Assembly (NCBI GenBank): GCA_961205875.1
Contig: OY540817.1
Coordinates: forward strand, 4,561,001 to 4,625,000
Source: Sialis fuliginosa
Taxonomy: Eukaryota > Arthropoda > Insecta > Megaloptera > Sialidae
Direction of reading: 5' to 3'
DNA length: 64,000 bases
The position numbers and the translations under genes were made by a program. This document shows positions 1-64,000 of this stretch, piece after piece; position 1 is the stretch's first letter, and each line of letters begins with the position of its first letter. The notes under the pieces were generated by a model, which saw nothing but the letters and a program-made list of their open reading frames with translations, searched no databases and had not been told where the DNA came from.

Positions 1-786
1 AAGAATCAATCATAAAATAGCTTGCCCTCTTAATTTCCTGCCAAAATGCTTCCTTTACTGGACTGAATCTATTATTTTGTTTGGAAAAATGTAATTTTTT
101 TAAATTGTATACAACAAAAATTCAGTGTATTTCTAAGCGCACTTGCACCCGTTCTAATAATTGAATATTATTTTGGGGGGTCTCATTTTGTTTGTAAGTA
201 CAAATAGAAGGTATCTACCTTGGTTTCACTAAAAAATATTCAACCCTGATGTTTTTATTTAAATTTTAGTAAAAAGATAGTTTTTCAAAAATTTACGTTA
301 CTTACCGTTAAACATTAGCGATTTTTATTGGTTAAACTATTAATATTTTTTTAAATTATGGTTCATTATTATTCTTTGAAACTTCAGGAACAATTTGAGC
401 CTAGTTACGAGTCATTTGGATGATTTTAGCAAAAGTTATTAATTCTTAAACTATTTTCCCCGAAAAGATGCATTTTTAAGTCTTTTAAGCCCTCTGGAAG
501 AGATAATTTTTGGTCAAATTTAGTATATGTGGTCACAATCGATTCGTCTGAGTGTCCTGAGCATATATCAACCATAAAAATATACCATCGTTGCTTTAGA
601 TTTTGTGATAAATTGAAAAAACGGTTGGAAATGGGGTTTTCACCCTTAAACCCCATTTTTAAGGGTGTTGCACCACTTTTCGCTTGTCCGGGTTATTTTT
701 TTCGAATTCTCCGGTTCAAAATCTATAAGAATCAATCATAAAATTACTTGCCCTCTTAATTTCCTGTCAAAATGCTTCCTTTACTG
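1..786. repeat. 58-bp direct repeat pair around an unassigned block
   Basis: Positions 1-59 and 728-786 are near-identical direct copies with a few substitutions. The second copy runs straight into a family-B repeat at 787. The 670 bases between them are AT-rich, with a small palindrome near 628-668 (a CCCC-flanked TTTAAGGG motif). Short frames there on both strands have no recognisable domain. The pair could be remnants of one larger repeat cut by the window edge. I see no gene. Confidence 0.5.
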
Positions 787-1405
787 TTATAAAATTTTAC
801 TAAAAAATATTAGTTCGAAATTTTTCTCAAGACACACCTGATTATTTTTTCGTAAATTTTTAATTTTTTGACAATTTCAATCTAAATCTAAATTTATACA
901 AACGTCAAAATGATATCCAAGCAAATATCAATTTAGAAAAACAAAACACGAATTTTTTAAATAAATTGAGATAAATCTTTGTAAGGGAATATTTTACAAC
1001 AAACGTTGTAGACCCATATTATGGGTAATTTAATGCTCTACAAAAAATATTCTACACAATTTTCACGTAACATGTGTCGTTCTTGAGATATCTTGAAAAA
1101 ATTAATATTTTGGGGTGTCACCCCTCCACCTTAAACACGATTTTGATGATTTTGAAATGGGACCGCCCTCAAGCCAAACCCAACCATTCGACCAAGTTAC
1201 AATAATATCGGTTCAGTGGTTCATGAGTTATACGTGTGACAAGGATTCAGGACAGACAGACAGACACGAAACGAAAAGTATTTGCCTTGACGTGAAACGG
1301 ATAAATCAATTTAAAATTTTGAAATCGGAGAACATTTTTTTTGTCTCAATCTGAAACGATCACATAGCTTCTCTCTCGTATCTTAGATATTGCGAGGAAG
1401 CAAAA
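787..1405 (+). repeat. Family B interspersed repeat, copy 1 (5' truncated)
   Basis: This block aligns by eye with 21270-22071, 27763-28620 and the reverse of 33138-36863. Shared landmarks in order are: a block ending TTTGACAATTTCAATC; a central segment with CAACAAACGTTGTAGACCC; a segment GTCACCCCTCC; a GACAGACAGACA run; and the terminus TTGCGAGGAAGCAAAA. Copy 1 lacks the first ~150 bases of the family. No protein or superfamily hallmark is visible, so it is left unclassified and is probably non-autonomous. Confidence 0.75.
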
Positions 1406-1953
1406 TACGCACTTATGGCTCACCTGTACATATTATAATTTATGTAGTCTCAGAAAAAATTAAAATTTATTCCAAGACGCTCTTGAAAAGCAGGGTAACA
1501 TTTTCATATTCTGCATTTGATGAGCAGGAAGTTGGATACTGATATACATATAAGAAAAAACTGCTTTTTTTAAATATATTAAAGTACGCGTATTCTAAGT
1601 GCTCGGTTACACGAAGTTTATATTTTATGTAAAACAGCAATTGGGCCACACCAGAGTTTGCAAACTGTTATTACAACAAGCAATACCTACAACGCATAAA
1701 ACGGAAATCTTTATAACGATGTACATACCTACACACAAACAAGTAAATATTTATAAACATAATAAGTATAAACATAATCCAAAATTTCTAAAGGTTTTGT
1801 GCACCTTCACGTTTACAAGTTAACAAGAAAAACCTTCTTCGATTATTTTTATTGGCTTCTTGGTATATATTCCTATAGACATATTTCTATCCGACTTTAT
1901 GAATCCAAAAACATGGGTTATGAATTTGGTAGTATATATGTTTGTATATCATA
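1406..1953. other. AT-rich intergenic stretch, no gene seen
   Basis: No splice-bounded frame, RNA gene or repeat end was recognised. The short frames on both strands are low complexity (for example repeated TATAAACATAA) and have no domain. Confidence 0.4.
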
Positions 1954-2864
1954 CGGGTGTCTAAATACCAGGGGACAGTATGGGGATCTCGAAAACTATA
2001 AGAGATAGAGATTCGGTTAAATGAGAGAAAAGTTACCTTTAAGAGGGGACAGTTCAATGGTGTGTTTACATTTCATAAAAATTTAATAGCCTACTAGATA
2101 TTAGCCAAAAATCATTTTAGTCCGAATTTTTCCATCGTGAATATTTCTTAAGCGACTTGAAATTTAAAAAAATTGTTTCAAATAAATGCTGTAGGGTTTT
2201 AGTATTGTCTATTTAGAAATATTTTTTTAATTTTCAGAAATCTCGTAGTTTTTGAGATATGAGACTAACTTATGTTTTCTTAAATAGAAACAATATGAAA
2301 TTTTGTAATTTTTGAACAGAAGATTTTATTATCTTTTCAATGATACGCAACTTGATGTACTTACTTTTCAAAATATCTCAAAAAATGATCAAAAAGTATT
2401 TTTTTATTTATTTTTACCTTGTATGATCCAAAGATGGCTATGACAATCAACAATAACATTTAAAAACAACTGAAAATTTACTTATAAGCTAACATAGCAT
2501 AAATTAACTATAATTATATTAATACAATAGATTGTATTAATAAAAAAAGACATATTATTATTTTATTTATTTAATACACAATACCAACCAAAAATGGCTA
2601 TGGCTATCAACAACAATATTTAAAACAAGCTTGGGGTGGAGTGAGATCCTTTAGGTCCACACAATCAACTTCCCAACACAATATGATTATAAATACTTGA
2701 ATACTGATTATTTATTGTTTCCATATAGTTTATGTGAATAGTTTTTTAATATGTATAAGAAAAATTTAAATGGAATTGGTCAGAAATAAAACTAATTTAA
2801 CCGAATCTCTATCTCTTATAGTTTCCGAGATCCCCATACTGTCCCCTGGTATTTAGACACCCTG
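1954..2864. mobile_element. Long-TIR element (~910 bp) with ~70-bp terminal inverted repeats
   Basis: The first ~70 bases (from GGGTGTCTAAATACCAGG through TAGAGATTCGG) recur inverted at 2797-2864 with only a few mismatches. The interior holds two direct copies of a ~38-bp segment containing ATGGCTATG (near 2426 and 2588). The same trinucleotide, ATA, flanks both ends, which is weak evidence for a short target duplication. There is no transposase, so it is a non-autonomous DNA element of unknown superfamily. Confidence 0.75.
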
Positions 2865-3287
2865 ATATGTACGTAAGTTTATCTGTTCTTGACCGATTTC
2901 AACAAATGGAGCATTATTGGATTCGTCTTGATTGTCTGCATGTCATAGATTACAATTTTTTTTTTTAATTCAAAATGGCAGCCGTGAAATGCCATATTGT
3001 TATACATATAAATGGAAAAAAATATTACCAAAACCCATCATGATGTGCTTGATGGGTATCAATTTAATTATTTCAGATATGCTAGCTTGTTAATAGATCT
3101 AAATAAAAAGGTCTCAGATCCCTCCCCCGTTTCTCATGGACGCGCCTGTTCTGTTTTTATAATATACAGACATTTTTATCTTATTTCTCAATATTAATTT
3201 TAAAAATTAATAAGCATGCTTTGCAGTGTGGTAATACTTTCGTCTCATTATTTATTTCGTATAAGATTTGATAAAATGAGCATTATA
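2865..3287. other. Spacer between two TIR elements, no gene seen
   Basis: AT-rich sequence. The segment near 2880-2950 resembles the ACCGATTT-type inner part of Helitrons but is too short and diverged to call. Confidence 0.3.
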
Positions 3288-4138
3288 CAGGGTGGTCTAT
3301 TTAAATTGAGACAAGTAAATATTTTAAAAACCATGAATTTTTAGAGAAAATGTTTGGTACAAAAGTTGCAGAGTTAGGAGGGGGAAAACTAATGAATGTA
3401 AAAAATTTGAACTTGAGTTTATATTTTAAGGTCATTTTGAGGTCAACTTCATTTTTTAAATGGAAATATATATATATTTTTACATATTCGTATTCTACAA
3501 CAAAAAGGAAATAACTTTTGTCTAAAAAGTTTTTTTTTAAATCCCAATTTAAAAAAAAAAAAATTTTTTTTTGTTAAAAATATCTGAAATTAATCTTCTA
3601 GGAAAAATGAAACTAAAAATAATGGAAATTTAAAATGTTTTATTAATGTAAATAATAAATATTCGAAGTGATAACCATCAACTTCAATACATTTTTCAAC
3701 ATGATAATAATTAGATATTTCAAAATAATTCGAAAGCCAAGCCAAACTGAAAAACTGAAAGCCTTTCCAAATAAATTGTTGTTATGGAAACTTGAATGGT
3801 GTAAAATATCGAAACTTTCTGGATCAAGCGCTATATGAACTACATAAGCTAAAAGAAGAAGGTGGTTTCAACAGGAAGGTTTTCGAAAAAACTTTTTAGA
3901 CAAAAGTTATTTCCTTTTTATTGTAGAATACGAATATGCAAAAATATATATATATATATTTCCATTTAAAAAAATGAAGTTGACCTCAAAATGACCTTAA
4001 AACATACACTCAAGTTCAATTTTTTTACATTCATAAGTTTTCCCCCTCCTAACCCTGCAACTTTTGTACCAAACATTTTTTCTGAAATTCTTTAGTTTTC
4101 GAAATATTTACTTGTCTCAATTTAAATAGACCACCCGG
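3288..4138. mobile_element. TA-flanked element with ~200-bp inverted arms
   Basis: The left end CAGGGTGGTCTATTTAAAT is repeated inverted at the right end, and similarity between the arms extends for roughly 200 bases. TA dinucleotides flank both sides (3286-3287 and 4139-4140). TA target duplications are typical of Tc1/mariner-like elements. The interior retains a short relic of a transposase-like frame on the minus strand. A diverged copy of one arm lies at about 25010-25255. Confidence 0.8.
3653..3703 (-). pseudogene. Relic of a transposase-like C-terminus
   Basis: A 17-codon open stretch on the minus strand reads HVEKCIEVDGYHFEYLL. The pattern C-x4-G-x-HFE-x-LL is the usual end of Tc1/mariner-like transposases with a DUF4817-type helix-turn-helix (family knowledge, not a search). 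Frames on both sides are broken. It sits between the inverted arms of the element at 3288-4138, which is where a lost transposase gene would be expected. It could be coincidence given its length. Confidence 0.4.
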
Positions 4139-5640
4139 TATATTAAATTTCTTCAGTAACCCCCTTATATGTTTACATTTTTTAAATAAGAACATTACAG
4201 TCTCCATATTCACTTAATTTAATATCGATTGGTTTTAATTTTCTGTCACAATAATATAAACAAAATTCAATTTGTCGTTTAAGACCCATTTTTACACCAC
4301 GGCAACAAACTGCAGTTCGCAATACGTAATAAATTAACATCAAACCTTTTGAATTCGCTTCATCTATTTGCAGAATTGGACCCTATTAAAACTCAGCCAA
4401 ATCAGATAACTAGAAGTAAGGAAAATTGCAGTTTATTTAAATATTTTTATGTATTTTAGCGAAATTTTTTTAGGCAAATATATAGTAGTTCGGGATAGTT
4501 CGATAAATATCCGCAGCGCCACAGTAGTTACTTAGCTTCAACTGACGTATTATTTTATTTATATTATTATAATTTATATATAGCTAAATCGATACGTTCT
4601 GTATTTTAATTATTTTATTCAAAGTCAATCAATGATATATCATATTATAATAATATAACCTATAAACATTATTTTTCTTTTAGATCAATGTAAGTTTTTT
4701 TAAACGCCAGACATTAGGTGAATACAGTTGTTATCGTTGTATTTAAAAATAAGTGGATGTATTTATTTTATCTTTTTAATTATTATTTTATACATATTAA
4801 TACAATTTACAAAAAAACATGTATCTATTTTATATTATTCTGTCATCAGCTAAAAAATGTACATTTAAATTTTGTATTGTATTAAATTATGTTATTGTCA
4901 CTTATTGTTTGATACGTTTTTCTATGAAAATAGGGTAATTGGTATGGTATGTTTTTTTTAAATTTTGAATTGTGTTTGTTGAAATGTTAATTTAGAAAAA
5001 TTTTAATTCTAGGATTAACATATTATGATAAATTTAATTAAAATGTATTATTTATTATTTGTGGAATATGATTTTCAGGTTCTGTATTTATTTATTCTTT
5101 TGTGACAAATTGTTTTAAGAAAATATACTATTTGAAAGTGAGGTTTTGTATTTTATTTATTGTTTTGAATTGAACTTAATAAACCACTATTATTACAATT
5201 AATATCAATTTTTACAAGAAATGAGAGTAAAGATAAGAAAATTAACATTTTTTTTAAAACATTCTTCAAAAAACGATAGTTTCAAAAGTCTAAAGGGTAT
5301 GCTTTTTATGGCCAAGCCATGTTATTTTATTATGTGAATAATAATAAAAAACTTTTGATGTAGCAAAAAGTAATTTCAAATGTACCGAAAATCATATCAG
5401 ATAAAATGAAATACTTGTATCAAACAAAATATTTGAATATTTTTATAATTGAATGTTTGTTTATTTTGGGGCATTTAATTATTTCGAAATTAAATTTTCT
5501 TCTGTGTTTCTCCGCATCATCGCCTTTTGAGTTTGTTCTCCAAGTCATAACAAAATATATCAACTTGTGAAACACACAAAACAAGGAAGCAAATTTGCTA
5601 CGAGGCACAAAACATTTCTTCAAATTTGTTATTTTCATTA
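4139..5640. other. Long AT-rich stretch, no gene seen
   Basis: The sequence is dominated by poly-A/T runs. The only exon-like signal is a 42-bp plus-strand segment, 4374-4415, between TTTGCAG and GTAAGG (see findings). An 80-codon minus-strand frame at 5420-5662 has no domain, start context or splice support and is not called. Confidence 0.4.
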
Positions 5641-5760
5641 AGGGGTCGTCCATAAAATACATACGTAAAAAGGGGGGTGAGGCGGGGACAATAACCTAGC
5701 GTGTTGACATTATGTGACGAGGAGAGAGGACGGGTCTGAACAAATGTGACGTGATACGAT
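5641..5760. mobile_element. Terminal fragment of a GGGGTCGTCCATAAA-type repeat
   Basis: The string AAGGGGTCGTCCATAAA followed by a G-rich stretch and GTGACG resembles the end of a MITE-like repeat seen in many insect genomes. This is from memory and unsearched. Only one end is present. The partner end was not found before the family-D element begins. Confidence 0.35.
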
Positions 5761-6173
5761 ATTTGAAATACCTACATCAATTTTATTCCTTTTTTTTAAA
5801 ATAAGGTTCTTGGATTGATGGGCTTCTTTTTTGTAATTTTCATGAACTCTGTTACTAATAAAGCAAGTATCTCTTTATTAAATCAATTTAATTACCGAAC
5901 TCCGCAAGTATAGTTTGTTTTTTAAAATAAAGCATTTTATTTAGTTTATGTTTTTCATTCAGTAATGAATAAACTAAAACCAGTAATGGGCACCCAGTGA
6001 TAGACACGTACTAACGATTATAAAATGATAAGTACTACGACACAAAAATATAAAATAATGAATAGTAAAATTTGAAACAATATAAAGCAGATATCATGAT
6101 AATATAACAATTAATAATAGATTACACTAATAATTAGTTTAAATGTTCACTATTTTGACACTCATTAAGCAAA

Positions 6174-6444
6174 CGCGGGGCCTGTAGCAAATGTTATAAC
6201 GAGGCCCTTGGCAGTGGCGTTGCTAGAGGGGGGGGTGAAACTCGGGGAGTAAATCAACAATTTCACCCACTCCCCTCGACGAGTGTAACCACCCTGTGAA
6301 TTTTTAACTACATAAAAATATCAATGGGATATATTTTTTAAATAAATTGGATGGTCATCACCTAGGCTCTATAGACTTTCAATAATAAAAAAAGGCAATT
6401 CACTCAATTTATTAGGCTTTGAAATAACCAAAAAGAGGTAAATA
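6174..6444. mobile_element. Nested MITE fragments inside family D
   Basis: This contains a piece of the GAGGCCCGTAGCA repeat (6174-6212) and, from 6213, the end CAGTGGCGTTGCTAG followed by a G run. CAGTGGCGT is the end of the hAT-type MITEs delimited elsewhere in this window (38077-38442, 46804-47110). No matching right end is found before the next insertion. Confidence 0.45.
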
Positions 6445-6775
6445 TTATACCATAGACATAGAGCATGGACCGCGCATCTGACTCGAAAACAGAGCCGTGT
6501 CAAAAGAAAGAGATAGAAAATGGTTTGTCCTTATTTAAACAGAAGTAACTATTTCTTTCTTATTAGAAAAAGAGATAGATATATCCCAAACGCCACCGTA
6601 TCTCTCTCACCGTTTTGAAGAAATGTTACACCATTTTTTTCGGGATATATCTATCTCTTTTTCTAATAAGAATGAATTAAATAAGGACAAGTATATTCCG
6701 AATCGTATTCCATCTCTTTCTTTTGATATGGCTCTATTTTCGAATCAGATGCGTGGTCCATGCTCTATGTCTATG
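6445..6775. mobile_element. Palindromic MITE with CATAGACATAGAG termini, copy 1
   Basis: The element starts near CATAGACATAGAGCATGG and ends in its inverted copy. The two halves are mutually complementary across most of the ~330 bases, so the single strand could fold into one hairpin. GGTAAATA flanks both sides (6437-6444 and 6776-6783), though this leaves six extra bases at the left end. Relatives are 18834-19622 and the fragment near 62795-62950. Confidence 0.7.
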
Positions 6776-7242
6776 GGTAAATAGACTTTATTTTTTAACA
6801 AATAAGATTGGTGTCACCCCTTCAGGGTGTCACCCGGGTCGGATCGCCCCGCCCCCTATCCACCCCCTACAATCCACAAAAAAATTGATCCGTTAATAAA
6901 AAATTAAGGGATATTTTTTTTAATTCTTTTAACCCTTAGCAAAGAACGGAAAGGGATGATAAAATTTGTTGAAATTTTTATTCAAAAATTAGAAAGTGCA
7001 AGCTTTTGAATGAGCTTTGGAACACGCAAATCTAATTAATTTTCGCGGAAATATAACTGTTTGAAAATATCAATTTTTTGTTTTGCTTTTTTTTATTAAT
7101 TATCCCTTAATTTTTTTGAGGAGTGTATAATAAAACACCACTTTTACAAACAACATTTTCTTGATTTGATTTGAGAAAATTTAGAAAAATCGATTTAAAA
7201 AAATCAAAAATCGGAGATTCAAAATTTGATTTTTTTAATAAA
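6776..7242. other. Decayed repeat sequence, no gene seen
   Basis: The C-rich segment 6810-6870 (GTGTCACCC repeated twice) may be the far end of the MITE that begins at 6213. The rest is AT-rich with no recognisable feature. Confidence 0.3.
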
Positions 7243-7427
7243 TCGAATTGAGATTGGAAACCCTAAATTTAAATGATCAACTACTGTAGATTTGGACACC
7301 CCGTATCAAGCATTGGACGGTAAGTAGTAAGTCCAATAAGATATATTTTTCCACAAAGTCGCGGGGCCCCCAGAGACGCGAGGCCCGTAGCATTTGCTAC
7401 TCCTGCTACGTTGTTAATCCGGCACTG
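7243..7427. repeat. 185-bp repeat ending CCGGCACTG, copy 1
   Basis: This is a direct copy of 7737-7924 with ~90% identity by eye. It contains TTGGACACCCCGTATCAAGC and GAGGCCCGTAGCATTTGC. Its right end, inverted, reads CAGTGCCGGATTAAC, which looks like a hAT terminus. Confidence 0.6.
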
Positions 7428-7434
7428 CTTCCAA

Positions 7435-7610
7435 AAGGTATACAATATACATATTTATTTCGATACGTAAAGTGAGGTGATTTTTAAATGAATAATAGGT
7501 ACATTATTACAAGTTAGGAATGTAATAAAAGTCGTTTTAGCGGATGAGGATGCAGATGCGGATATTGGGAAGGTATGGTTTGGGGATGCGGATGAAGATG
7601 TGAATTATTG
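7435..7610 (+). repeat. Repeat with GATGCGGAT hexamer-like core, copy 1
   Basis: This matches 37838-38010 in reverse. The core is an irregular run of GATGCAGATGCGGATAT-type hexamers, preceded by a unique arm containing AAAGTGAGGTGATTTTTAAA. It is inserted between the two direct copies ending CCGGCACTG. Confidence 0.6.
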
Positions 7611-7736
7611 GTTACGTTCACGACTGACCAAAAACAGTGAACAACGAGCTTTGATTGGTTGATTCATGGAATTTCTGATGGAATGTACCAGAAATTTAAA
7701 GAATGTCATTTTTTATTCAAAATCGATTTTTTGATT

Positions 7737-7924
7737 AAATCGAATTGAGATCGAAAACCCTAAATTTAAATTATTAATTACTGTAGATTTGGACACCCCA
7801 TATCAAGCATTGGACGGTAAGTAGTAAGTCCAATAAGAGATATTTTTCCGCAAAGTCACGGGTCCCCCAGAGACACGAGGCCCGTAGCATTTGCTACTCC
7901 TACTACGTGGTTAATCCGGCACTG
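7737..7924. repeat. 185-bp repeat ending CCGGCACTG, copy 2
   Basis: This is the second direct copy of 7243-7427. Its right end abuts the resumption of the family-D element at 7925, so it marks the right boundary of the insertion into family D. Confidence 0.6.
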
Positions 7925-8043
7925 ATTGTCATCAAATTAAACTTTTTTATAGTTAAGTGTCTATAGATTATGATTCAGTAATGGCAGTACATTTACCTAA
8001 ATAAGAGTCCAACACTGGGGTATCATCCAAGACTGGTGCCAGT

Positions 8044-8735
8044 AACTTATAATTTTGACACTTTTCTTCGTTTATATATCATTAGGTTTTATATTTTACA
8101 CATTAGGCTAGTGTCACATACTGTGAACTTTTAATTTATTAAATTTACACGTTTTTACCTCAATGACGTCATGCGGTAGATCAATATTGATTGAACCAAC
8201 ATGTCGTGTGCGTGTGTGTGTGTGTGTTTTTAGTGTCTCAGCTGACTGTGATTATTTTGTATAAATTACAGAGAAAGAAAACATGTTGAACTATAAATAT
8301 ACATTATACCAAATTCGCATGTCAGATCGCGATAACCTTCAAATTCGGTTATTTATACAAGAGTGTATGTGTGTCAGTTTTGTTTTTTGCACACCTGTAA
8401 TTGGCACCGACATACTAACAGTGTAAATTATTCCCTATATCCAACGTTTCGTACCAAGGGTTTTTATTTTATTGATTATATAATTTATTTTACCTATCGA
8501 TTTATTTAATGATAGCTATTATACATTTCTATAAAATAGTATAATAGAGCAATATTCAAAGATCTATAATTATGGTTAAAAGGGATATAGAGAAATAAAT
8601 AAATGGACATTTAAAAGCTTGAAGCTGCTTTTTAATGCTTTCCACAGATTTAAATTTAATTTATTTTTCGCAGAGTTATAAAACAAACAAATAAATACAT
8701 ATTTTTTTGCAAAATATACAAAAGATACCCACAAC
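8044..8735. other. No gene seen; short (GT)n microsatellite
   Basis: A GT run lies at about 8209-8228. Next to it a minus-strand segment ends in a fair donor (GAG then GTAAAA, at 8157-8161), but its acceptor side runs into the microsatellite, so no exon is called. Confidence 0.4.
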
Positions 8736-9327
8736 CAGGGACTTGAACCTGAACCCAAACCGTAAACATGAACCGAACCGCTATATTTCAAAGTCAACGA
8801 ACCTGAACCTGAATCCGAACCTTTTCATGGATAACCGGTAACCATATATTTTTAAAAGGTTCGTTACATTATTTTTGATATTTTAATATTTTTCTCCAAT
8901 AATTTTTAAAAGAGATTATAAAATGTACTAACACTGAAAATCTGTGACTTATCATGTCAACTACTGAAATTTACATATTTTTTATTTTATTTTTTAATTC
9001 TATAACGGAATTATATTTCAATTTACAAAAAATCTGAAAAATATAAATTTCAATCTTTAAAATGTAATTTTATTTTTTTCCCCTTTTTTGTAGCAATATT
9101 TTAATGGCTATTAATGTTTTTTCTTCATCAGAAAATGTTTTTATTTGTTAATTTTATTTTTTTTTCGAACAAAATAATTTTCTTTCAATTACAAACTTGA
9201 ACCCGTACCCGAACCTGAACCCTAAAAAAATAACGGTTTTTGAACCCAAATAGTTTGCAACATGTTAAACCTAACCGAAATTTATCTTTGAACCCGAAGC
9301 ATAAATAAATTCAGGTTCAAGTCCCTG
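8736..9327. mobile_element. hAT-type MITE, 592 bp, perfect 8-bp target duplication
   Basis: It has perfect 18-bp terminal inverted repeats CAGGGACTTGAACCTGAA, and CCCACAAC is duplicated directly on both sides (8728-8735 and 9328-9335). CAGGG ends with 8-bp duplications are the signature of hAT transposons. Subterminal AACCTGAACCC-like motifs repeat at both ends. No transposase frame is present. Confidence 0.92.
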
Positions 9328-9570
9328 CCCACAACATTGTGAAAAAAATAATAAATCAAATTTTAAAAATGTATTTTGAAGCTGAAATTCGACACTTTTG
9401 AATAACATAAACACATTTTACCTAAAAAAATATTTAACCTCATACACTCTTTCAAAATTTATTTAATAAATGTGAAGGGGATAGTGGAGTAATCACGAAC
9501 GCTGGGTACTCGTGAATTCAGTGGTTTCAGTGTGTTAGAAGAGGAAAGCTAATGTTCTCTCTGCACTTAC

Positions 9571-9624
9571 CGACAGTTGGGCCTACGTCTAGTGCCGGGC
9601 CATTAACGTTCAATGTAGATCTAG
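9571..9624 (-). CDS. Candidate internal exon, unknown gene
   Basis: This is a GC-richer 54-bp segment with one open frame on the minus strand, encoding RSTLNVNGPALDVGPTVG-like sequence. It ends in a strong donor (CG then GTAAGTGC). The acceptor, TGTGAG, is preceded by a T-rich tract but GAG is a weak site. The exon starts with two bases of a split codon and ends with one, which is compatible with the donor phase of the candidate exon at 11608-11721 on the same strand. It lies just inside a possible transposon end, so it may instead be captured or chance sequence. I do not recognise the protein. Confidence 0.3.
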
Positions 9625-9705
9625 CTCACAGTACAAAATAAGCTTAATTTCATTTTTAAGTTATAGTTTCGCCATGTCCGTCCTCAAAAATTTTAAGCAC
9701 ATTAA

Positions 9706-10837
9706 CCCATTACGGCCTAGCAGGACGTTTTTCGGCCGCACTTTTCAACCATTGTATTTTCAGTGGAATCGGGGTCTCAGAAATATCGGAATAGTCAATT
9801 TCGACGCAAAATTTAATGATCTTTCAGAATCCGACCTCTGATTTTGCAAAAGATGAGTGGTTCAAAAGTTACAAATAAATTTATAAAAAAAAAACGTGGT
9901 TTGAGAAAAAAAATCGTTTTCATTTCGATTTCAAAATGGAAATCATTGAAATACTTGCGTTTTACGTACAAATATCGCGTTTTCGAACCCTAAACTAAAA
10001 GTTATGATGATTTAGATCGACGGAAAAACGTTTAAACGCACAAAATAGCGGCCAGACCCAAAAAAATGAAATAAAAACTTTTGGAATTTTTAACTCGAAA
10101 ACGAAGGGCTTTAGGGAAAAAAGTTATAGAACAAAAAGTGCTTAGAATTGATCAAAGAATATGTGTGAATTTTTTTAGAATTTTTTGATAGATTTTTGGA
10201 TTTTCGGAAAATATGGGAAATCCGATTTTCCAAAATCACCTCCGAAAAAATTCACACGTGTTCTTTGATCAATTCTAAGCACTTTTTGTTATATAACTTT
10301 TTTCCCTAAAGCCCTATGCATAAACACCGTAGTAAATCGATGCGTGAAAAAAAAAACTTTCGGAATTTTTAACTCGGAAACGAAGGGCTTTAGGGAAAAA
10401 AGTTATATAACAAAAAGTGCTCAGAATTGATCAAAGAACACGTGTGAATTTGGAAAATCGGATTTCCCATATTTTCCGAAAATCCAAAAATCTATCAAAA
10501 AATTCTAAAAAAATTCACACGTATTCTTTAATTAATTCTTAGCACTTTTTGTTCTATAACTTTTTTCCCTAAAACCCTTCGTTTTCGAGTTAAAAATTCC
10601 AAAGTTATCTAATCTAAATCATCATAACTTTTAGTTAGTTTTAGTTTTTTAGTTTTTTATAAATTTGTTTGTAACTTTTGAACCACTCATCTTTTGCAAA
10701 ATCAGAGGTCGGATTTTGAAAGATCATTAAATTTTGCGTCGAAATTGACTATTCCGATATTTCTGAGACCCCGATTCCACTGAAAATACAGTGGTTGAAA
10801 AGTGCGGCCGAAAAACGTCCTGCTAGGCCGTAATGGG
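9706..10837. mobile_element. TTAA-flanked multi-hairpin element (piggyBac-type MITE), 1132 bp
   Basis: The ends CCCATTACGGCCTAGCAGG are exact inverted copies, and TTAA flanks both sides (9702-9705 and 10838-10841). CCC ends plus a TTAA duplication are piggyBac hallmarks. The outer arms are complementary for ~190 bases. The centre carries four alternating copies of a ~65-bp unit (with GGGCTTTAGGGAAAAAAG) near 10091, 10250, 10372 and 10520, so two further hairpins are nested in the big one. It interrupts a family-K repeat whose intact copy at about 31180 reads CGATTAAAATG at this point, giving an empty site that contains TTAA. Confidence 0.88.
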
Positions 10838-11607
10838 TTAAGATGAAATTTGGTGAACGGACGAAGACTGATAACACATATAAAAATGATAAGATTTTTG
10901 AAAAAAAACATTTTTTGGACCCCCTTTCCATAGACTGAAAAGTGAACTCACATTATTTTTTTCACTTACCCCAAGCTCGTGGAGTAATGACGAACGAATT
11001 AAATAGGACAATTCCGAATGTTGTAAAAAATGAGACTGATGAAAACTAAAACTGAGAAAAGTTTTTGCAGTCATTTTAAAGAAAATAACCAAAAGAAGAA
11101 AACTGATAAGGTACCAAGTAAAAAAAAGAAGAAACGAAGATGTTGATAAAGAAAACAACTATTTTTGTTATTATAATAAAAAATATCAAGTTCCTCCTGT
11201 TGAAAACTAGGTAATGTGCTTCAAGTGCAATTTATGGGCACATGATAAATGCACCAGTGGTCAAATTACCTACATCCAGAGGCTTTTGCTGCGAATTTCG
11301 TACTAATTAGGTTTAATTATTCCACTCTTCGTGTTAGTCGGATAATCCCAAATACATATTGTTTTTATCTTTAATTTTAATTTGGTTTTATATTTTATTA
11401 AAACTAATACTGAAAATGTTTAACTAATAGATTATTTAATAATAAATTTTACTCAGGTTTTAATTTATCTCTTCGGTGTTCGTAACTACCCCACTCTCCC
11501 CTACTTTTATAGATTGAAATTTTATTTATTATTTGAAGGCTATGAAATAACGATCGTTTATTTTGTTCATAAAAACTTCAAAATTAATTAATTTAAGATT
11601 AACTTAC

Positions 11608-11721
11608 CCGCCGCATAACTCTCAAGGAGAACGATGAAGTCTTCATTTTGGTCGTTGGACGTTTGGTGTTTGAAAAGCGCACGAAGTAGAGAAAAAACTC
11701 CCACTAAATGATGTCTAAACT
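11608..11721 (-). CDS. Candidate 114-bp internal exon, unknown gene
   Basis: On the minus strand the segment lies between a near-consensus acceptor (TTTGTTTCAG) and a near-consensus donor (GG then GTAAGTTAA). Only one of its three frames is open. It encodes about 37 residues beginning FRHHLVGVFSLLRALF and ending EDFIVLLESYAA. Codon use and GC content stand out from the surrounding AT-rich sequence. The length is a multiple of three and the split-codon phase is the same at both ends. I do not recognise the family. The next exon downstream could be 9571-9624, whose phase fits. No other exons of this gene are evident. Confidence 0.55.
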
Positions 11722-11909
11722 CTGAAACAAAACGGACAAAGTTATTTATTTGTTACTTTTAGTTTATGTTACATCAACTACAAATATAAACTTTACACTT
11801 GTGTTATTTTGTCTTAATATTATTAGAAAAGAGACATAAAAAGTGATGAATAGTGATGCATTCAGGAAGTTGGATTTTTTGGATTTTCTTTTTATATGTT
11901 TGAAAATGA

Positions 11910-12815
11910 GTTGAAAATCAAAAATTTAGAAAAATCGGCCATGTGCGTCCCAAGAAAATTGCATAATTGTACATTTTTGATACATTTCGATTGTATCGCT
12001 GCACTGTTTTTGAAATATCTCCGGTTGTACAGTTCGTAGGAAAATTAAAAAAATATTAAAATACTTTTAAGTTAATAGACTATTGAACTGCATAGTTAGG
12101 TTTTAAATGCATCATAACCTCAAAAATAAAAAAATTGTCGAAAAACTTTTTTATCACTAATAATGCAATAATTAACGTAAAAATGAAGGGATTTTTACGA
12201 AAATATGTATTTTTATGTTATAAATACATGATAAAGTTTTCAAAAATAAAATTTTATTTTTACACCCACAATCGGCCATTATTGAAAAAAATGGAAAACG
12301 TCATGGGGTAAATTTTATTTTTTATGTTTAATGTTTATACCACATTTTAATAGTCTTATTATAGATGTTTTGTATTTATTTCTAATATTGCATATTTTTG
12401 ATGTTATTACAAATGACTTATTTTATTATGTGAGTGTGATTCTACAGGAATTGCATATTTTTTTTCGTAGAAGTGGCCAAATGTAACATTTTTTAATTAC
12501 AAAAAACGATATTTTAACTTATTTAACAGATTTTGGCATATGTTCACAAGAAAGTACAGAAGTACATACTCTACGACGTTTTCTCATTAAATGGCGAGCT
12601 TTTCCATTTTTTTCAAAAATTTGTGGGTGTAAAAATAAAATTTTATTTTTGAAAATTTTATGACGTATTTATCACATAAAAATACATATTTCCTCTTATT
12701 TTTGTTATCAAAAACAGTGTAGCGATACACTCTAAATGTATCAAAAATGCACAACTATGCAATTTTCTTGGGACGCACATGGACGATTTTTCTAATTTTT
12801 TTATTTTCAACTAAT
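11910..12815. mobile_element. Foldback element with ~400-bp arms
   Basis: The arm from AGTTGAAAAT through CGGCCATGTGCGTCCCAAG (11910-11960) returns inverted at 12770-12815. Complementarity continues inward through the blocks around ATAAAATTTTATTTTTACACCCACAA (12240-12280 against 12600-12650). No target duplication was defined. It is probably a non-autonomous DNA element able to form one long hairpin. Confidence 0.75.
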
Positions 12816-13086
12816 AATAATAATTTCTATGTATGCGCATTTACCCACAGTTTACATCTGCGTTAGAAAGATGTTTTTATCTGTTATGGCGTACAAGCTA
12901 TCGAACTTCCACGCACTATTGCCTCACCCTATATATCATCACGCTATCACTCAAAACAGCTGAGCAGTGAATAAATCAGTCAAATTGACCATTTAACTCG
13001 TAAATGATGTTTAAAAATTTTGTGTAGTTCAATTAGTTCGCCACAAAAGTCCATGAAATGCATTTGAAGCCGCGGGGACCTGCTAG
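12816..13086 (+). mobile_element. Helitron 3' end (tentative)
   Basis: The segment ends AGCCGCGGGGACCTGCTAG followed by T. CTAG at the end, a GC-rich subterminal stretch and insertion before T are Helitron 3' features. The hairpin is imperfect and the 5' end was not found, so the left limit is only the end of the preceding foldback. Confidence 0.4.
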
Positions 13087-13440
13087 TATTAAAGAAATAT
13101 AATACAATTTTCAGAATGTTTAACCGAGATATTTCTTTCAAATCGTTCGTAAAAGTTTATCTCTGTTATAACGGCGCTCTTATAAAGGAAGTTCAAGATG
13201 CCTTTAAGGTCAAAGGTCGCAAGAACATAGGAATGCTAAAGTTCAGTATTTAAATGATTCCGTGAAACTGGAACTAATGTTTGGTTATATCGACGTTCCA
13301 GAAAATGGAGTAAGTTGAGCGAAACTTACATGTGCAACAAAAAATAAAGGTTCTATTTGTATATAGACAATGTTTGTGTAATGTCTGTCGAATACCAAAA
13401 AACAGAAACACGGTATTTTTTAAAGCATAAAAACATTTTG
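13087..13440 (+). other. Small open frame after a TTTTCAG site, uncertain
   Basis: An ATG at 13116, two bases after TTTTCAG, opens a 45-codon frame to 13253 (MFNRDISFKSFVKVYLCYNG, then lysine-rich). A second frame just downstream encodes FRETGTNVWLYRRSRKWSK. FRETGT is common at the end of helix-turn-helix regions of mariner-like transposases, so this may be a frameshifted transposase relic rather than a host exon. Confidence 0.25.
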
Positions 13441-13929
13441 GATAATACCCCAGTGTTGGACACTTGCTTAATTAAATTTAGTAAATTAGAAATATTTGTT
13501 GAAATATATTTGATAACTGCCTAATGACACTTAACTCTAAAACAGTTTAATTATAAATAGATTAAACTAATTAGCAGTATAATTTATTTATTAATTATTA
13601 TATATCATAGCATCTGCTTTTCATTGTTTCAAATTTTACGATTCTTTATTTTATAACTTTTGTGTCGTAGTACTTATCATTTTGTAGTCATAACTAAGTG
13701 TCCATCACTGGGTGCTCATTTGTTTTTAATTACTGGATAAAAACATAAACAAAATAAAAGGCTATAATCTAAAAAAACTATGTATATTTGAGAACTTTGG
13801 CAATTAAATAGATTGAAGAGGTACTTGTTTTATTAATAACATGAATTCATGAAAATTACAAAAAAATAAGCCTATCAATCCTAAAAAACAGTATGCCTTG
13901 CTCTTAAAGCGACCAAGACTGGTGGCAGT
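13441..13929 (+). mobile_element. Family D element, copy 2
   Basis: It shares with the copies at 54252 and 62008 the blocks CCCAGTGTTGGACACTTG, GTGTCCATCACTGGG and TTCATGAAAATTAC. It ends with CCAAGACTGGTGGCAGT, a one-mismatch version of the family terminus. The 5' terminal repeat is missing. No coding capacity was seen. Confidence 0.7.
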
Positions 13930-14165
13930 ACCTTATAGCATTATTTGATTCCAATAATAGTAAAAGAATTTGAATAAGATATTTAACTAATTTTAAAATA
14001 TATTGTAAATTGTACGCAGGAATTATTTTAAGAAAATAATTTATACTACACATTTTCCTTATTATTTTTTTTTTTTTTTGCTTTCTACTTGTACTTTTTC
14101 AACTGGATATACCTTTTTTCTAGTATATTTTTTATACTTCATATATCCTTTAATATAGAGACCAG

Positions 14166-14460
14166 TGTCGCGGGGTACGGCGAGGAGTGTGCCAAGTAGA
14201 CGCATGGCAGAGGGAACAGGCCGGTATTCTTTTGATTGTCAATTGTTTATTTTATTTTCAATAATTAACTTTTAAATAGAATAAAAATTATTTTTACTTT
14301 TTGTTCTGATTCGCTTTTGTTAGGTAGTTAATTTAAGTGTTGTTTGGTTTTTATTACAATAATAATTAATCGTGTTTGTAGTTAATTCAACTATATATAT
14401 TTTTAAATCCTAAACAATAATTCCGTAGCCCACGCGAGCGAAGCCGCGTGGGCCCAGCAG
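14166..14460 (+). mobile_element. Helitron, 3' part, copy a
   Basis: This aligns with 23766-24084 (shared AATAATTAACTTTTAAAT, CTTTTTGTTCTGATTCG and ATCGTGTTTGTAGTTAATTC). It ends with a perfect 8-bp hairpin CCCACGCG/CGCGTGGG at 14429-14452, followed eight bases later by GCAG (for CTAG) and T. The 5' half of the family is absent. Confidence 0.7.
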
Positions 14461-14465
14461 TATTA

Positions 14466-14700
14466 TATAAGCCTGAAGATGAATCTGTGAATTTGAAAGC
14501 TTGCGATTACTTTTTCTTAAATAAATTTTGACCTTTAGACAAACAAGTTGTTTTTATTATATAATAATATATATACATATAATATATTTTATAATTTTCA
14601 ACTACGCAAATTGACTTTTACAACTGCACTTTTTATTTTTATAACTGCAGAAACAAGCTACAACTACACACTAAAATAACCTTTGATTATGCGTATGTAT
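14466..14700 (+). repeat. CCTGAAGATGA-type motif and ACTACACACTAAAATAACC repeat
   Basis: Positions 14470-14515 contain CCTGAAGATGA followed by GAAAGCTTGCG, a layout like the 3' parts of Penelope-type or SINE-like repeats. Positions 14580-14690 match 56880-57002 (AACTACACAAATTGACTTTTACAAC and a terminal ACACTAAAATAACC). No gene was seen between 14700 and 15002. Confidence 0.4.
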
Positions 14701-15002
14701 GTAATAAATACTTTCTTAGTATCTTTTTTCAAAATAATTCCGAAAAAAACGCTGAAAATAATCTTTATCTATTCAAATTAAAAAATTCCCGCTAAAAAAA
14801 TTCCTGCTAAGCAAACTGAAATAAACCAATATATCCATTTTTAAAGTGTTCTGACGTCATACCAAAGACACTTCTGCTAGACGTGTTTGTGATCACGTGA
14901 CAAACAAGCTAAAAATTACATTTTAAAATTAGGTTTATTATTAAAATACTGGCTTATTTCACGTAAAAAAGCACTTAATTGTGAATTTTAGTTATAATAC
15001 AC

Positions 15003-16206
15003 CAGGGCTGGCCAACCCGCGATGCTCTTATGTGCAGCCCGCGGTCACATATGAAGAAGTTATGTTTTTATAATGTTTATTTTAAGTATCAGGTGTTTCA
15101 GAATGACTGAGGTTGGTTTTAATTTCCCATCGATTTCTTTAAAATATTGTTCTGTTTATGTGACTTAACTAATCATTTTAATTGATAATTTTGTTTTATA
15201 ATATAATATAGAATTGGAATTTGAAATATTTTTGTGAATAAATAAAACCATTATTTATTAGTATTTTAAATACTTGATACCATACAGATATATTTTGTTT
15301 TTGATTAAATATATTTTTTTAAATTTACTATTACTTACTTGTTTTTTTCCCTAGGATCGTATGAGACAAATTGCAACCCTTTATCTGTGACGGGGCGAAA
15401 TATTGAGATTTTTTTCACTATTTATTTACCATACAAAATCGTAAATATTTCTATGCGAGGAAGTGGGTAATTTTTTTATCTAAAACTCCTACACTGATGT
15501 AGAATTTTTCGCACCTGATCGAATAATATCAATTATTACCCTTCATCTGTGGCAGGGGGCGAAATATTGAAGGTCGGCTATATGTATAAAATCCTATGAA
15601 AAGTAGCTGTACATTTTTTATGCTAATACATTTAAGAGTTTAGGGGGGGGGGGTAACGTTATTATATTATAAAATTAATTATATAAGTTATCTATTGGCT
15701 TTTTATTTATTGCGTAATTATTAGTTTCGGAGATATCAGATTTCAAAGTGTGACATATTTTCGTTACGTGTTTCTGAGGTTATTCTATTCTACTTAAGGT
15801 GAGAAAAAAAATGTTTTCTTAAACTCTGATACCTCCGATCACCGTTTATCATAGTTTCAATTCAATTCTGATACTCTTTCGACTCGAAAAAAAATCATGA
15901 AAATAAAAAATCTCTTATTTTTTGATACTTTTCGACTTAAAATCCACCATATTTTTTTCAGAGCCATAAAAATGCAATTTTGATCCCGGAAATCGAAAGA
16001 GCACACTCGAAGATAGTAAAATACATGACTTTTATTTATATTACTTCCGTTATTCTTAATGAGTTTGGAGCTCAAAGATTGACGAAAAACACTGTTCTCT
16101 TGGCCCTTAATGGGTTAAAAAATTGATTAGAAAAAAACTGTGCGGCCCTCGAAAAATTTTAGGTCATCAATGCGGCCCGCGGTGCAATTTGGGTTGGCCA
16201 GGCCTG
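15003..16206. mobile_element. hAT-type element with CAGGGCTGGCCAACC ends, 1204 bp
   Basis: The left end CAGGGCTGGCCAACCCGCG and the right end GGGTTGGCCAGGCCTG are inverted repeats with GCGGCCC-rich subterminal motifs. The flanking octamers TAATACAC (14995-15002) and TACTACAC (16207-16214) match at 7 of 8 positions. The interior has no transposase frame. It includes a stretch at 15355-15600 related to the GACAGGGGGTAAAATATT modules of the Helitron at 41635-42598. Confidence 0.85.
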
Positions 16207-16437
16207 TACTACACTATTTACAACATTTTAGTATTTATTATTATTTATTAATAGTGTCAAATACCCTATTCTTAGCAAGTTAGATGCATGCTTTGTAAAT
16301 TAGAAAAAAAAAGTTAAGTTAGTGACGTTTTAACGCCCTCCCCCAACTTAGTATTTATAAAACTTCATTTTAATAAAATTAGTTTAAAATTTTGAACAAC
16401 AATTTTATAAATTCCTTAAATACTTTTTGAATTGAAG

Positions 16438-16590
16438 AGATTTAAACTGCGATGTCAAAAAATGGAGCTGGGTCGTCGTGAAAAGGAAATGCGGCGGTTA
16501 AATAAGAAGCCGTTACAGGAAGAGGAAGCCAACGACGCTTTTGTCGAAGTGAAAATGTACAAGGATAGGTCGATCCATAAAAAAAATTGA
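16438..16590 (+). CDS. Candidate terminal exon or short ORF, unknown gene
   Basis: The frame is open from the stop at 16417 to TGA at 16588-16590. It contains an ATG at 16462 that would give 42 residues (MELGRREKEMRRLNKKPLQE, then acidic, ending in a basic tail). Charged, low-AT codons such as CGTCGTGAAAAG contrast sharply with the flanks. AATAAA follows at about 16607, so it could be the last exon of a plus-strand gene. The acceptor (GAATTGAAG, at 16437) is weak. The Lys/Arg/Glu-rich composition suggests a helical or nuclear protein, but I do not recognise it. Confidence 0.4.
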   Translation, partial: RFKLRCQKMELGRREKEMRRLNKKPLQEEEANDAFVEVKMYKDRSIHKKN

Positions 16591-17352
16591 AACGATTTTT
16601 TTAACAAAAATAAACAATACATTTTAAATCTTAATATACGAGTACACGAATAAATTTTTTTTTAATTTTAAAAAAAATTTGTTTTTAAATAAATGTACCC
16701 TATGGGTCCCTCATCCTCTTAACTGGACTATGTTTTTCTTTTGTAATTAACAATAAAATTTTGTTGACCCAAAAAAAAATTTGCTATCATCAAAAAATAG
16801 TAACACAAATTTTTTAATTTAGAGAGCCTCCACGAGCCTTAATTGATTTTTTGATAAAATTTAATAAATGCTTTATATAAATCATACTTTTATCTTCAAT
16901 ATCCCTTTTTTGTTTTTTCCAAATCTGTCCTTTTTCACGATCATTTTTTCAAGTGTGGTTTTTATTTGATTATTAATAACTTGGTCAAAAATGGTCACAC
17001 AGCGATACAAAAAAAATCAAATTGAAGAGAAAAGTCCTGTCTACATTAATTAGATTTGGTCTAAAAAATTTATGACGACCCACTGAGGCTCTCAAATCTT
17101 TTTTTTTTTAAATGCAATTTTTTTTATTCTCAAATTCGTTTGCGCCCATAAATACGCAAAGAAAACATAATCAGAGCCTGTGCGATTAATTTTACTCATA
17201 CTTAAGATTTTACAGCCCTAACAATTCCATTTTTCTTATTCCCAAGTGTTTAAAAGAAAACATTTACCCATTAATATTACCCAGAGCTATGATATAAAAA
17301 ATACAACATTTTATAAATATAGGTATTTACATAAATTCAACATAAGTACACG
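16591..17352. other. AT-rich stretch, no gene seen
   Basis: It contains the possible poly(A) signal near 16607. It also has a weak inverted pair, GAGAGCCTC near 16822 and GAGGCTCTC near 17087, which could be the ends of a small, old DNA element. Confidence 0.3.
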
Positions 17353-18468
17353 CAGAGCTGTACAGCACTCGAGTACAAGTACTTAAGTACTTTTACATTA
17401 TACAAGTACTTAAGTACTTTTACATTATACAAGTACTTTTGCAATTACAAATATAGAAATAGAAACATTGTTTTTCGTTAAAAAAGTCCAAGATTAGGTA
17501 TTCAATTGCAGCAGTGGCGTAGATAGGTTTTGCGATGGGGGGGGGGGGATATGACCAGGACCGTAACTAGAAGATCGGGGGCCCTGAGGCAAGAGGCGGC
17601 TGATAAGCCCCCAAAATAACAAAAAAAATTATTAGTATAATTTTTAAATGAATAACCTTTTTTTTTTGATCGTATAGTGGTATAAATTATAGTTAGCCGG
17701 GGAGGAGCCTACTAAGTTTGTGATAAACGAAAATGAATACAAACTGCAAGACCATTAATGCAGGCGACTGTACGTACAAATGCCTTTATTAAAAAAGAGT
17801 TCATGCGGTTCTGGTATTATTTTTTATAAGTAACCCTCTGTTTAACAATGGTTTCTTGTTTCATGTTTATTAAATTAAATTAAATATAGTAGGTATGGAT
17901 ATTATGTAGGTATGTACGTTGTACGTTAAAATTTTTATAATGGTAATGGATTTTTATAGTTTTGTCGGCTCGAGTGCTCCATTTTCCAACAGCTCAGTAG
18001 TTTTTATTAATTTATTATTTGTGTATAGAATTTTGATTTTAACTTAAAATTACCTACTTGTTTCAAAATTCTGATATATGTATACATATAGCGACATTTA
18101 TCGATTTATCACCCACCCAAAAGATCTAAAAAATATCCAGGGCTGGGGCGATGCGAAAATAGGCATTACTACACTGAAGTATAATATTTTTTAAACAGTA
18201 AAGAAAAAATATATAACAAAATATGTAATTGTAATTGCAATTACAAAAATTTGAGTACAATTACGAAAAGTACTTGTGTTTGTACTTAAGTACATTTTTT
18301 GATAAAGTACTTGTATTTGTACTTGAGTACATTTTTTGGCAATGTACTTGTACTTGTATTTAAGTACATTATTTTGTAAAGTAATTGTACTTGTACTTAA
18401 GTAAAATTTTTGGTAAAAGTAATTGTACTTGTACTTAAGTATATTTTTTTTGTACTTATGCACAGCTG
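17353..18468. mobile_element. hAT-like MITE with CAGAGCTGT ends and nested insertions
   Basis: The left end CAGAGCTGTACAGCACTCG and the right end CTTATGCACAGCTG are imperfect inverted repeats. Both subterminal regions carry TACTTAAGTAC-type repeats. The flanking octamers AGTACACG and GGTACATT match at only 5 of 8. From 17512 a CAGTGGCGTAGATAGG MITE end and a GGACCGTAACTAG-type segment (17560-17620) are nested in it. Confidence 0.65.
18264..18450. repeat. ~41-bp tandem repeats built from GTACTTAAGTAC
   Basis: About five head-to-tail units each hold a near-palindrome such as TTGTACTTAAGTACA followed by a T run and GATAAAG or variants. They form the right subterminal region of the MITE at 17353-18468. 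A shorter version lies at its left end (17375-17435). Confidence 0.75.
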
Positions 18469-18833
18469 GGTACATTCAGTGGATAATATTATTTCTTATT
18501 TCTACCATTCTGTCAATTATGAATTAACATAAAGTGCGTTTTTTAACATGACAGTTAAAGTGATTATGCATTATTCTTTACACTCTTCGTCACAAAAAAC
18601 GTCAACAGTTTTGTTGGCTTGCTTTATTACCATAAATTAGTTGGTATATAAATAAAAGGAAAAATGTGTTTTCATTCATTTTTAAATACATTTGTCATAC
18701 ATAAAAATATTACTCTTTTTGAAATTAATTTCACATTTAAACATGTTCGCAAAAAGTAAGAAAAGAAGAATCTCTCTAAACTTATCCACACTTCTCTAAA
18801 AGTTTAGACAAGGAAAAATAAAGGACAAATAAC

Positions 18834-19622
18834 CATAGACATAGAGAAATCTGACTCGAAAACAGAGTCGTGTCAAAAGAAAGAGATAGAAACAGGTTTG
18901 GAATATACTTGTCCTTTTTTTAAACAGGAGTGTAATTATTTCATTCTTGGCCCCGAATATTAAAAATATTTATAGATATATATAAAGAGGTTAAAAAACA
19001 AAAAATAATTAACATTATAAAAAAAATGTATTTAAAAAAAAAACAATTATTCATTTCTAAATCATATAAGTTTCGAATTTTTTGACCCAATTTTAATATC
19101 TTGTTCTTCCTTTTTCGTAGCTTCGTAAATTCATAATATAACCTCATATAAAAAAAAATATTTTAAATTTTGTTGAGTAAATCTTGTATGTGCTGTTTGT
19201 AAGTGCCTCATCATTTTGTAGCAACCACATTGGAATTGATTTAAAACTATTTTTTATTAATATATAGATATTTAATATTTTTGGTAGCAAAAATGTTATT
19301 TTCCCGGAATATCCGTTCATAATTTTGCAAACTATCAGATCAATTGATGTTTTTTTTTTAATTTCCTCGATGAAATATGAACCATTATAGTATTTTATTG
19401 TTTATTGTTTCTAATAAAAAACTTATTGCACAAAAATCACAAGATAGATATACAAAAATATCGGACAGAAATACTACCCTGAACTGCAGTAAGCTACCAA
19501 TCAGATTCTTAGAAAAACAGATAGATATATTCCAAACTACACTGCATCTCTCTCTCACTTTTTGAACAGATGTTACACCATTGTGTTAATACAGAATGCA
19601 CTGTCCATTCTCTATGTCTATG
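18834..19622. mobile_element. MITE with CATAGACATAGAG termini, copy 2, perfect 8-bp duplication
   Basis: The ends CATAGACATAGAG and CTCTATGTCTATG are inverted. CAAATAAC flanks both sides exactly (18826-18833 and 19623-19630). The outer ~120 bases on each side match the short copy at 6445-6775, but ~450 bases of unrelated AT-rich sequence replace the middle. The 8-bp duplication fits a hAT-type mechanism even though the ends lack the usual CAG. Confidence 0.85.
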
Positions 19623-20036
19623 CAAATAACACATTACCTAGCATTGTTACCATATCGCTCCACGAGTCATTGGCGTATCATTTAGATTTTAAAATAAATA
19701 TCAATTGTTTTGAATTATAAAATTAATTAATAATAAATGTTTTATATTGTCTTTAAAAATATTCAATTGTAATTTAAAGCATATTTGCAAAATAAAAATT
19801 TTCATGTGACGCCTCTGGGATAATATGCGATTTTGACAACTAAGAAAAGATGCCCGCCGCAAAATTTTGGTAAGACTTTCATATACGGACTAGCATTAGT
19901 TATTATGTATCCATAGCCATTCCTAATCTAATTGTAAGTCTAAAAGTATATTCCCCTTTACCTCTCCCCTCAACACATTACACATCAAATTAAACAATAA
20001 AGTTATTTAATTTTAACTATTTTTGGTGTAGATATA
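19623..20036. other. No confirmed gene; candidate start exon noted
   Basis: At 19850-19869 an ATG (MPAAKF) is followed after 20 bases by the donor GTAAGAC on the plus strand. This could be a short first coding exon. No downstream exon was recognised, so it is not called a gene. Confidence 0.25.
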
Positions 20037-20435
20037 CAGGGTGAGTAAAAAATATGGAATATTGCTCATATTTTCTAAAATATTCATTATTTAAAAAAAT
20101 AGTTTTTTGTGTAAACGTTTTCAGAGAAATTATTTCCTATATAATGCTAATCTTCAAAAAGAATAGGCATGATGCCAGTAACAAAGTATCACTGAAATTA
20201 TGATTTTAAATAATGAAATAGGTTAAAAAGATTCTAAAAAATGTATTTATTTTTATATTAAAAGCGAGAATAATATGATTTTTGTTAAAATAAAAACACA
20301 AAATACAGCAATCCGCCATGTTAGATAAAACACCAGTCACTTCGTGAAACTTCAAGAGAACTGTCAGATAGGTTTTCATTTGGAGGTGCTTGCATAATTT
20401 GCTAGCTCGTTTATAATACCTGACATTAGTGTGGA
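20037..20435. mobile_element. Three abutting MITE fragments
   Basis: 20037-20164 is one end of a TA-CAGGGTGAGT element. 20165-20345 is the end of a repeat with terminus AGGCATGATGCC, matching 30105-30275 in reverse. 20346-20435 matches in reverse the left part of the MITE at 63254-63525 (GAGCTAGCAAAT, GACAGTTCTCTT). Confidence 0.55.
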
Positions 20436-21157
20436 GCAAAAAAAGGTCATTATAATTTGTAAAAGAGAAATATATAAAGTGTAAAGCAAAAAAAAAAAAA
20501 TAACACCTGAATTACCGTTTAAAAAATAAAAAAATGTTTAATGATTTACCTACCTACCATAAAAATAAAGTACAATCAAACTCATAAACGTCCGAAAGTA
20601 ATATACTTTAGATAAAAATTCAAAAACTAACTAGGTATTTAGCACAATTAGCATAATTAAGTTGCCATAAAATAATTGATAATAACGATTATTTAAGCGT
20701 ATAATGTTAAAAACACATAAAGGCATTGTACGAGTATATATACTTTTCCAAACACCCTTGTTTTTATTCTCATACATATTCATGCTTCCTTCACGAAAAT
20801 GGAAAGCTATAGTTTGCACATATACATATAATCTCTACAACATATCATTATAAAATAAGCGCTTTTAATATAAATCTACAACTTCCGTGAAGCGACATGC
20901 AATAGTCGTATTTACCAGAAAATTCACATTTATTACTACTCTTAGCCATTAAATTGCTATTTTTTATATTTCTATACACCATTACCTGATTAATGACAAT
21001 TTTGACTCCCCCCCCCCCTTTCGCTCTCATTTTTTTTAAATTAAATGATCCACTTTCCCCCCAAAAGCCTCCATTATGACAGTTTGAATTTTTCACATGA
21101 ATTAAAAAAAATCGTTTTGAAAAAATATAAAAAAGTTATAATTGATTGTATATTTAT
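20436..21157. other. AT-rich stretch, no gene seen
   Basis: Only chance frames and a C10 run near 21008 were seen. Confidence 0.35.
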
Positions 21158-22256
21158 AGAAGCTGTTATATACCCGCGACTTCGTCCGCGTGGTAATACA
21201 GATTTCTGTTATGATAGTCGATAAAACAGGTTTTTAGTTTCGCATTTGCACGCAAGATGTCAATACGTCAAAAAAAAACATCTTCCAAGTAAATGCACAG
21301 TGCTTCCTCGTGCTAAATTCACCAAAGGTAGTTAATTATTCAACAATTTAAATAAAAACCGATAGTGTTTATATAAATTGCCTGGAATTGGTTAACTATT
21401 TAATTTTTATATAATTTTACTAAAAAAAATTAGTTCGAAATTTTTCTTAAAACGCACCTGAATATTTTTTCATATATCTTTAATTTTTTGACAATTTCAA
21501 TCTGAATCTAAATTTATGCAAATGTCAAAATGAGATTTAAAACGTCAAAATAACATTTAAAATGCCAAAATGACATTGAATATATCCAAACAAACATCAA
21601 TTTATAAAAACAAAACACGAATTTTTAAAATAAATTGAGATAAATCTTTGTAAGGGAATATTTTACAACAAACGTTGTAGACCCGTATTATAAGAAATTT
21701 AATGCTCTACAAAAAATATTCTATAAAATTTTCACGTAACATGTGTCGTTCTTGAGATATCTTGAAAAAATTAATATTTTGCGGTGCCATCCCTCCCCCT
21801 TATACACGATTTTGAAATGAGACCGTCCTCAAGCCAAATCCAACCATCCGAACAATATCGGTTCAGTGGTTCATGAGTTATGCGTGTGACAAGGATTCAA
21901 GGGACAGACGGATACAAGGACGGACAGACAGACAGACACGGAACGAAAAGTGTTTGTCTTGACATGAAACGGAAAGATCAATTTAAAATTTTGAAATCGG
22001 AGAACATTTTTTTTGTCTTATTATAAAACGGTCACAAAGATTCTCGTATCTTCAATATTGCGAGAAAGCAATATAAACTACAAAAGTACACACCCATTTT
22101 TTTCTAATCAATTTTTCGGGATACAAAGTAGGCTATTCCTCTGGATGCAAGCTATCTCCCTGCTAAATTTCATCAAGATCCGTTCAGCAGTTTAGCCGTA
22201 AAAAGGTAACAGACAGACAGACAAAGACACTTTGACATTTCTAATATTAGTATGGA
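21158..22256 (-). mobile_element. Helitron (minus), interrupted by family B
   Basis: Read on the minus strand, the element begins TCCATACTAATATTAG at 22256, has GACAGACAGACA and GATCTTGATGAAATTTAGCA motifs, and ends in the hairpin CCACGCGGACGAAGTCGCGGG near 21171-21192. The 3' CTAG is degenerate. The middle is replaced by a family-B repeat (21270-22071). The copy at 31302-31566 lacks that insertion and shows the uninterrupted order. Confidence 0.75.
21270..22071 (+). repeat. Family B repeat, copy 2, nested in a Helitron
   Basis: It runs from a poly-A stretch and CATCTTCCAAGTAAATGCAC to GCGAGAAAGCAA, so near full length. It includes a short array of ACGTCAAAATGACATTTAA units (about 21535-21575) and a GACAGACA run. 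Comparison with the Helitron at 31302-31566 places its boundaries within a few bases. Confidence 0.8.
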
Positions 22257-23199
22257 TTATTTTTTTTATTTCTTGAAACTAAGAAATTTCAAGATATCTA
22301 CTTACTACATCTGTTAATAATTATATTACCAGTCTTACCTACATCAAACTAAACAATGTTTCAAACTCAAGTTGAATCGACAATTAGCGAAACTTTGTAA
22401 GTTAACGTCGTCATATAAAACTAGCATTTGCATCTGAAGTAATAGATAATATCTACAATTTCCCAAACTTCAAACATTTGAAATTGTTTCAATAATCATA
22501 AAGCTATCATGTTTTTAAATTAAATTATTCTGTTATTAAGTATTATATAACATATGTGTATGTATTATGGATTTAAAATATGTATGTCATAAAATTATTT
22601 ATTTAATATCAGGGGCGTCCGCAAAAAAAATTCCAAGGAAGGGAAAAGAGCCTGTAGCTAAATAATTCAATCAATAAACTATAAAAAAAAATTTCTCACA
22701 TGTGCACCATTTTCCCCCCTCTATATACACCTAATTTTGGTATATTATTTACAAATCAATACAACCGTAAAGATTAAATCGATTTAAAAAAACTTCTATA
22801 AAGTTATTAAAATATTTTTCAAGGAAAACAAATAAAAAAATAATTAAAACATTTTCCATTCGGCATCTTTCTAACTCAAATATCAAAATTCAAATTAAAT
22901 TTTTCCGGTTGATGAAATTTTTTCACGCGCTAAAGAAAATCAAATATTTTACTTTGATTTTTAACATGCGCTTCACTTATATCTACACCGTGTACTAATA
23001 TTTAATTCAAAATTATTATATTCATAATCTAATTTTTTTAATTCAATCCTTACGTGGATAAATTTAATTTTACATTTTTTTGTTGAAGATTAAACCACCT
23101 GTATTCTAAAAATTACCTATTCTTCTACATACCCTCCCCCTCCCCCCCTTCCCAATATAAGCAATAATACTGACATAGCAATGTTAATAATCAATAAAA
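22257..23199. other. AT-rich stretch, no gene seen
   Basis: It contains a CAGGGGCGTCCGC string at 22610 that resembles a MITE end with no partner, and C-rich tracts near 23136-23150. No coding signal was seen. Confidence 0.35.
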
Positions 23200-24084
23200 T
23201 CTATATATATAAAGCTCAGCGTCTCTCTGTCTGTCTGTCTGTCCGTTTGTGCTCTTATCACTCAAGAACAACTTATCCGATTCACGTGTTTTTTTTTTAA
23301 TTCATAGGTACGTTCTCTGGCCAAGTTATAGGCTATATTTTGTTACGTTAGGTAAACATAACAACTAAGCAGTGACGATAATAGTAAATCAAGTCGGAAA
23401 AAATTTTGCCGTCGGTACGCTATTTTGCAATACACTGCCTAAACCGTTCAATATTGAACAAAATAATGTAGTAAATAATTGTGTAGAATCAAAAAATCTA
23501 CAATAAAGTCAGCGACATCATAAGTCTATCTTTTATATTTAAGCCACAATGACTGATTTTATGTTACAAAGAAAATTTAAAATATTTGTGTTTTGTTTAC
23601 GTGAACTTATGACCTGTAAAACATTAATCCATATCGAAATAAATGATTTCATCATCACAAGTACTTATTGTAGATATAATTTGCCCTTTACAGTATCCAA
23701 TTTGGTCGTATAGTTTAAGAAATATCTTGAAATATACATACGGGAACATATTATTCGCGCGATGAGAACCCGTGTCGCGGCGTGCGGTAAGGCGGGAGCG
23801 TACCGTGTAGTCGCGGGGCAGAGGGAATGATCACAGGCGAGTATTCTTTCAATTGTCAAATGTTTATTTTGTTTTCAATAATTAACTTTTAAATTTAAAT
23901 AGAACAAAAATTATTTTTTACTTTTTGTTCTGATTCGTTTTTGTTACGTAGGTAATTTAAGTGTTTGATTTTTATTACAATAATAACTAATCGTGTTTGT
24001 AGTTAATTCAACTATATATTTTTTGTTAAATCCTAAACAATAATTCCGTAGTCCACGCGAGCGAAGCCGCGCGGGTCCAGCTAG
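23200..24084 (+). mobile_element. Complete non-autonomous Helitron, 885 bp
   Basis: The 5' end TCTATATATATAAAGC follows an A. Next comes a (CTGT)n run at about 23227-23247. The 3' end has a GC-rich hairpin (CCACGCG paired imperfectly with CGCGCGG) and TCCAGCTAG, followed by T. TC start, subterminal hairpin, CTAG end and insertion between A and T are the Helitron criteria. No Rep/helicase frame is present. Confidence 0.88.
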
Positions 24085-24559
24085 TAATGTAATAAAATAA
24101 AAAATATACTATGGGCAATAGGCAATTTGCGGTATACCCATCAATGTGGTTGATTTGATAATTACTATTAATTATTAATTATCGAATTACTAGTGAGGTC
24201 CAAGTGCAGTGGTGCATCTAGGATTATCTATTGGCAGAGTTTTCAAACAAAAATACGCTACTCGGAATTAAACATCAAAAAAATATGTACATATACAAAA
24301 AGAATAAAGAAGGACTAGTAGAAAGAAAATAAGATAAAAGACATAAAAATAAGAAAATGGTAAATTCTTCTTAAATAAATACACGCATTTTCTTTTTTAG
24401 TGTTTCAAGTAAAGTGCTAATGTAACTTACAGGGTGCCTGCAGAAAGGGGTAAATGTGACACTTGTCCTTACCCCTCTGTATTCTTCTCGTTAAAAAAAA
24501 TTCAGTAATTAAATAAAAGTTTTGATTTATAATAATTTAAAGCCGTTTTCTTTTAAGGT
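24085..24559. other. Spacer with isolated MITE end, no gene seen
   Basis: CAGTGGTGCATCTAGG at about 24209 resembles a MITE terminus without a partner. The rest is AT-rich. Confidence 0.3.
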
Positions 24560-24830
24560 GTGCACTAATCACAGGGGTTACTTTAAAAAAAATTTACAAC
24601 CTTATTTTTTTGCTCCATACTTACAATTTTTCCTTTTCAACTGCAATGACCTTTGTTTTTTGCATTACATTTCTTACATTTTTTGTTTTTACAACTGCAA
24701 TGACTTTTTGCTCTACAATTCTTACATTTTTTGCTCTTACAACTGCAATGACCTTTTTCCACACATTTTATTATTTTATTTATTTATTATACATTTTTTC
24801 AATTTTTTGCACTACACAAATTAGATTTTG
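24560..24830. repeat. ~60-bp tandem repeats with ACAACTGCAATGAC
   Basis: At least three imperfect units contain TTTTTTGCTC, a CTTACATTTTTT stretch and AACTGCAATGACCTTT. The block is preceded by CAGGGGTTACTTT and followed by CACTACACAAATTAGATTTT, the same family as 14580-14690 and 56880-57002. The two long frames across it are products of the repeat. Confidence 0.65.
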
Positions 24831-25858
24831 GTTATTGAAAAATAAACAATTATAACATATATTTCAATTGACACATGGGGGTTTCAACTGACGCTTTTTG
24901 GCACAATTTGAAATACTCCCCTTAGCTCTACTATAGATCGATTTCTACATATACTGGTTAATATTTTGAGAAAATTTGAGAAAAATTTTTGATGTAAAAA
25001 CAATTTAAAAAATTACGTTAAAATTTAAGTTTTTAAAAAAAATTTCAAACAAAAGTTATTTCTATTTTTCTGCAAAATACAAATCTGCAAAAAAATAACT
25101 AAGTTTCCATTTAAAAAAAATTTGTTTACCCCAAAATGACAACACCTCCACTCAAGGTCAAAATTATTACCTTCACTAGTTTTACCCCGCCAAATCCTAA
25201 AACTTTTGTACCCAAAATTTTCCGTAAAAAGGTTTAGTTTTTCAGCTATTATGATAAATTAACAACATTATCAATAATGAAGTGAACTTAGGCCACTTTC
25301 AAAATAAACTTTTTAACTTTAAATTAAGTGTGAAAATTAATGTGTTCAAAAAAAATTTTTCCTTTGAATATATTTAACCAAAAATTGTTTTTTATGATAG
25401 ATTAATTCTAATTATACACGTTACTACAGTCAACAACAAAAAAAGTGAAAAATGGACTTAAGCCACTTTCAAATTTGAAATAATTACTAACAATAAGTAA
25501 AATTACAAAATTATCATCGAAAACCAAATAACTGTTTCACATTTGCAGCACCTCTCCCCTACATTGTAAAAAAACATGTGTATGCACTATTAAATAGCAG
25601 GATAGTTAGGTAATATTCGTATTTAGTATAGATATTATCAAAATGTGCGTGTTACCGTTGTTATTCAAATGATTTAAAATTCGATTTTCACTTTGCATAC
25701 GACTACAAAGGAATTATGGTTAGAAAAAATTATATTATTCAAAGATTTAATCTTAACCAACATTTATTTTCAAATTATCATAATTTTTTTCAAATTCTTC
25801 AGACTGTACGTTAAATTTTGTAAAAATATTTAACTTCAGTTCTTATATTTAAAGGATT
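24831..25858. repeat. Decayed repeats, including an arm related to 3288-4138
   Basis: 25010-25255 shares, in order, AAAAGTTATTTC, TTTCCATTTAAAAAAA, CTCAAGGTCAAA-like and AACTTTTGTACC blocks with the right arm of the TA-flanked element at 3288-4138. GACTTAGGCCACTTTC-type motifs near 25285 and 25450 occur twice. No gene was seen. Confidence 0.45.
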
Positions 25859-25995
25859 GGCAAATAAGATAGCGCAGTAACGTCGCCGTGGCACTTTAGC
25901 CTGCGCTGGGTAATGTGCCAGGTTCATTCTTTTACTCGATTTCAATTCTAATCTCAAAGTAGACGCGAGAACGTTACAACGATGTCTTATTTGCC
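25859..25995. mobile_element. Small TIR element, ~137 bp
   Basis: GGCAAATAAGATAGCGCAG at the left and GATGTCTTATTTGCC at the right are inverted repeats. The interior is relatively GC-rich. No target duplication was recognised. Confidence 0.6.
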
Positions 25996-26496
25996 GGAGT
26001 TAGGAGTTTTTTTATGTTTCTTAACTTTTCATTTTACGGTTTTCAAAATTTATGTTCACATAAATAATTGTTTGTTTATTTTCGAAATCGATTTTACTTT
26101 AATTGCAATATTTAAAAATAATGTATTCAATTTTATTTATAAAATAATAAGAATGTAATTTTGGGCCCACTTATTTCTATAAAAAATGAGACAAATTATA
26201 AAGAAGGTACATATATTGGAATTATAAGGAATGTTAAAAAATATATATATATTATTTTATAGTTCTCAAAAAAAAAATTAAATATAACAGAAAAACCATA
26301 AATAGACTTCCGTGGTCTTATTTTTGCAAATAGTAACAATTATTTTTTCTTAGTCATATCTTCTTCCATTAGGTCGCCTACAGAATTTTTTATCACCTTC
26401 TACCAATCGAAAAAAATTATTTAATTTATTTCGCATTTAATATATATTTTTAAAATAAATATCCCCTATTTTTTTATATTGACGCAGAGTTTATAT
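25996..26496. other. AT-rich stretch, no gene seen
   Basis: Only low-complexity A/T runs were seen. Confidence 0.35.
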
Positions 26497-26749
26497 CAGG
26501 GCTTCGAACCGTTATTTTTTTCGTTTCGGTTTTCGTTCCGGTTCGAGCAAAAAAATATATTTCGGTTCGGTTCCGGTTTTCGTTCCGCAAAAAATAACGG
26601 TTTTTTCGGTTCTTCTCCGAGTGATTAATTAAAAAAAAATTATTTGTATTAAAAAAAAATGTTCTACCATAATTTAGAATATTTTATGGTACTTGTATGA
26701 TAAATAACGGTTTTTCCGGTTTTCGGTTCAGTTCCGGTTCGAAGCCCTG
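26497..26749. mobile_element. hAT-type MITE, 253 bp, perfect 8-bp target duplication
   Basis: The ends CAGGGCTTCGAACCG are exact inverted repeats, and GTTTATAT is duplicated on both sides (26489-26496 and 26750-26757). Degenerate CGGTTCGGTT and CCGGTTTTCG motifs are repeated subterminally at both ends. Non-coding. Confidence 0.92.
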
Positions 26750-27060
26750 GTTTATATATACAACATTTAACAAATAAAGCAGAAAAAAGTAAAAAATATT
26801 CCAAGAAGAGATTGATGTACACACAGACAGACAGACAGACAGACACCAATTCCACGAACCTGTAGATCGGCAACCTGAATTATTGGCAAACTAACCTATG
26901 TTAACATCACTATTTCTTTTCCCTCCCGATCATGGTATACAAAAATACACACTGCACTATAACCTAACCTAGAATATTCTAACTACACTACATACAAAAC
27001 AAATAACAAAATCAATGTCAATGTGTCAGAAAATAAAACACAATAATAACAACAAGTGTC
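26750..27060. other. Spacer with a (GACA)n run, no gene seen
   Basis: A short GACAGACA microsatellite is at about 26822-26847. AACCTAACCT occurs near 26961. Confidence 0.35.
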
Positions 27061-27245
27061 TTAGGTAACGTTGCCAGGGAGTATCGCCTGGCGTGATGGT
27101 AGCCGATATACTGAACGCCTGCCGGAGAGATCACGGCGGCTTCCAGTTACCGTGGTAACGGACGTCGGGCGTCCTCGACACCGCGCGACGCCCGCACTAG
27201 TCCAGACGATACCGGCTCTACAGGTTACCTCCTCCGGTATTGGAA
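27061..27245. other. CpG-dense GC-rich island
   Basis: This ~185-bp block is the most GC-rich and CpG-rich segment of the window, abruptly bounded by AT-rich DNA. It has an open frame on each strand, but neither has a recognisable domain. Possible splice signals are present (TCTTAG at its left end, ACAG then GTTACC at its right). It could be the first exon or promoter island of a gene, or the 5' region of a retroelement. Confidence 0.35.
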
Positions 27246-27403
27246 TGATCGTTTACATATATACACTTGTTACACCGAAAAACTTACGACGAAAGGGAGG
27301 TCATCAAAATATACGTTACTATCTTGCATTGTTTCTCTTTTACGTATCAGTTTTATAAAATCTACTGTGTTATTGTGTACTACATTTTCATGTTGATCAT
27401 AAC

Positions 27404-29218
27404 TAGGGTTTGCAATGGATCCCGCACGTTTTGGAGATCTGCGGATCCCGCACTGAAAATGCGGGATCCGCGCGGAATTTTTTGAACATTAAATTTGTAG
27501 GTCGCGTGCGTTTTGAATACTTATAAAGGGTAAATATGGATAAAAAAGGTAACAATTTTGAAAAAAAATTAAGGTTGAGTTGACTGAATATGAAACTAGT
27601 GAAATAAATTATATATCTTGTTCATGATTAGTTAAGTGGTTACTTACCTCCAGAATTAAAAAAAAAAAAACGTTCGAAAAATGTGACTGCACAACCGATT
27701 AAAACATGCCAGGATTCGCGCGACTCAGGCGACGAAAGAAGCTCGAACAGCCCGCAGATTACAAAAAAAAAACATCTGCCAAGTAAATGCACAGTGCTTC
27801 CTCGTGCTAAATTCACTAAAACCGATAGTGTTCAGATAAATTGCCTGGCATTGGTTAACCATTTAATTTTTATACAAATTTTACTAAAAAATCTTAGTTC
27901 GAATTTTTTCTTAAAACGCACCTGAATATTTTTTCATATATTTTTAATTTTTTGACAATTTCAATCTAAATCTAAATTTATGCAAATGTCAAAATGACAT
28001 TTAAAACGTCAAAGTGACATTTAAAACGCCAAAGTGACATTTAAAACGTCAAAATGACACTTAATATATCCAATCAAATATCAATTTAGAAAAACAAAAC
28101 ACGAATTTTTAAAATTAATTTAGATAAATCTTTGTAAGGGAATATTTTACAACAAACGTAGTAGACCCATATTATAGGAAATTTAATTCTCTACAAAAAA
28201 TATTCTATAAAATTTTCTCGTAACATGTGTCGTTCTTGAGATATCTTGAAAAAATAAATATTTTGGGGTGTCACCCCTCCCCCTTACACACGATTTTGAT
28301 GATTTTGAAATGGGACCGTCCTCAAACCAAACCCAACCATCCGACCAAGTTTCAATAATATCGGTTCAGTGGTTCATGAGTTATGCGTGTGACAAGGATT
28401 CAGGGGACAGACGGACGGACGGACGGACGGACGGACGGACGGACGGACGGACGGACGGACGGACACACGGACAGACAGACAGACACGGAACGAAAAGTGT
28501 TTGTCTTGACGTGAAACGGATAAATAAATTAAAAATTTTGAAATTGGAGAACTTTTTTTTTGTCTCAATCTGAAACGATCACATAGCTTCTCGTATCTTC
28601 GATATTGCGAGGAAGCAAAAACATAAAAAATACGAAATACAAAAATTTAGAAGAAGAATGGCAGATTAAATGAAAGTTAACCACAAAAATTTAATACACA
28701 AAATTCGTGTTTTCTCAAAACTAACATATTATTATCTTTTTCTATACGATCTACACAATATTTTTTTAACAGATTGTCCCTAAAATGCAACCGTAAATAA
28801 TGATATTTAGTGGTTTAGTTTTACGTGACATACCGTATATACCGGCGCGGCATAAAAGGCGACCTACGTATAAAACAAGGGCTAATTTATACGCAACGAA
28901 GGACTTTAAAAAATTGAAATGGATAATCGAACAAAAAGACAAAAGTAGTTAGAAGCATCTTATACTTGTACCTAACATATTAGACAATCTCCTATTCACA
29001 GGTGTATTTTATGGATTTTACGTCGGTCTATACGGTACATGTTACGTTTATGTATCATATGTTACCGCTATGAAACTATTTTTCATTAGTTAATTGTCAT
29101 GTTAACTAAATAATAGTAACTTTAAGCATGAATAATAAAAATTTTGGAAAAACTGCGGGATTAGCGGATTTCCCGCAAAATTCCCGCGGGAAAAAAGTCT
29201 GCGGGATTGCAAACTTTA
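27404..29218. mobile_element. hAT-type element with perfect 8-bp duplication, carrying a nested family B
   Basis: The left end TAGGGTTTGCAATGGATCCCGC and the right end GCGGGATTGCAAACTTTA are imperfect inverted repeats. ATCATAAC is duplicated exactly (27396-27403 and 29219-29226). GCGGGAT/ATCCCGC motifs recur subterminally. Family-B copy 3 (27763-28620) and a smaller inverted-repeat piece (28828-29042, ATACCGTATATACCGG ends) lie inside, so the native element was under 1 kb. No transposase was seen. Confidence 0.88.
27763..28620 (+). repeat. Family B repeat, copy 3, with microsatellite expansion
   Basis: This is the fullest copy. It runs from a poly-A stretch and CATCTGCCAAGTAAATGC through a tandem array of ~19-bp ACGTCAAAGTGACATTTAA units (27985-28065) to GCGAGGAAGCAAAA. 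A (GGAC)n tract at about 28409-28466 is much longer than in other copies. Frames of 64-101 codons across the tract are repeat artefacts. Confidence 0.82.
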
Positions 29219-29240
29219 ATCATAACCCATAGATATAGGG

Positions 29241-30600
29241 CAGTCGTCTTTAAACTTTGTTGACCCATGGAATCCTTAGAACTATAAGGTTTTTTCGGTG
29301 AACCCCTTCTTACCCTTAAAAAAATAACATTCAAAGTAAATCAATGTTGGTTATTAGTCCAATCATCAGAAGATGTTTTCAAGAAATTTTATTTTATTTA
29401 AAAATGTTATGTATTTTCTGTTTCTTATTTGTTCAGGTAATACAATATTTCGACCCTTAAAAAGTTTAAGTGGATTTATATTGTTTTTAAGTTTAAAATA
29501 AGGCAAAATTACCGTAGTACCTTAGGAATAATGCCTATACCAAATATTGATGACTGGGCTTTTTATTATTTTTTACAATCTATGATCACATAACACACAG
29601 TTCTAGATTGGTATGTCATTTTTATTTACTAATAGTTCTATAAAAAATCATCTGCAACGAAAAATTACGTGGAATGTCGAGAGTTTAGGAGCTGCTATGA
29701 ATGTGGATAAAAAAATAAATATTAAAATACAATAGGCATGATGCCTAATTTTCAAAAACTATTTTATGATGATCTTACGTTTCTCTTATTTCCAAAAAAA
29801 AATGCTTATTTCTGCAGAAAATAAAGGTTTTTATCACAAAAATTGACTCTTTTAAAACTAATTTTAAATTTGACGTCAAAACGCTCGCAGGTGTCATGGC
29901 GCATTTTTGACGTCACGCCTATGTAAACACTCCTTGTCAACTATAATAAATCCTTGTTCCATCTCTAATATTTTTTGGTTTTACTTTTGGTAACACAAAA
30001 CTGAGCAAATAGATAATTTAAAACCACAAAATAATTTCTAAACAGTGCAGATATTAATGAAACAAAAATGACGTTTACGTAGCCGTGACGTCATCCACTC
30101 TGACTGGTGTTTTATCAAACATGGCGGATTGCTGTATTTTGCGTTTTTATTTTAACAAAAATTATATTAATCTCGCTTATAATATAAAAATAAATACATT
30201 TTTTTGAATCTTTTTAACTTATTTCATTATTTAAAATCATAATTTCAGTGATACTTTGTTACTGGCATCATGCCTCTTATAAATTGTTTATTTATTAGCT
30301 GCAAATATTACGCCAAATGTTGATTAAAACATAGTTCCCATGCAAAATAAAATTATAATTATCTGTTTAATTTAGTTAAGTGGCCTTATTATACCACCAT
30401 AATTTAATACTGCCCAAAGTTACTTTATTTAAAATGTCTTAAAAATGAAAAAATAATTTAATAAATGTTAATTTTCTTTTGATTAATAATAAACCAAAGT
30501 TACCATTAATTAAGGTGGGCCTTATTTGCCTACATGACCTTAGTGTGAGTGCTTTATAATTTTTCTTCGATTTTTTTTAACACAGTTTAAAGACCATCTG
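29241..30600. mobile_element. hAT-like MITE with CAGTCGTCTTTAAACTTT ends
   Basis: The left terminus and the right terminus (CAGTTTAAAGACCATCTG) are inverted repeats. No matching flanking octamer was found, so the superfamily is inferred from the CAG...CTG ends. A related truncated copy lies at about 36936-37070 (shared GGAATCCTTAGAACTATAA). A second element (29734-30275) is nested inside. Confidence 0.6.
29734..30275. mobile_element. Nested element with AGGCATGATGCC ends
   Basis: AGGCATGATGCC at the left and GGCATCATGCCT at the right are perfect 12-bp inverted repeats. The right ~170 bases match 20165-20345 in reverse. It contains two GACGTCA sites, and no gene. Confidence 0.65.
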
Positions 30601-30628
30601 ATGCGAAAATCGAATCTTCACGAAAATA

Positions 30629-31258
30629 AAACGGCCAAGTGCGTGTTGGGCACGCACATGATAAGTTTCCGAGTCATTACGATTTATAAACAAGAGTTAT
30701 TTCAACGGTATTTAAATGCAAATATATCGTGACTGAAGGGTTAAAATCAAAAGATCATTTAACATTTTTTGTTGCATTTTGGGAGACCTATCTAATGACA
30801 TCCCACTCAATGAGTTAAGTGAGAAAAAAAATGTGAGTTTACTTTTCAGTCTATGGGAGGGGAGTCCAAAATAATTTTGACAGTGTTCGTTATAATTTTC
30901 AGTGGAAGTACTAATTAAAAGCTACATTCTTGAATTTTTCCAGATTTTTTAAATTGATAATTTTAAAATTAGGCTGGGGGGACGCTTTTGAAGGGTTAAA
31001 ATCAAAATGTCATATTGCATTTTTTGTTGCATTTTAGGAGACCTATCTAAAGACAATTTTTTTTTTAAATACTTTTCAGTCTATGGAAAAGGGGCCCAAA
31101 AAAAATGTTTTTCAAAAATATTATCATTTCTGTTTTTGGGTTATCAGTCTTCGTCCGTATACCAAATTTCATTTTAATCGGCTTAAAATTTTTGAGGACG
31201 GACGGACGGACATGGCGAAACTATAAGGTTTCCTAGTTTTCTACGGAAACCTAAAAGA
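30629..31258 (+). mobile_element. Family K repeat (CGGCCAAGTGCG...CGGAAACC), copy 2
   Basis: It begins ACGGCCAAGTGCGTGTTGG and ends TTTTCTACGGAAACCTAAAA. These termini match, from memory, a repeat widespread in insects that starts CGGCCAAGTGCGAG and ends ACGGAACCCTAAAA. Inside is an imperfect duplication of a block with GTTGCATTTT and GAGACCTATCTAA (30765-30840 and 31020-31100). Related copies are the split one around 9640-10985 and 38830-39330. Confidence 0.65.
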
Positions 31259-31301
31259 AAAGATAGCGTATTGTGGGTCTATACTTGTCTTTATTTAAAC
31301 A

Positions 31302-31566
31302 CTAGCTGTTACCCACGACTTCGTCAGCGTGGAATACAGGTTAGGTAATACATAATTATGTTATGATAGTCGATAAGACAGTGTTTTAGTTTCGCATTTG
31401 CACGCTAGATGTCACTAAACTAACCTAATCCATCACGCTTACAAAAGTACACACACCCATTTTTTTATCTAATCAATTTTTGGAATGCAAGCTATCTCCC
31501 TGACAAATTTGATAAAAATCGGTTTAACCGTGAAAAAGGTAACAAACAGACAGACACACTTTCGTG
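31302..31566 (-). mobile_element. Helitron (minus), copy without family-B insertion
   Basis: On the plus strand it begins CTAGCTGTTACCC after an A, followed by the hairpin ACGACTTCGTCAGCGTGG. It runs through GTTATGATAGTCGATAA and TTTGCACGC, blocks shared with 21158-22256. The 5' end is truncated just after the GACAGACACACTTTCG motif. Confidence 0.75.
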
Positions 31567-31751
31567 ACAGAATCACATAACGTATTGCCAAGTTAAGAAT
31601 AATAAAAATGACGCTTCTCGAATAAACCAAATTGTCTGTGACAGCTTTTTTATGATTTGTACTTATTTGATTGTAAGTGTTGTTAAAATATCAAAAAATA
31701 CGAAAACAAGAATAAATAAAGGAATTTTTTTGTAATTGATATTCTATTATA

Positions 31752-32931
31752 CAGGGTGAGTCATATCAGGTGAAACAAACTTGAACCGTGGATTGAGAAA
31801 AATATTTTAAGCAAAAAAGTTTATATGAACATGTGTCCGGAAATTCTTCGTGAGGGAGCTACAGACCTTCGAAGATTTAACCCAAAATTAGTTTTTATTT
31901 AATATCTGGAGAACCCATAGTGCTAAAGTTATGAAATTTGATACAGGGTATAGCATTAATAAGTGTTATCGATTTCCAGTATTAAGCAATTATAATTTAG
32001 ATCAGGGCTGTATGAAGCTAGTGGGCCCATCGATTTGTATCTGTAGTATTTTTTTGTTCTTTAATTTTTTCCTGAGTTCGACATTTGAATAAGATTGTAT
32101 AACACAAAATATACAAAAATATACTTTGCTTATTTATCATACAATACACCGTTTACGATAAATATCGATGCAAAAGAAAGCATGCAGAATTTTACTTAAT
32201 ACGGATGCTTCTAATTACAAAAAATAAATTTATTATCTTGTTCTATGATAAAAAATAAGACAAAAAATAATATAAATATACCTCCAAAAATTCATCCTTA
32301 CCAACAAATAGCCATTTTAAGTATCGTTTTTTAGTTTTGTTAGTAAAGTACTTGCAACAGTAATAGAACTGGCTATAGGTCTAAGAGGACACGTATTAGG
32401 TAATATATGTACATGAACTTTTTTCCTTACTTTTAATCAAAAAACAGGAATATAAATGTATTTTGTATAATTTGACGCATCCGTATTAAGTAAAATTTTG
32501 CATGCTTTCTTTTGCATCGATATTACTCGTAAACAGTTTATCCTATGGTAAATGAACAAAGTATATTTTTGTGTATTTTGTGTCATACAGTCTTATTCAA
32601 ATTTTTAACTCAGGAAAAAATTGAAGAACAAAAAAAATACTGAATAAGAATCGACGGGGCTCCTAGGCCCATACAACCCTGGCCAAATTACTATTGTTTG
32701 ATACTGGATATCGATAACACTTATTAATACTATACCCTGTATCAAATTTCATAACTGTATCGCAACGGGTTCTCTAGAAATTAAATAAAAACTAATTTTG
32801 GGTTAAATCTTCGAAGGTCTGTAGCTCCCTCTCGAAGAATTTCCGGACACATGTTCATACAAACTTTTTTGCTTAAAATATTTTTCTCAATCCACGGTTC
32901 AAGTTTGTTCCACCTGATATGACTCACCCTG
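31752..32931. mobile_element. TA-flanked foldback element, 1180 bp
   Basis: The ends CAGGGTGAGTCATATCAGG are inverted, with TA on both sides (31750-31751 and 32932-32933). The arms are complementary almost to the centre, through AAATCTTCGAAGGTCTGTAGC and TATCGATAACACTTATTAATA-like blocks. A shorter relative with ACAGGGTCATATCAGG ends occurs twice (45397-46050 and 52195-52852). The TA duplication suggests a Tc1/mariner-type mobiliser. Confidence 0.85.
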
Positions 32932-33137
32932 TATATTTATAGCATTTGAATACATCCCCCAAGTGACGTCAATTCCCGTGCGGCCGCTGATTGGTCAAAG
33001 AGCTGATGAGACTACCTCGTCTTTATATACCTTGGTCTTTATACACATATACCTTTCGTTGAAATTTATCTTTATCAGCACACGCTCGCACATTAGAGTT
33101 ATATTACATCTCTATGGTTAGTACAAATTTAAGTGAA
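32932..33137 (+). promoter_or_regulatory. Promoter-like segment, speculative
   Basis: It contains AAGTGACGTCAATTC, an inverted CCAAT box in CTGATTGGTCA (about 32988) and TTTATATACC (about 33021), in an order and spacing that could form a core promoter on the plus strand. No downstream coding exon is visible, because a family-B repeat follows at once. It may be part of an unrecognised repeat. Confidence 0.2.
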
Positions 33138-33379
33138 TTTTGCTTCCTCGCAATATCGAAGATACGAGAAGCTTCGTGATCGTTTCAGATTGAGACAGAA
33201 AAATGTTCTCCGATTTCAAAATTTTAAATTGATTTATCCGTTTCACGTCAAGGCAAACACTTTTCGTTCCGTGTCTGTCCGTTCGTGTGTCCGTCCGTGT
33301 ATCAGTCCGTGTGTGTGTCCGTCTGTCCCCTGAATCCTTGTCACACGCATAACTCTTGAAGCACTGAACCGATAATATT

Positions 33380-36358
33380 TTAATACCTCTAACACTGCAG
33401 CCTTTGGCTTATTGTGTTCTTCATCAATTCACTCATTCAGTAAAAAGGTTTACCATTCCTATCAGGTTCAGTAGCCTTTTCACCAGGTTTTCTCTTATTA
33501 AAGCTTCTCGATTATTGGCTCCTGCTTAGAGTGCATTTCTCCATCGAGCAAGAGCTTCACATTCGAATATTATATGGGAGGCTGTTTCGTCCTCTTCATT
33601 ACACAGTCTGCAAATGGGTTCTTCTTCATAGATTCCCATTGTTTGCATGTGTTTCCGTAGGTTACAGTGACCAGTTATCATTCCTGTCACTAGCCTAATT
33701 TGTTGTCTACTTAGTTGTAGTATTTCATCCGTTAGTTTTCTGGATGGTTCATTCAGCATAGTTTTGCTATGTCTTTGTCCTTCCACATTATTCCAGTGGT
33801 TTTGATGTTGTCTTTTTATCCAATCAGCTAGCCAACTGCGAATAGTGTTTTTGGTAATTCCAAATACTGGTTCAGGGCCTATAAAAGTTGTTTTTGAGCC
33901 CTTTTTTGCCAGAGTATCAGCTTTTTCATTGCCTGCTGTCCCTTTATGTCCTGGTACCCACATAACGGTTACCCTATTGCGGTTTGCCAGGGTTATGAGG
34001 TTTTGAAGGCTGTCCCAGACCAATTTTGAGTTGATCTGATAACTAGCCAAGGCTTTCAGTGCTGCTTGGCTATCTGTCAGGACAAGGATATCTTTGCCTT
34101 GATAGTTCCTGTGTATGTTCTCTGTATACCATACAAGTTTGCCTTCCTGACTGCGTCTTTGTACTAGCCCCTCATTCCAGTCTAGCTGGATGTTAAAGGG
34201 TTTGTTGAAGTTATGCCTTATTGGCATAACATCACTTCCCATTTCTAATAATGGGCCTGTGATGTTTCCAGTTATCCTGGCATGTCCAGGGATGGTGCTA
34301 GCTTGCCAATTCCCGTTGAGTTCCAGCCTGTACGCCGCCATCCTCGCCTCTCCTTTGATTATAATATCTAGGGGAGGCAGGTTTAACAGAGTTTCCATGG
34401 CTGCAGTTGGGGTGGTTCTCATCGCTCCCGTAATACATAAGCAGGCAAGTCTCTGAACTTTAGATAGCTCCAGTTTGGCTTGTCTTTGTTCAACTTTAGG
34501 CACCATACCAGCGATCCATAGGTAATCATGGGTCTTACCACGGCTGTGTATAACCAGTATACCATGCTTGGTTTAAGTCCCCAGGATTTACCCAGTGCTC
34601 GCTTTGTTGCCATAAGAGTTGTTTTTCCTTTATTTACGGTTTTTTGTATTTGTGATTTCCAGGTTAGCTTCGAGTCTAGGATTATACCCAGATATTTAGC
34701 CTCCTGGCTCACTTGTAGTTGTTCATTGAAGAAGTTTGGAAGTCTGAGCCCGTCCAGATTTCTTCGTCTTGTAAATGGTACCAGTGCCGTCTTTTGTGGA
34801 TTTACACTTAAGTTCTCCTTGGCACACCATGTTTCCACAACTTCAAGAGCCCTTTGCATGAGCCTTGAGACTGTGTCGTCAAACTTTCCCTGGATGAGTA
34901 TTACTAAATCGTCAGCATACCCCTGGGTGTAGTAGCTTTGTCTATTTAGTTTGACAAGGAGTTCATCTACCACTAGGTTCCACAGTAGAGGTGATAATAC
35001 CCCTCCCTGCGGACATCCTTTGGCAGCTGTTATCTCCATCGTCTCACTAGATAGAGTTGATTGTATTTTCCTGTTGTGTAGCATATTGCTGATCCACCTA
35101 CATATGGTGTCTTCTATACCACGTCTTCTCACTGCGGCTATCATTGACTCGAAGGAGGTGTGGTCAAAAGCTCCTTCGATGTCTATAAATGCCGCTAGTG
35201 CCATTTCCTGGTGGTTAATTGCATTTTCAATTTTTCCCACTAGTTGGTGAAGGGCTGTCTCACATGATTTCCCCACTTGATAAGCATGTTGGTGGGGATG
35301 GAATAAGCTACCTTTAGGTAAGCTTTGCCTTATGTGATTTCCTATCAGTTTTTCCATCACTTTTAGCATAAAAGATGTTAAAGTGATGGGTCTGTAGGCC
35401 TTTGCCTGGGAGTGGTCTCTTCCAGGTTTAGGTATAAAGACAATTCTAGATTGCTTCCATGCAGTGGGAATATGACCCGTTGCTAGGCTTGCTCTTAGAA
35501 GTCTACAAAGTTTTGGAATTATGATGGATTTCCCTTGCTGTAGTAGCACAGGTATAATTCCATCAGGACCAGGCGCTTTGTATGGTTTGAATGAATCTAT
35601 AACCCACTCGGTTGTGTTATGGGTTATTATTTTATTTGCCGTTTGCCAGTCTCTTTTTGTTGCCCTGATAATGGGGTTTACAAGATCAAGCAAGTTTTCC
35701 TCTGCAGGTAAGTCTACATTTGAGTCTGGCAGGTGTACTTGAAGTAGTAACTCCAAGGTTTCCTTGCCCGTTTCTGTGTATTTGCCATCTGGTTTCAATA
35801 TTGTCCCAATTGGTTCCACTGGATCCTTGGCCAGAATTCTCTGGAGTCTTGCTGCCTCAGAGGTGTTTTCAACTTCTTGGCAGAAATTCCTCCAGGAGTC
35901 TCTTTTGGCCTTGCGGATTTGTTTATTATATTCTGTCAGGGAGAGGTAGTATTCTTCCCATCTTCCTGTTCTTTTCGCCTTGTTAAACAACTTGCGTGTT
36001 TTCTTTCTTTGTTCTGCCAGATTTGTGTTCCACCAACAGACTTCTCTATTTGTGGATCTACTCACAACCCGGCAGTTGTTATGGTATGAATTTACAATAG
36101 CCTCCTGTAATTGAACAGAGGTTAATTCTATATCCATACTGTCCTTGATTTCATTTTTTACATTTTCCAAGTTCAATTGTAGGTCCTGTTTGTATTTCTC
36201 CCAGTCCGTGTTTCTCGGGTTTCGATATTCCGAAGCTGGATTATCAATATCTTTGATTTCCATTCGGATATATCTATGATCCGAGAGCGACGGTTCCTCG
36301 GACACATGCCATCGAGTTATTTGAGAGCTTATACGTGAGGTTGCTACTGTTATATCAA
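33380..36358 (-). mobile_element. 5'-truncated R1/I-group LINE (non-LTR retrotransposon)
   Basis: It consists of the 3' ~3 kb of a LINE in minus orientation: the tail end of an endonuclease domain, reverse transcriptase, RNase H, a CCHC-like C-terminus and ~50 bases of 3' UTR. The presence of RNase H after RT argues for the R1/I groups rather than Jockey or CR1 (family knowledge). The 5' end stops abruptly at 36358 inside the endonuclease, as expected from incomplete reverse transcription. There is no clear poly(A) tail or target duplication. Confidence 0.88.
33433..36357 (-). pseudogene. LINE ORF2 pseudogene (EN remnant, RT, RNase H)
   Basis: From 36357 the frame shows the end of an AP-type endonuclease (SLSDHRY). 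RT hallmarks follow: a motif A with FIDIEGAFD, GCPQGGVLSP, the catalytic YADD and a later YLGIILDSKLTW. RNase H is represented by LTDSQAALKAL and VPGHKGTAGNEKAD, and the C-terminus by a C-x2-C-x7-H-x4-C motif (CRLCNEEDETASHIIFEC). Lesions: a one-base frameshift near 34500; apparent loss of the N-terminal RNase H segment (no TDGS-type first Asp motif) around 34130-34200; and an in-frame TAA at 33526, after which 30 more sensible codons run to TGA at 33433. It is not functional. Confidence 0.88.
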
Positions 36359-36863
36359 TATAAGGGGGAGGGGTGACATCCTAAAATATTTATTTTTTCA
36401 AGATATCTCAAGAACGACACATGTTATGTGAATTTTAAAGAATATTTTTTGTGGAGCATTAAATTTCCTATAATATGGGTCTACAACGTTTGTTGTAAAA
36501 TACTCTCTTACAAAGATTTATCTGAATTTATTTTAAAAATTCGTGTTTTGTTTTTCTAAATTGATAATTGCTTGGACATATTAAATGTCAATTTGGCGTT
36601 TTAAATGTCATTTTGACGTTTTAAATGTCATTTTGACGTTTGCATAAATTTAGATTTAGATTGAAATTGTCAAAAAATTAAAAATATACGAAAAAATATT
36701 CAGGTGCGTTTTAAGAAAAATTCCGAACTAATATTTTTTAGAAAAATTGTATAAAAATTAAATGGTAAACCAATTCCAGGAAATTTATATAAACATTATC
36801 GGTTTTTATTTGGTGAATTTAGTACTAGGAAGCTCTGTGCATTTACTTGGCAGATGTTTTTTT

Positions 36864-37837
36864 AATTAACTTTGAAACGGTACCTACATATGTATATTCA
36901 AAAAAATGTTTTAGGTAAATGTTGTATCTATAGAACAGTGGTCTTCTTCTTTGACTCACGGAATCCTTAGAACTATAAAGTGTTTTCGGCGAACTTCTTC
37001 CCACCCTCTAAAAATATCTTAAAATAATATAATAGTCAACTAGTATGAGTGCTTTATAATTATTTTTTTTTTTTTATATTTATATTTAAAAATATTTATA
37101 TTAAAAATACTTATATTTAAAATTTTGAACTTACATTTTCTAGTAAAATTGTATAAAAATTAAATAGTTAACCAACACTAAGCACTTTATGTGACAATTA
37201 GCACTATCGGTTTTTATTTAAATTCTTCAATAATTTACGTTTGGTGAATTTGGCATGAGGAAGCACTGTGTATTTACTTGGCAGATGTTTTTATATCTTT
37301 TATCAGTCAACCAGAATGATTTTTTAAGGAAATAATCGATTTTCTTTAATTTTTGAATTTTTCAAATTATTTTTTAAACGGTACGTATTAGAAAAAAAAG
37401 TTTTAGATACATTATGGAGAGTATTATTATCTATAATTTTTGCTGTAATCATATTTCAAAAAAAAATTGTGTAAGGAAATAATCAAATAAATAGATCTAT
37501 AGAAATAATAATATCTAAAACGTGTTAAACTGTTGAAATATCAAATAAATAAGACGCCATTGACAAAACAACATTTTTTAAACGGAAAAATTATTATAAC
37601 GATTTATAAAAAAAAGTTTGAAATAAAATCACAATAGAATTAAGTTACACTCAAACATTAATAAAAACAGCAATTAATGTAATGTAAGAAAACGTTAACT
37701 TATGTAATTTCTTCTGTATCATGAATCATGATGTATAAAAAAAGTCTTGTGCCGACCAGGGCAATTTATTTTTCTAAATTAACATTTACATAAAAAAAAA
37801 ACAATAAATCTTATTTATCAAATAAATTAATAACTCA
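36864..37837. repeat. Truncated repeat fragments, no gene seen
   Basis: 36936-37070 matches the left part of the MITE at 29241 (CAGTGGTCTTC, GGAATCCTTAGAACTATAA). 37128-37300 is a reverse fragment of family B (ACCGATAGTGC, CAGTGCTTCCTC). The rest, to 37837, is AT-rich without features. Confidence 0.5.
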
Positions 37838-38010
37838 CATCTTCATCCGCATCCACAACCGTATCCGCATCCCCAAACCATACCTTCCCAATATCCGCAT
37901 CTGCATCCTCATCCGCTAAAACGACATTCATTACATTCCTAACTTGTAATAATTATTCATTTAAAAATCACCTCACTTTACGTATCGAAATAAATATACC
38001 TTTGGAAGGT
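37838..38010 (-). repeat. Repeat with GATGCGGAT hexamer-like core, copy 2
   Basis: This is the reverse of 7435-7610, with the same arm (AAAATCACCTCACTTTACG) and hexamer-like core. Confidence 0.6.
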
Positions 38011-38076
38011 AGCGAATTCTTGATATTTTTCCCTTAAAATACATACAGTTCCCTTTAAAAATCTGTTGATAAAATG

Positions 38077-38442
38077 CAGTGGCGTAGATAGCATTTTACG
38101 ATGGGGGGGGGCGATGACAAGTGGTGACTAAGGGACTTCTAAAATATATGCGAAAAAAAATGGTTAATGTAATTAAAAATTGAATGACCTTTTTTTTTTG
38201 ATCATATAATCTGTATTTACTTTACTTTTTATTACTAAAAAAAAAGGTAATTCAAAATTAAAAAATAACTGGAAGACCTTTTTTTTTACTCTTCATTTAC
38301 CAAATTTTCCCATTTACTTCTACTATTTTGATCATACTTAAGAAGTTTAAAAAAAAATTGTTTTAAATATCTTTCAATTTTCTCTAACTAAACTCATGGG
38401 GGGTGATTGATCATCTCAATCACCCCCCTATCTACGCCACTG
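38077..38442. mobile_element. hAT-type MITE (CAGTGGCGTAGATA), 366 bp
   Basis: It has perfect 14-bp inverted ends CAGTGGCGTAGATA. The flanking octamers ATAAAATG and ATAAAATA match at 7 of 8. G-run and C-run tracts sit just inside the two ends (GGGGGGGG; ATCACCCCCC). Non-coding. It is the reference copy for the CAGTGGCGT family in this window. Confidence 0.88.
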
Positions 38443-38449
38443 ATAAAAT

Positions 38450-38720
38450 AGTTTTATCAATTTTCAAAGTGAAACGACGAATTTACAAAAGAAACTCGAT
38501 TTTTTCAAGGACTTTTTGATTTTCTTTTTTCGATATCTCGAACAATAATAGTTTTTCGGTATTTGCATCAGCATATTCGTTTTCTACAAGCACTGTAAAA
38601 CACATCAACTTTAACTTGGAACTGTTAGGTTCCTGATGAGGACTTCTTGTGAAGTTGAAACACGTATCGAGTGACATTGTTATATTGTGGTTAGGTGTAT
38701 AATTTTAGTTTAAGTTAAAA
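38450..38720 (+). ncRNA. Penelope-type repeat fragment with hammerhead-ribozyme-like core
   Basis: CTGATGA at 38633-38639 is followed by a hairpin, ACTTC-TTGT-GAAGT (38642-38655, plus a G-U pair), then GAAAC (38657-38661) and ACGTATC. CTGATGA, stem II, GAAA and a GTA site are the conserved parts of hammerhead ribozymes, which Penelope-like retroelements are known to carry. Stem II pairing is off by one base from the ideal register and stem I is not convincing, so this copy is probably degenerate. The flanks show no reverse transcriptase. Confidence 0.4.
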
Positions 38721-38829
38721 AAAGAAGTTTAATTTTCTTTAATTAAAAGTGGAAATATAGGTACGCGATCAAACATCACGGGTACCCCATACCCATGTGC
38801 TTATATATATATATATCAGATTGACTATA

Positions 38830-39330
38830 GTGCTTCCCCTGAGGGTTAAAAAATATTAATGTAAGGAAGAAATTTTTTTAAAAATTATAAACTATTCTAG
38901 CTACAGTGTTCGTTATAATTTTGATTGAAAATGCTAACTAAAACCTACATTCTGGATTTTTTTTAGATTTTTTGTATCGATAGTTTAGAAAGTAGAAGGG
39001 GGGAGCGTTCTGATAACCACATTGAAAAGCAAATATATCGTGACTAAAGGGTTAAAATCAAAAGGTCATATAACATTTTTTGTTTCATTTTTAGAGACCT
39101 ATCTAATGACACCCCACACAATGGGGTAAGTGAAAAAAAAATGTGAGTTCACTTGTCTATGGAATGGAGGTCCAAAACAATATTTTTTTTAAATCTTATC
39201 ATTTCTGTTTTAGGTTAACAGTATTCGTCCGTATACCAAATTTCATCTTAATCGGCTTAAAATTGTTGAGGACGCACGGACATGGCGAAACTATAAAGTT
39301 TCCTAGTTCTCTACGAAAACCTAAAAAAAG
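38830..39330 (+). mobile_element. Family K repeat, copy 3
   Basis: This aligns with the 3' two-thirds of 30629-31258 (TGACTAAAGGGTTAAAATCAAAAG, GAGACCTATCTAATGACA, TTCGTCCGTATACC). It ends TTCTCTACGAAAACCTAAAA. The 5' end is truncated. Confidence 0.65.
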
Positions 39331-39682
39331 ATGTTAAAAGCAACCAATAGAACTACTAAATATAATATTTTTTTATATCTTTAATATAAAAGTAATAAAT
39401 AATTTTTATCAATTTGTAAAAATCAATTTAAAAAATCCTCACAGCCCAAATTCATTTCCTAATAATTCTAGTAACCAAGCCATATTTTCTTATTTTACCA
39501 ATCAATATACTTCAGATTATTTATTTTATTTGTTTATGCTTGCTAAAAAGAAACATAAATGAATGATTTTTTTGTCAAATAATGGCGATGCTGTCATAAC
39601 TCTTACAGGAGTATCTCTACTCTAATCATTGTTCTATGCTCTAATCCAGTTTATATCACCAAATAAATTTTATACGCTGTAA

Positions 39683-39727
39683 CATTGAGTAAAAAATAAT
39701 TATAAATAAATTATTCTTTACTCAATG
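39683..39727. mobile_element. 45-bp palindromic insertion with 7-bp duplication
   Basis: CATTGAGTAAA at the left is the inverse of TTTACTCAATG at the right, and the whole 45 bases form one near-perfect hairpin. GCTGTAA flanks both sides (39676-39682 and 39728-39734). Copy B has a single GCTGTAA and no insertion. It behaves like a minimal MITE. Confidence 0.8.
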
Positions 39728-40234
39728 GCTGTAAAAAACTTTTCTATTTATTTTAAATCATTAAATAAAAATTGCGCCATCTATGGTTGAAACAAGTAAT
39801 TTCTTCGAACGAACAGATGCGCCACCTAGGAACGAATAGCATAACTATAGAATAATACCATGATGCATAGTGTTGTAAACCAACTAGAGAGGGCGAACTT
39901 TGAATCATCGGGAAATATTAAAACAAATATCGATTTCTAACAGCCAAATTAGCAAAACGACAAAAAGTTAATTTTACAAGGAAACTAAGCAGAAAATAAT
40001 TTGGATCATCCTTGTTGAGAGATCCTTAAAAAAAATAAAAAGTTTTGTCCAAAATTTTCTTTAAATAATAATCTCTGTCTTAAGTTGGATGGAGAGGGAG
40101 GGGGCGGGGGTATTTTAGGTTTATAATCTAAAATAAAGCCTGCCCACATCTTTGTGAACAAAACGATAATTCGGCGGTTGGGAAATTCGATAAGAGTAAA
40201 TCAATTCCAAGCTATAAATATTAATAATATAGGT

Positions 40235-40456
40235 CAGCGATTCTTAAACTAGGGTCCACGGACCCCCAGGGGTCCGCTGAACTTTTGGCAAAGGTCCGTG
40301 AAACATATTTGGCATAAATTAAAGTAATTTTACATTTCTATTTACCAATGATTAATTAGTATTTAACGACCTTCTTTGTTTTTCTGTCAGGAGGGGTCCC
40401 TGAAAAATAATTGTTCAAAAGAGGGTCCCTAAACCTCATAAGTTTAAAAACCGCTG
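40235..40456. mobile_element. hAT-type MITE, 222 bp, perfect 8-bp duplication (copy A)
   Basis: The ends CAGCGATTCTTAAACT and AAGTTTAAAAACCGCTG are inverted with few mismatches. ATATAGGT is duplicated (40227-40234 and 40457-40464). A local GGTCCACGGACCCCCAGG palindrome lies inside. It is also present in copy B (50791-51009). Confidence 0.9.
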
Positions 40457-40467
40457 ATATAGGTAAC

Positions 40468-40782
40468 CAGTGGCGTTGATAGGGGGGGGGGGGGGGGGGG
40501 TAAGGTGATCAATCACCCCCCATGAGTCTATTTCATTAGAAAATTCAAATACATTTTTTTTAACTTTCCTAGTATGAACAAAATAGTAGAATTAAATAGG
40601 AAAAATTGGGTAAATTAAGAGTAAAAAAAAAGGTCTTCAGTTATTTTTCAATTTATAATAATAATTTTTTTTAATTTTGCATATTTTATAGGCCCCTCAG
40701 CCACCACTTGCCCCGGGGCCTCCGAGCTTCTAATTGCAGTCCTGGTCATATCCCCCATCGCATAAAGTTAACTACGCCACTA
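40468..40782. mobile_element. hAT-type MITE (CAGTGGCGT), inserted in the previous MITE's duplication
   Basis: The ends CAGTGGCGTTGATAG and TAACTACGCCACTA are inverted. TAGGTAAC is duplicated exactly (40460-40467 and 40783-40790), and this target overlaps the right-hand duplication of the MITE at 40235-40456. The interior carries GGCCCCTCAGCC and GCCCCGGGGCCTCCGAG. Copy B has it at 51021-51329. Confidence 0.9.
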
Positions 40783-40789
40783 TAGGTAA

Positions 40790-40975
40790 CTAGCTAGTTA
40801 CCCGTGACTTCTTACATATATTTAATAAATTTTCGGGATAAAAATTAGCCTATATGTTCTTCCTAAGGATACAAGGTATCTCCCTGCAAAATTTCTTCAA
40901 GATCAGTTCAGCGGTTTATCCGTAAAAAAGTAATAAACAGGCAGCCAGAGTTACTTTCGCATTTATTAGTATGGA
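40790..40975 (-). mobile_element. Mini-Helitron, 186 bp (copy A)
   Basis: Read on the minus strand it starts TCCATACTAATAAATGCG and ends GGGTAACTAGCTAG followed by T. It keeps the AGATCAGTTCAGCGG-type motif, but half of the 3' hairpin is lost. It abuts the MITE at 40468-40782. The same element in copy B is 51337-51522. It lies just downstream of the CRIP last exon. Confidence 0.75.
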
Positions 40976-41163
40976 TATAAAAAATCAAACAGGTAATAAA
41001 TGTAGACGATAATAATATATATGTATATTTTAATAATTATGTTTATTTTTACAAAATATAAAGTTTTAGGTACTGATAATACTTATAATTGTTAACAATA
41101 TATCATGTCAAAGAAATATATTGGAATGTCACAAATAGTTGAAATAACCAGTTATTTTTTAAC

Positions 41164-41207
41164 TCATTTCTTGTAGACATAACTTTCTGCTCCTCCACGT
41201 CCAAAAC
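41164..41207 (-). pseudogene. Duplicated last exon of the CRIP gene (copy A)
   Basis: On the minus strand TTAATTGCAG is followed by 44 bases encoding the CRIP C-terminus [13 protein letters not shown] and a stop, identical to the exon at 51711-51754. Acceptor, frame, stop and downstream AATAAA (41042-41047) are all intact. No copy of exons 1 or 2 is present nearby. It is either an orphan exon or an alternative terminal exon ~10.5 kb further from exon 2. Confidence 0.85.
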
Positions 41208-41282
41208 CTGCAATTAAAATAAAAACACTTGTTTAACAACTTCAATAGGTAACTAACCATTATATTAATTAATGTATAAATT

Positions 41283-41400
41283 AGGGGTGTACTGGAATTC
41301 CAGTCCGGCCAGAATTCCAGCCGGAATTCACGATTTTATTCCAGTTACGGTTCCGGCCGAAACTAGTAAATTCCGGCCGGCTTTTCCTGAATTTAAAAAA
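41283..41400. mobile_element. MITE end fragment with CCGGAATTC motifs (copy A)
   Basis: GGGGTGTACTGGAATTCC is followed by repeated CCAGCCGGAATT and TTCCGGCCGG motifs, in the style of the subterminal repeats of the hAT MITE at 26497. No matching right end was found. The copy-B counterpart is at about 51835-51952. Confidence 0.45.
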
Positions 41401-41634
41401 AATTATTAGTTCTTTCTACTAAGAAATTCATAAATAATATACATTATTTTTGTAAAAAAATCACACATAAATATAATAATTATGATATAGCAATATTTTA
41501 TTAGCAAAAATTTTAATGGAAACAATCATTCCATAACACAAATGCAGTTTTTTAACATTTTGTGCAGCAAAAGTATGATTGTAATTGTAACATCAATTGA
41601 CCATAAAAAATAAGTACATTTTTTTATAATAATA

Positions 41635-42598
41635 CTAGCTGCTACCCGCGACTTCGCTCGCGTGGATTTCGAAACCCTTCATATGTGACAGGGGGTAAAA
41701 TATTAAATTTATCTTATTTTTAGTTTTCTTTAATTATACAAAATCGTAAATGTGTCGGCTCCTATGCGAGATAGAGGGGTTTTTCCGCCCTAAAACCCCC
41801 ACCCCCGTGGTATTTTTCCCGCTGGATCGAATAAAACCACTTACAACCCTTCATATGTAACGGGTAAAATATTAATTACTAAAAAAAATTTAAAATTTTC
41901 CTCCCCCTTGCAATTCCTTAGGGGTTGAATTTTCGAGATATGAAATAGCCTTAATCCGTCCTTGGGATGTAAGCGATCTCACTGCCAAATTTCATCAAAA
42001 TCGGTAAAGCAGTTTAGTCGTGAACAGGTAACAAATAGACAGACTGAGAGATACACTTTCGCATTTATAATATAAGTCGCGACTCCTATGTAAGATAAGG
42101 GGTTGTTTTGTCCCCCTAATAATCCCTCTTCCGTAGTATTTTTGCCCGCCAGATCGAATGTAATCAATTACAACTCTTCATATGTGACAGGGGGTAAAAT
42201 ATTAAATTTTTCTTATTTTTAGTTTTCTTTCATTATACAAAATCGTAAATATCTCGGCTCCTATGCGAGATAGAGAGTTGTTTTGCCCCCTAAAACCTAC
42301 GCCACCGTGGTATTTTTCCCGCCGGATCGAATAAAACCACTTACAACCCTTCATATGTATCGGGGGGTAAAATAATAATTACTAAAAAAAATTAAAAAAT
42401 TTCTACCCCCTTGCAATTTCTTAGGGGTTGAATTTTTAAGATACGAAATAGCCTATGTCCGTCCTCGGGATGCAAGCTATCTCACTGCCAAATTTCATCA
42501 AAATCGGTAAAGCGGTTTAGCCGTGAAAAGGTAACAAACAGAAAACAGACAGACAAACACACTTTCGCATTTATAATATTAGTATGGATATCGTAAAA
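41635..42598 (-). mobile_element. Non-autonomous Helitron, 964 bp, with internal tandem modules
   Basis: On the minus strand it starts TCCATACTAATATTATAAATG at 42598. It ends with the hairpin CCACGCGAGCGAAGTCGCGGG and GCAGCTAG at 41635. Two long modules, each with a CTTCATATGTGACAGGGGGT and a TATGCGAGATAGAG block, are repeated in tandem, with shorter partial ones between. A truncated relative is at 58573-59665. Confidence 0.85.
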
Positions 42599-43732
42599 TG
42601 TCCAAATATTACTTTACTTAATATTTTATTAACTAATTAAAATTTGAACAATAAAACTTAAATTTTTCGAAAAATTGTTCATTCGAAGAATTTTGATTTG
42701 AAAAATTGTGATTCGAAAAATTGTGTTTCGAAAAATTTACACCAAACCTAATAATTAATTTCGATATTTTACCTTTCATAGAAGTGAAATGTTTCTTCAT
42801 ATTTAAATTTTCAATCAATATAGGCATTTCAAAATATTTAATTGTTAATATGTGTCAAAAATCATTTAATTGTTCGACAAAATATTTTAAAGAGACATAA
42901 TCATAGTAACCTAAATTAATAAAATAAAATATTGAAACCGTAAATTATAAAATTCCGTATTCCATGGCTAGGTACTATGTTTTTATATACCTAAATTATA
43001 ACATACCTGGTTAAATTATTTCTATATCGTCCCCTCCAAGGCAAAGTATCGTAAGATACACTTTTTGCGAAATTGAGTTATCGATTCTAAAAATCTCATA
43101 TATAAGCGACAAAATTCTCTTTTCCGCTAAAAAATCTGTTAAAACTTTTATCGTATTCCTCCAGACAATGTATTCTAAGCACCGATATCTGTTTTATGAA
43201 ATATCGTAACCAACAATAATATAGTATCGTAACCAGTGACGTAGCTAGCCCTGAGTGGATCCTGACTGGCCTATATGGTAGGTACTTTCCCGCGACGGAA
43301 TAATATAGTGCTGTGACGGAGTGCTTTCTTATTTATTCATTAGAGCTGGGTTTTTATCAATTTTAATTTTATTAATTTTAAGATATTTTAGAAAAATCGT
43401 ACCTGTTAAAACTTTATTGCACAAACTAAATATGGTTTTTCTATGAGGTTTTTTCAATATATTTTTTACCCTCAATAACTCAATTTGGTTGATATTGAAG
43501 TATGATGTAGAACAGTGCTTCCTAAACTTTTCCTACGACAGAACACTTCACAAATCCTGAAATTTTAATGGAACGTCTTGGTTATTTTGTAAGTAATATA
43601 TAAAATAAGGAAAAAAGTAAATTTAAATCAGTCAAGCATGTTTGAACTTCTCGCAGCATTTAAAAACATTGAATATTAACTTTGATATTTTTTACGCTTA
43701 AACTGATAAGACATACGTTATATATCGTAGTA
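42599..43732. other. Sequence between the two Helitron 5' ends, no gene seen
   Basis: 42599-42735 matches 55940-56062 (ATCGTAAAATGTCCAAATATTA and ATTCGAAAAATTGTG motifs). CAGTGACGTAGCTAGCC (43231) and CAGTGCTTCCTAAAC (43514) look like single MITE ends. No exon-like segment was recognised. Confidence 0.4.
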
Positions 43733-44021
43733 CAGGTATTCCTCGACTTACAACCGAGATAGGTTTCTAAACATCGATCGTAAATAGAATAAGTTGTAAG
43801 TTAACACGTACAATATGTACATATTTTTGCTTTGGACGTTTTCCTTGATGTGAAGCGAATCGCATTTTCTATACATAACAAACAGTTGCGGGTTCCCAAA
43901 AATATCTACATAAATAATAATAAATTACATTTTTGGGAAATTCCCGGAACTGTTTGTTTCATTTATGTAATATGTGCATGTAAGAAAGAGACAAAGACAA
44001 TTATAAGTCGAGGATTACCTG
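43733..44021. mobile_element. TA-flanked MITE with CAGGTATTCCTCGACTTA ends, 289 bp
   Basis: The left end CAGGTATTCCTCGACTTACAA and the right end TTATAAGTCGAGGATTACCTG are inverted, with TA on both sides (43731-43732 and 44022-44023). Similar CCTCGACTTA elements are common in insects and are attributed to mariner-type mobilisation. It lies within the composite Helitron. Confidence 0.85.
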
Positions 44022-45375
44022 TATATTTGTTTACGATGCGTTTTCAACTCTTGTCGTATGAAAATATATTGCATACTAAATACATATTATGACATTTGTT
44101 TCTGATATGACAACGACAAAAAATTATTTTATGACTTCTGGTACATGTATTGTATTACATCATGTACTTACATGATTTGAACATTTTATGAATATTAAAA
44201 ATAATTTCATTTTTGGTTTTTCTGCTCGTGTCTTTCAAAAATTCATCAATGTGTCTATATAAATACATTATTAGCTCTTGTAGATACTCGTACACCATTT
44301 GTACAATTAATTAATTAATTACAATCAAATATAGGTCTTGTCAATTGAATGAAGCTTTCGTAACAATTTGCAATAAATCAACATCTTGTTTTAATTTTGT
44401 AAATGTACATTTTAGGTTAGTACATTGGGTAAAGATGACAGATATACAGTTTCAAACAATTAAAATAATATCATTTAAAATTACAATGTTAATTTGAAAT
44501 TATATAAATTCTTCTGATATTTATGATTACAAATAAATATAATAAAATACCTATACCTATGAAAGTAAAAATATTGATAATTCAATGACTTAAGATTAAA
44601 AAAATGTCATTATATACTTAATTTTTATTTGTACCGGGAACACATATCTATCGCCGAATGTTGGTCGAATTGTGTCCGAATGCTGTAATTGTTTGTCTTC
44701 AATTTTTTTGTCAAATTTATTTATGAAAATTTTAATTATATATTACATTAGAGTTGTGCATATTTTTTCATTCGTTATGTTCTTTATATTTCTTTTTTGT
44801 TATATTTTATTGTTCACTTCAAAATTTTAAATGGCCACTGACATTTAAATTTTTTAAAAATAATCAATAAAATATAATGTATCCATAGTTACGACATTTG
44901 CAATTAATTTAGTAAATGCTTAAAGCGCATTATATGTAAACGTATTTTGTTTATTTTCTCCTCTTTAACATATCTTTTTCAAAAATCAGACACGGGTTTA
45001 TGGTTGTCAATTAACCAAAGTATTTGAAAAAAATTAAAAAAATCTAATATCGGTTTTCGTTTTGATACTTTTTTACATCAAAACTTTTTTTTTCCTTTTT
45101 TTTTCTTTTTTTTTAAATCTGAAATTTGAACCTTACATTATATCGCCCAAGGAATATAAAAAAAATAATAAAAAAATTCTAACTTTTTTTTTGAAAAATT
45201 GGGGGCCCCTTGTTACCCCATTTATAAACTTTTTCAAAAAAGGCCCACTAGTTGTTATTTTTTACCCCCAAGGAATGTATATACCAAATTTCAAGTTTCT
45301 CCGATGAGTGGAAATGGTCAAAAAAATGATTATCAGTCAGTCAGTCAGTCAGGGCACTTCGTTATATATAGTAGA
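44022..45375. other. 5' portion of the composite Helitron, no gene seen
   Basis: Mostly AT-rich filler. The last ~180 bases (GGGGGCCCCTTGTTACC, CACTAGTTGTT, AAATTTCAAGTTTCTCC, (GTCA)n, CACTTCGTTATATATAG) form the 5'-terminal region of a Helitron on the minus strand. Confidence 0.5.
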
Positions 45376-45396
45376 TATGTATTAACAAAAATTATA

Positions 45397-46050
45397 CAGG
45401 GTCATATCAGGTGGTATAAAACTTGAACAGTTGGTCGAAAAAAAACGATTATAATAGATACAACACATTTTATTCATTATTGAATAAAAATCACAATTGC
45501 CATGGAAAACTAAAATATTCTTGTTAGTCGAGGCGTCAGCAAAAACTATAACAATCACTCGAGTGCAATATTGAATTAAAATCAAGTAAGCTTTGGAAAA
45601 AAGAATGGTTGATGTTTAAAATTTATTTAATATATTTATTAGTATTCGTTGCTTATTTTGTTAATATATAACAATGCTGGCCGCTGGCTTTAGGGATGGA
45701 GACTGGGCGACTGCTCGTGGTGCCAGTTCAGAAGGGGCGGCGGACGGCCACATAGAGAAAAACTGATTTTTTTAAGAAAAAAATAGATATAATTCAATGG
45801 GCCCACTGGCTGGACTGGCCCCATACATCTCTGGTCTAAATAATCATTGGTTGGTACTGGAAATCGATAACACGTATAATACTAAACCGGGTATAAAATT
45901 TAAGGACTGTATCACAATGGGTTCTCAAAATATTAAAAAAAAAACTAATTTGAGACAAAATCTTTGAGAGTTTGTAGCTCCCTCACGAAGAGTTTGAAAT
46001 TTTTTTCTTAATAAACTGTTCAAGTTTTTTCCACCTGATATGACTTTTCC
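45397..46050. mobile_element. TA-flanked foldback with ACAGGGTCATATCAGG ends (copy A)
   Basis: The left end CAGGGTCATATCAGGTGG and the right end CCACCTGATATGACTTTTCC are inverted, with TA on both sides. It contains a relatively GC-rich core with GGGCGACTGCTCGTGG. It is related to the larger element at 31752-32931 and matches 52195-52852. Confidence 0.8.
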
Positions 46051-46803
46051 TATAAATATATCAAAGATTTTTGAAAATTTCCAATTGTAATCATGTAAAA
46101 ATAAGATTGTAGCCCTAAATACGTTTTCTTCAAAAACATGTCATGCCTCCGAGAATAATCTCTCCGAATAGACTGATGCATACTATCTGAACTTACTTAG
46201 CTAGTAGTATTAAGATAATGCAGTATTGTTTATGATACATGCACTATAATAGTAATGTATTGGTGCTTTCATTTCGAGTAGTTGGCATTCTTTTATCTGT
46301 AAAAATTTATAACACTTCTCTATTCAATTATAATTTGACACTAGAAATGTAATTAGATTCGATCTTTTGATAGGTTTTTTTAAATTTCTTCATTAATGTT
46401 AAAAAACAAATTAAATAAAGTTTTTGAAACTTCTGCGATTTTATCCCCCATTTTGTATTTGCCATTCTGAATCTTGTTAATGTCAAAATCATCATTAGCG
46501 ATCTCAAAAACACGCAGACAATGAAATTATGATAGAGAAATGTCATGAAAACTGTGAGAGAATGAAACCATTGTGTTAAATGGTGTTGAACTTTCGAATG
46601 TATTTTCTAACCTTAAAACGCCTTGTTAGCAAAAATAAAAAAAAACACGTGTTTAATGTTTTTTGATGTACTACGTGTGTGCAAAGTTTCAAGAATATCG
46701 GCGAGTGGCACTTGGGTAGGTTTACTTGTGAGTAACCATTCGCGTGAGAATTCACCATTCACCGATAACTTATAAATAAAGTTAATATCATCTTGGTCTC
46801 GAG
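46051..46803. other. Part of the duplication, no gene seen
   Basis: It is collinear with 52853-53583. An 82-codon minus-strand frame (46613-46861) is preserved in both copies, but it runs into the MITE at 46804. Its sequence (a TTTGCACACACGTAGTAC-type stretch) looks like transposon interior, so it is not called. Confidence 0.4.
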
Positions 46804-47110
46804 CAGTGGCGTAGCAAGCATAATTGGCGCCCGGGGCACGATATCTTTTTGGCGCCCCCAAAAATAATTTTAAAAAAATAATAATAATTTTATAATAAAT
46901 TTTGAAATTGAAATTGGCGTGACTAAAAAAAAAGAAAAAAGTTTTCAGTTTTTAATTAAATTAAATACATTCTGCTGTCTTCAGTTGCATATTCTGAAAT
47001 TGTGTTTATGCTATGCGGTTCAAATGGTTCAGAGCCATTTGGCGCCCTTCTGTAAGTAGCGCCCGGGGCATGATAACCCCCCTTGCCCCCCCCCCCTCGC
47101 TACGCCACTG
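46804..47110. mobile_element. hAT-type MITE (CAGTGGCGTAGCAAG), perfect 8-bp duplication (copy A)
   Basis: The ends CAGTGGCGTAGC are inverted. GTCTCGAG is duplicated exactly (46796-46803 and 47111-47118). GGCGCCCGGGGCACGATA and GCGCCCGGGGCATGATA motifs sit inside the two ends. Copy B has it at 53584-53902 with a longer C tract. Confidence 0.92.
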
Positions 47111-47137
47111 GTCTCGAGGTACAGTCCTTATCTTTAC

Positions 47138-48638
47138 AAAGGCTGTAGCCGGGTAAGCATGCAAAACATGCCTTTACATGGATTTGGCTGATTATTTTTT
47201 TGGAAGTCACATTCTATTAAACATTCAACCTGACCAAATATTAGCTCCCAAAAATTTATAGTTTTCGAAAAAAAAATTTTTTTTGATAATCTGTCAGTCG
47301 AATTTGATGGTGCTTGAAATATATTATAGAGGTACTTATGACTCATCAGAGGTAATTTTATTATGATCCTCTGTACATAATAAACCAGAAAAAAAATTAA
47401 TAAAATTTAAAAAATCAAAAAAGACCATGTTGTCTTCGGAGGGCAATCACAATTTTTTTATATAATATACCTTGTATGTACCCAAACAATATATCAAAAT
47501 CCCAAATTGATACAAAGGGTATAACATACTCGTATAAATTCGCATGCGGTCGTATCGGAGTGGCGCGAGCGTGGCGCGGGCGAATGCAAGTGTATTAATA
47601 CTTTTAAAATATCTCTAATTTGTTGCTAAACAGGACTGGGCTAGCCCAGAGGCATATCGAAAATTTGACGGGGCTCATAGTCTGACAAAAACAAAATATA
47701 GAGGCCGTAGCCGGAAATATATGGGAACTGCTCCATTGAATCAATTTAACAAATTTTTTTCTCATAAGTTGCTTTTTAAGTAAAATTCAATCGCCCTAAA
47801 TGTCTGTGCTTCAATATTCATTTTTGCTCAGATAATTTTTATTAAAAAAAAAAATCTTGTCTATAGTTTTTAATGGAAGAAGATTCGCTAGTTCACAGCG
47901 GAAATGTGATTTGTTACTACTAAAGTCGATTATAAACATTTCTAAGCGATTTGGGGCGATTTTTTGTTACTTAAAAAGCAACCTATGAGAAAAAAAATTG
48001 TAAAATTAATTAAATGGAGCAGTTCTCATATATTTCCGGCTACGGCCTCTATATTTTGTTTTTGTCAGGCTATGAGCCCCGTCAAATTTTCGATATGTCT
48101 CTGGGCTAGCCCAGTCCTGTTTAGCAACAAATTAGAGATATTTTAAAAGTATTAAGACACTTGCACTCGCCCCCGCCGCGCTCGCGCCACTCCGATACGA
48201 CCGCATGCGAATTTATACGAGTATGTTATACCCTTTGTATCAATTTGGGATTTTGATATGTTGTTTGGGTACATACAAGGTATAATATATAAAAAAATTG
48301 TGATTGCCCTCCGAAGACAACATGGTCTTTTTTGATTTTTTAAATGTTATTAATTTTTTTTTCTGGTTTATAATATACAGAAGATCATAATAAAATTACC
48401 TCTGATGAGTCATAAGTACCTCTATAATATATTTCAAGCACCATCAAATTTGACTGACAGATTATCAAAAAAAAAATTTTTTTTGAAAATCAAAAAAAAT
48501 TTTTTTTTCGAAAACTATAAATTTTTGGAAGCTAATATTTGGTCAGGTTGAATGTTTAATAGAATGTGACTTCCAAAAAAATAATCAGTCAAATCCATGT
48601 AAAGGCATGTTTTGCATGCTTACCCGGCTACAGCCTTT
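47138..48638. mobile_element. Large palindrome P, 1501 bp
   Basis: The left arm from AAAGGCTGTAGCCGGGTAAG to about 47780 is the inverse of about 47970-48638, nearly base for base. The arms include a GC-rich CGTATCGGAGTGGCGCGAGC segment and an internal TGGGCTAGCCCA. The spacer is ~190 bases. No transposase or target duplication was found. It fills the left half of the gap between duplication copies A and B. Confidence 0.85.
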
Positions 48639-49562
48639 AAGGGCAGTTTTAAAAACTTGAATAAATTTCCTACAAGACCCTTCCATGACTTTATTAGAAA
48701 AAAAATTTTTTTTACCCTCACCATTAGTGTGAAAAAGTACAAAAAATGACCTTTTATGTTCTTTTAGTAAATCTATCGCTACTTTACAAATATTGATGGG
48801 AAGATTAATGTTGCCAGGTGATTTTACAGCTTAATGTACCTCCAACAGCCCTGTAAATTTTTAAATTGATCCATCGAACCGTTTTTCCGGACCGATTGAT
48901 CAAAGTTTTACAAAACAATTAAAGGAACATGTGTATTGTGTAACAGACTGGAACATAACATTGTGTAATCATCATCAAAATGTAGAAAACGATTTTCGAT
49001 TTTTGATTTTATTTACAGTTTTGCATTAGTTACTTGTTAAATTTGAAATGGAGAAAAAAAAATCCAAAAAATTTAAAAAAAAATTTTTTTTTAAATTTTG
49101 AATTTTTTTTTCAAAATTTTTAAAACATTTCAAGAAACAATACTGACTCATTTTTGACTCGATTCGGCTTTTGCGTACAATAATTTTACTCATCTTGAAT
49201 TAATTGCATTAATTAATTCTTTCGCAGCGGGAACCGTACGAAATTGTAAAATAATTTTGTCTCGCATGCTGGAATCGAATTAATACGCAAGCAAAATTTG
49301 ATCAGTCGGTTCGGAAAAACGGTTCGATGGATCAATTTAAAAATTTACAGGGCTATTGGAGGTACATTAAGCTGTAAAATCACCTGGCAACATTAATCTT
49401 CCCATCAATATTTGTAAAGTAGCGATAGATTTACTAAAAGAACATAAAAGGTCATTTTTTTGTACTTTTTCACACTAATGGTGAGGGTAAAAAAATTTTT
49501 TTTCTAATAAAGTCATGAAAGGGTCTTGTAGGAAATTTATTCAAGTTTTTAAAACTGTCCTT
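48639..49562. mobile_element. Large palindrome Q, 924 bp, abutting P
   Basis: The ends AAGGGCAGTTTTAAAAACTTG and CAAGTTTTTAAAACTGTCCTT are inverted. The arms of ~260 bases include ACCCTCACCATTAGTGTG and GATTTTACAGCTTAATGTACC. It begins directly where P ends. TTAA spans the P/Q junction (48637-48640), but the right side reads TTCAA, so a TTAA duplication is not proved. Confidence 0.8.
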
Positions 49563-49990
49563 CAATTTATTGTTTAATCATTAGTTGCTGATATATTGAT
49601 GATCGAAGACAAAAGAATCATTTTTCATTTAAAGGCAGATATCTCGGCGAAAAAAAATTGAGAGAGACCAAAAAAAAAGCAAATTAAAGCTGACTAAACA
49701 AGTTAACTGACCAATGCAGTGGTTTAACTGAAAAAAATTTCCCAAGCCCGAGGACCCTTAAAAAAAATTTAAAAAATTTAAAAATTTTTGTGTCCCACTA
49801 TTTCTTTTGATTGCGCGATAACCGTAACTCAAAAAAAATTATGCTAAAAAATCTCAAAACTAGAAACTTGACGCTTCAAAATGCTTTTTGTTTTATTTCG
49901 ATACGACCATTTTTCACAAAGATACAGCACTTCAAAAAACACCCAAAAAAAATGTTTAAATTCTTGTTCCTTTAATTGTTTGGATGAGTG
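49563..49990. other. Spacer before duplication copy B, no gene seen
   Basis: AT-rich with long A runs. No recognisable element. Confidence 0.35.
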
Positions 49991-52900
49991 TATAAAAGTA
50001 ATAAATAATTTTTATCAATTTGTAAAAAACAATTTAAAAAATTCTCACAGACCAAATTCATTTCTTATTAATTCTAGTAACCAAGCCATATTTTCTTATT
50101 TTACCAATCAATATACTTCATATTATTTATTTTATTTGTTTATGCTTGCTAAAAAGAAAACATAAATGAATGATTTTTTTGTCAAATAATGGCGATGCTG
50201 TCATAACTCTTACAGGAGTATCTCTACTCTAATCATTGTTCTATGCTCTAATCCAGTTTATATCACCAAATAAATTTTATACGCTGTAAAAAACTTTTCT
50301 ATTTATTTTAAATCATTAAATAAAAATTGCGCCATCTATGGTTGAAACAAGTAATTTCTTCGAACGAACAGATGCGCCACCTAGGAACGAATAGCATAAC
50401 TATAGAATAATACCATGATGCATAGTGTTGTAAACCAACTAGAGAGGGCGAACTTTGAATCATCGGGAAATATTAAAACAAATATCGATTTCTAACAGCC
50501 AAATTAGCAAAACGACAAAAAGTTAATTTTACAAGGAAACTAGGCAGAAAATAATTTGGAGCATCCTTGTTGAGAGATCCTTAAAAAAAAAAAAAAAGTT
50601 TTGTCCAAAATTTTCTTTAAATAATAATCTCTGTCTTATGTTGGATGGAGAGGGAGGGGGCGGGGGTATTTTAGGTTTATAATCTAAAACCAAGCCTGCC
50701 CACATCTTTGTGAACAAAACGATAATTCGGCGGTTGGGAAATTCGATAAGAGTAAATCAATTCCAAGCTATAAATATTAATAATATAGGTCAGCGATTCT
50801 TAAACTAGGGTCCACGGACCCCCAGGGGTCCGCTGAACTTTTGGCAGGGGTCCGTGAAACATATTTGGCATAAATTAAAGTAATTTTACATTTCTATTTA
50901 CCAATGATTAATTAGTATTTAACGACCTTCTTTGTTTTTCTGTCAGATGTCCCTAAAAAATAATTGTTCAAAAGAGGGTCCCTAAACCTCATAAGTTTAA
51001 AAACCGCTGATATAGGTAACCAGTGGCGTTGATAGGGGGGGGGGGGGTAAGGTGATCAATCACCCCCCATGAGTCTATTTCATTAGAAAATTCAAATACA
51101 TTTTTTTTAACTTTCCTAGTATGAACAAAATAGTAGAATTAAATAGGAAAAATTGGGTAAATTAAGAGTAAAAAAAAAGGTCTTCAGTTATTTTTCAATT
51201 TATAATAATAATTTTTTTTAATTTTGCATATTTTATAGGCCCCTCAGCCACCACTTGCCCCGGGGCCTCCGAGCTTCTAGTTGCGGTCCTGGTCATATCC
51301 CCCATCGCATAAAGTTAACTACGCCACTATAGGTAACTAGCTAGTTACCCGTGACTTCTTACATATATTTAATAAATTTTCGGGATAAAAATTAGCCTAT
51401 ATGTTCTTCCTAAGGATACAAGGTATCTCCCTGCAAAATTTCTTCAAGATCAGTTCAGCGGTTTATCCGTAAAAAAGTAATAAACAGGCAGCCAGAGTTA
51501 CTTTCGCATTTATTAGTATGGATATAAAAAATCAAACAGGTAATAAATGTAGACGATAATAATATATATGTATATTTTAATAATTATGTTTATTTTTACA
51601 AAATATAAAGTTTTAGGTACTGATAATACTTATAATTGTTAACAATATATCATGTCAAAGAAATATATTGGAATGTCACAAATAGTTGAAATAACCAGTT
51701 ATTTTTTAACTCATTTCTTGTAGACATAACTTTCTGCTCCTCCACGTCCAAAACCTGCAATTAAAATAAAAACACTTGTTTAACTACTTCAATAGGTAAC
51801 TAACCATTATATTAATTAATGTATAAATTAGGGGTGTACTGGAATTCCAGTCCGGCCAGAATTCCAGCCGGAATTCACGATTTTATTCCAGTTCCAGTTC
51901 CGGCCGAAACTAGTAAATTCCGGCCGGCTTTTACTGAATTTAAAAAAAATTATTAGTTCTTTCTACTAAGAAATTCATAAATAATATACATTATTTTTGT
52001 AAAAAAATCACACATAAATATAATAATTATGATATAGCAATATTTTATTAGCAAACATTTTAATGGAAACAATCATTCCATAACACAAATGCAGTTTTTT
52101 AACATTTTGTGCAGCAAAAGTATGATTGTAATTCATCATTTGACCATAAAAAATAAGTAAATTTTTTTATGATAATATATTAACAAAAATTATACAGGGT
52201 CATATCAGGTGGTATAAAACTTGAACAGTTGATCGAAAAAAAACGATTATAATAGATACTACACATTTTATTCATTATTGAATAAAAATCACAATTGCCA
52301 TGGAAAACAAAAATATTCTTGTTAGTCGAGGCGTCAGCAAAAACTATAACAATCACTCGAGTGCAATATTGAATTAAAATCAAGTAAGCTTTGGAAAAAA
52401 GAATGGTTGATGTTTAAAATTTATTTAATATATTTATTAGTATTCGTTGCTTATTTTGTTAATATATAACAATGCTGGCCGCTGGCTTTAGGGATGGAGA
52501 CTGGGCGACTGCTCGTGGTGCCAGTTCAGAAGGGGCGGCGGACGGCCACATAGAGAAAAACTGATTTTTTTAAGAAAAAAAAAATAGATATAATTCAATG
52601 GGCCCACTGGCCAGACTGGCCCCATACATCTCTGGTCTAAATAATCATTGGTTGGTACTGGAAATCGATAACACGTATAATACTAAACCGGGTATAAAAT
52701 TTAAGGACTGTATCACAATGGGTTCTCAAAATATTTAAAAAAAACTAATTTGAGACAAAATCTTTGAGAGTTTGTAGCTCCCTCACGAAGAGTTTGAAAT
52801 TTTTTTCTTAATAAACTGTTCAAGTTTGTTCCACCTGATATGACTTTCCCTGTATAACAAAGATTATTGAAAATTTCCAATTGTAATGGTGTAAAAATAA

Positions 52901-53932
52901 GACTGTAGCCCTAAATACGTTTTCTTCTCCGAGAATAACCTCTCCGAATAGACTAATGCATACTATCTGAACTTACTTAGCTAGTAGTATTAAGATAATA
53001 CAGTATTGTTTATGATACATGCACTATAATAGTAATGTATTGGTGCTTTCATTTCGAGTAGTTTGCATTCTTTTATCTGTAAAAATTTATAACATCTTTT
53101 CTATTCAATTATAATTTGACACTAGAAATGTAATTAGATTCGATCTTTTGATAGATTTTTTAAATTTCTTCATTAATGTTAAAAAACAAATTAAATAAAG
53201 TTTTTGAAACTTCTGCGATTTTATTCTCCATTTTGTATTTGCCATTCTGAATCTTGTTAATGTCAAAATCATCATTAGCGATCTCAAAAACACGCAGACA
53301 ATGAAATTATGATAGAGAAATGTCATGAAAACTGTGAGAGAATGAAACCATTGTGTTAAATGGTGTTGAACTTTCGAATGTATTTTCTAACCTTAAAACG
53401 CCTTGTTAGCAAAAATAAAAAAAAACACGTGTTTAATGTTTTTCGATGTACTACGTGTGTGCAAAGTTTCAAGAATATCGGCGAGTGGCACTTGGGTAGG
53501 TTTACTTGTGAGTAACCATTCGCGTGAGAATTCACCATTCACCGATAACTTATAAATAAAGTTAATATCATCTTGGTCTCGAGCAGTGGCGTAGCAAGCA
53601 TAATTGGCGCCCGGGGCACGATATCTTTTTGGCGCCCCCAAAAATAATTTTAAAAAAATAATAATAATTTTATAATAAATTTTGAAATTGAAATTGGCGT
53701 GACTAAAAAAAAAGAAAAAAGTTTTCAGTTTTTAATTAAATTAAATACATTCTGCTGTCTTCAGTTGCATATTCTGAAATTGTGTTTATGCTATGCGGTT
53801 CAAATGGTTCAGAGCCATTTGGCGCCCTTCTGTAAGTAGCGCCCGGGGCATGATAACCCCCCCCCCCTTGCCCCCCCCCCCCCCCCCCTCGCTACGCCTC
53901 TGGTCTCGAGGTACAGTCCTTATCTTTACAAA
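49991..53932. repeat. Segmental duplication, copy B
   Basis: This is the collinear partner of 39385-47140. It is taken as the ancestral location because it contains the CRIP exon 3 that lies nearest to exon 2. It lacks the 3.7-kb Helitron and the 45-bp palindrome of copy A. It includes MITEs at 50791-51009 (ATATAGGT duplication), 51021-51329 (TAGGTAAC), a mini-Helitron 51337-51522, a MITE end at 51835-51952, a TA foldback 52195-52852 and a MITE 53584-53902 (GTCTCGAG). Confidence 0.93.
51589..51594 (-). promoter_or_regulatory. Poly(A) signal of the CRIP gene
   Basis: AATAAA on the minus strand, about 120 bases after the CRIP stop codon, is the first such hexamer in the 3' flank. The same site is conserved in copy A at 41042-41047. 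Confidence 0.6.
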
Positions 53933-56900
53933 TTTGTATGAATCAAATATTATATTTCTGAAAAGCCGTATAGTAATAATTATACAAATTTCAATTAATT
54001 ATGATTTTAAAATGCCCCTCTCACCTCCTGGTCCGAACATAGCCGAGTAACATGGGTTGTGGCAGTAGGGTTTACCCTCATGTTCCGCGTGCGAACCCGG
54101 GACTAGAGTTTTGTTGCATTTCTCACACCGCAAACAGTTGCTATGCCAATCCTTGCCTAGCGATGTCTTCCTTTCAGCTGCAAACAAATAACATCTTTAT
54201 TTACAAGAACGTTAAAAAATCAATTCTAATAGTTAAACTGCAAAATAAGATACTGGCACCAGTCTGGGATCATACCCCAGTATTGGACTCTTGTTTAATC
54301 AAATGTAATATAATCTATACTAAAGACACTTAACAGTAAAACAGCTTAATTTGATGGTAATCGGATAATGGGTGTCAAAATGGTAGACATTTAAACTAAT
54401 TATTAGTGTAATTTATTTATTAATTATTATTTATCATAGCATCTGTTTTTAATTGTTTACAATTTTACGATTCTTTATTTAATAACTTTTATGTCGTAGT
54501 ACCTACTATTTACTAATCAATTATTTTATAATCATTAGCAAGTGTCCATCACTGGGTACCCATTACTGTTTTTACTTTCTCCATTACAGGAGAAAGAACG
54601 TAAACAAAATAAAAGGCTATAATTAAAAAAAAAAACGGCGGCTCAAGTCAAGTGGAGGTCCCAGGCGGTAAAAATTTCGAGGCCCTCAAACTCAAGTTAG
54701 AAATAGAAGTTGCAAGAAAACTCTCATAAACTTATTAACAAAAAAGAAAAATAATGAAAAATTTCATACCACACAATTTACACATTAAATAAGCTTATTT
54801 AAAAAATATTTTTACATTAATTTCCGTCTTGCTTTATTTCTTGTACAATCTTCAATTACTATAAATACGTTTACACCAGGGCCGTAACTAATAAATCATA
54901 AAGAATATCTTCTCAAAATTTTATTAAAATCGCTTTACTATTGGTCGTTGTAAAAAAGTACTTTAAGTTCGTAATAAAATTATGAGATTTTTTAAAATTT
55001 AGTTTTATGGGGAAATTCATAACAAAGTTTAAAATGATTTTTTTATTTATGCAATCCGGCCAATAGAATTGCAGATATTTAAAAAAAACGTACACGAAAA
55101 ACTGTAAAAATGGTCGTTTTTTCAACAAGGTACAAAAAATTGTGCTAATATGACTCCATAAGGTATATTGTCCCATTTATCAACTAGGGTGACCAGGTCT
55201 CAAGTTTTGACCCGGAGTCTCAGGGTTTACATACTAGTTCTCCGGGCTCAGTGTTTCGGTGCAATTTCTCCGGGTTTTGCAAAAAATGACGACTAAAAAA
55301 AAAAGAAAAAAAGGTCGTCAAAAGTGCAGATTAAGGTAATAAATTTTATGAAAAAAAGAATAAAATGAAAATAAAAAAAATAAAATAAAATAAAAAAGGG
55401 ATCTCATTTACAGTATCCGGCGAATTTTTCGAAACACAATTTTTCGAAACACAATTTTTCGAATCACAATTTTTCGAAACACAATTTTTCGAATCACAAT
55501 TTTTCGAATGAACAATTTTTCGAAAAAATTAAGTTTTGGGTTTTTTAAATTAAGTTTTATACAAAATTTGATAAAGGTAGTAATGAGAAAGAATAAAGAA
55601 AAAGCAAAACAATTTTACACCCTGATGTTCAAACTTTTATTTAGTAAATAAAACATAAAGTAAAGTAATATTTGGACATTTTACGAAATATATTTAAGTT
55701 GTAGGTATTTACATGTTTTTTGAAAGGTGGTTTATTAATAAATTCAATTTAAGCGATTTTCTTTTATGTTTTTTAAATCCTAATAAATGTTCTTTTTTAC
55801 GCGTATGTTATTATTAACATTAAACAAAATTAGTTTATTGATGAGAGGATTAGCCAACCCTCTCACAAACTGCAAATGTATTAACATATATACATGTATG
55901 TACCTAAATAAATTACATGACTTTTTATTTATTAAATATATCGTAAAATGTCCAAATATTACTTTACTTAATATTTTATTTACTAAATAAAATTTGAACA
56001 ATAAAACTTAAATTTTTCAAAAAATTGTTCATTCGAAGAATTGTGATTCGAAAAATTATTTTATTAATTATTTACATGTCAGGGTTTACAAAAATTAAAA
56101 TCTGGTCACCCTACCCTCAACCCATAAATACAATAGTATAGAAATTGGATACAAGGTTTGCAAACACTTTAAATGGGATATTAATTCTGTAAAAAAATGT
56201 ATCAATTAACAAAATTTATTTCAAACAGGAAATTCAATTAAAAAGAACTTGTATCATTTAAATTAAGATAACCGTTTTTTTTTATTAAATAATTGGATTT
56301 GATAAATGTCTTTCTAACGACATATATTTCTCGAAAGTCACATAGATATATAATGTTTTATCTCTATTATATTATACACTGGTGAAAAAAATAGTCAGTT
56401 GAAATATAATTGTAAGTTTTTACTGTTATATGATAAGTGACTATAGTTGTAGATTACATGACACGAATATATAAACAATAGAGAAACTTAATATGCATAA
56501 ACGATCTTTTTACTTTAATTTTATAAATGTATGTACAGGGCCGTACGCGTTGCAGAGTTTTTTTCTGCCCTTTAATACTTAAATGTATTATTGAAAATGT
56601 TATAGAATATAAATATGAAAATATGATAAATTGTTAATTAGTCAGAATAGATCTTTAACTCATAATGACTTTTGATGATTTAAAAATCATTTTGATTTTT
56701 TTTTTTTGTTAAGTACAGTATAAATATGCATTGTTCTAGGTTAGTTTTAATTTTAATTCTGTTTTTTCTTGTATTTAAGTTGAATTTCAATGAAAATTTG
56801 AAATCTAAACCATGTAATTTTTTTTTTTTTTGCTTTTTTAAACTGTATCTATCTATTTTCTTTGTTGTATAAATATTTCAATTGCAATTACCTTTTTTGC

Positions 56901-58249
56901 TCTACATTTATAATTTTCAACTACACAAATTGACTTTTACAACTACACTTTTAATGTTTAGAATTGCAGAAACAAGCTACAACTACACACTAAAATAACC
57001 CCTGCTATACAAACAATAATTTTCACTACGTTTAACATAATTTTTCATATATTTGTTATTCTGTAATATTAATCACATTTATTTAGATAAAACGCAATAA
57101 TAGATATATTCAAATACGCGAATTTCCATAGAGAACATGTAAACAAATAGATAAACTTTAAAAATAAGATTTTTTAAACTCCCACAATACGTAAATTAAA
57201 ATTCCTGTGATCAATTTTTGTTAAAAAAACATTTTCAGCATTTACTGAACATTTAAAAATACCTGTGACTCAAGTATTCTATAATTTCTATAAATAAATA
57301 CATTCTAATGAAAGTGAATAATTGTGTGCTAATTACATTAACAAACTTCATATGTCATTGCCGCTGTGTCATCTGTAGTTAGGCTCTCTCTCATCTGATA
57401 GATTCTTCTTTATAAAAATAAGACTCGAGGAATTGGATCACAAAAAATATTATTTTTATCATAAATAAAATATATTTGAAGGGGTCAGAACCCCTTCGCC
57501 ATTATTTAACAATAATCAAGATTAATAGAATTATATAGAACAACCTGTTATTTTTTTATCTAATAATTTTCGGGATACAAAGTAGCCTATGTCCTTCCTT
57601 CAAGATCGGTTCAGCCGTAAAAAAAATAACAAACAGACATACAGACAGAGTTATTTTCGCATTTATAATATTAGCATGGATTACAAAACAAAAATACTTT
57701 GTACTTAACAGATCCCTATTACCCCCTCATATGTTAAAAATTAAAATTAACACCTTATATGTATATATCTTGTCAATACTTTCCGAGAAATTATACACTC
57801 TAAAAAATAACTTACGACCTTAAAATTATTAATGTTTACGAAAAAAATTTTCTACAAAAATAGTTTTAATTTATTTTTTCACGTATAATCAAATTTTTAC
57901 ATTACCATTAAATAAAACTGAAATAAATATTATTACCCCCCTTCCCCTCTCACAAACTGAGTAACTTTTTCCTGAAAAGTTTTTCTGTAAACAGCTCACT
58001 TTTAGAAATAAAATTTTTGAAGTTTTTGAATTTATTAAAAATAAATTCGTTCAAAATCAAGTACCACTGTTCTAAATCTCACAGAATTTATACCTCACCC
58101 CATTTAACAAATTCTATTCAATTTCTTTAAAACATCAATTGTTTAACATTTTACAATTGAATCACACCACTTTTAATTAATTATACTTGAACTAATTAAA
58201 GAAAATTACCAAAATACACCGGCTTCTCACACTTAGGGCAGTTTGGCAT
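51711..58249 (-). CDS. Cysteine-rich protein with one LIM domain (CRIP family), three exons
   Basis: The coding exons are 58210-58249, 54025-54177 and 51711-51754; all introns are GT-AG and the phases fit. The product has 78 residues, and CRIP1-type proteins are about 77. One LIM domain has zinc ligands Cys4, Cys7, His25, Cys28, Cys31, Cys34, Cys52 and Cys56, spaced C-x2-C-x17-H-x2-C-x2-C-x2-C-x17-C-x3-C, as the LIM consensus requires. A Gly-rich tail (GPGGFGRGG) ends in YVYKK. LIM domains bind two zinc ions and mediate protein contacts; CRIP proteins are cytosolic/nuclear and linked to actin or signalling partners in other animals. Intron 1 (~4 kb) and intron 2 (~2.3 kb) are filled with transposons. 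The ATG has a good context (ACAATGCC). The last exon is duplicated at 41164-41207. Confidence 0.93.
54025..54177 (-). CDS. CRIP gene, exon 2 (central LIM residues)
   Basis: 153 bases lie between the acceptor TTTGCAG and the donor GTGAGAGG. It supplies residues 14-65, including six of the eight zinc ligands (His25 to Cys56). It begins with the last two bases of the Ala14 codon and ends with the first base of Gly65. Confidence 0.93.
54252..54633 (+). mobile_element. Family D element, copy 3, in CRIP intron 1
   Basis: It begins with the family terminus ACTGGCACCAGTCTGGG, followed by ACCCCAGTATTGGACTC, and continues to AACAAAATAAAAGGCTATAA. The 3' third is missing. It is antisense to the CRIP gene. 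Confidence 0.7.
54634..55184. other. CRIP intron 1, decayed MITE pieces
   Basis: CAGGGCCGTAACTA at 54877 is a single MITE end of the type delimited at 62066-62270. Otherwise AT-rich. Confidence 0.35.
55185..56113. mobile_element. hAT-like MITE with TAGGGTGACCAG ends containing a foldback
   Basis: TAGGGTGACCAG and CTGGTCACCCTA are exact inverted ends. The flanking octamers TTATCAAC and CCCTCAAC share only the last five bases. Inside, 55421-56065 is a second inverted-repeat element, with ATATCGTAAAATGTCCAAATA-type arms and a 15-bp tandem array on one side. Part of it recurs at 42599-42735. It lies in CRIP intron 1. Confidence 0.65.
55421..55520. repeat. 15-bp tandem array (CGAAACACAATTTTT)
   Basis: About six units of CGAAACACAATTTTT or CGAATCACAATTTTT run head to tail, then GAATGAACAATTTTTCG. 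A shorter inverted version at 56020-56062 suggests that the array is the subterminal repeat of a foldback element. Confidence 0.8.
56114..58209. other. Rest of CRIP intron 1, repeat fragments only
   Basis: 56880-57002 is a copy of the ACACTAAAATAACC repeat (also 14580-14690). 57553-57680 is the 5' end of a minus-strand Helitron (TCCATGCTAATATTATAAATG at its terminus, GACAGACAT-type run). No other exon is needed, because the flanking CRIP exons join in frame. Confidence 0.55.
58210..58249 (-). CDS. CRIP gene, exon 1 (start codon, first zinc pair)
   Basis: The ATG is at 58247-58249. It encodes [13 protein letters not shown] plus one base, then the donor GTAATTTT. Cys4 and Cys7 form the first zinc-binding pair of the LIM domain. 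A non-coding upstream exon cannot be excluded. Confidence 0.92.
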
Positions 58250-58572
58250 TGTAGAAGAATAAATTAATATCGAGTACTAACTAACTTAACACACTTTCAT
58301 ATATCAACTGAATATGGTATTACGTTAAAGGTTTGTTATCAACTTAGACATGTCTATATGTGTTGTCATCAAATCAAGTTACAAACAATAAAGGGAGAGA
58401 GATGTATACAATTCATAAGTCTGTCTCATAAACCGGAATTAGGTATGTTTATGTTTGATTTTTTTTTATTTGAAAGTGGAAGGGGTATAATACCTACACT
58501 TTTATATATTCAACAAGTTATTCCAAGTTTTACTAAATTAGTAAGTTTAAAGAATTTTTAACATATATTTTA
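58250..58572 (-). other. 5' flank of the CRIP gene
   Basis: This should contain the 5' UTR and promoter. No clear TATA box or initiator could be picked out of the AT-rich sequence. A 67-codon plus-strand frame here has no support. Confidence 0.35.
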
Positions 58573-59665
58573 CTAGCTGCTACCCGCGGCTTCGCTCGCG
58601 TGGTTTTATTCATTATACAAAATCGTAAATAACACAGGCCGACATCATTTTTGGTGTCTCTACTTAAATAGGTGATTTCGAAGGCTTTTGACATGCTGAA
58701 CCCGAATCCGTCACCCGAATTGCTCCATCAGGTCAGGTTTTTGATATAACCTAACCTAAAAGTGTTCAAAATGACAATTTTGGTAATGTTTAAGAATTTA
58801 TTACCAAGTAGGTAATTTTTTTCTAAAGTTTTCGTTCATGGTAAGAAGTAGTACTATCTTTCCTCTTTAAAATAAATTTTTACTTTCTACTGTACGATTT
58901 TTTTTTCACCGAAATAAACTAGTTTGAAGTTATTGTTATATTTATTGTATAGCAAAGTCCATTGTGTCACTGTGTCTACTCTATTAAGAAAAATATAATA
59001 TATTCAAACTAGTATATTTCGGTGACAAAAAATCGAGCAATTCGGGTGACGGATTCGAGTTCAGCACGTCAAAAGCCTCCGAAATCACTTATTGAAGTAG
59101 AGACACCAGTTCAAAAGTATTTTTTTGTAGGCCTGTGTAATCGACTGCTATGTGAGATAGGAGGTTGTTTTTCCTTCTAATACTCCACCCTCGTGGTATT
59201 TTTCCCGCTGGATCGAATAAAACCAATTACAACCCTTCATATGTAATGAAGGGTAAAATATTAATTACAAAAAAAATTATCCATACAAATTTTTCTACCC
59301 AGTTGCAATTCCTTAGGGGTTGAAATAAAAAGGAGCCTAAGGACATACCTCGGGATGCAAGTTATCTCACTGCCAAATTTCATCAAAATCATTAAAGCGT
59401 TTTGACCGTGAACAGGTGACAAATAGACAGACTAAGAGACACGCATTCGCATTTATAATATAAATTTCAACTCCTATGCGAGATAAGGAGTTGTTTTTTC
59501 CCCCTTATAACCCCTCTTCCGTAGTATTTTGCCCGCCAGATTGGATGAAATCAATTACAACCCTTCATATGTGACAGAGGATGAAATATTAAATTTTTCT
59601 TATTTTTGGTTTTCATTCATTATACAAAATCGTAAATTTCTCGGTTCCTATGCGAGATAGAGGGT
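58573..59665 (-). mobile_element. Helitron (minus), truncated at 5', with nested foldback
   Basis: On the plus strand CTAGCTGCTACCCGCGG follows an A. The hairpin ACCCGCGGCTTCGCTCGCGTGG comes next, then the same tandem modules as 41635-42598 (CCCTTCATATGTGACAG, TATGCGAGATAG). It stops inside a module at ~59665 without the TCCATACTAATATT end. Confidence 0.75.
58632..59138. mobile_element. Foldback element with ACACAGGCC ends, nested in a Helitron
   Basis: The arms (ACACAGGCCGACATC..., GTGTCTCTACTT, CCGTCACCCGAATTGC) are inverted across the ~500-bp element. It interrupts the Helitron module between CGTAAAT and CGACTGCTATG. The uninterrupted module at about 42242-42270 reads CGTAAATATCTCGGCTCCTATG. 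Confidence 0.75.
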
Positions 59666-60248
59666 TTACATTTTCCGAAAATAGGTCTAATTATTTTTTT
59701 AAGAATGTTCGAGAATATATAAGTCATATATTGTCAATACTCATATTTTTAATTCTTAATTCTAATCAAAGTGACATTAATTGAGACGCCACTGATTGAA
59801 ACTGAAAATTCGTTTTTTCATAAAAGATATGTCTCTACACCTTGTTTACACCCACCAAGTTTTATAAAAATATTCGATGTAGTTTCGGAGTTATTAAAAA
59901 AAAAACAATTTTTCAAAAAAATCTTGATCATTCTGTACATATATCAAAAATAAAACAAAAATGTTCATATGAACTTTTGTCTTAAAATCTTGTACAGATT
60001 AACCCCCTTCAATATTGATATTCAATTATGAAACATCCTGTATAATTCACATCTGGCCTCTGAAAGGATTAATAGCTTAATTAATATCTTTGTGATATTA
60101 TATGTAATACTTATACATATTTTAATCTATTACAAATTGTTACAAATAAGATAAAGTAATTAATGATTATTGATATGATAATTGGTAATATCGAAAACTT
60201 GTTAAGGATGTCCAAGAGACGTCAAAATTTTGTTTTAAGCCAATCTCG
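59666..60248. other. Decayed repeat, no gene seen
   Basis: The segment ending GAAACATCCTGTATAAT (about 60030-60047) looks like one end of a TACAGGATGTTTC-type element without its partner. A 60-codon frame before it has no domain. Confidence 0.35.
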
Positions 60249-60598
60249 CAGGCCCTGGGGCAGTGCCTCAGGGCCCCTGAGGCTAGGGGGCCCCCGCGGC
60301 ATAATAAAACGTTTTTTTAATTTCGTTCTAACTTGAAAATGGTACACTTATTACAAATTTAGATTTTAATAACATTTTTTTTCGTCACCAACTTTAATTT
60401 TAGACTTATTATTATTATTAAAATTAGGAAAATCAAATTGACGACCAAAAAAAGGTTATTAAAATCAAAATTAGTAAAAGAGTTAAATTTACAAGGGAGG
60501 CTCAAAAAAGAAGGTCTTCAATTTTTATTTTTGCATATTCTAGGGGGCCCTCTGTCATTTCTTGCCCCGGGACCTCCGAGCCTCTAATTACGGCCCTG
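60249..60598. mobile_element. MITE with ATTACGGCCCTG end, left end truncated
   Basis: The right end CTAATTACGGCCCTG is the inverse of the left end of 62066-62270. The interior has GCCCCGGGACCTCCGAGCC near the right end and GGCAGTGCCTCAGGGCC near the left. The left terminal repeat is missing. Confidence 0.6.
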
Positions 60599-60605
60599 TA
60601 ATAAT

Positions 60606-61296
60606 TAGAGATTGGAAAAATTGTTTTTCAACTATTGCGAAAAATGCAACTATTGTAATTTTTATTACATATCCTCACAGTTTTCCGAAAACTGGTTTGA
60701 TTGAACCCAATTTGAAATCAACTATTTGCAACTATTTTACCTTTTCAAATATTTTTAAACTATTTGCCTTTTTTTATCCAACGTTAAAAATTTTGTATTG
60801 ATAAAAAGTCATAAAGACAAGCTTTGAAATAATTCTAATTATTAATATTGATTTTTTTGAAAAAATAAAAAATATTATACACGTTTATAGATAATAAACA
60901 TAATATATATTTCTTGTGATTTCTTAATAAGTTTTATTCATACAATTCTTTGTAGATTTTTTTAGTTTTATATACTTTTAGAAATACATTTTGTCTATTG
61001 TACAGATATTTTTTAATAGATATTTATGTTGTGTTTTTACATATTTATTTGTTTATTTTTTTTAGCTTCTAAAATCTATCTAGAATCCACCATAACGTGC
61101 TTTCCTCGAAAATTACGATTTGACACTACTAATACGTTGATTTCACTAATTTATTGATTAAATCGAAAAAAAATGTATTATTGTAAAAAAATTTGTAACT
61201 ATTTTGATTAAAAAAAACTATTTGCTAGCTATTTCACAGAAAAAAAATCAACTATATCTATTTCATTTAAGATAACAACTATTTTTCCAATCTCTA
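60606..61296. mobile_element. hAT-like MITE with TAGAGATTGGAAAAA ends, 691 bp
   Basis: TAGAGATTGGAAAAATTGTT at the left and AACTATTTTTCCAATCTCTA at the right are inverted repeats. The flanking octamers GTAATAAT and GCAATAAT match at 7 of 8. AACTATTTGC-like motifs are repeated inside both ends. The left target overlaps the last base of the preceding MITE. Confidence 0.8.
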
Positions 61297-61491
61297 GCAA
61301 TAATTATCTACAGGATATTTATATCAACATAAATTCCAAATAGGTACGTTATATTTGAAACAGCCGTTGAATGTTACGTCATCCCTTGATATGGGGAATG
61401 AGGTCATTGTTTATAAATGACCATCACCGGACAAACCCAACGGAAGATCATCCTATAACGACAAAGTTGAATAGAATATATAAACACTCTA

Positions 61492-61991
61492 TGAGTACGT
61501 TTACACAGCACTTTTATTCCGGTTTAACTATAACCGATGTAATAAAACCGGGTGTAAAAGTACGTGTAAACGGCACTTTACACCCGACGTAACTAATCGG
61601 GTTTAATTATGCTATTCCTCTTGGTCTACGGGAATAGCATAAGTAAACCGAAATAGAGTAGGAATAAAAATGCGTGTAAACTGCATGGACATAGTTTTAC
61701 CTATTTAGCCAACCTCAAAAAATATAAGTATCTACGGAGTATAGTATGGTTAAAACACCTGAGACGAAGAGATGGAAAACAAAAGAAACGTGATTCGTGG
61801 GACATAAAAGAGACGAAATATTTTTGAGATTTCTTGTTGGTACGCCATCGAACTTATAGCGTATTTCAAATCGGAATTATAATTCCAGCTGACGTCACTT
61901 ATTCTCGTATGTGTAAACAGCACCACTTGAAACGGTTTAACTACATCGGTTATAATAAAACCGGAATAACGGCGCTGTGTAAACGTACTCA
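61492..61991. mobile_element. TIR element with TGAGTACGTTTACACAGC ends, 500 bp
   Basis: The end TGAGTACGTTTACACAGC and TCCGGTTTAACTATAACCGATG-type subterminal blocks are repeated inverted at the right. Short CGTGTAAAC motifs recur inside. No target duplication was recognised. Confidence 0.7.
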
Positions 61992-62007
61992 ATGTTCACT
62001 AAAAGGT

Positions 62008-62757
62008 ACCGGCATCAGTGCATCAGTCTTGGATAATTCCGCAATTGGACACTTGTTTAATTAAACAGGGCCGTAATTACCATCAGGGGCTGCCGAGGCA
62101 GTGCCCCGGTCCCCCCGAACACAAGGGGCCCTTCGCAGCAGCGTAAAAATTGGGGTCGGCAAGATGAAAGAACCAAAAAAATTAATTTTTTAAATTTATA
62201 TTTTGCATATAGAGAGTGCCCCTCGGTCACTTGCTGCCCGGGGCCTCAGAGCCTTTAATTACGGCACTAGTTATACTAAATTAGAAATATTTATTGATAT
62301 TTGATTACTGACATTACTTAAGTGTAAAACAGCTTAATTTGATGATAATCGGCCAATGGGTGTCAAAATGGTGAACGTTTAAACTAATTATTAGTGTAAT
62401 TTATTTATTAATTATTATATTATCATAGCATCTACTTTACATTGTTTCAAATTTTACGATTCTTTATTTTATAACTTTTGTGTTGTATAAGTACTTATCA
62501 TTTTCTAATCATTAGCAAGTATCCATCACTGGGTGTACAATACTTGTCAATTAATGGAGAAAAAACATAACCAAAATAAAATACTATAATTTAAAAATCA
62601 AACTATATTTGCGGACTTTGGTAATTAAATTGATTTAATAAAGAGGTAGGTACTTGTTTTATTAGTAACATGAGTTCATGACTATTACAAAAAAGAAGCC
62701 CATCAATTCCAAAAAACAGCATACCCTGCTCTTAAAGGGACCAAGACTGGTGCCAAG
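62008..62757 (+). mobile_element. Family D element, copy 4, interrupted by a MITE
   Basis: It carries both family ends (ACCGGCATCAGT...CAGTCTTGG and CCAAGACTGGTGCCAAGT) and the internal blocks AATTGGACACTTG, GTGTCCATCACTGGG-like and TTCATGACTATTAC. The MITE at 62066-62270 splits it near the 5' end. It is the most complete copy in the window. Confidence 0.75.
62066..62270. mobile_element. MITE with CAGGGCCGTAATTA ends, 205 bp, nested in family D
   Basis: CAGGGCCGTAATTACC and TTTAATTACGGCACTAG are inverted ends. The interior has GGCAGTGCCCCGG and GCCCGGGGCCTCAGAGCC. Family-D copy 2 is continuous at this point (TTAATTAAATTTAGTAAATTAG), which supplies an empty site. The flanking octamers do not match well. 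Confidence 0.7.
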
Positions 62758-63253
62758 TCCGATACTGAAACAAGCCCTTTAAAAATGTGTCTTGGACAAA
62801 ACAGTGAGAGAGATGCAGTAGCTTTGGTCCTTTAGGATATATCTATCTCTTTTTCTAAGAATAAAATTATTACACTCCTATTTAAATAAGGACAAGTATA
62901 TCCCAAATCACTGTGTATCTTTTTCTTTTGACACGGTTCTGTTTTCGATCTAAAAATGAATCATATTTCAAATAAATATAAACCATTAATTTAATTAATA
63001 TAATTTATAATAATAAAGGTCAAAATAATTGCAATAAGACGTTTAATCTTTTTAAAATACCTTACATGGAAACTGGGTTACCTTTCCTACATTTTATTTA
63101 GCCTTTTAATTCATAAACATATGATTAATAATAAGTGTCCATATAAAGTGACACGTAATATGGGGTCATGTGTCATCAAGCTAAAAACCAAATCAATTCA
63201 AAATTAATTATTATTTTAGGGCCCCAAAAACGTACTGTTACTTACGTCCAGTA
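62758..63253. other. Fragment of the CATAGACATAGAG MITE and spacer, no gene seen
   Basis: 62795-62950 matches the inner arms of 6445-6775 (GGATATATCTATCTCTTTTTC, ATAAGGACAAGTATATCCC) but lacks the outer ends. The rest is AT-rich. Confidence 0.45.
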
Positions 63254-63525
63254 TTATAAAGGAGCTAGCAAATTTGCTAGCTAGCAAGCACTCTCAAATG
63301 AGGTATCAAACTTATATGACAGTTCTCTTTGAGTTTTTAACAGATATTTGCAAGCGCAAAGTAAGTTGGTTTTTACCGTTTTTACTCAAGGTTAGTAAAT
63401 ATACGTTAGTAAATATACTTTACATATCTTTAATTTTACTTCCTTTGCATAAAATTATCTGCCAAAAACTCCAATAAAACTTGAAAGTGCTTGCTAGCTA
63501 GCAAATTTTGCTAGCTTCTTTATAA
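63254..63525. mobile_element. TA-flanked MITE with ~40-bp inverted ends, 272 bp
   Basis: The left end TTATAAAGGAGCTAGCAAAT and the right end GCTAGCTTCTTTATAA are inverted. GCTAGCTAGCAAGCAC motifs lie next to both ends. TA flanks both sides (63252-63253 and 63526-63527). A fragment of the same family lies at 20346-20435. Confidence 0.82.
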
Positions 63526-63585
63526 TACCGTTATGTACTTAGGTTCACTCTATTTTATTGTATATTTGGAGTCAATGTACTATCA

Positions 63586-63658
63586 GGGGGCGTAGCTCAG
63601 ATGGTAGAGCGCTCGCTTAGCATGCGAGAGGTACCGGGATCGATACCCGGCGCCTCCA
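63586..63658 (+). tRNA. tRNA-Ala (anticodon AGC)
   Basis: A full cloverleaf of 73 bases without an intron. The acceptor stem GGGGGCG/CGCCTCC has the G3:U70 pair that identifies alanine tRNAs. The D arm contains TAGCTCAGATGGTAGAGC. The anticodon stem CTCGC/GCGAG holds loop TTAGCAT with AGC at 63619-63621. The T arm is CCGGG/CCCGG with loop ATCGATA, and the discriminator base is A. A at position 54 instead of T is unusual in general, but I recall it from silkworm Ala tRNA. T-rich runs from about 63665 can serve as the polymerase III terminator. Confidence 0.97.
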
Positions 63659-63940
63659 AATACTTTTATTTTATATTTTTTTATAAATACAATATTCATT
63701 TCTACATCATTCTAAGTATGTACCATTATTTTTACTTTTATTTCAGTCCACAAAACTATTCTAACCCAAATAACATAATTGTAGGTATTTAGTTCATTAT
63801 ACTGTCAATATACGTCGCAAGTTTTGGCACAAATTCATACAATGCATTACTTACTTCCTCATTACTGAACAATTTGTAATTAAGATCACTATTTCAACAG
63901 AGCTGCAATTAAATTATATCTAAAAAAATATTCCGTATGT

Positions 63941-64000
63941 TTTGCTTCCTCGCAATATCGAAGATACGAGAAGCTATGTGATCGTTTCAGATTGAGACAA
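63941..64000 (-). repeat. Family B repeat, copy 5, cut by the window end
   Basis: It begins TTTGCTTCCTCGCAATATCG, the reversed terminus of the family, and continues through GATCGTTTCAGATTGAGACA as in 33138-33200. It continues beyond the window. Confidence 0.8.

Follow-up and report, generated by a model that had tools for sequence, protein, structure and literature searches.

Anatomy of a composite Helitron: a 3.7-kb insertion that appears to run from one element's 5′ end to another element's 3′ terminator

How did one copy of a duplication come to hold a 3.7-kb block that starts with what looks like one type of Helitron 5′ end and finishes with the 3′ end of a different Helitron? The block lies in the 64-kb window, which is the whole stretch of DNA analysed here, and both copies of the duplicated unit fall within it. 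Self-comparison of the window aligns copies A and B at 95.8% identity on the low-coordinate side of the block (39385-41634 in A, 49991-52177 in B) and at 96.5% on the high-coordinate side (45380-47140 in A, with the alignment running from 45377, and 52178-53932 in B, with the alignment running from 52175). These alignments bear out the sequence-only reading, which held that the duplicate copies match on both sides of the block. A total of 51 substitutions in 3924 aligned bases (1.3%) and 15 indel runs separate the two copies, with A the longer copy in nine of the 15 runs when the junction is counted. Copy B is empty for the entire block, and its empty site (52160-52200) has the junction between 52177 and 52178.

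The composite insertion occupies 41635-45375 on the minus strand, runs from TC to CTAG and is found in copy A only. Read on the minus strand, copy A passes from GTTAATACATA into TCTACTATATATAACG at the start of the block and from GTAGCAGCTAG into TATTATTAT at its end, and copy B reads GTTAATA followed directly by TATTATCAT. The Helitron rule proposed earlier for the block, a minus-strand TC start and CTAG end with A before and T after, holds in these junction sequences. The whole composite is thus a TC...CTAG unit between A and T with an empty site, and four extra bases come besides. These are TATG on the plus strand (45376-45379), also missing from copy B. The extra sequence in A had been put at 3741 bases; it is indeed present in A and absent from B, and amounts to 3745 bases, block and TATG together. 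We place the element at 41635-45375, with TATG left over, because of the Helitron rules. At the outer edge TATG is a poor fit to a clean insertion between A and T of a B-like site. Runs of 4 bp make up three of the 15 A/B indel runs, TATG among them; since two of the other 14 runs also measure 4 bp, TATG may be an ordinary indel, and it may equally be a by-product of the insertion.

Other differences and shared features mark the duplicated unit. The largest indel run is a stretch of 52 bp at 39676-39727, present in A and absent from B, within which 45 bp have 11-bp inverted ends (CATTGAGTAAA/TTTACTCAATG) accompanied by a repeated GCTGTAA. This difference looks like the insertion of a very small transposon in A, with a 7-bp target duplication, rather than a loss from B. 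Both units also hold a short, older Helitron of 186 bp (40790-40975 and 51337-51522), which reads TCCATACTAATAAATGCG...CTAGCTAG between A and T; because both copies hold it, Helitrons struck this unit before and after the duplication. An open frame of 112 aa on the minus strand encodes an identical protein in A (46613-46951) and B (53393-53731). For the A frame, Pfam gives no match at E 1 and PDB only weak ones (E 0.66), the latter for a 71-residue part; the frame may represent an exon or a transposon fragment. Between A and B, two adjoining long inverted repeats fill 47138-49565. One pairs 47138-47801 with 47949-48638 at 92.5%, the other pairs 48636-48908 with 49293-49565 at 96.7%, and copy B begins soon after, at 49991. 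Elsewhere in the window, a non-LTR retrotransposon with reverse transcriptase and RNase H domains in overlapping frames lies on the minus strand at 33526-36380, and a tRNA gene at 63586-63658 is the sole Rfam match at the gathering score.

The 3′ end of the composite is supplied by an inner Helitron on the minus strand, TCCATACTAATATTATAAATGCGAAAGTG...CTAG, at 41635-42588. Its TC falls at 42588-42587 and its CTAG at 41638-41635, so that both a 5′ TC and a 3′ CTRR are in place. The earlier description of a complete element that gives the block its 3′ end therefore stands as to the 3′ end; the length is 954 bp (41635-42588) rather than the 964 bp first given, and positions 42589-42598 are sequence of a repeat, R, outside the element. 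The inner Helitron contains two 5′-type halves about 500 bp apart, 88.8% alike, and a single 3′ end. The second 5′-type sequence (42054-42082) differs at 4 of 29 bases and does not have the TCC start. Relatives are present in the window: 5′ ends like TCCATACTAATATTATAAATGCGAAAGTG occur at 22256 and 57680 (3 mismatches in 29 each), and 3′ ends occur at 58573 and 31302 (1 and 2 mismatches in 22, respectively) and also at 24084. The body of the element has a copy at 59141-59666, which is 83.8% identical and collinear over 538 aligned positions. This copy also bears family body upstream of the second 5′-type sequence, which suggests that the tandem form of the inner Helitron predates the composite event. 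A relative of the inner Helitron at 58573-59667 carries, close to its 3′ end, an interruption of about 500 bp that has inverted ends. An exact-pattern search with the inner 3′ end gave 0 hits in viral_contigs, and a BLAST search with the inner Helitron gave no match against phages; these are virus collections, in which absence means little.

The flanks of the inner Helitron carry the main evidence. On its 5′ side it follows the A of an A-T dinucleotide within R; its original 3′ side has been lost, so one side is visible. R was identified by low-threshold comparison within the window, where one arm lies in the composite (42589-42737, minus strand) and is cut at the inner Helitron insertion point, ACGATA followed by T. 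The other copy found in the window, at 55423-56057, has two inverted arms around about 250 bp. The match of the arm is 95.5% over 112 bp and breaks off at a T that also belongs to the inner TC; the final 20 bases, AATATTTGGACATTTTACGA, do not differ among the three R arms. After AATATTTGGACATTTTACGA the composite reads TA and then TCCATAC, and R reads TATATTTAATAAA in the minus arm or AATATATTTAAG in the plus arm. Both arms of 55423-56057 continue past the insertion point with nine more common bases, TATATTTAA, at a 2-base shift. Since the composite switches to TCCATAC where the R arms continue, the inner Helitron sits between the A and the T of R, with its 5′ end at 42588. An arm of R that ended naturally at ACGA and stood beside the Helitron by chance is disfavoured, as both other arms share TATATTTAA beyond that point. 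R therefore seems to cross the insertion point, over a shared stretch that is short and AT-rich; with a single other copy to compare, the structure of R at the boundary is only provisionally defined.

On the other side of the inner Helitron, CTAG leads into flank of the copy-B type, with no sign of the remainder of R or of an outer 3′ end. The centre of R has no other match in the window, save one chance-like match of 24 bases. The interrupted sequence is thus found on the 5′ side only of the terminating element, an arrangement expected of end bypass. Given the B-type flank after CTAG and the missing R centre, R continues in the block no farther than the inner element, whose 3′ terminus closes the block.

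This terminus (41635-41662, minus strand) consists of a CGCGA-GCGAAG-TCGCG hairpin, 8 bases and CTAG, and the 3′ terminal sequence recurs elsewhere in the window. The hairpin (CGCGA/TCGCG) is no more stable than shuffled sequence, as 54 of 200 shuffles fold as well. A CTRR-T site counted as having a hairpin if a stem of 4 bp or more, including 3 or more G/C, ended 4-12 bases upstream. By this measure, only the last of the 10 CTRR-T sites on the block's minus strand, at 41635, has a hairpin; across the window the proportion is 22 of 407 CTRR-T sites. The test recognised three of five other 3′ ends (58573, 31302 and 24084) and missed those at 13086 and 40790. Within this limited sensitivity, nothing between the outer 5′ end and the inner 3′ end stands out as a terminator belonging to the outer element; as the test catches only three of five, a weak outer terminator could be overlooked.

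The outer 5′ end (45333-45375, minus strand) opens with TC, continues through ATATAACGAAGTGCC and passes into a CTGA run. Insect Helitrons of another type start ATATAACGAAGTG with such a run. The first 23 bases of the outer end have no second copy in the window at up to 7 mismatches, bar one chance-like match with 7 mismatches at 43709-43731. The composite likewise has no further copy within the 64-kb window, a span that says little. The exact pattern of the outer end gave 0 hits in viral_contigs and genome_contigs, and 44900-45379 gave no BLAST match against phages; absence from these virus and prokaryote collections means little. From the single copy at hand, we infer a functional Helitron 5′ end here. 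Its best local score against the inner 5′ end is 20, which 37 of 1000 mononucleotide shuffles reached and which is not significant. Homology of the two 5′ ends is not claimed, since that many shuffles equal the score, and a shared transposase is therefore unsupported.

Between the outer end and R lies AT-rich cargo DNA that includes a MITE at 43731-44023. Its 23-nt inverted ends, TA included, fall at 43731-43753 and 44001-44023 and are 91% complementary. The MITE previously placed at 43733-44021 is thus present, with its inverted ends identified, and presumably is mariner-like. The composite does not encode a RepHel protein, which non-autonomous Helitrons lack; the longest open frame overlapping the block is 95 aa. 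A search for gene fragments in the cargo found no Pfam family at E 0.1 in 10 of the 22 frames of at least 45 aa, and the block is not known to have taken up any host gene.

Taken at this one locus, the anatomy supports one composite move that set out from the outer 5′ end and finished at the inner 3′ end, and we regard such a move as the probable origin of the block. The donor locus would have carried an outer Helitron 5′ end and, after some 2.6 kb that included the MITE, a copy of R already interrupted by a 954-bp Helitron belonging to a second type. Rolling-circle transposition would begin at the outer TC, pass the element's own terminator or find it lacking, run through the MITE and the first R arm, and halt where the second Helitron has its hairpin and CTAG. 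The resulting 3.7-kb strand would then enter copy A between an A and a T, a step that is simplest to place later than the A/B duplication. Parts of this scheme that we infer are the enzyme, the donor locus and the succession of events. Read-through from a distant 5′ end to the 3′ end of the next Helitron had been put forward from the sequence alone, and it gains support from the cut of R at the A-T point and from the B-type flank after CTAG.

The alternative offered with that proposal places the inner Helitron inside an older one. Interrupted sequence should then occur on both sides, and it is found on the 5′ side only. Simple nested insertion is accordingly rejected, as the rest of R and the outer 3′ end are both absent after the inner CTAG; it would fit only with an added deletion ending exactly at that CTAG. 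Such a history can be spelled out. The inner Helitron would have entered R within an older outer Helitron at copy A, and recombination between similar 3′ ends would later have removed the rest of R together with the outer 3′ end. If both elements shared one 3′ end, the final anatomy would be the same, and 3′ ends of the inner type do recur in the window. We nevertheless consider this unlikely: a single site would have had to undergo several events since a duplication whose copies differ by only 1.3% substitutions, and the crossover would have to restore an exact CTAG-T junction. The inner body is also partly collinear with 59141-59666 and no chimera is visible there, although a chimera between 3′ ends of the same family would still be possible.

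Other histories shift the timing or the number of events. The composite could be an older family, formed once elsewhere by the same mechanism, whose copy here moved ready-made. The window leaves the capture undated, as the empty site dates this insertion only; against such a family there is the lack of another copy in 64 kb, which says little, and we hold it distinctly improbable. A pair of insertions, with the inner Helitron arriving alone at the copy-A site and an outer Helitron then following with a new 3′ end in R at the A-T of the inner TC, is more improbable again. Myotis is reported to have Helitrons inserted right beside others, and in cell culture new 3′ ends are reported that lack an identifiable palindrome (PMC4778049). 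Under this history, however, the outer piece would finish in ACGATA without CTRR, and it would be coincidence that R homology reaches the exact A-T point with a shared T. A block older than the duplication and lost from copy B seems barely credible. In its favour, A is the longer copy at nine of 15 indel runs, the junction included, but the loss would need one breakpoint exactly on CTAG-T, without microhomology, and the largest run (52 bp) looks like a small insertion in A instead. Single composite transposition remains the reading that we prefer.

This reading has published counterparts. The 3′ end of Helraiser can be bypassed, and about 11.7% of events with an intact element take flanking DNA (PMC4778049). 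As in the end bypass described there for Helraiser and Helibat, transposition here would start at a 5′ TC, miss or lack its terminator and take flanking DNA to another 3′ end; a CTAG end and a hairpin as stop signal are also common to both (PMC4778049). In contrast, the stop here is the 3′ end of a second, resident Helitron, whereas in that system it is a new end without a palindrome, and the present case is natural, non-autonomous and seen from one locus (PMC4778049). For composite Fusarium Helitrons, a move that starts at the leftmost 5′ terminus and stops at the first 3′ terminus has been proposed, which likewise yields several 5′ ends and one 3′ end (PMC5148889). The duplicated 5′ pieces of those FoHelis are typically short (<200 bp) and ascribed to self-insertion, whereas the outer end here is of another type, with 2.8 kb of other DNA between (PMC5148889). 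A study of DINE-1 lists, as a way to capture DNA, a missed termination or a composite transposition that involves neighbouring Helitrons (PMC4067079), and a study of an insect Helitron family weighs end bypass and filler DNA and prefers filler DNA for its own cases (PMC6544945). The inner Helitron resembles Lep1 and Hel-2, short non-autonomous insect Helitrons with a TC start and A/T flanks, and Hel-2 also has a 3′ stem-loop and CTAG; the Lep1 paper mentions chimaeric elements in pea aphid (PMC4038834, PMC4344730). This likeness is one of description, not sequence, and membership is not claimed.

Since end bypass and composite Helitrons have both been published, the locus adds a clear further example of a known mechanism. 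It offers a compact natural case of end bypass halting at a second Helitron's terminator, in which the empty site and the interrupted repeat reveal the starting and the stopping end; mixed content alone cannot do so. It also gives a clear prediction for a donor locus. A wider suggestion, which we put forward as speculative and doubtful, is that Helitrons with two distinct types of 5′ end share one terminator in this genome, such that an outer-type 5′ end upstream of an inner-type Helitron would form a movable composite as a matter of routine. If this were true, joining foreign 5′ ends to resident 3′ ends would be how the Helitrons of this host ordinarily gain kilobases of cargo.
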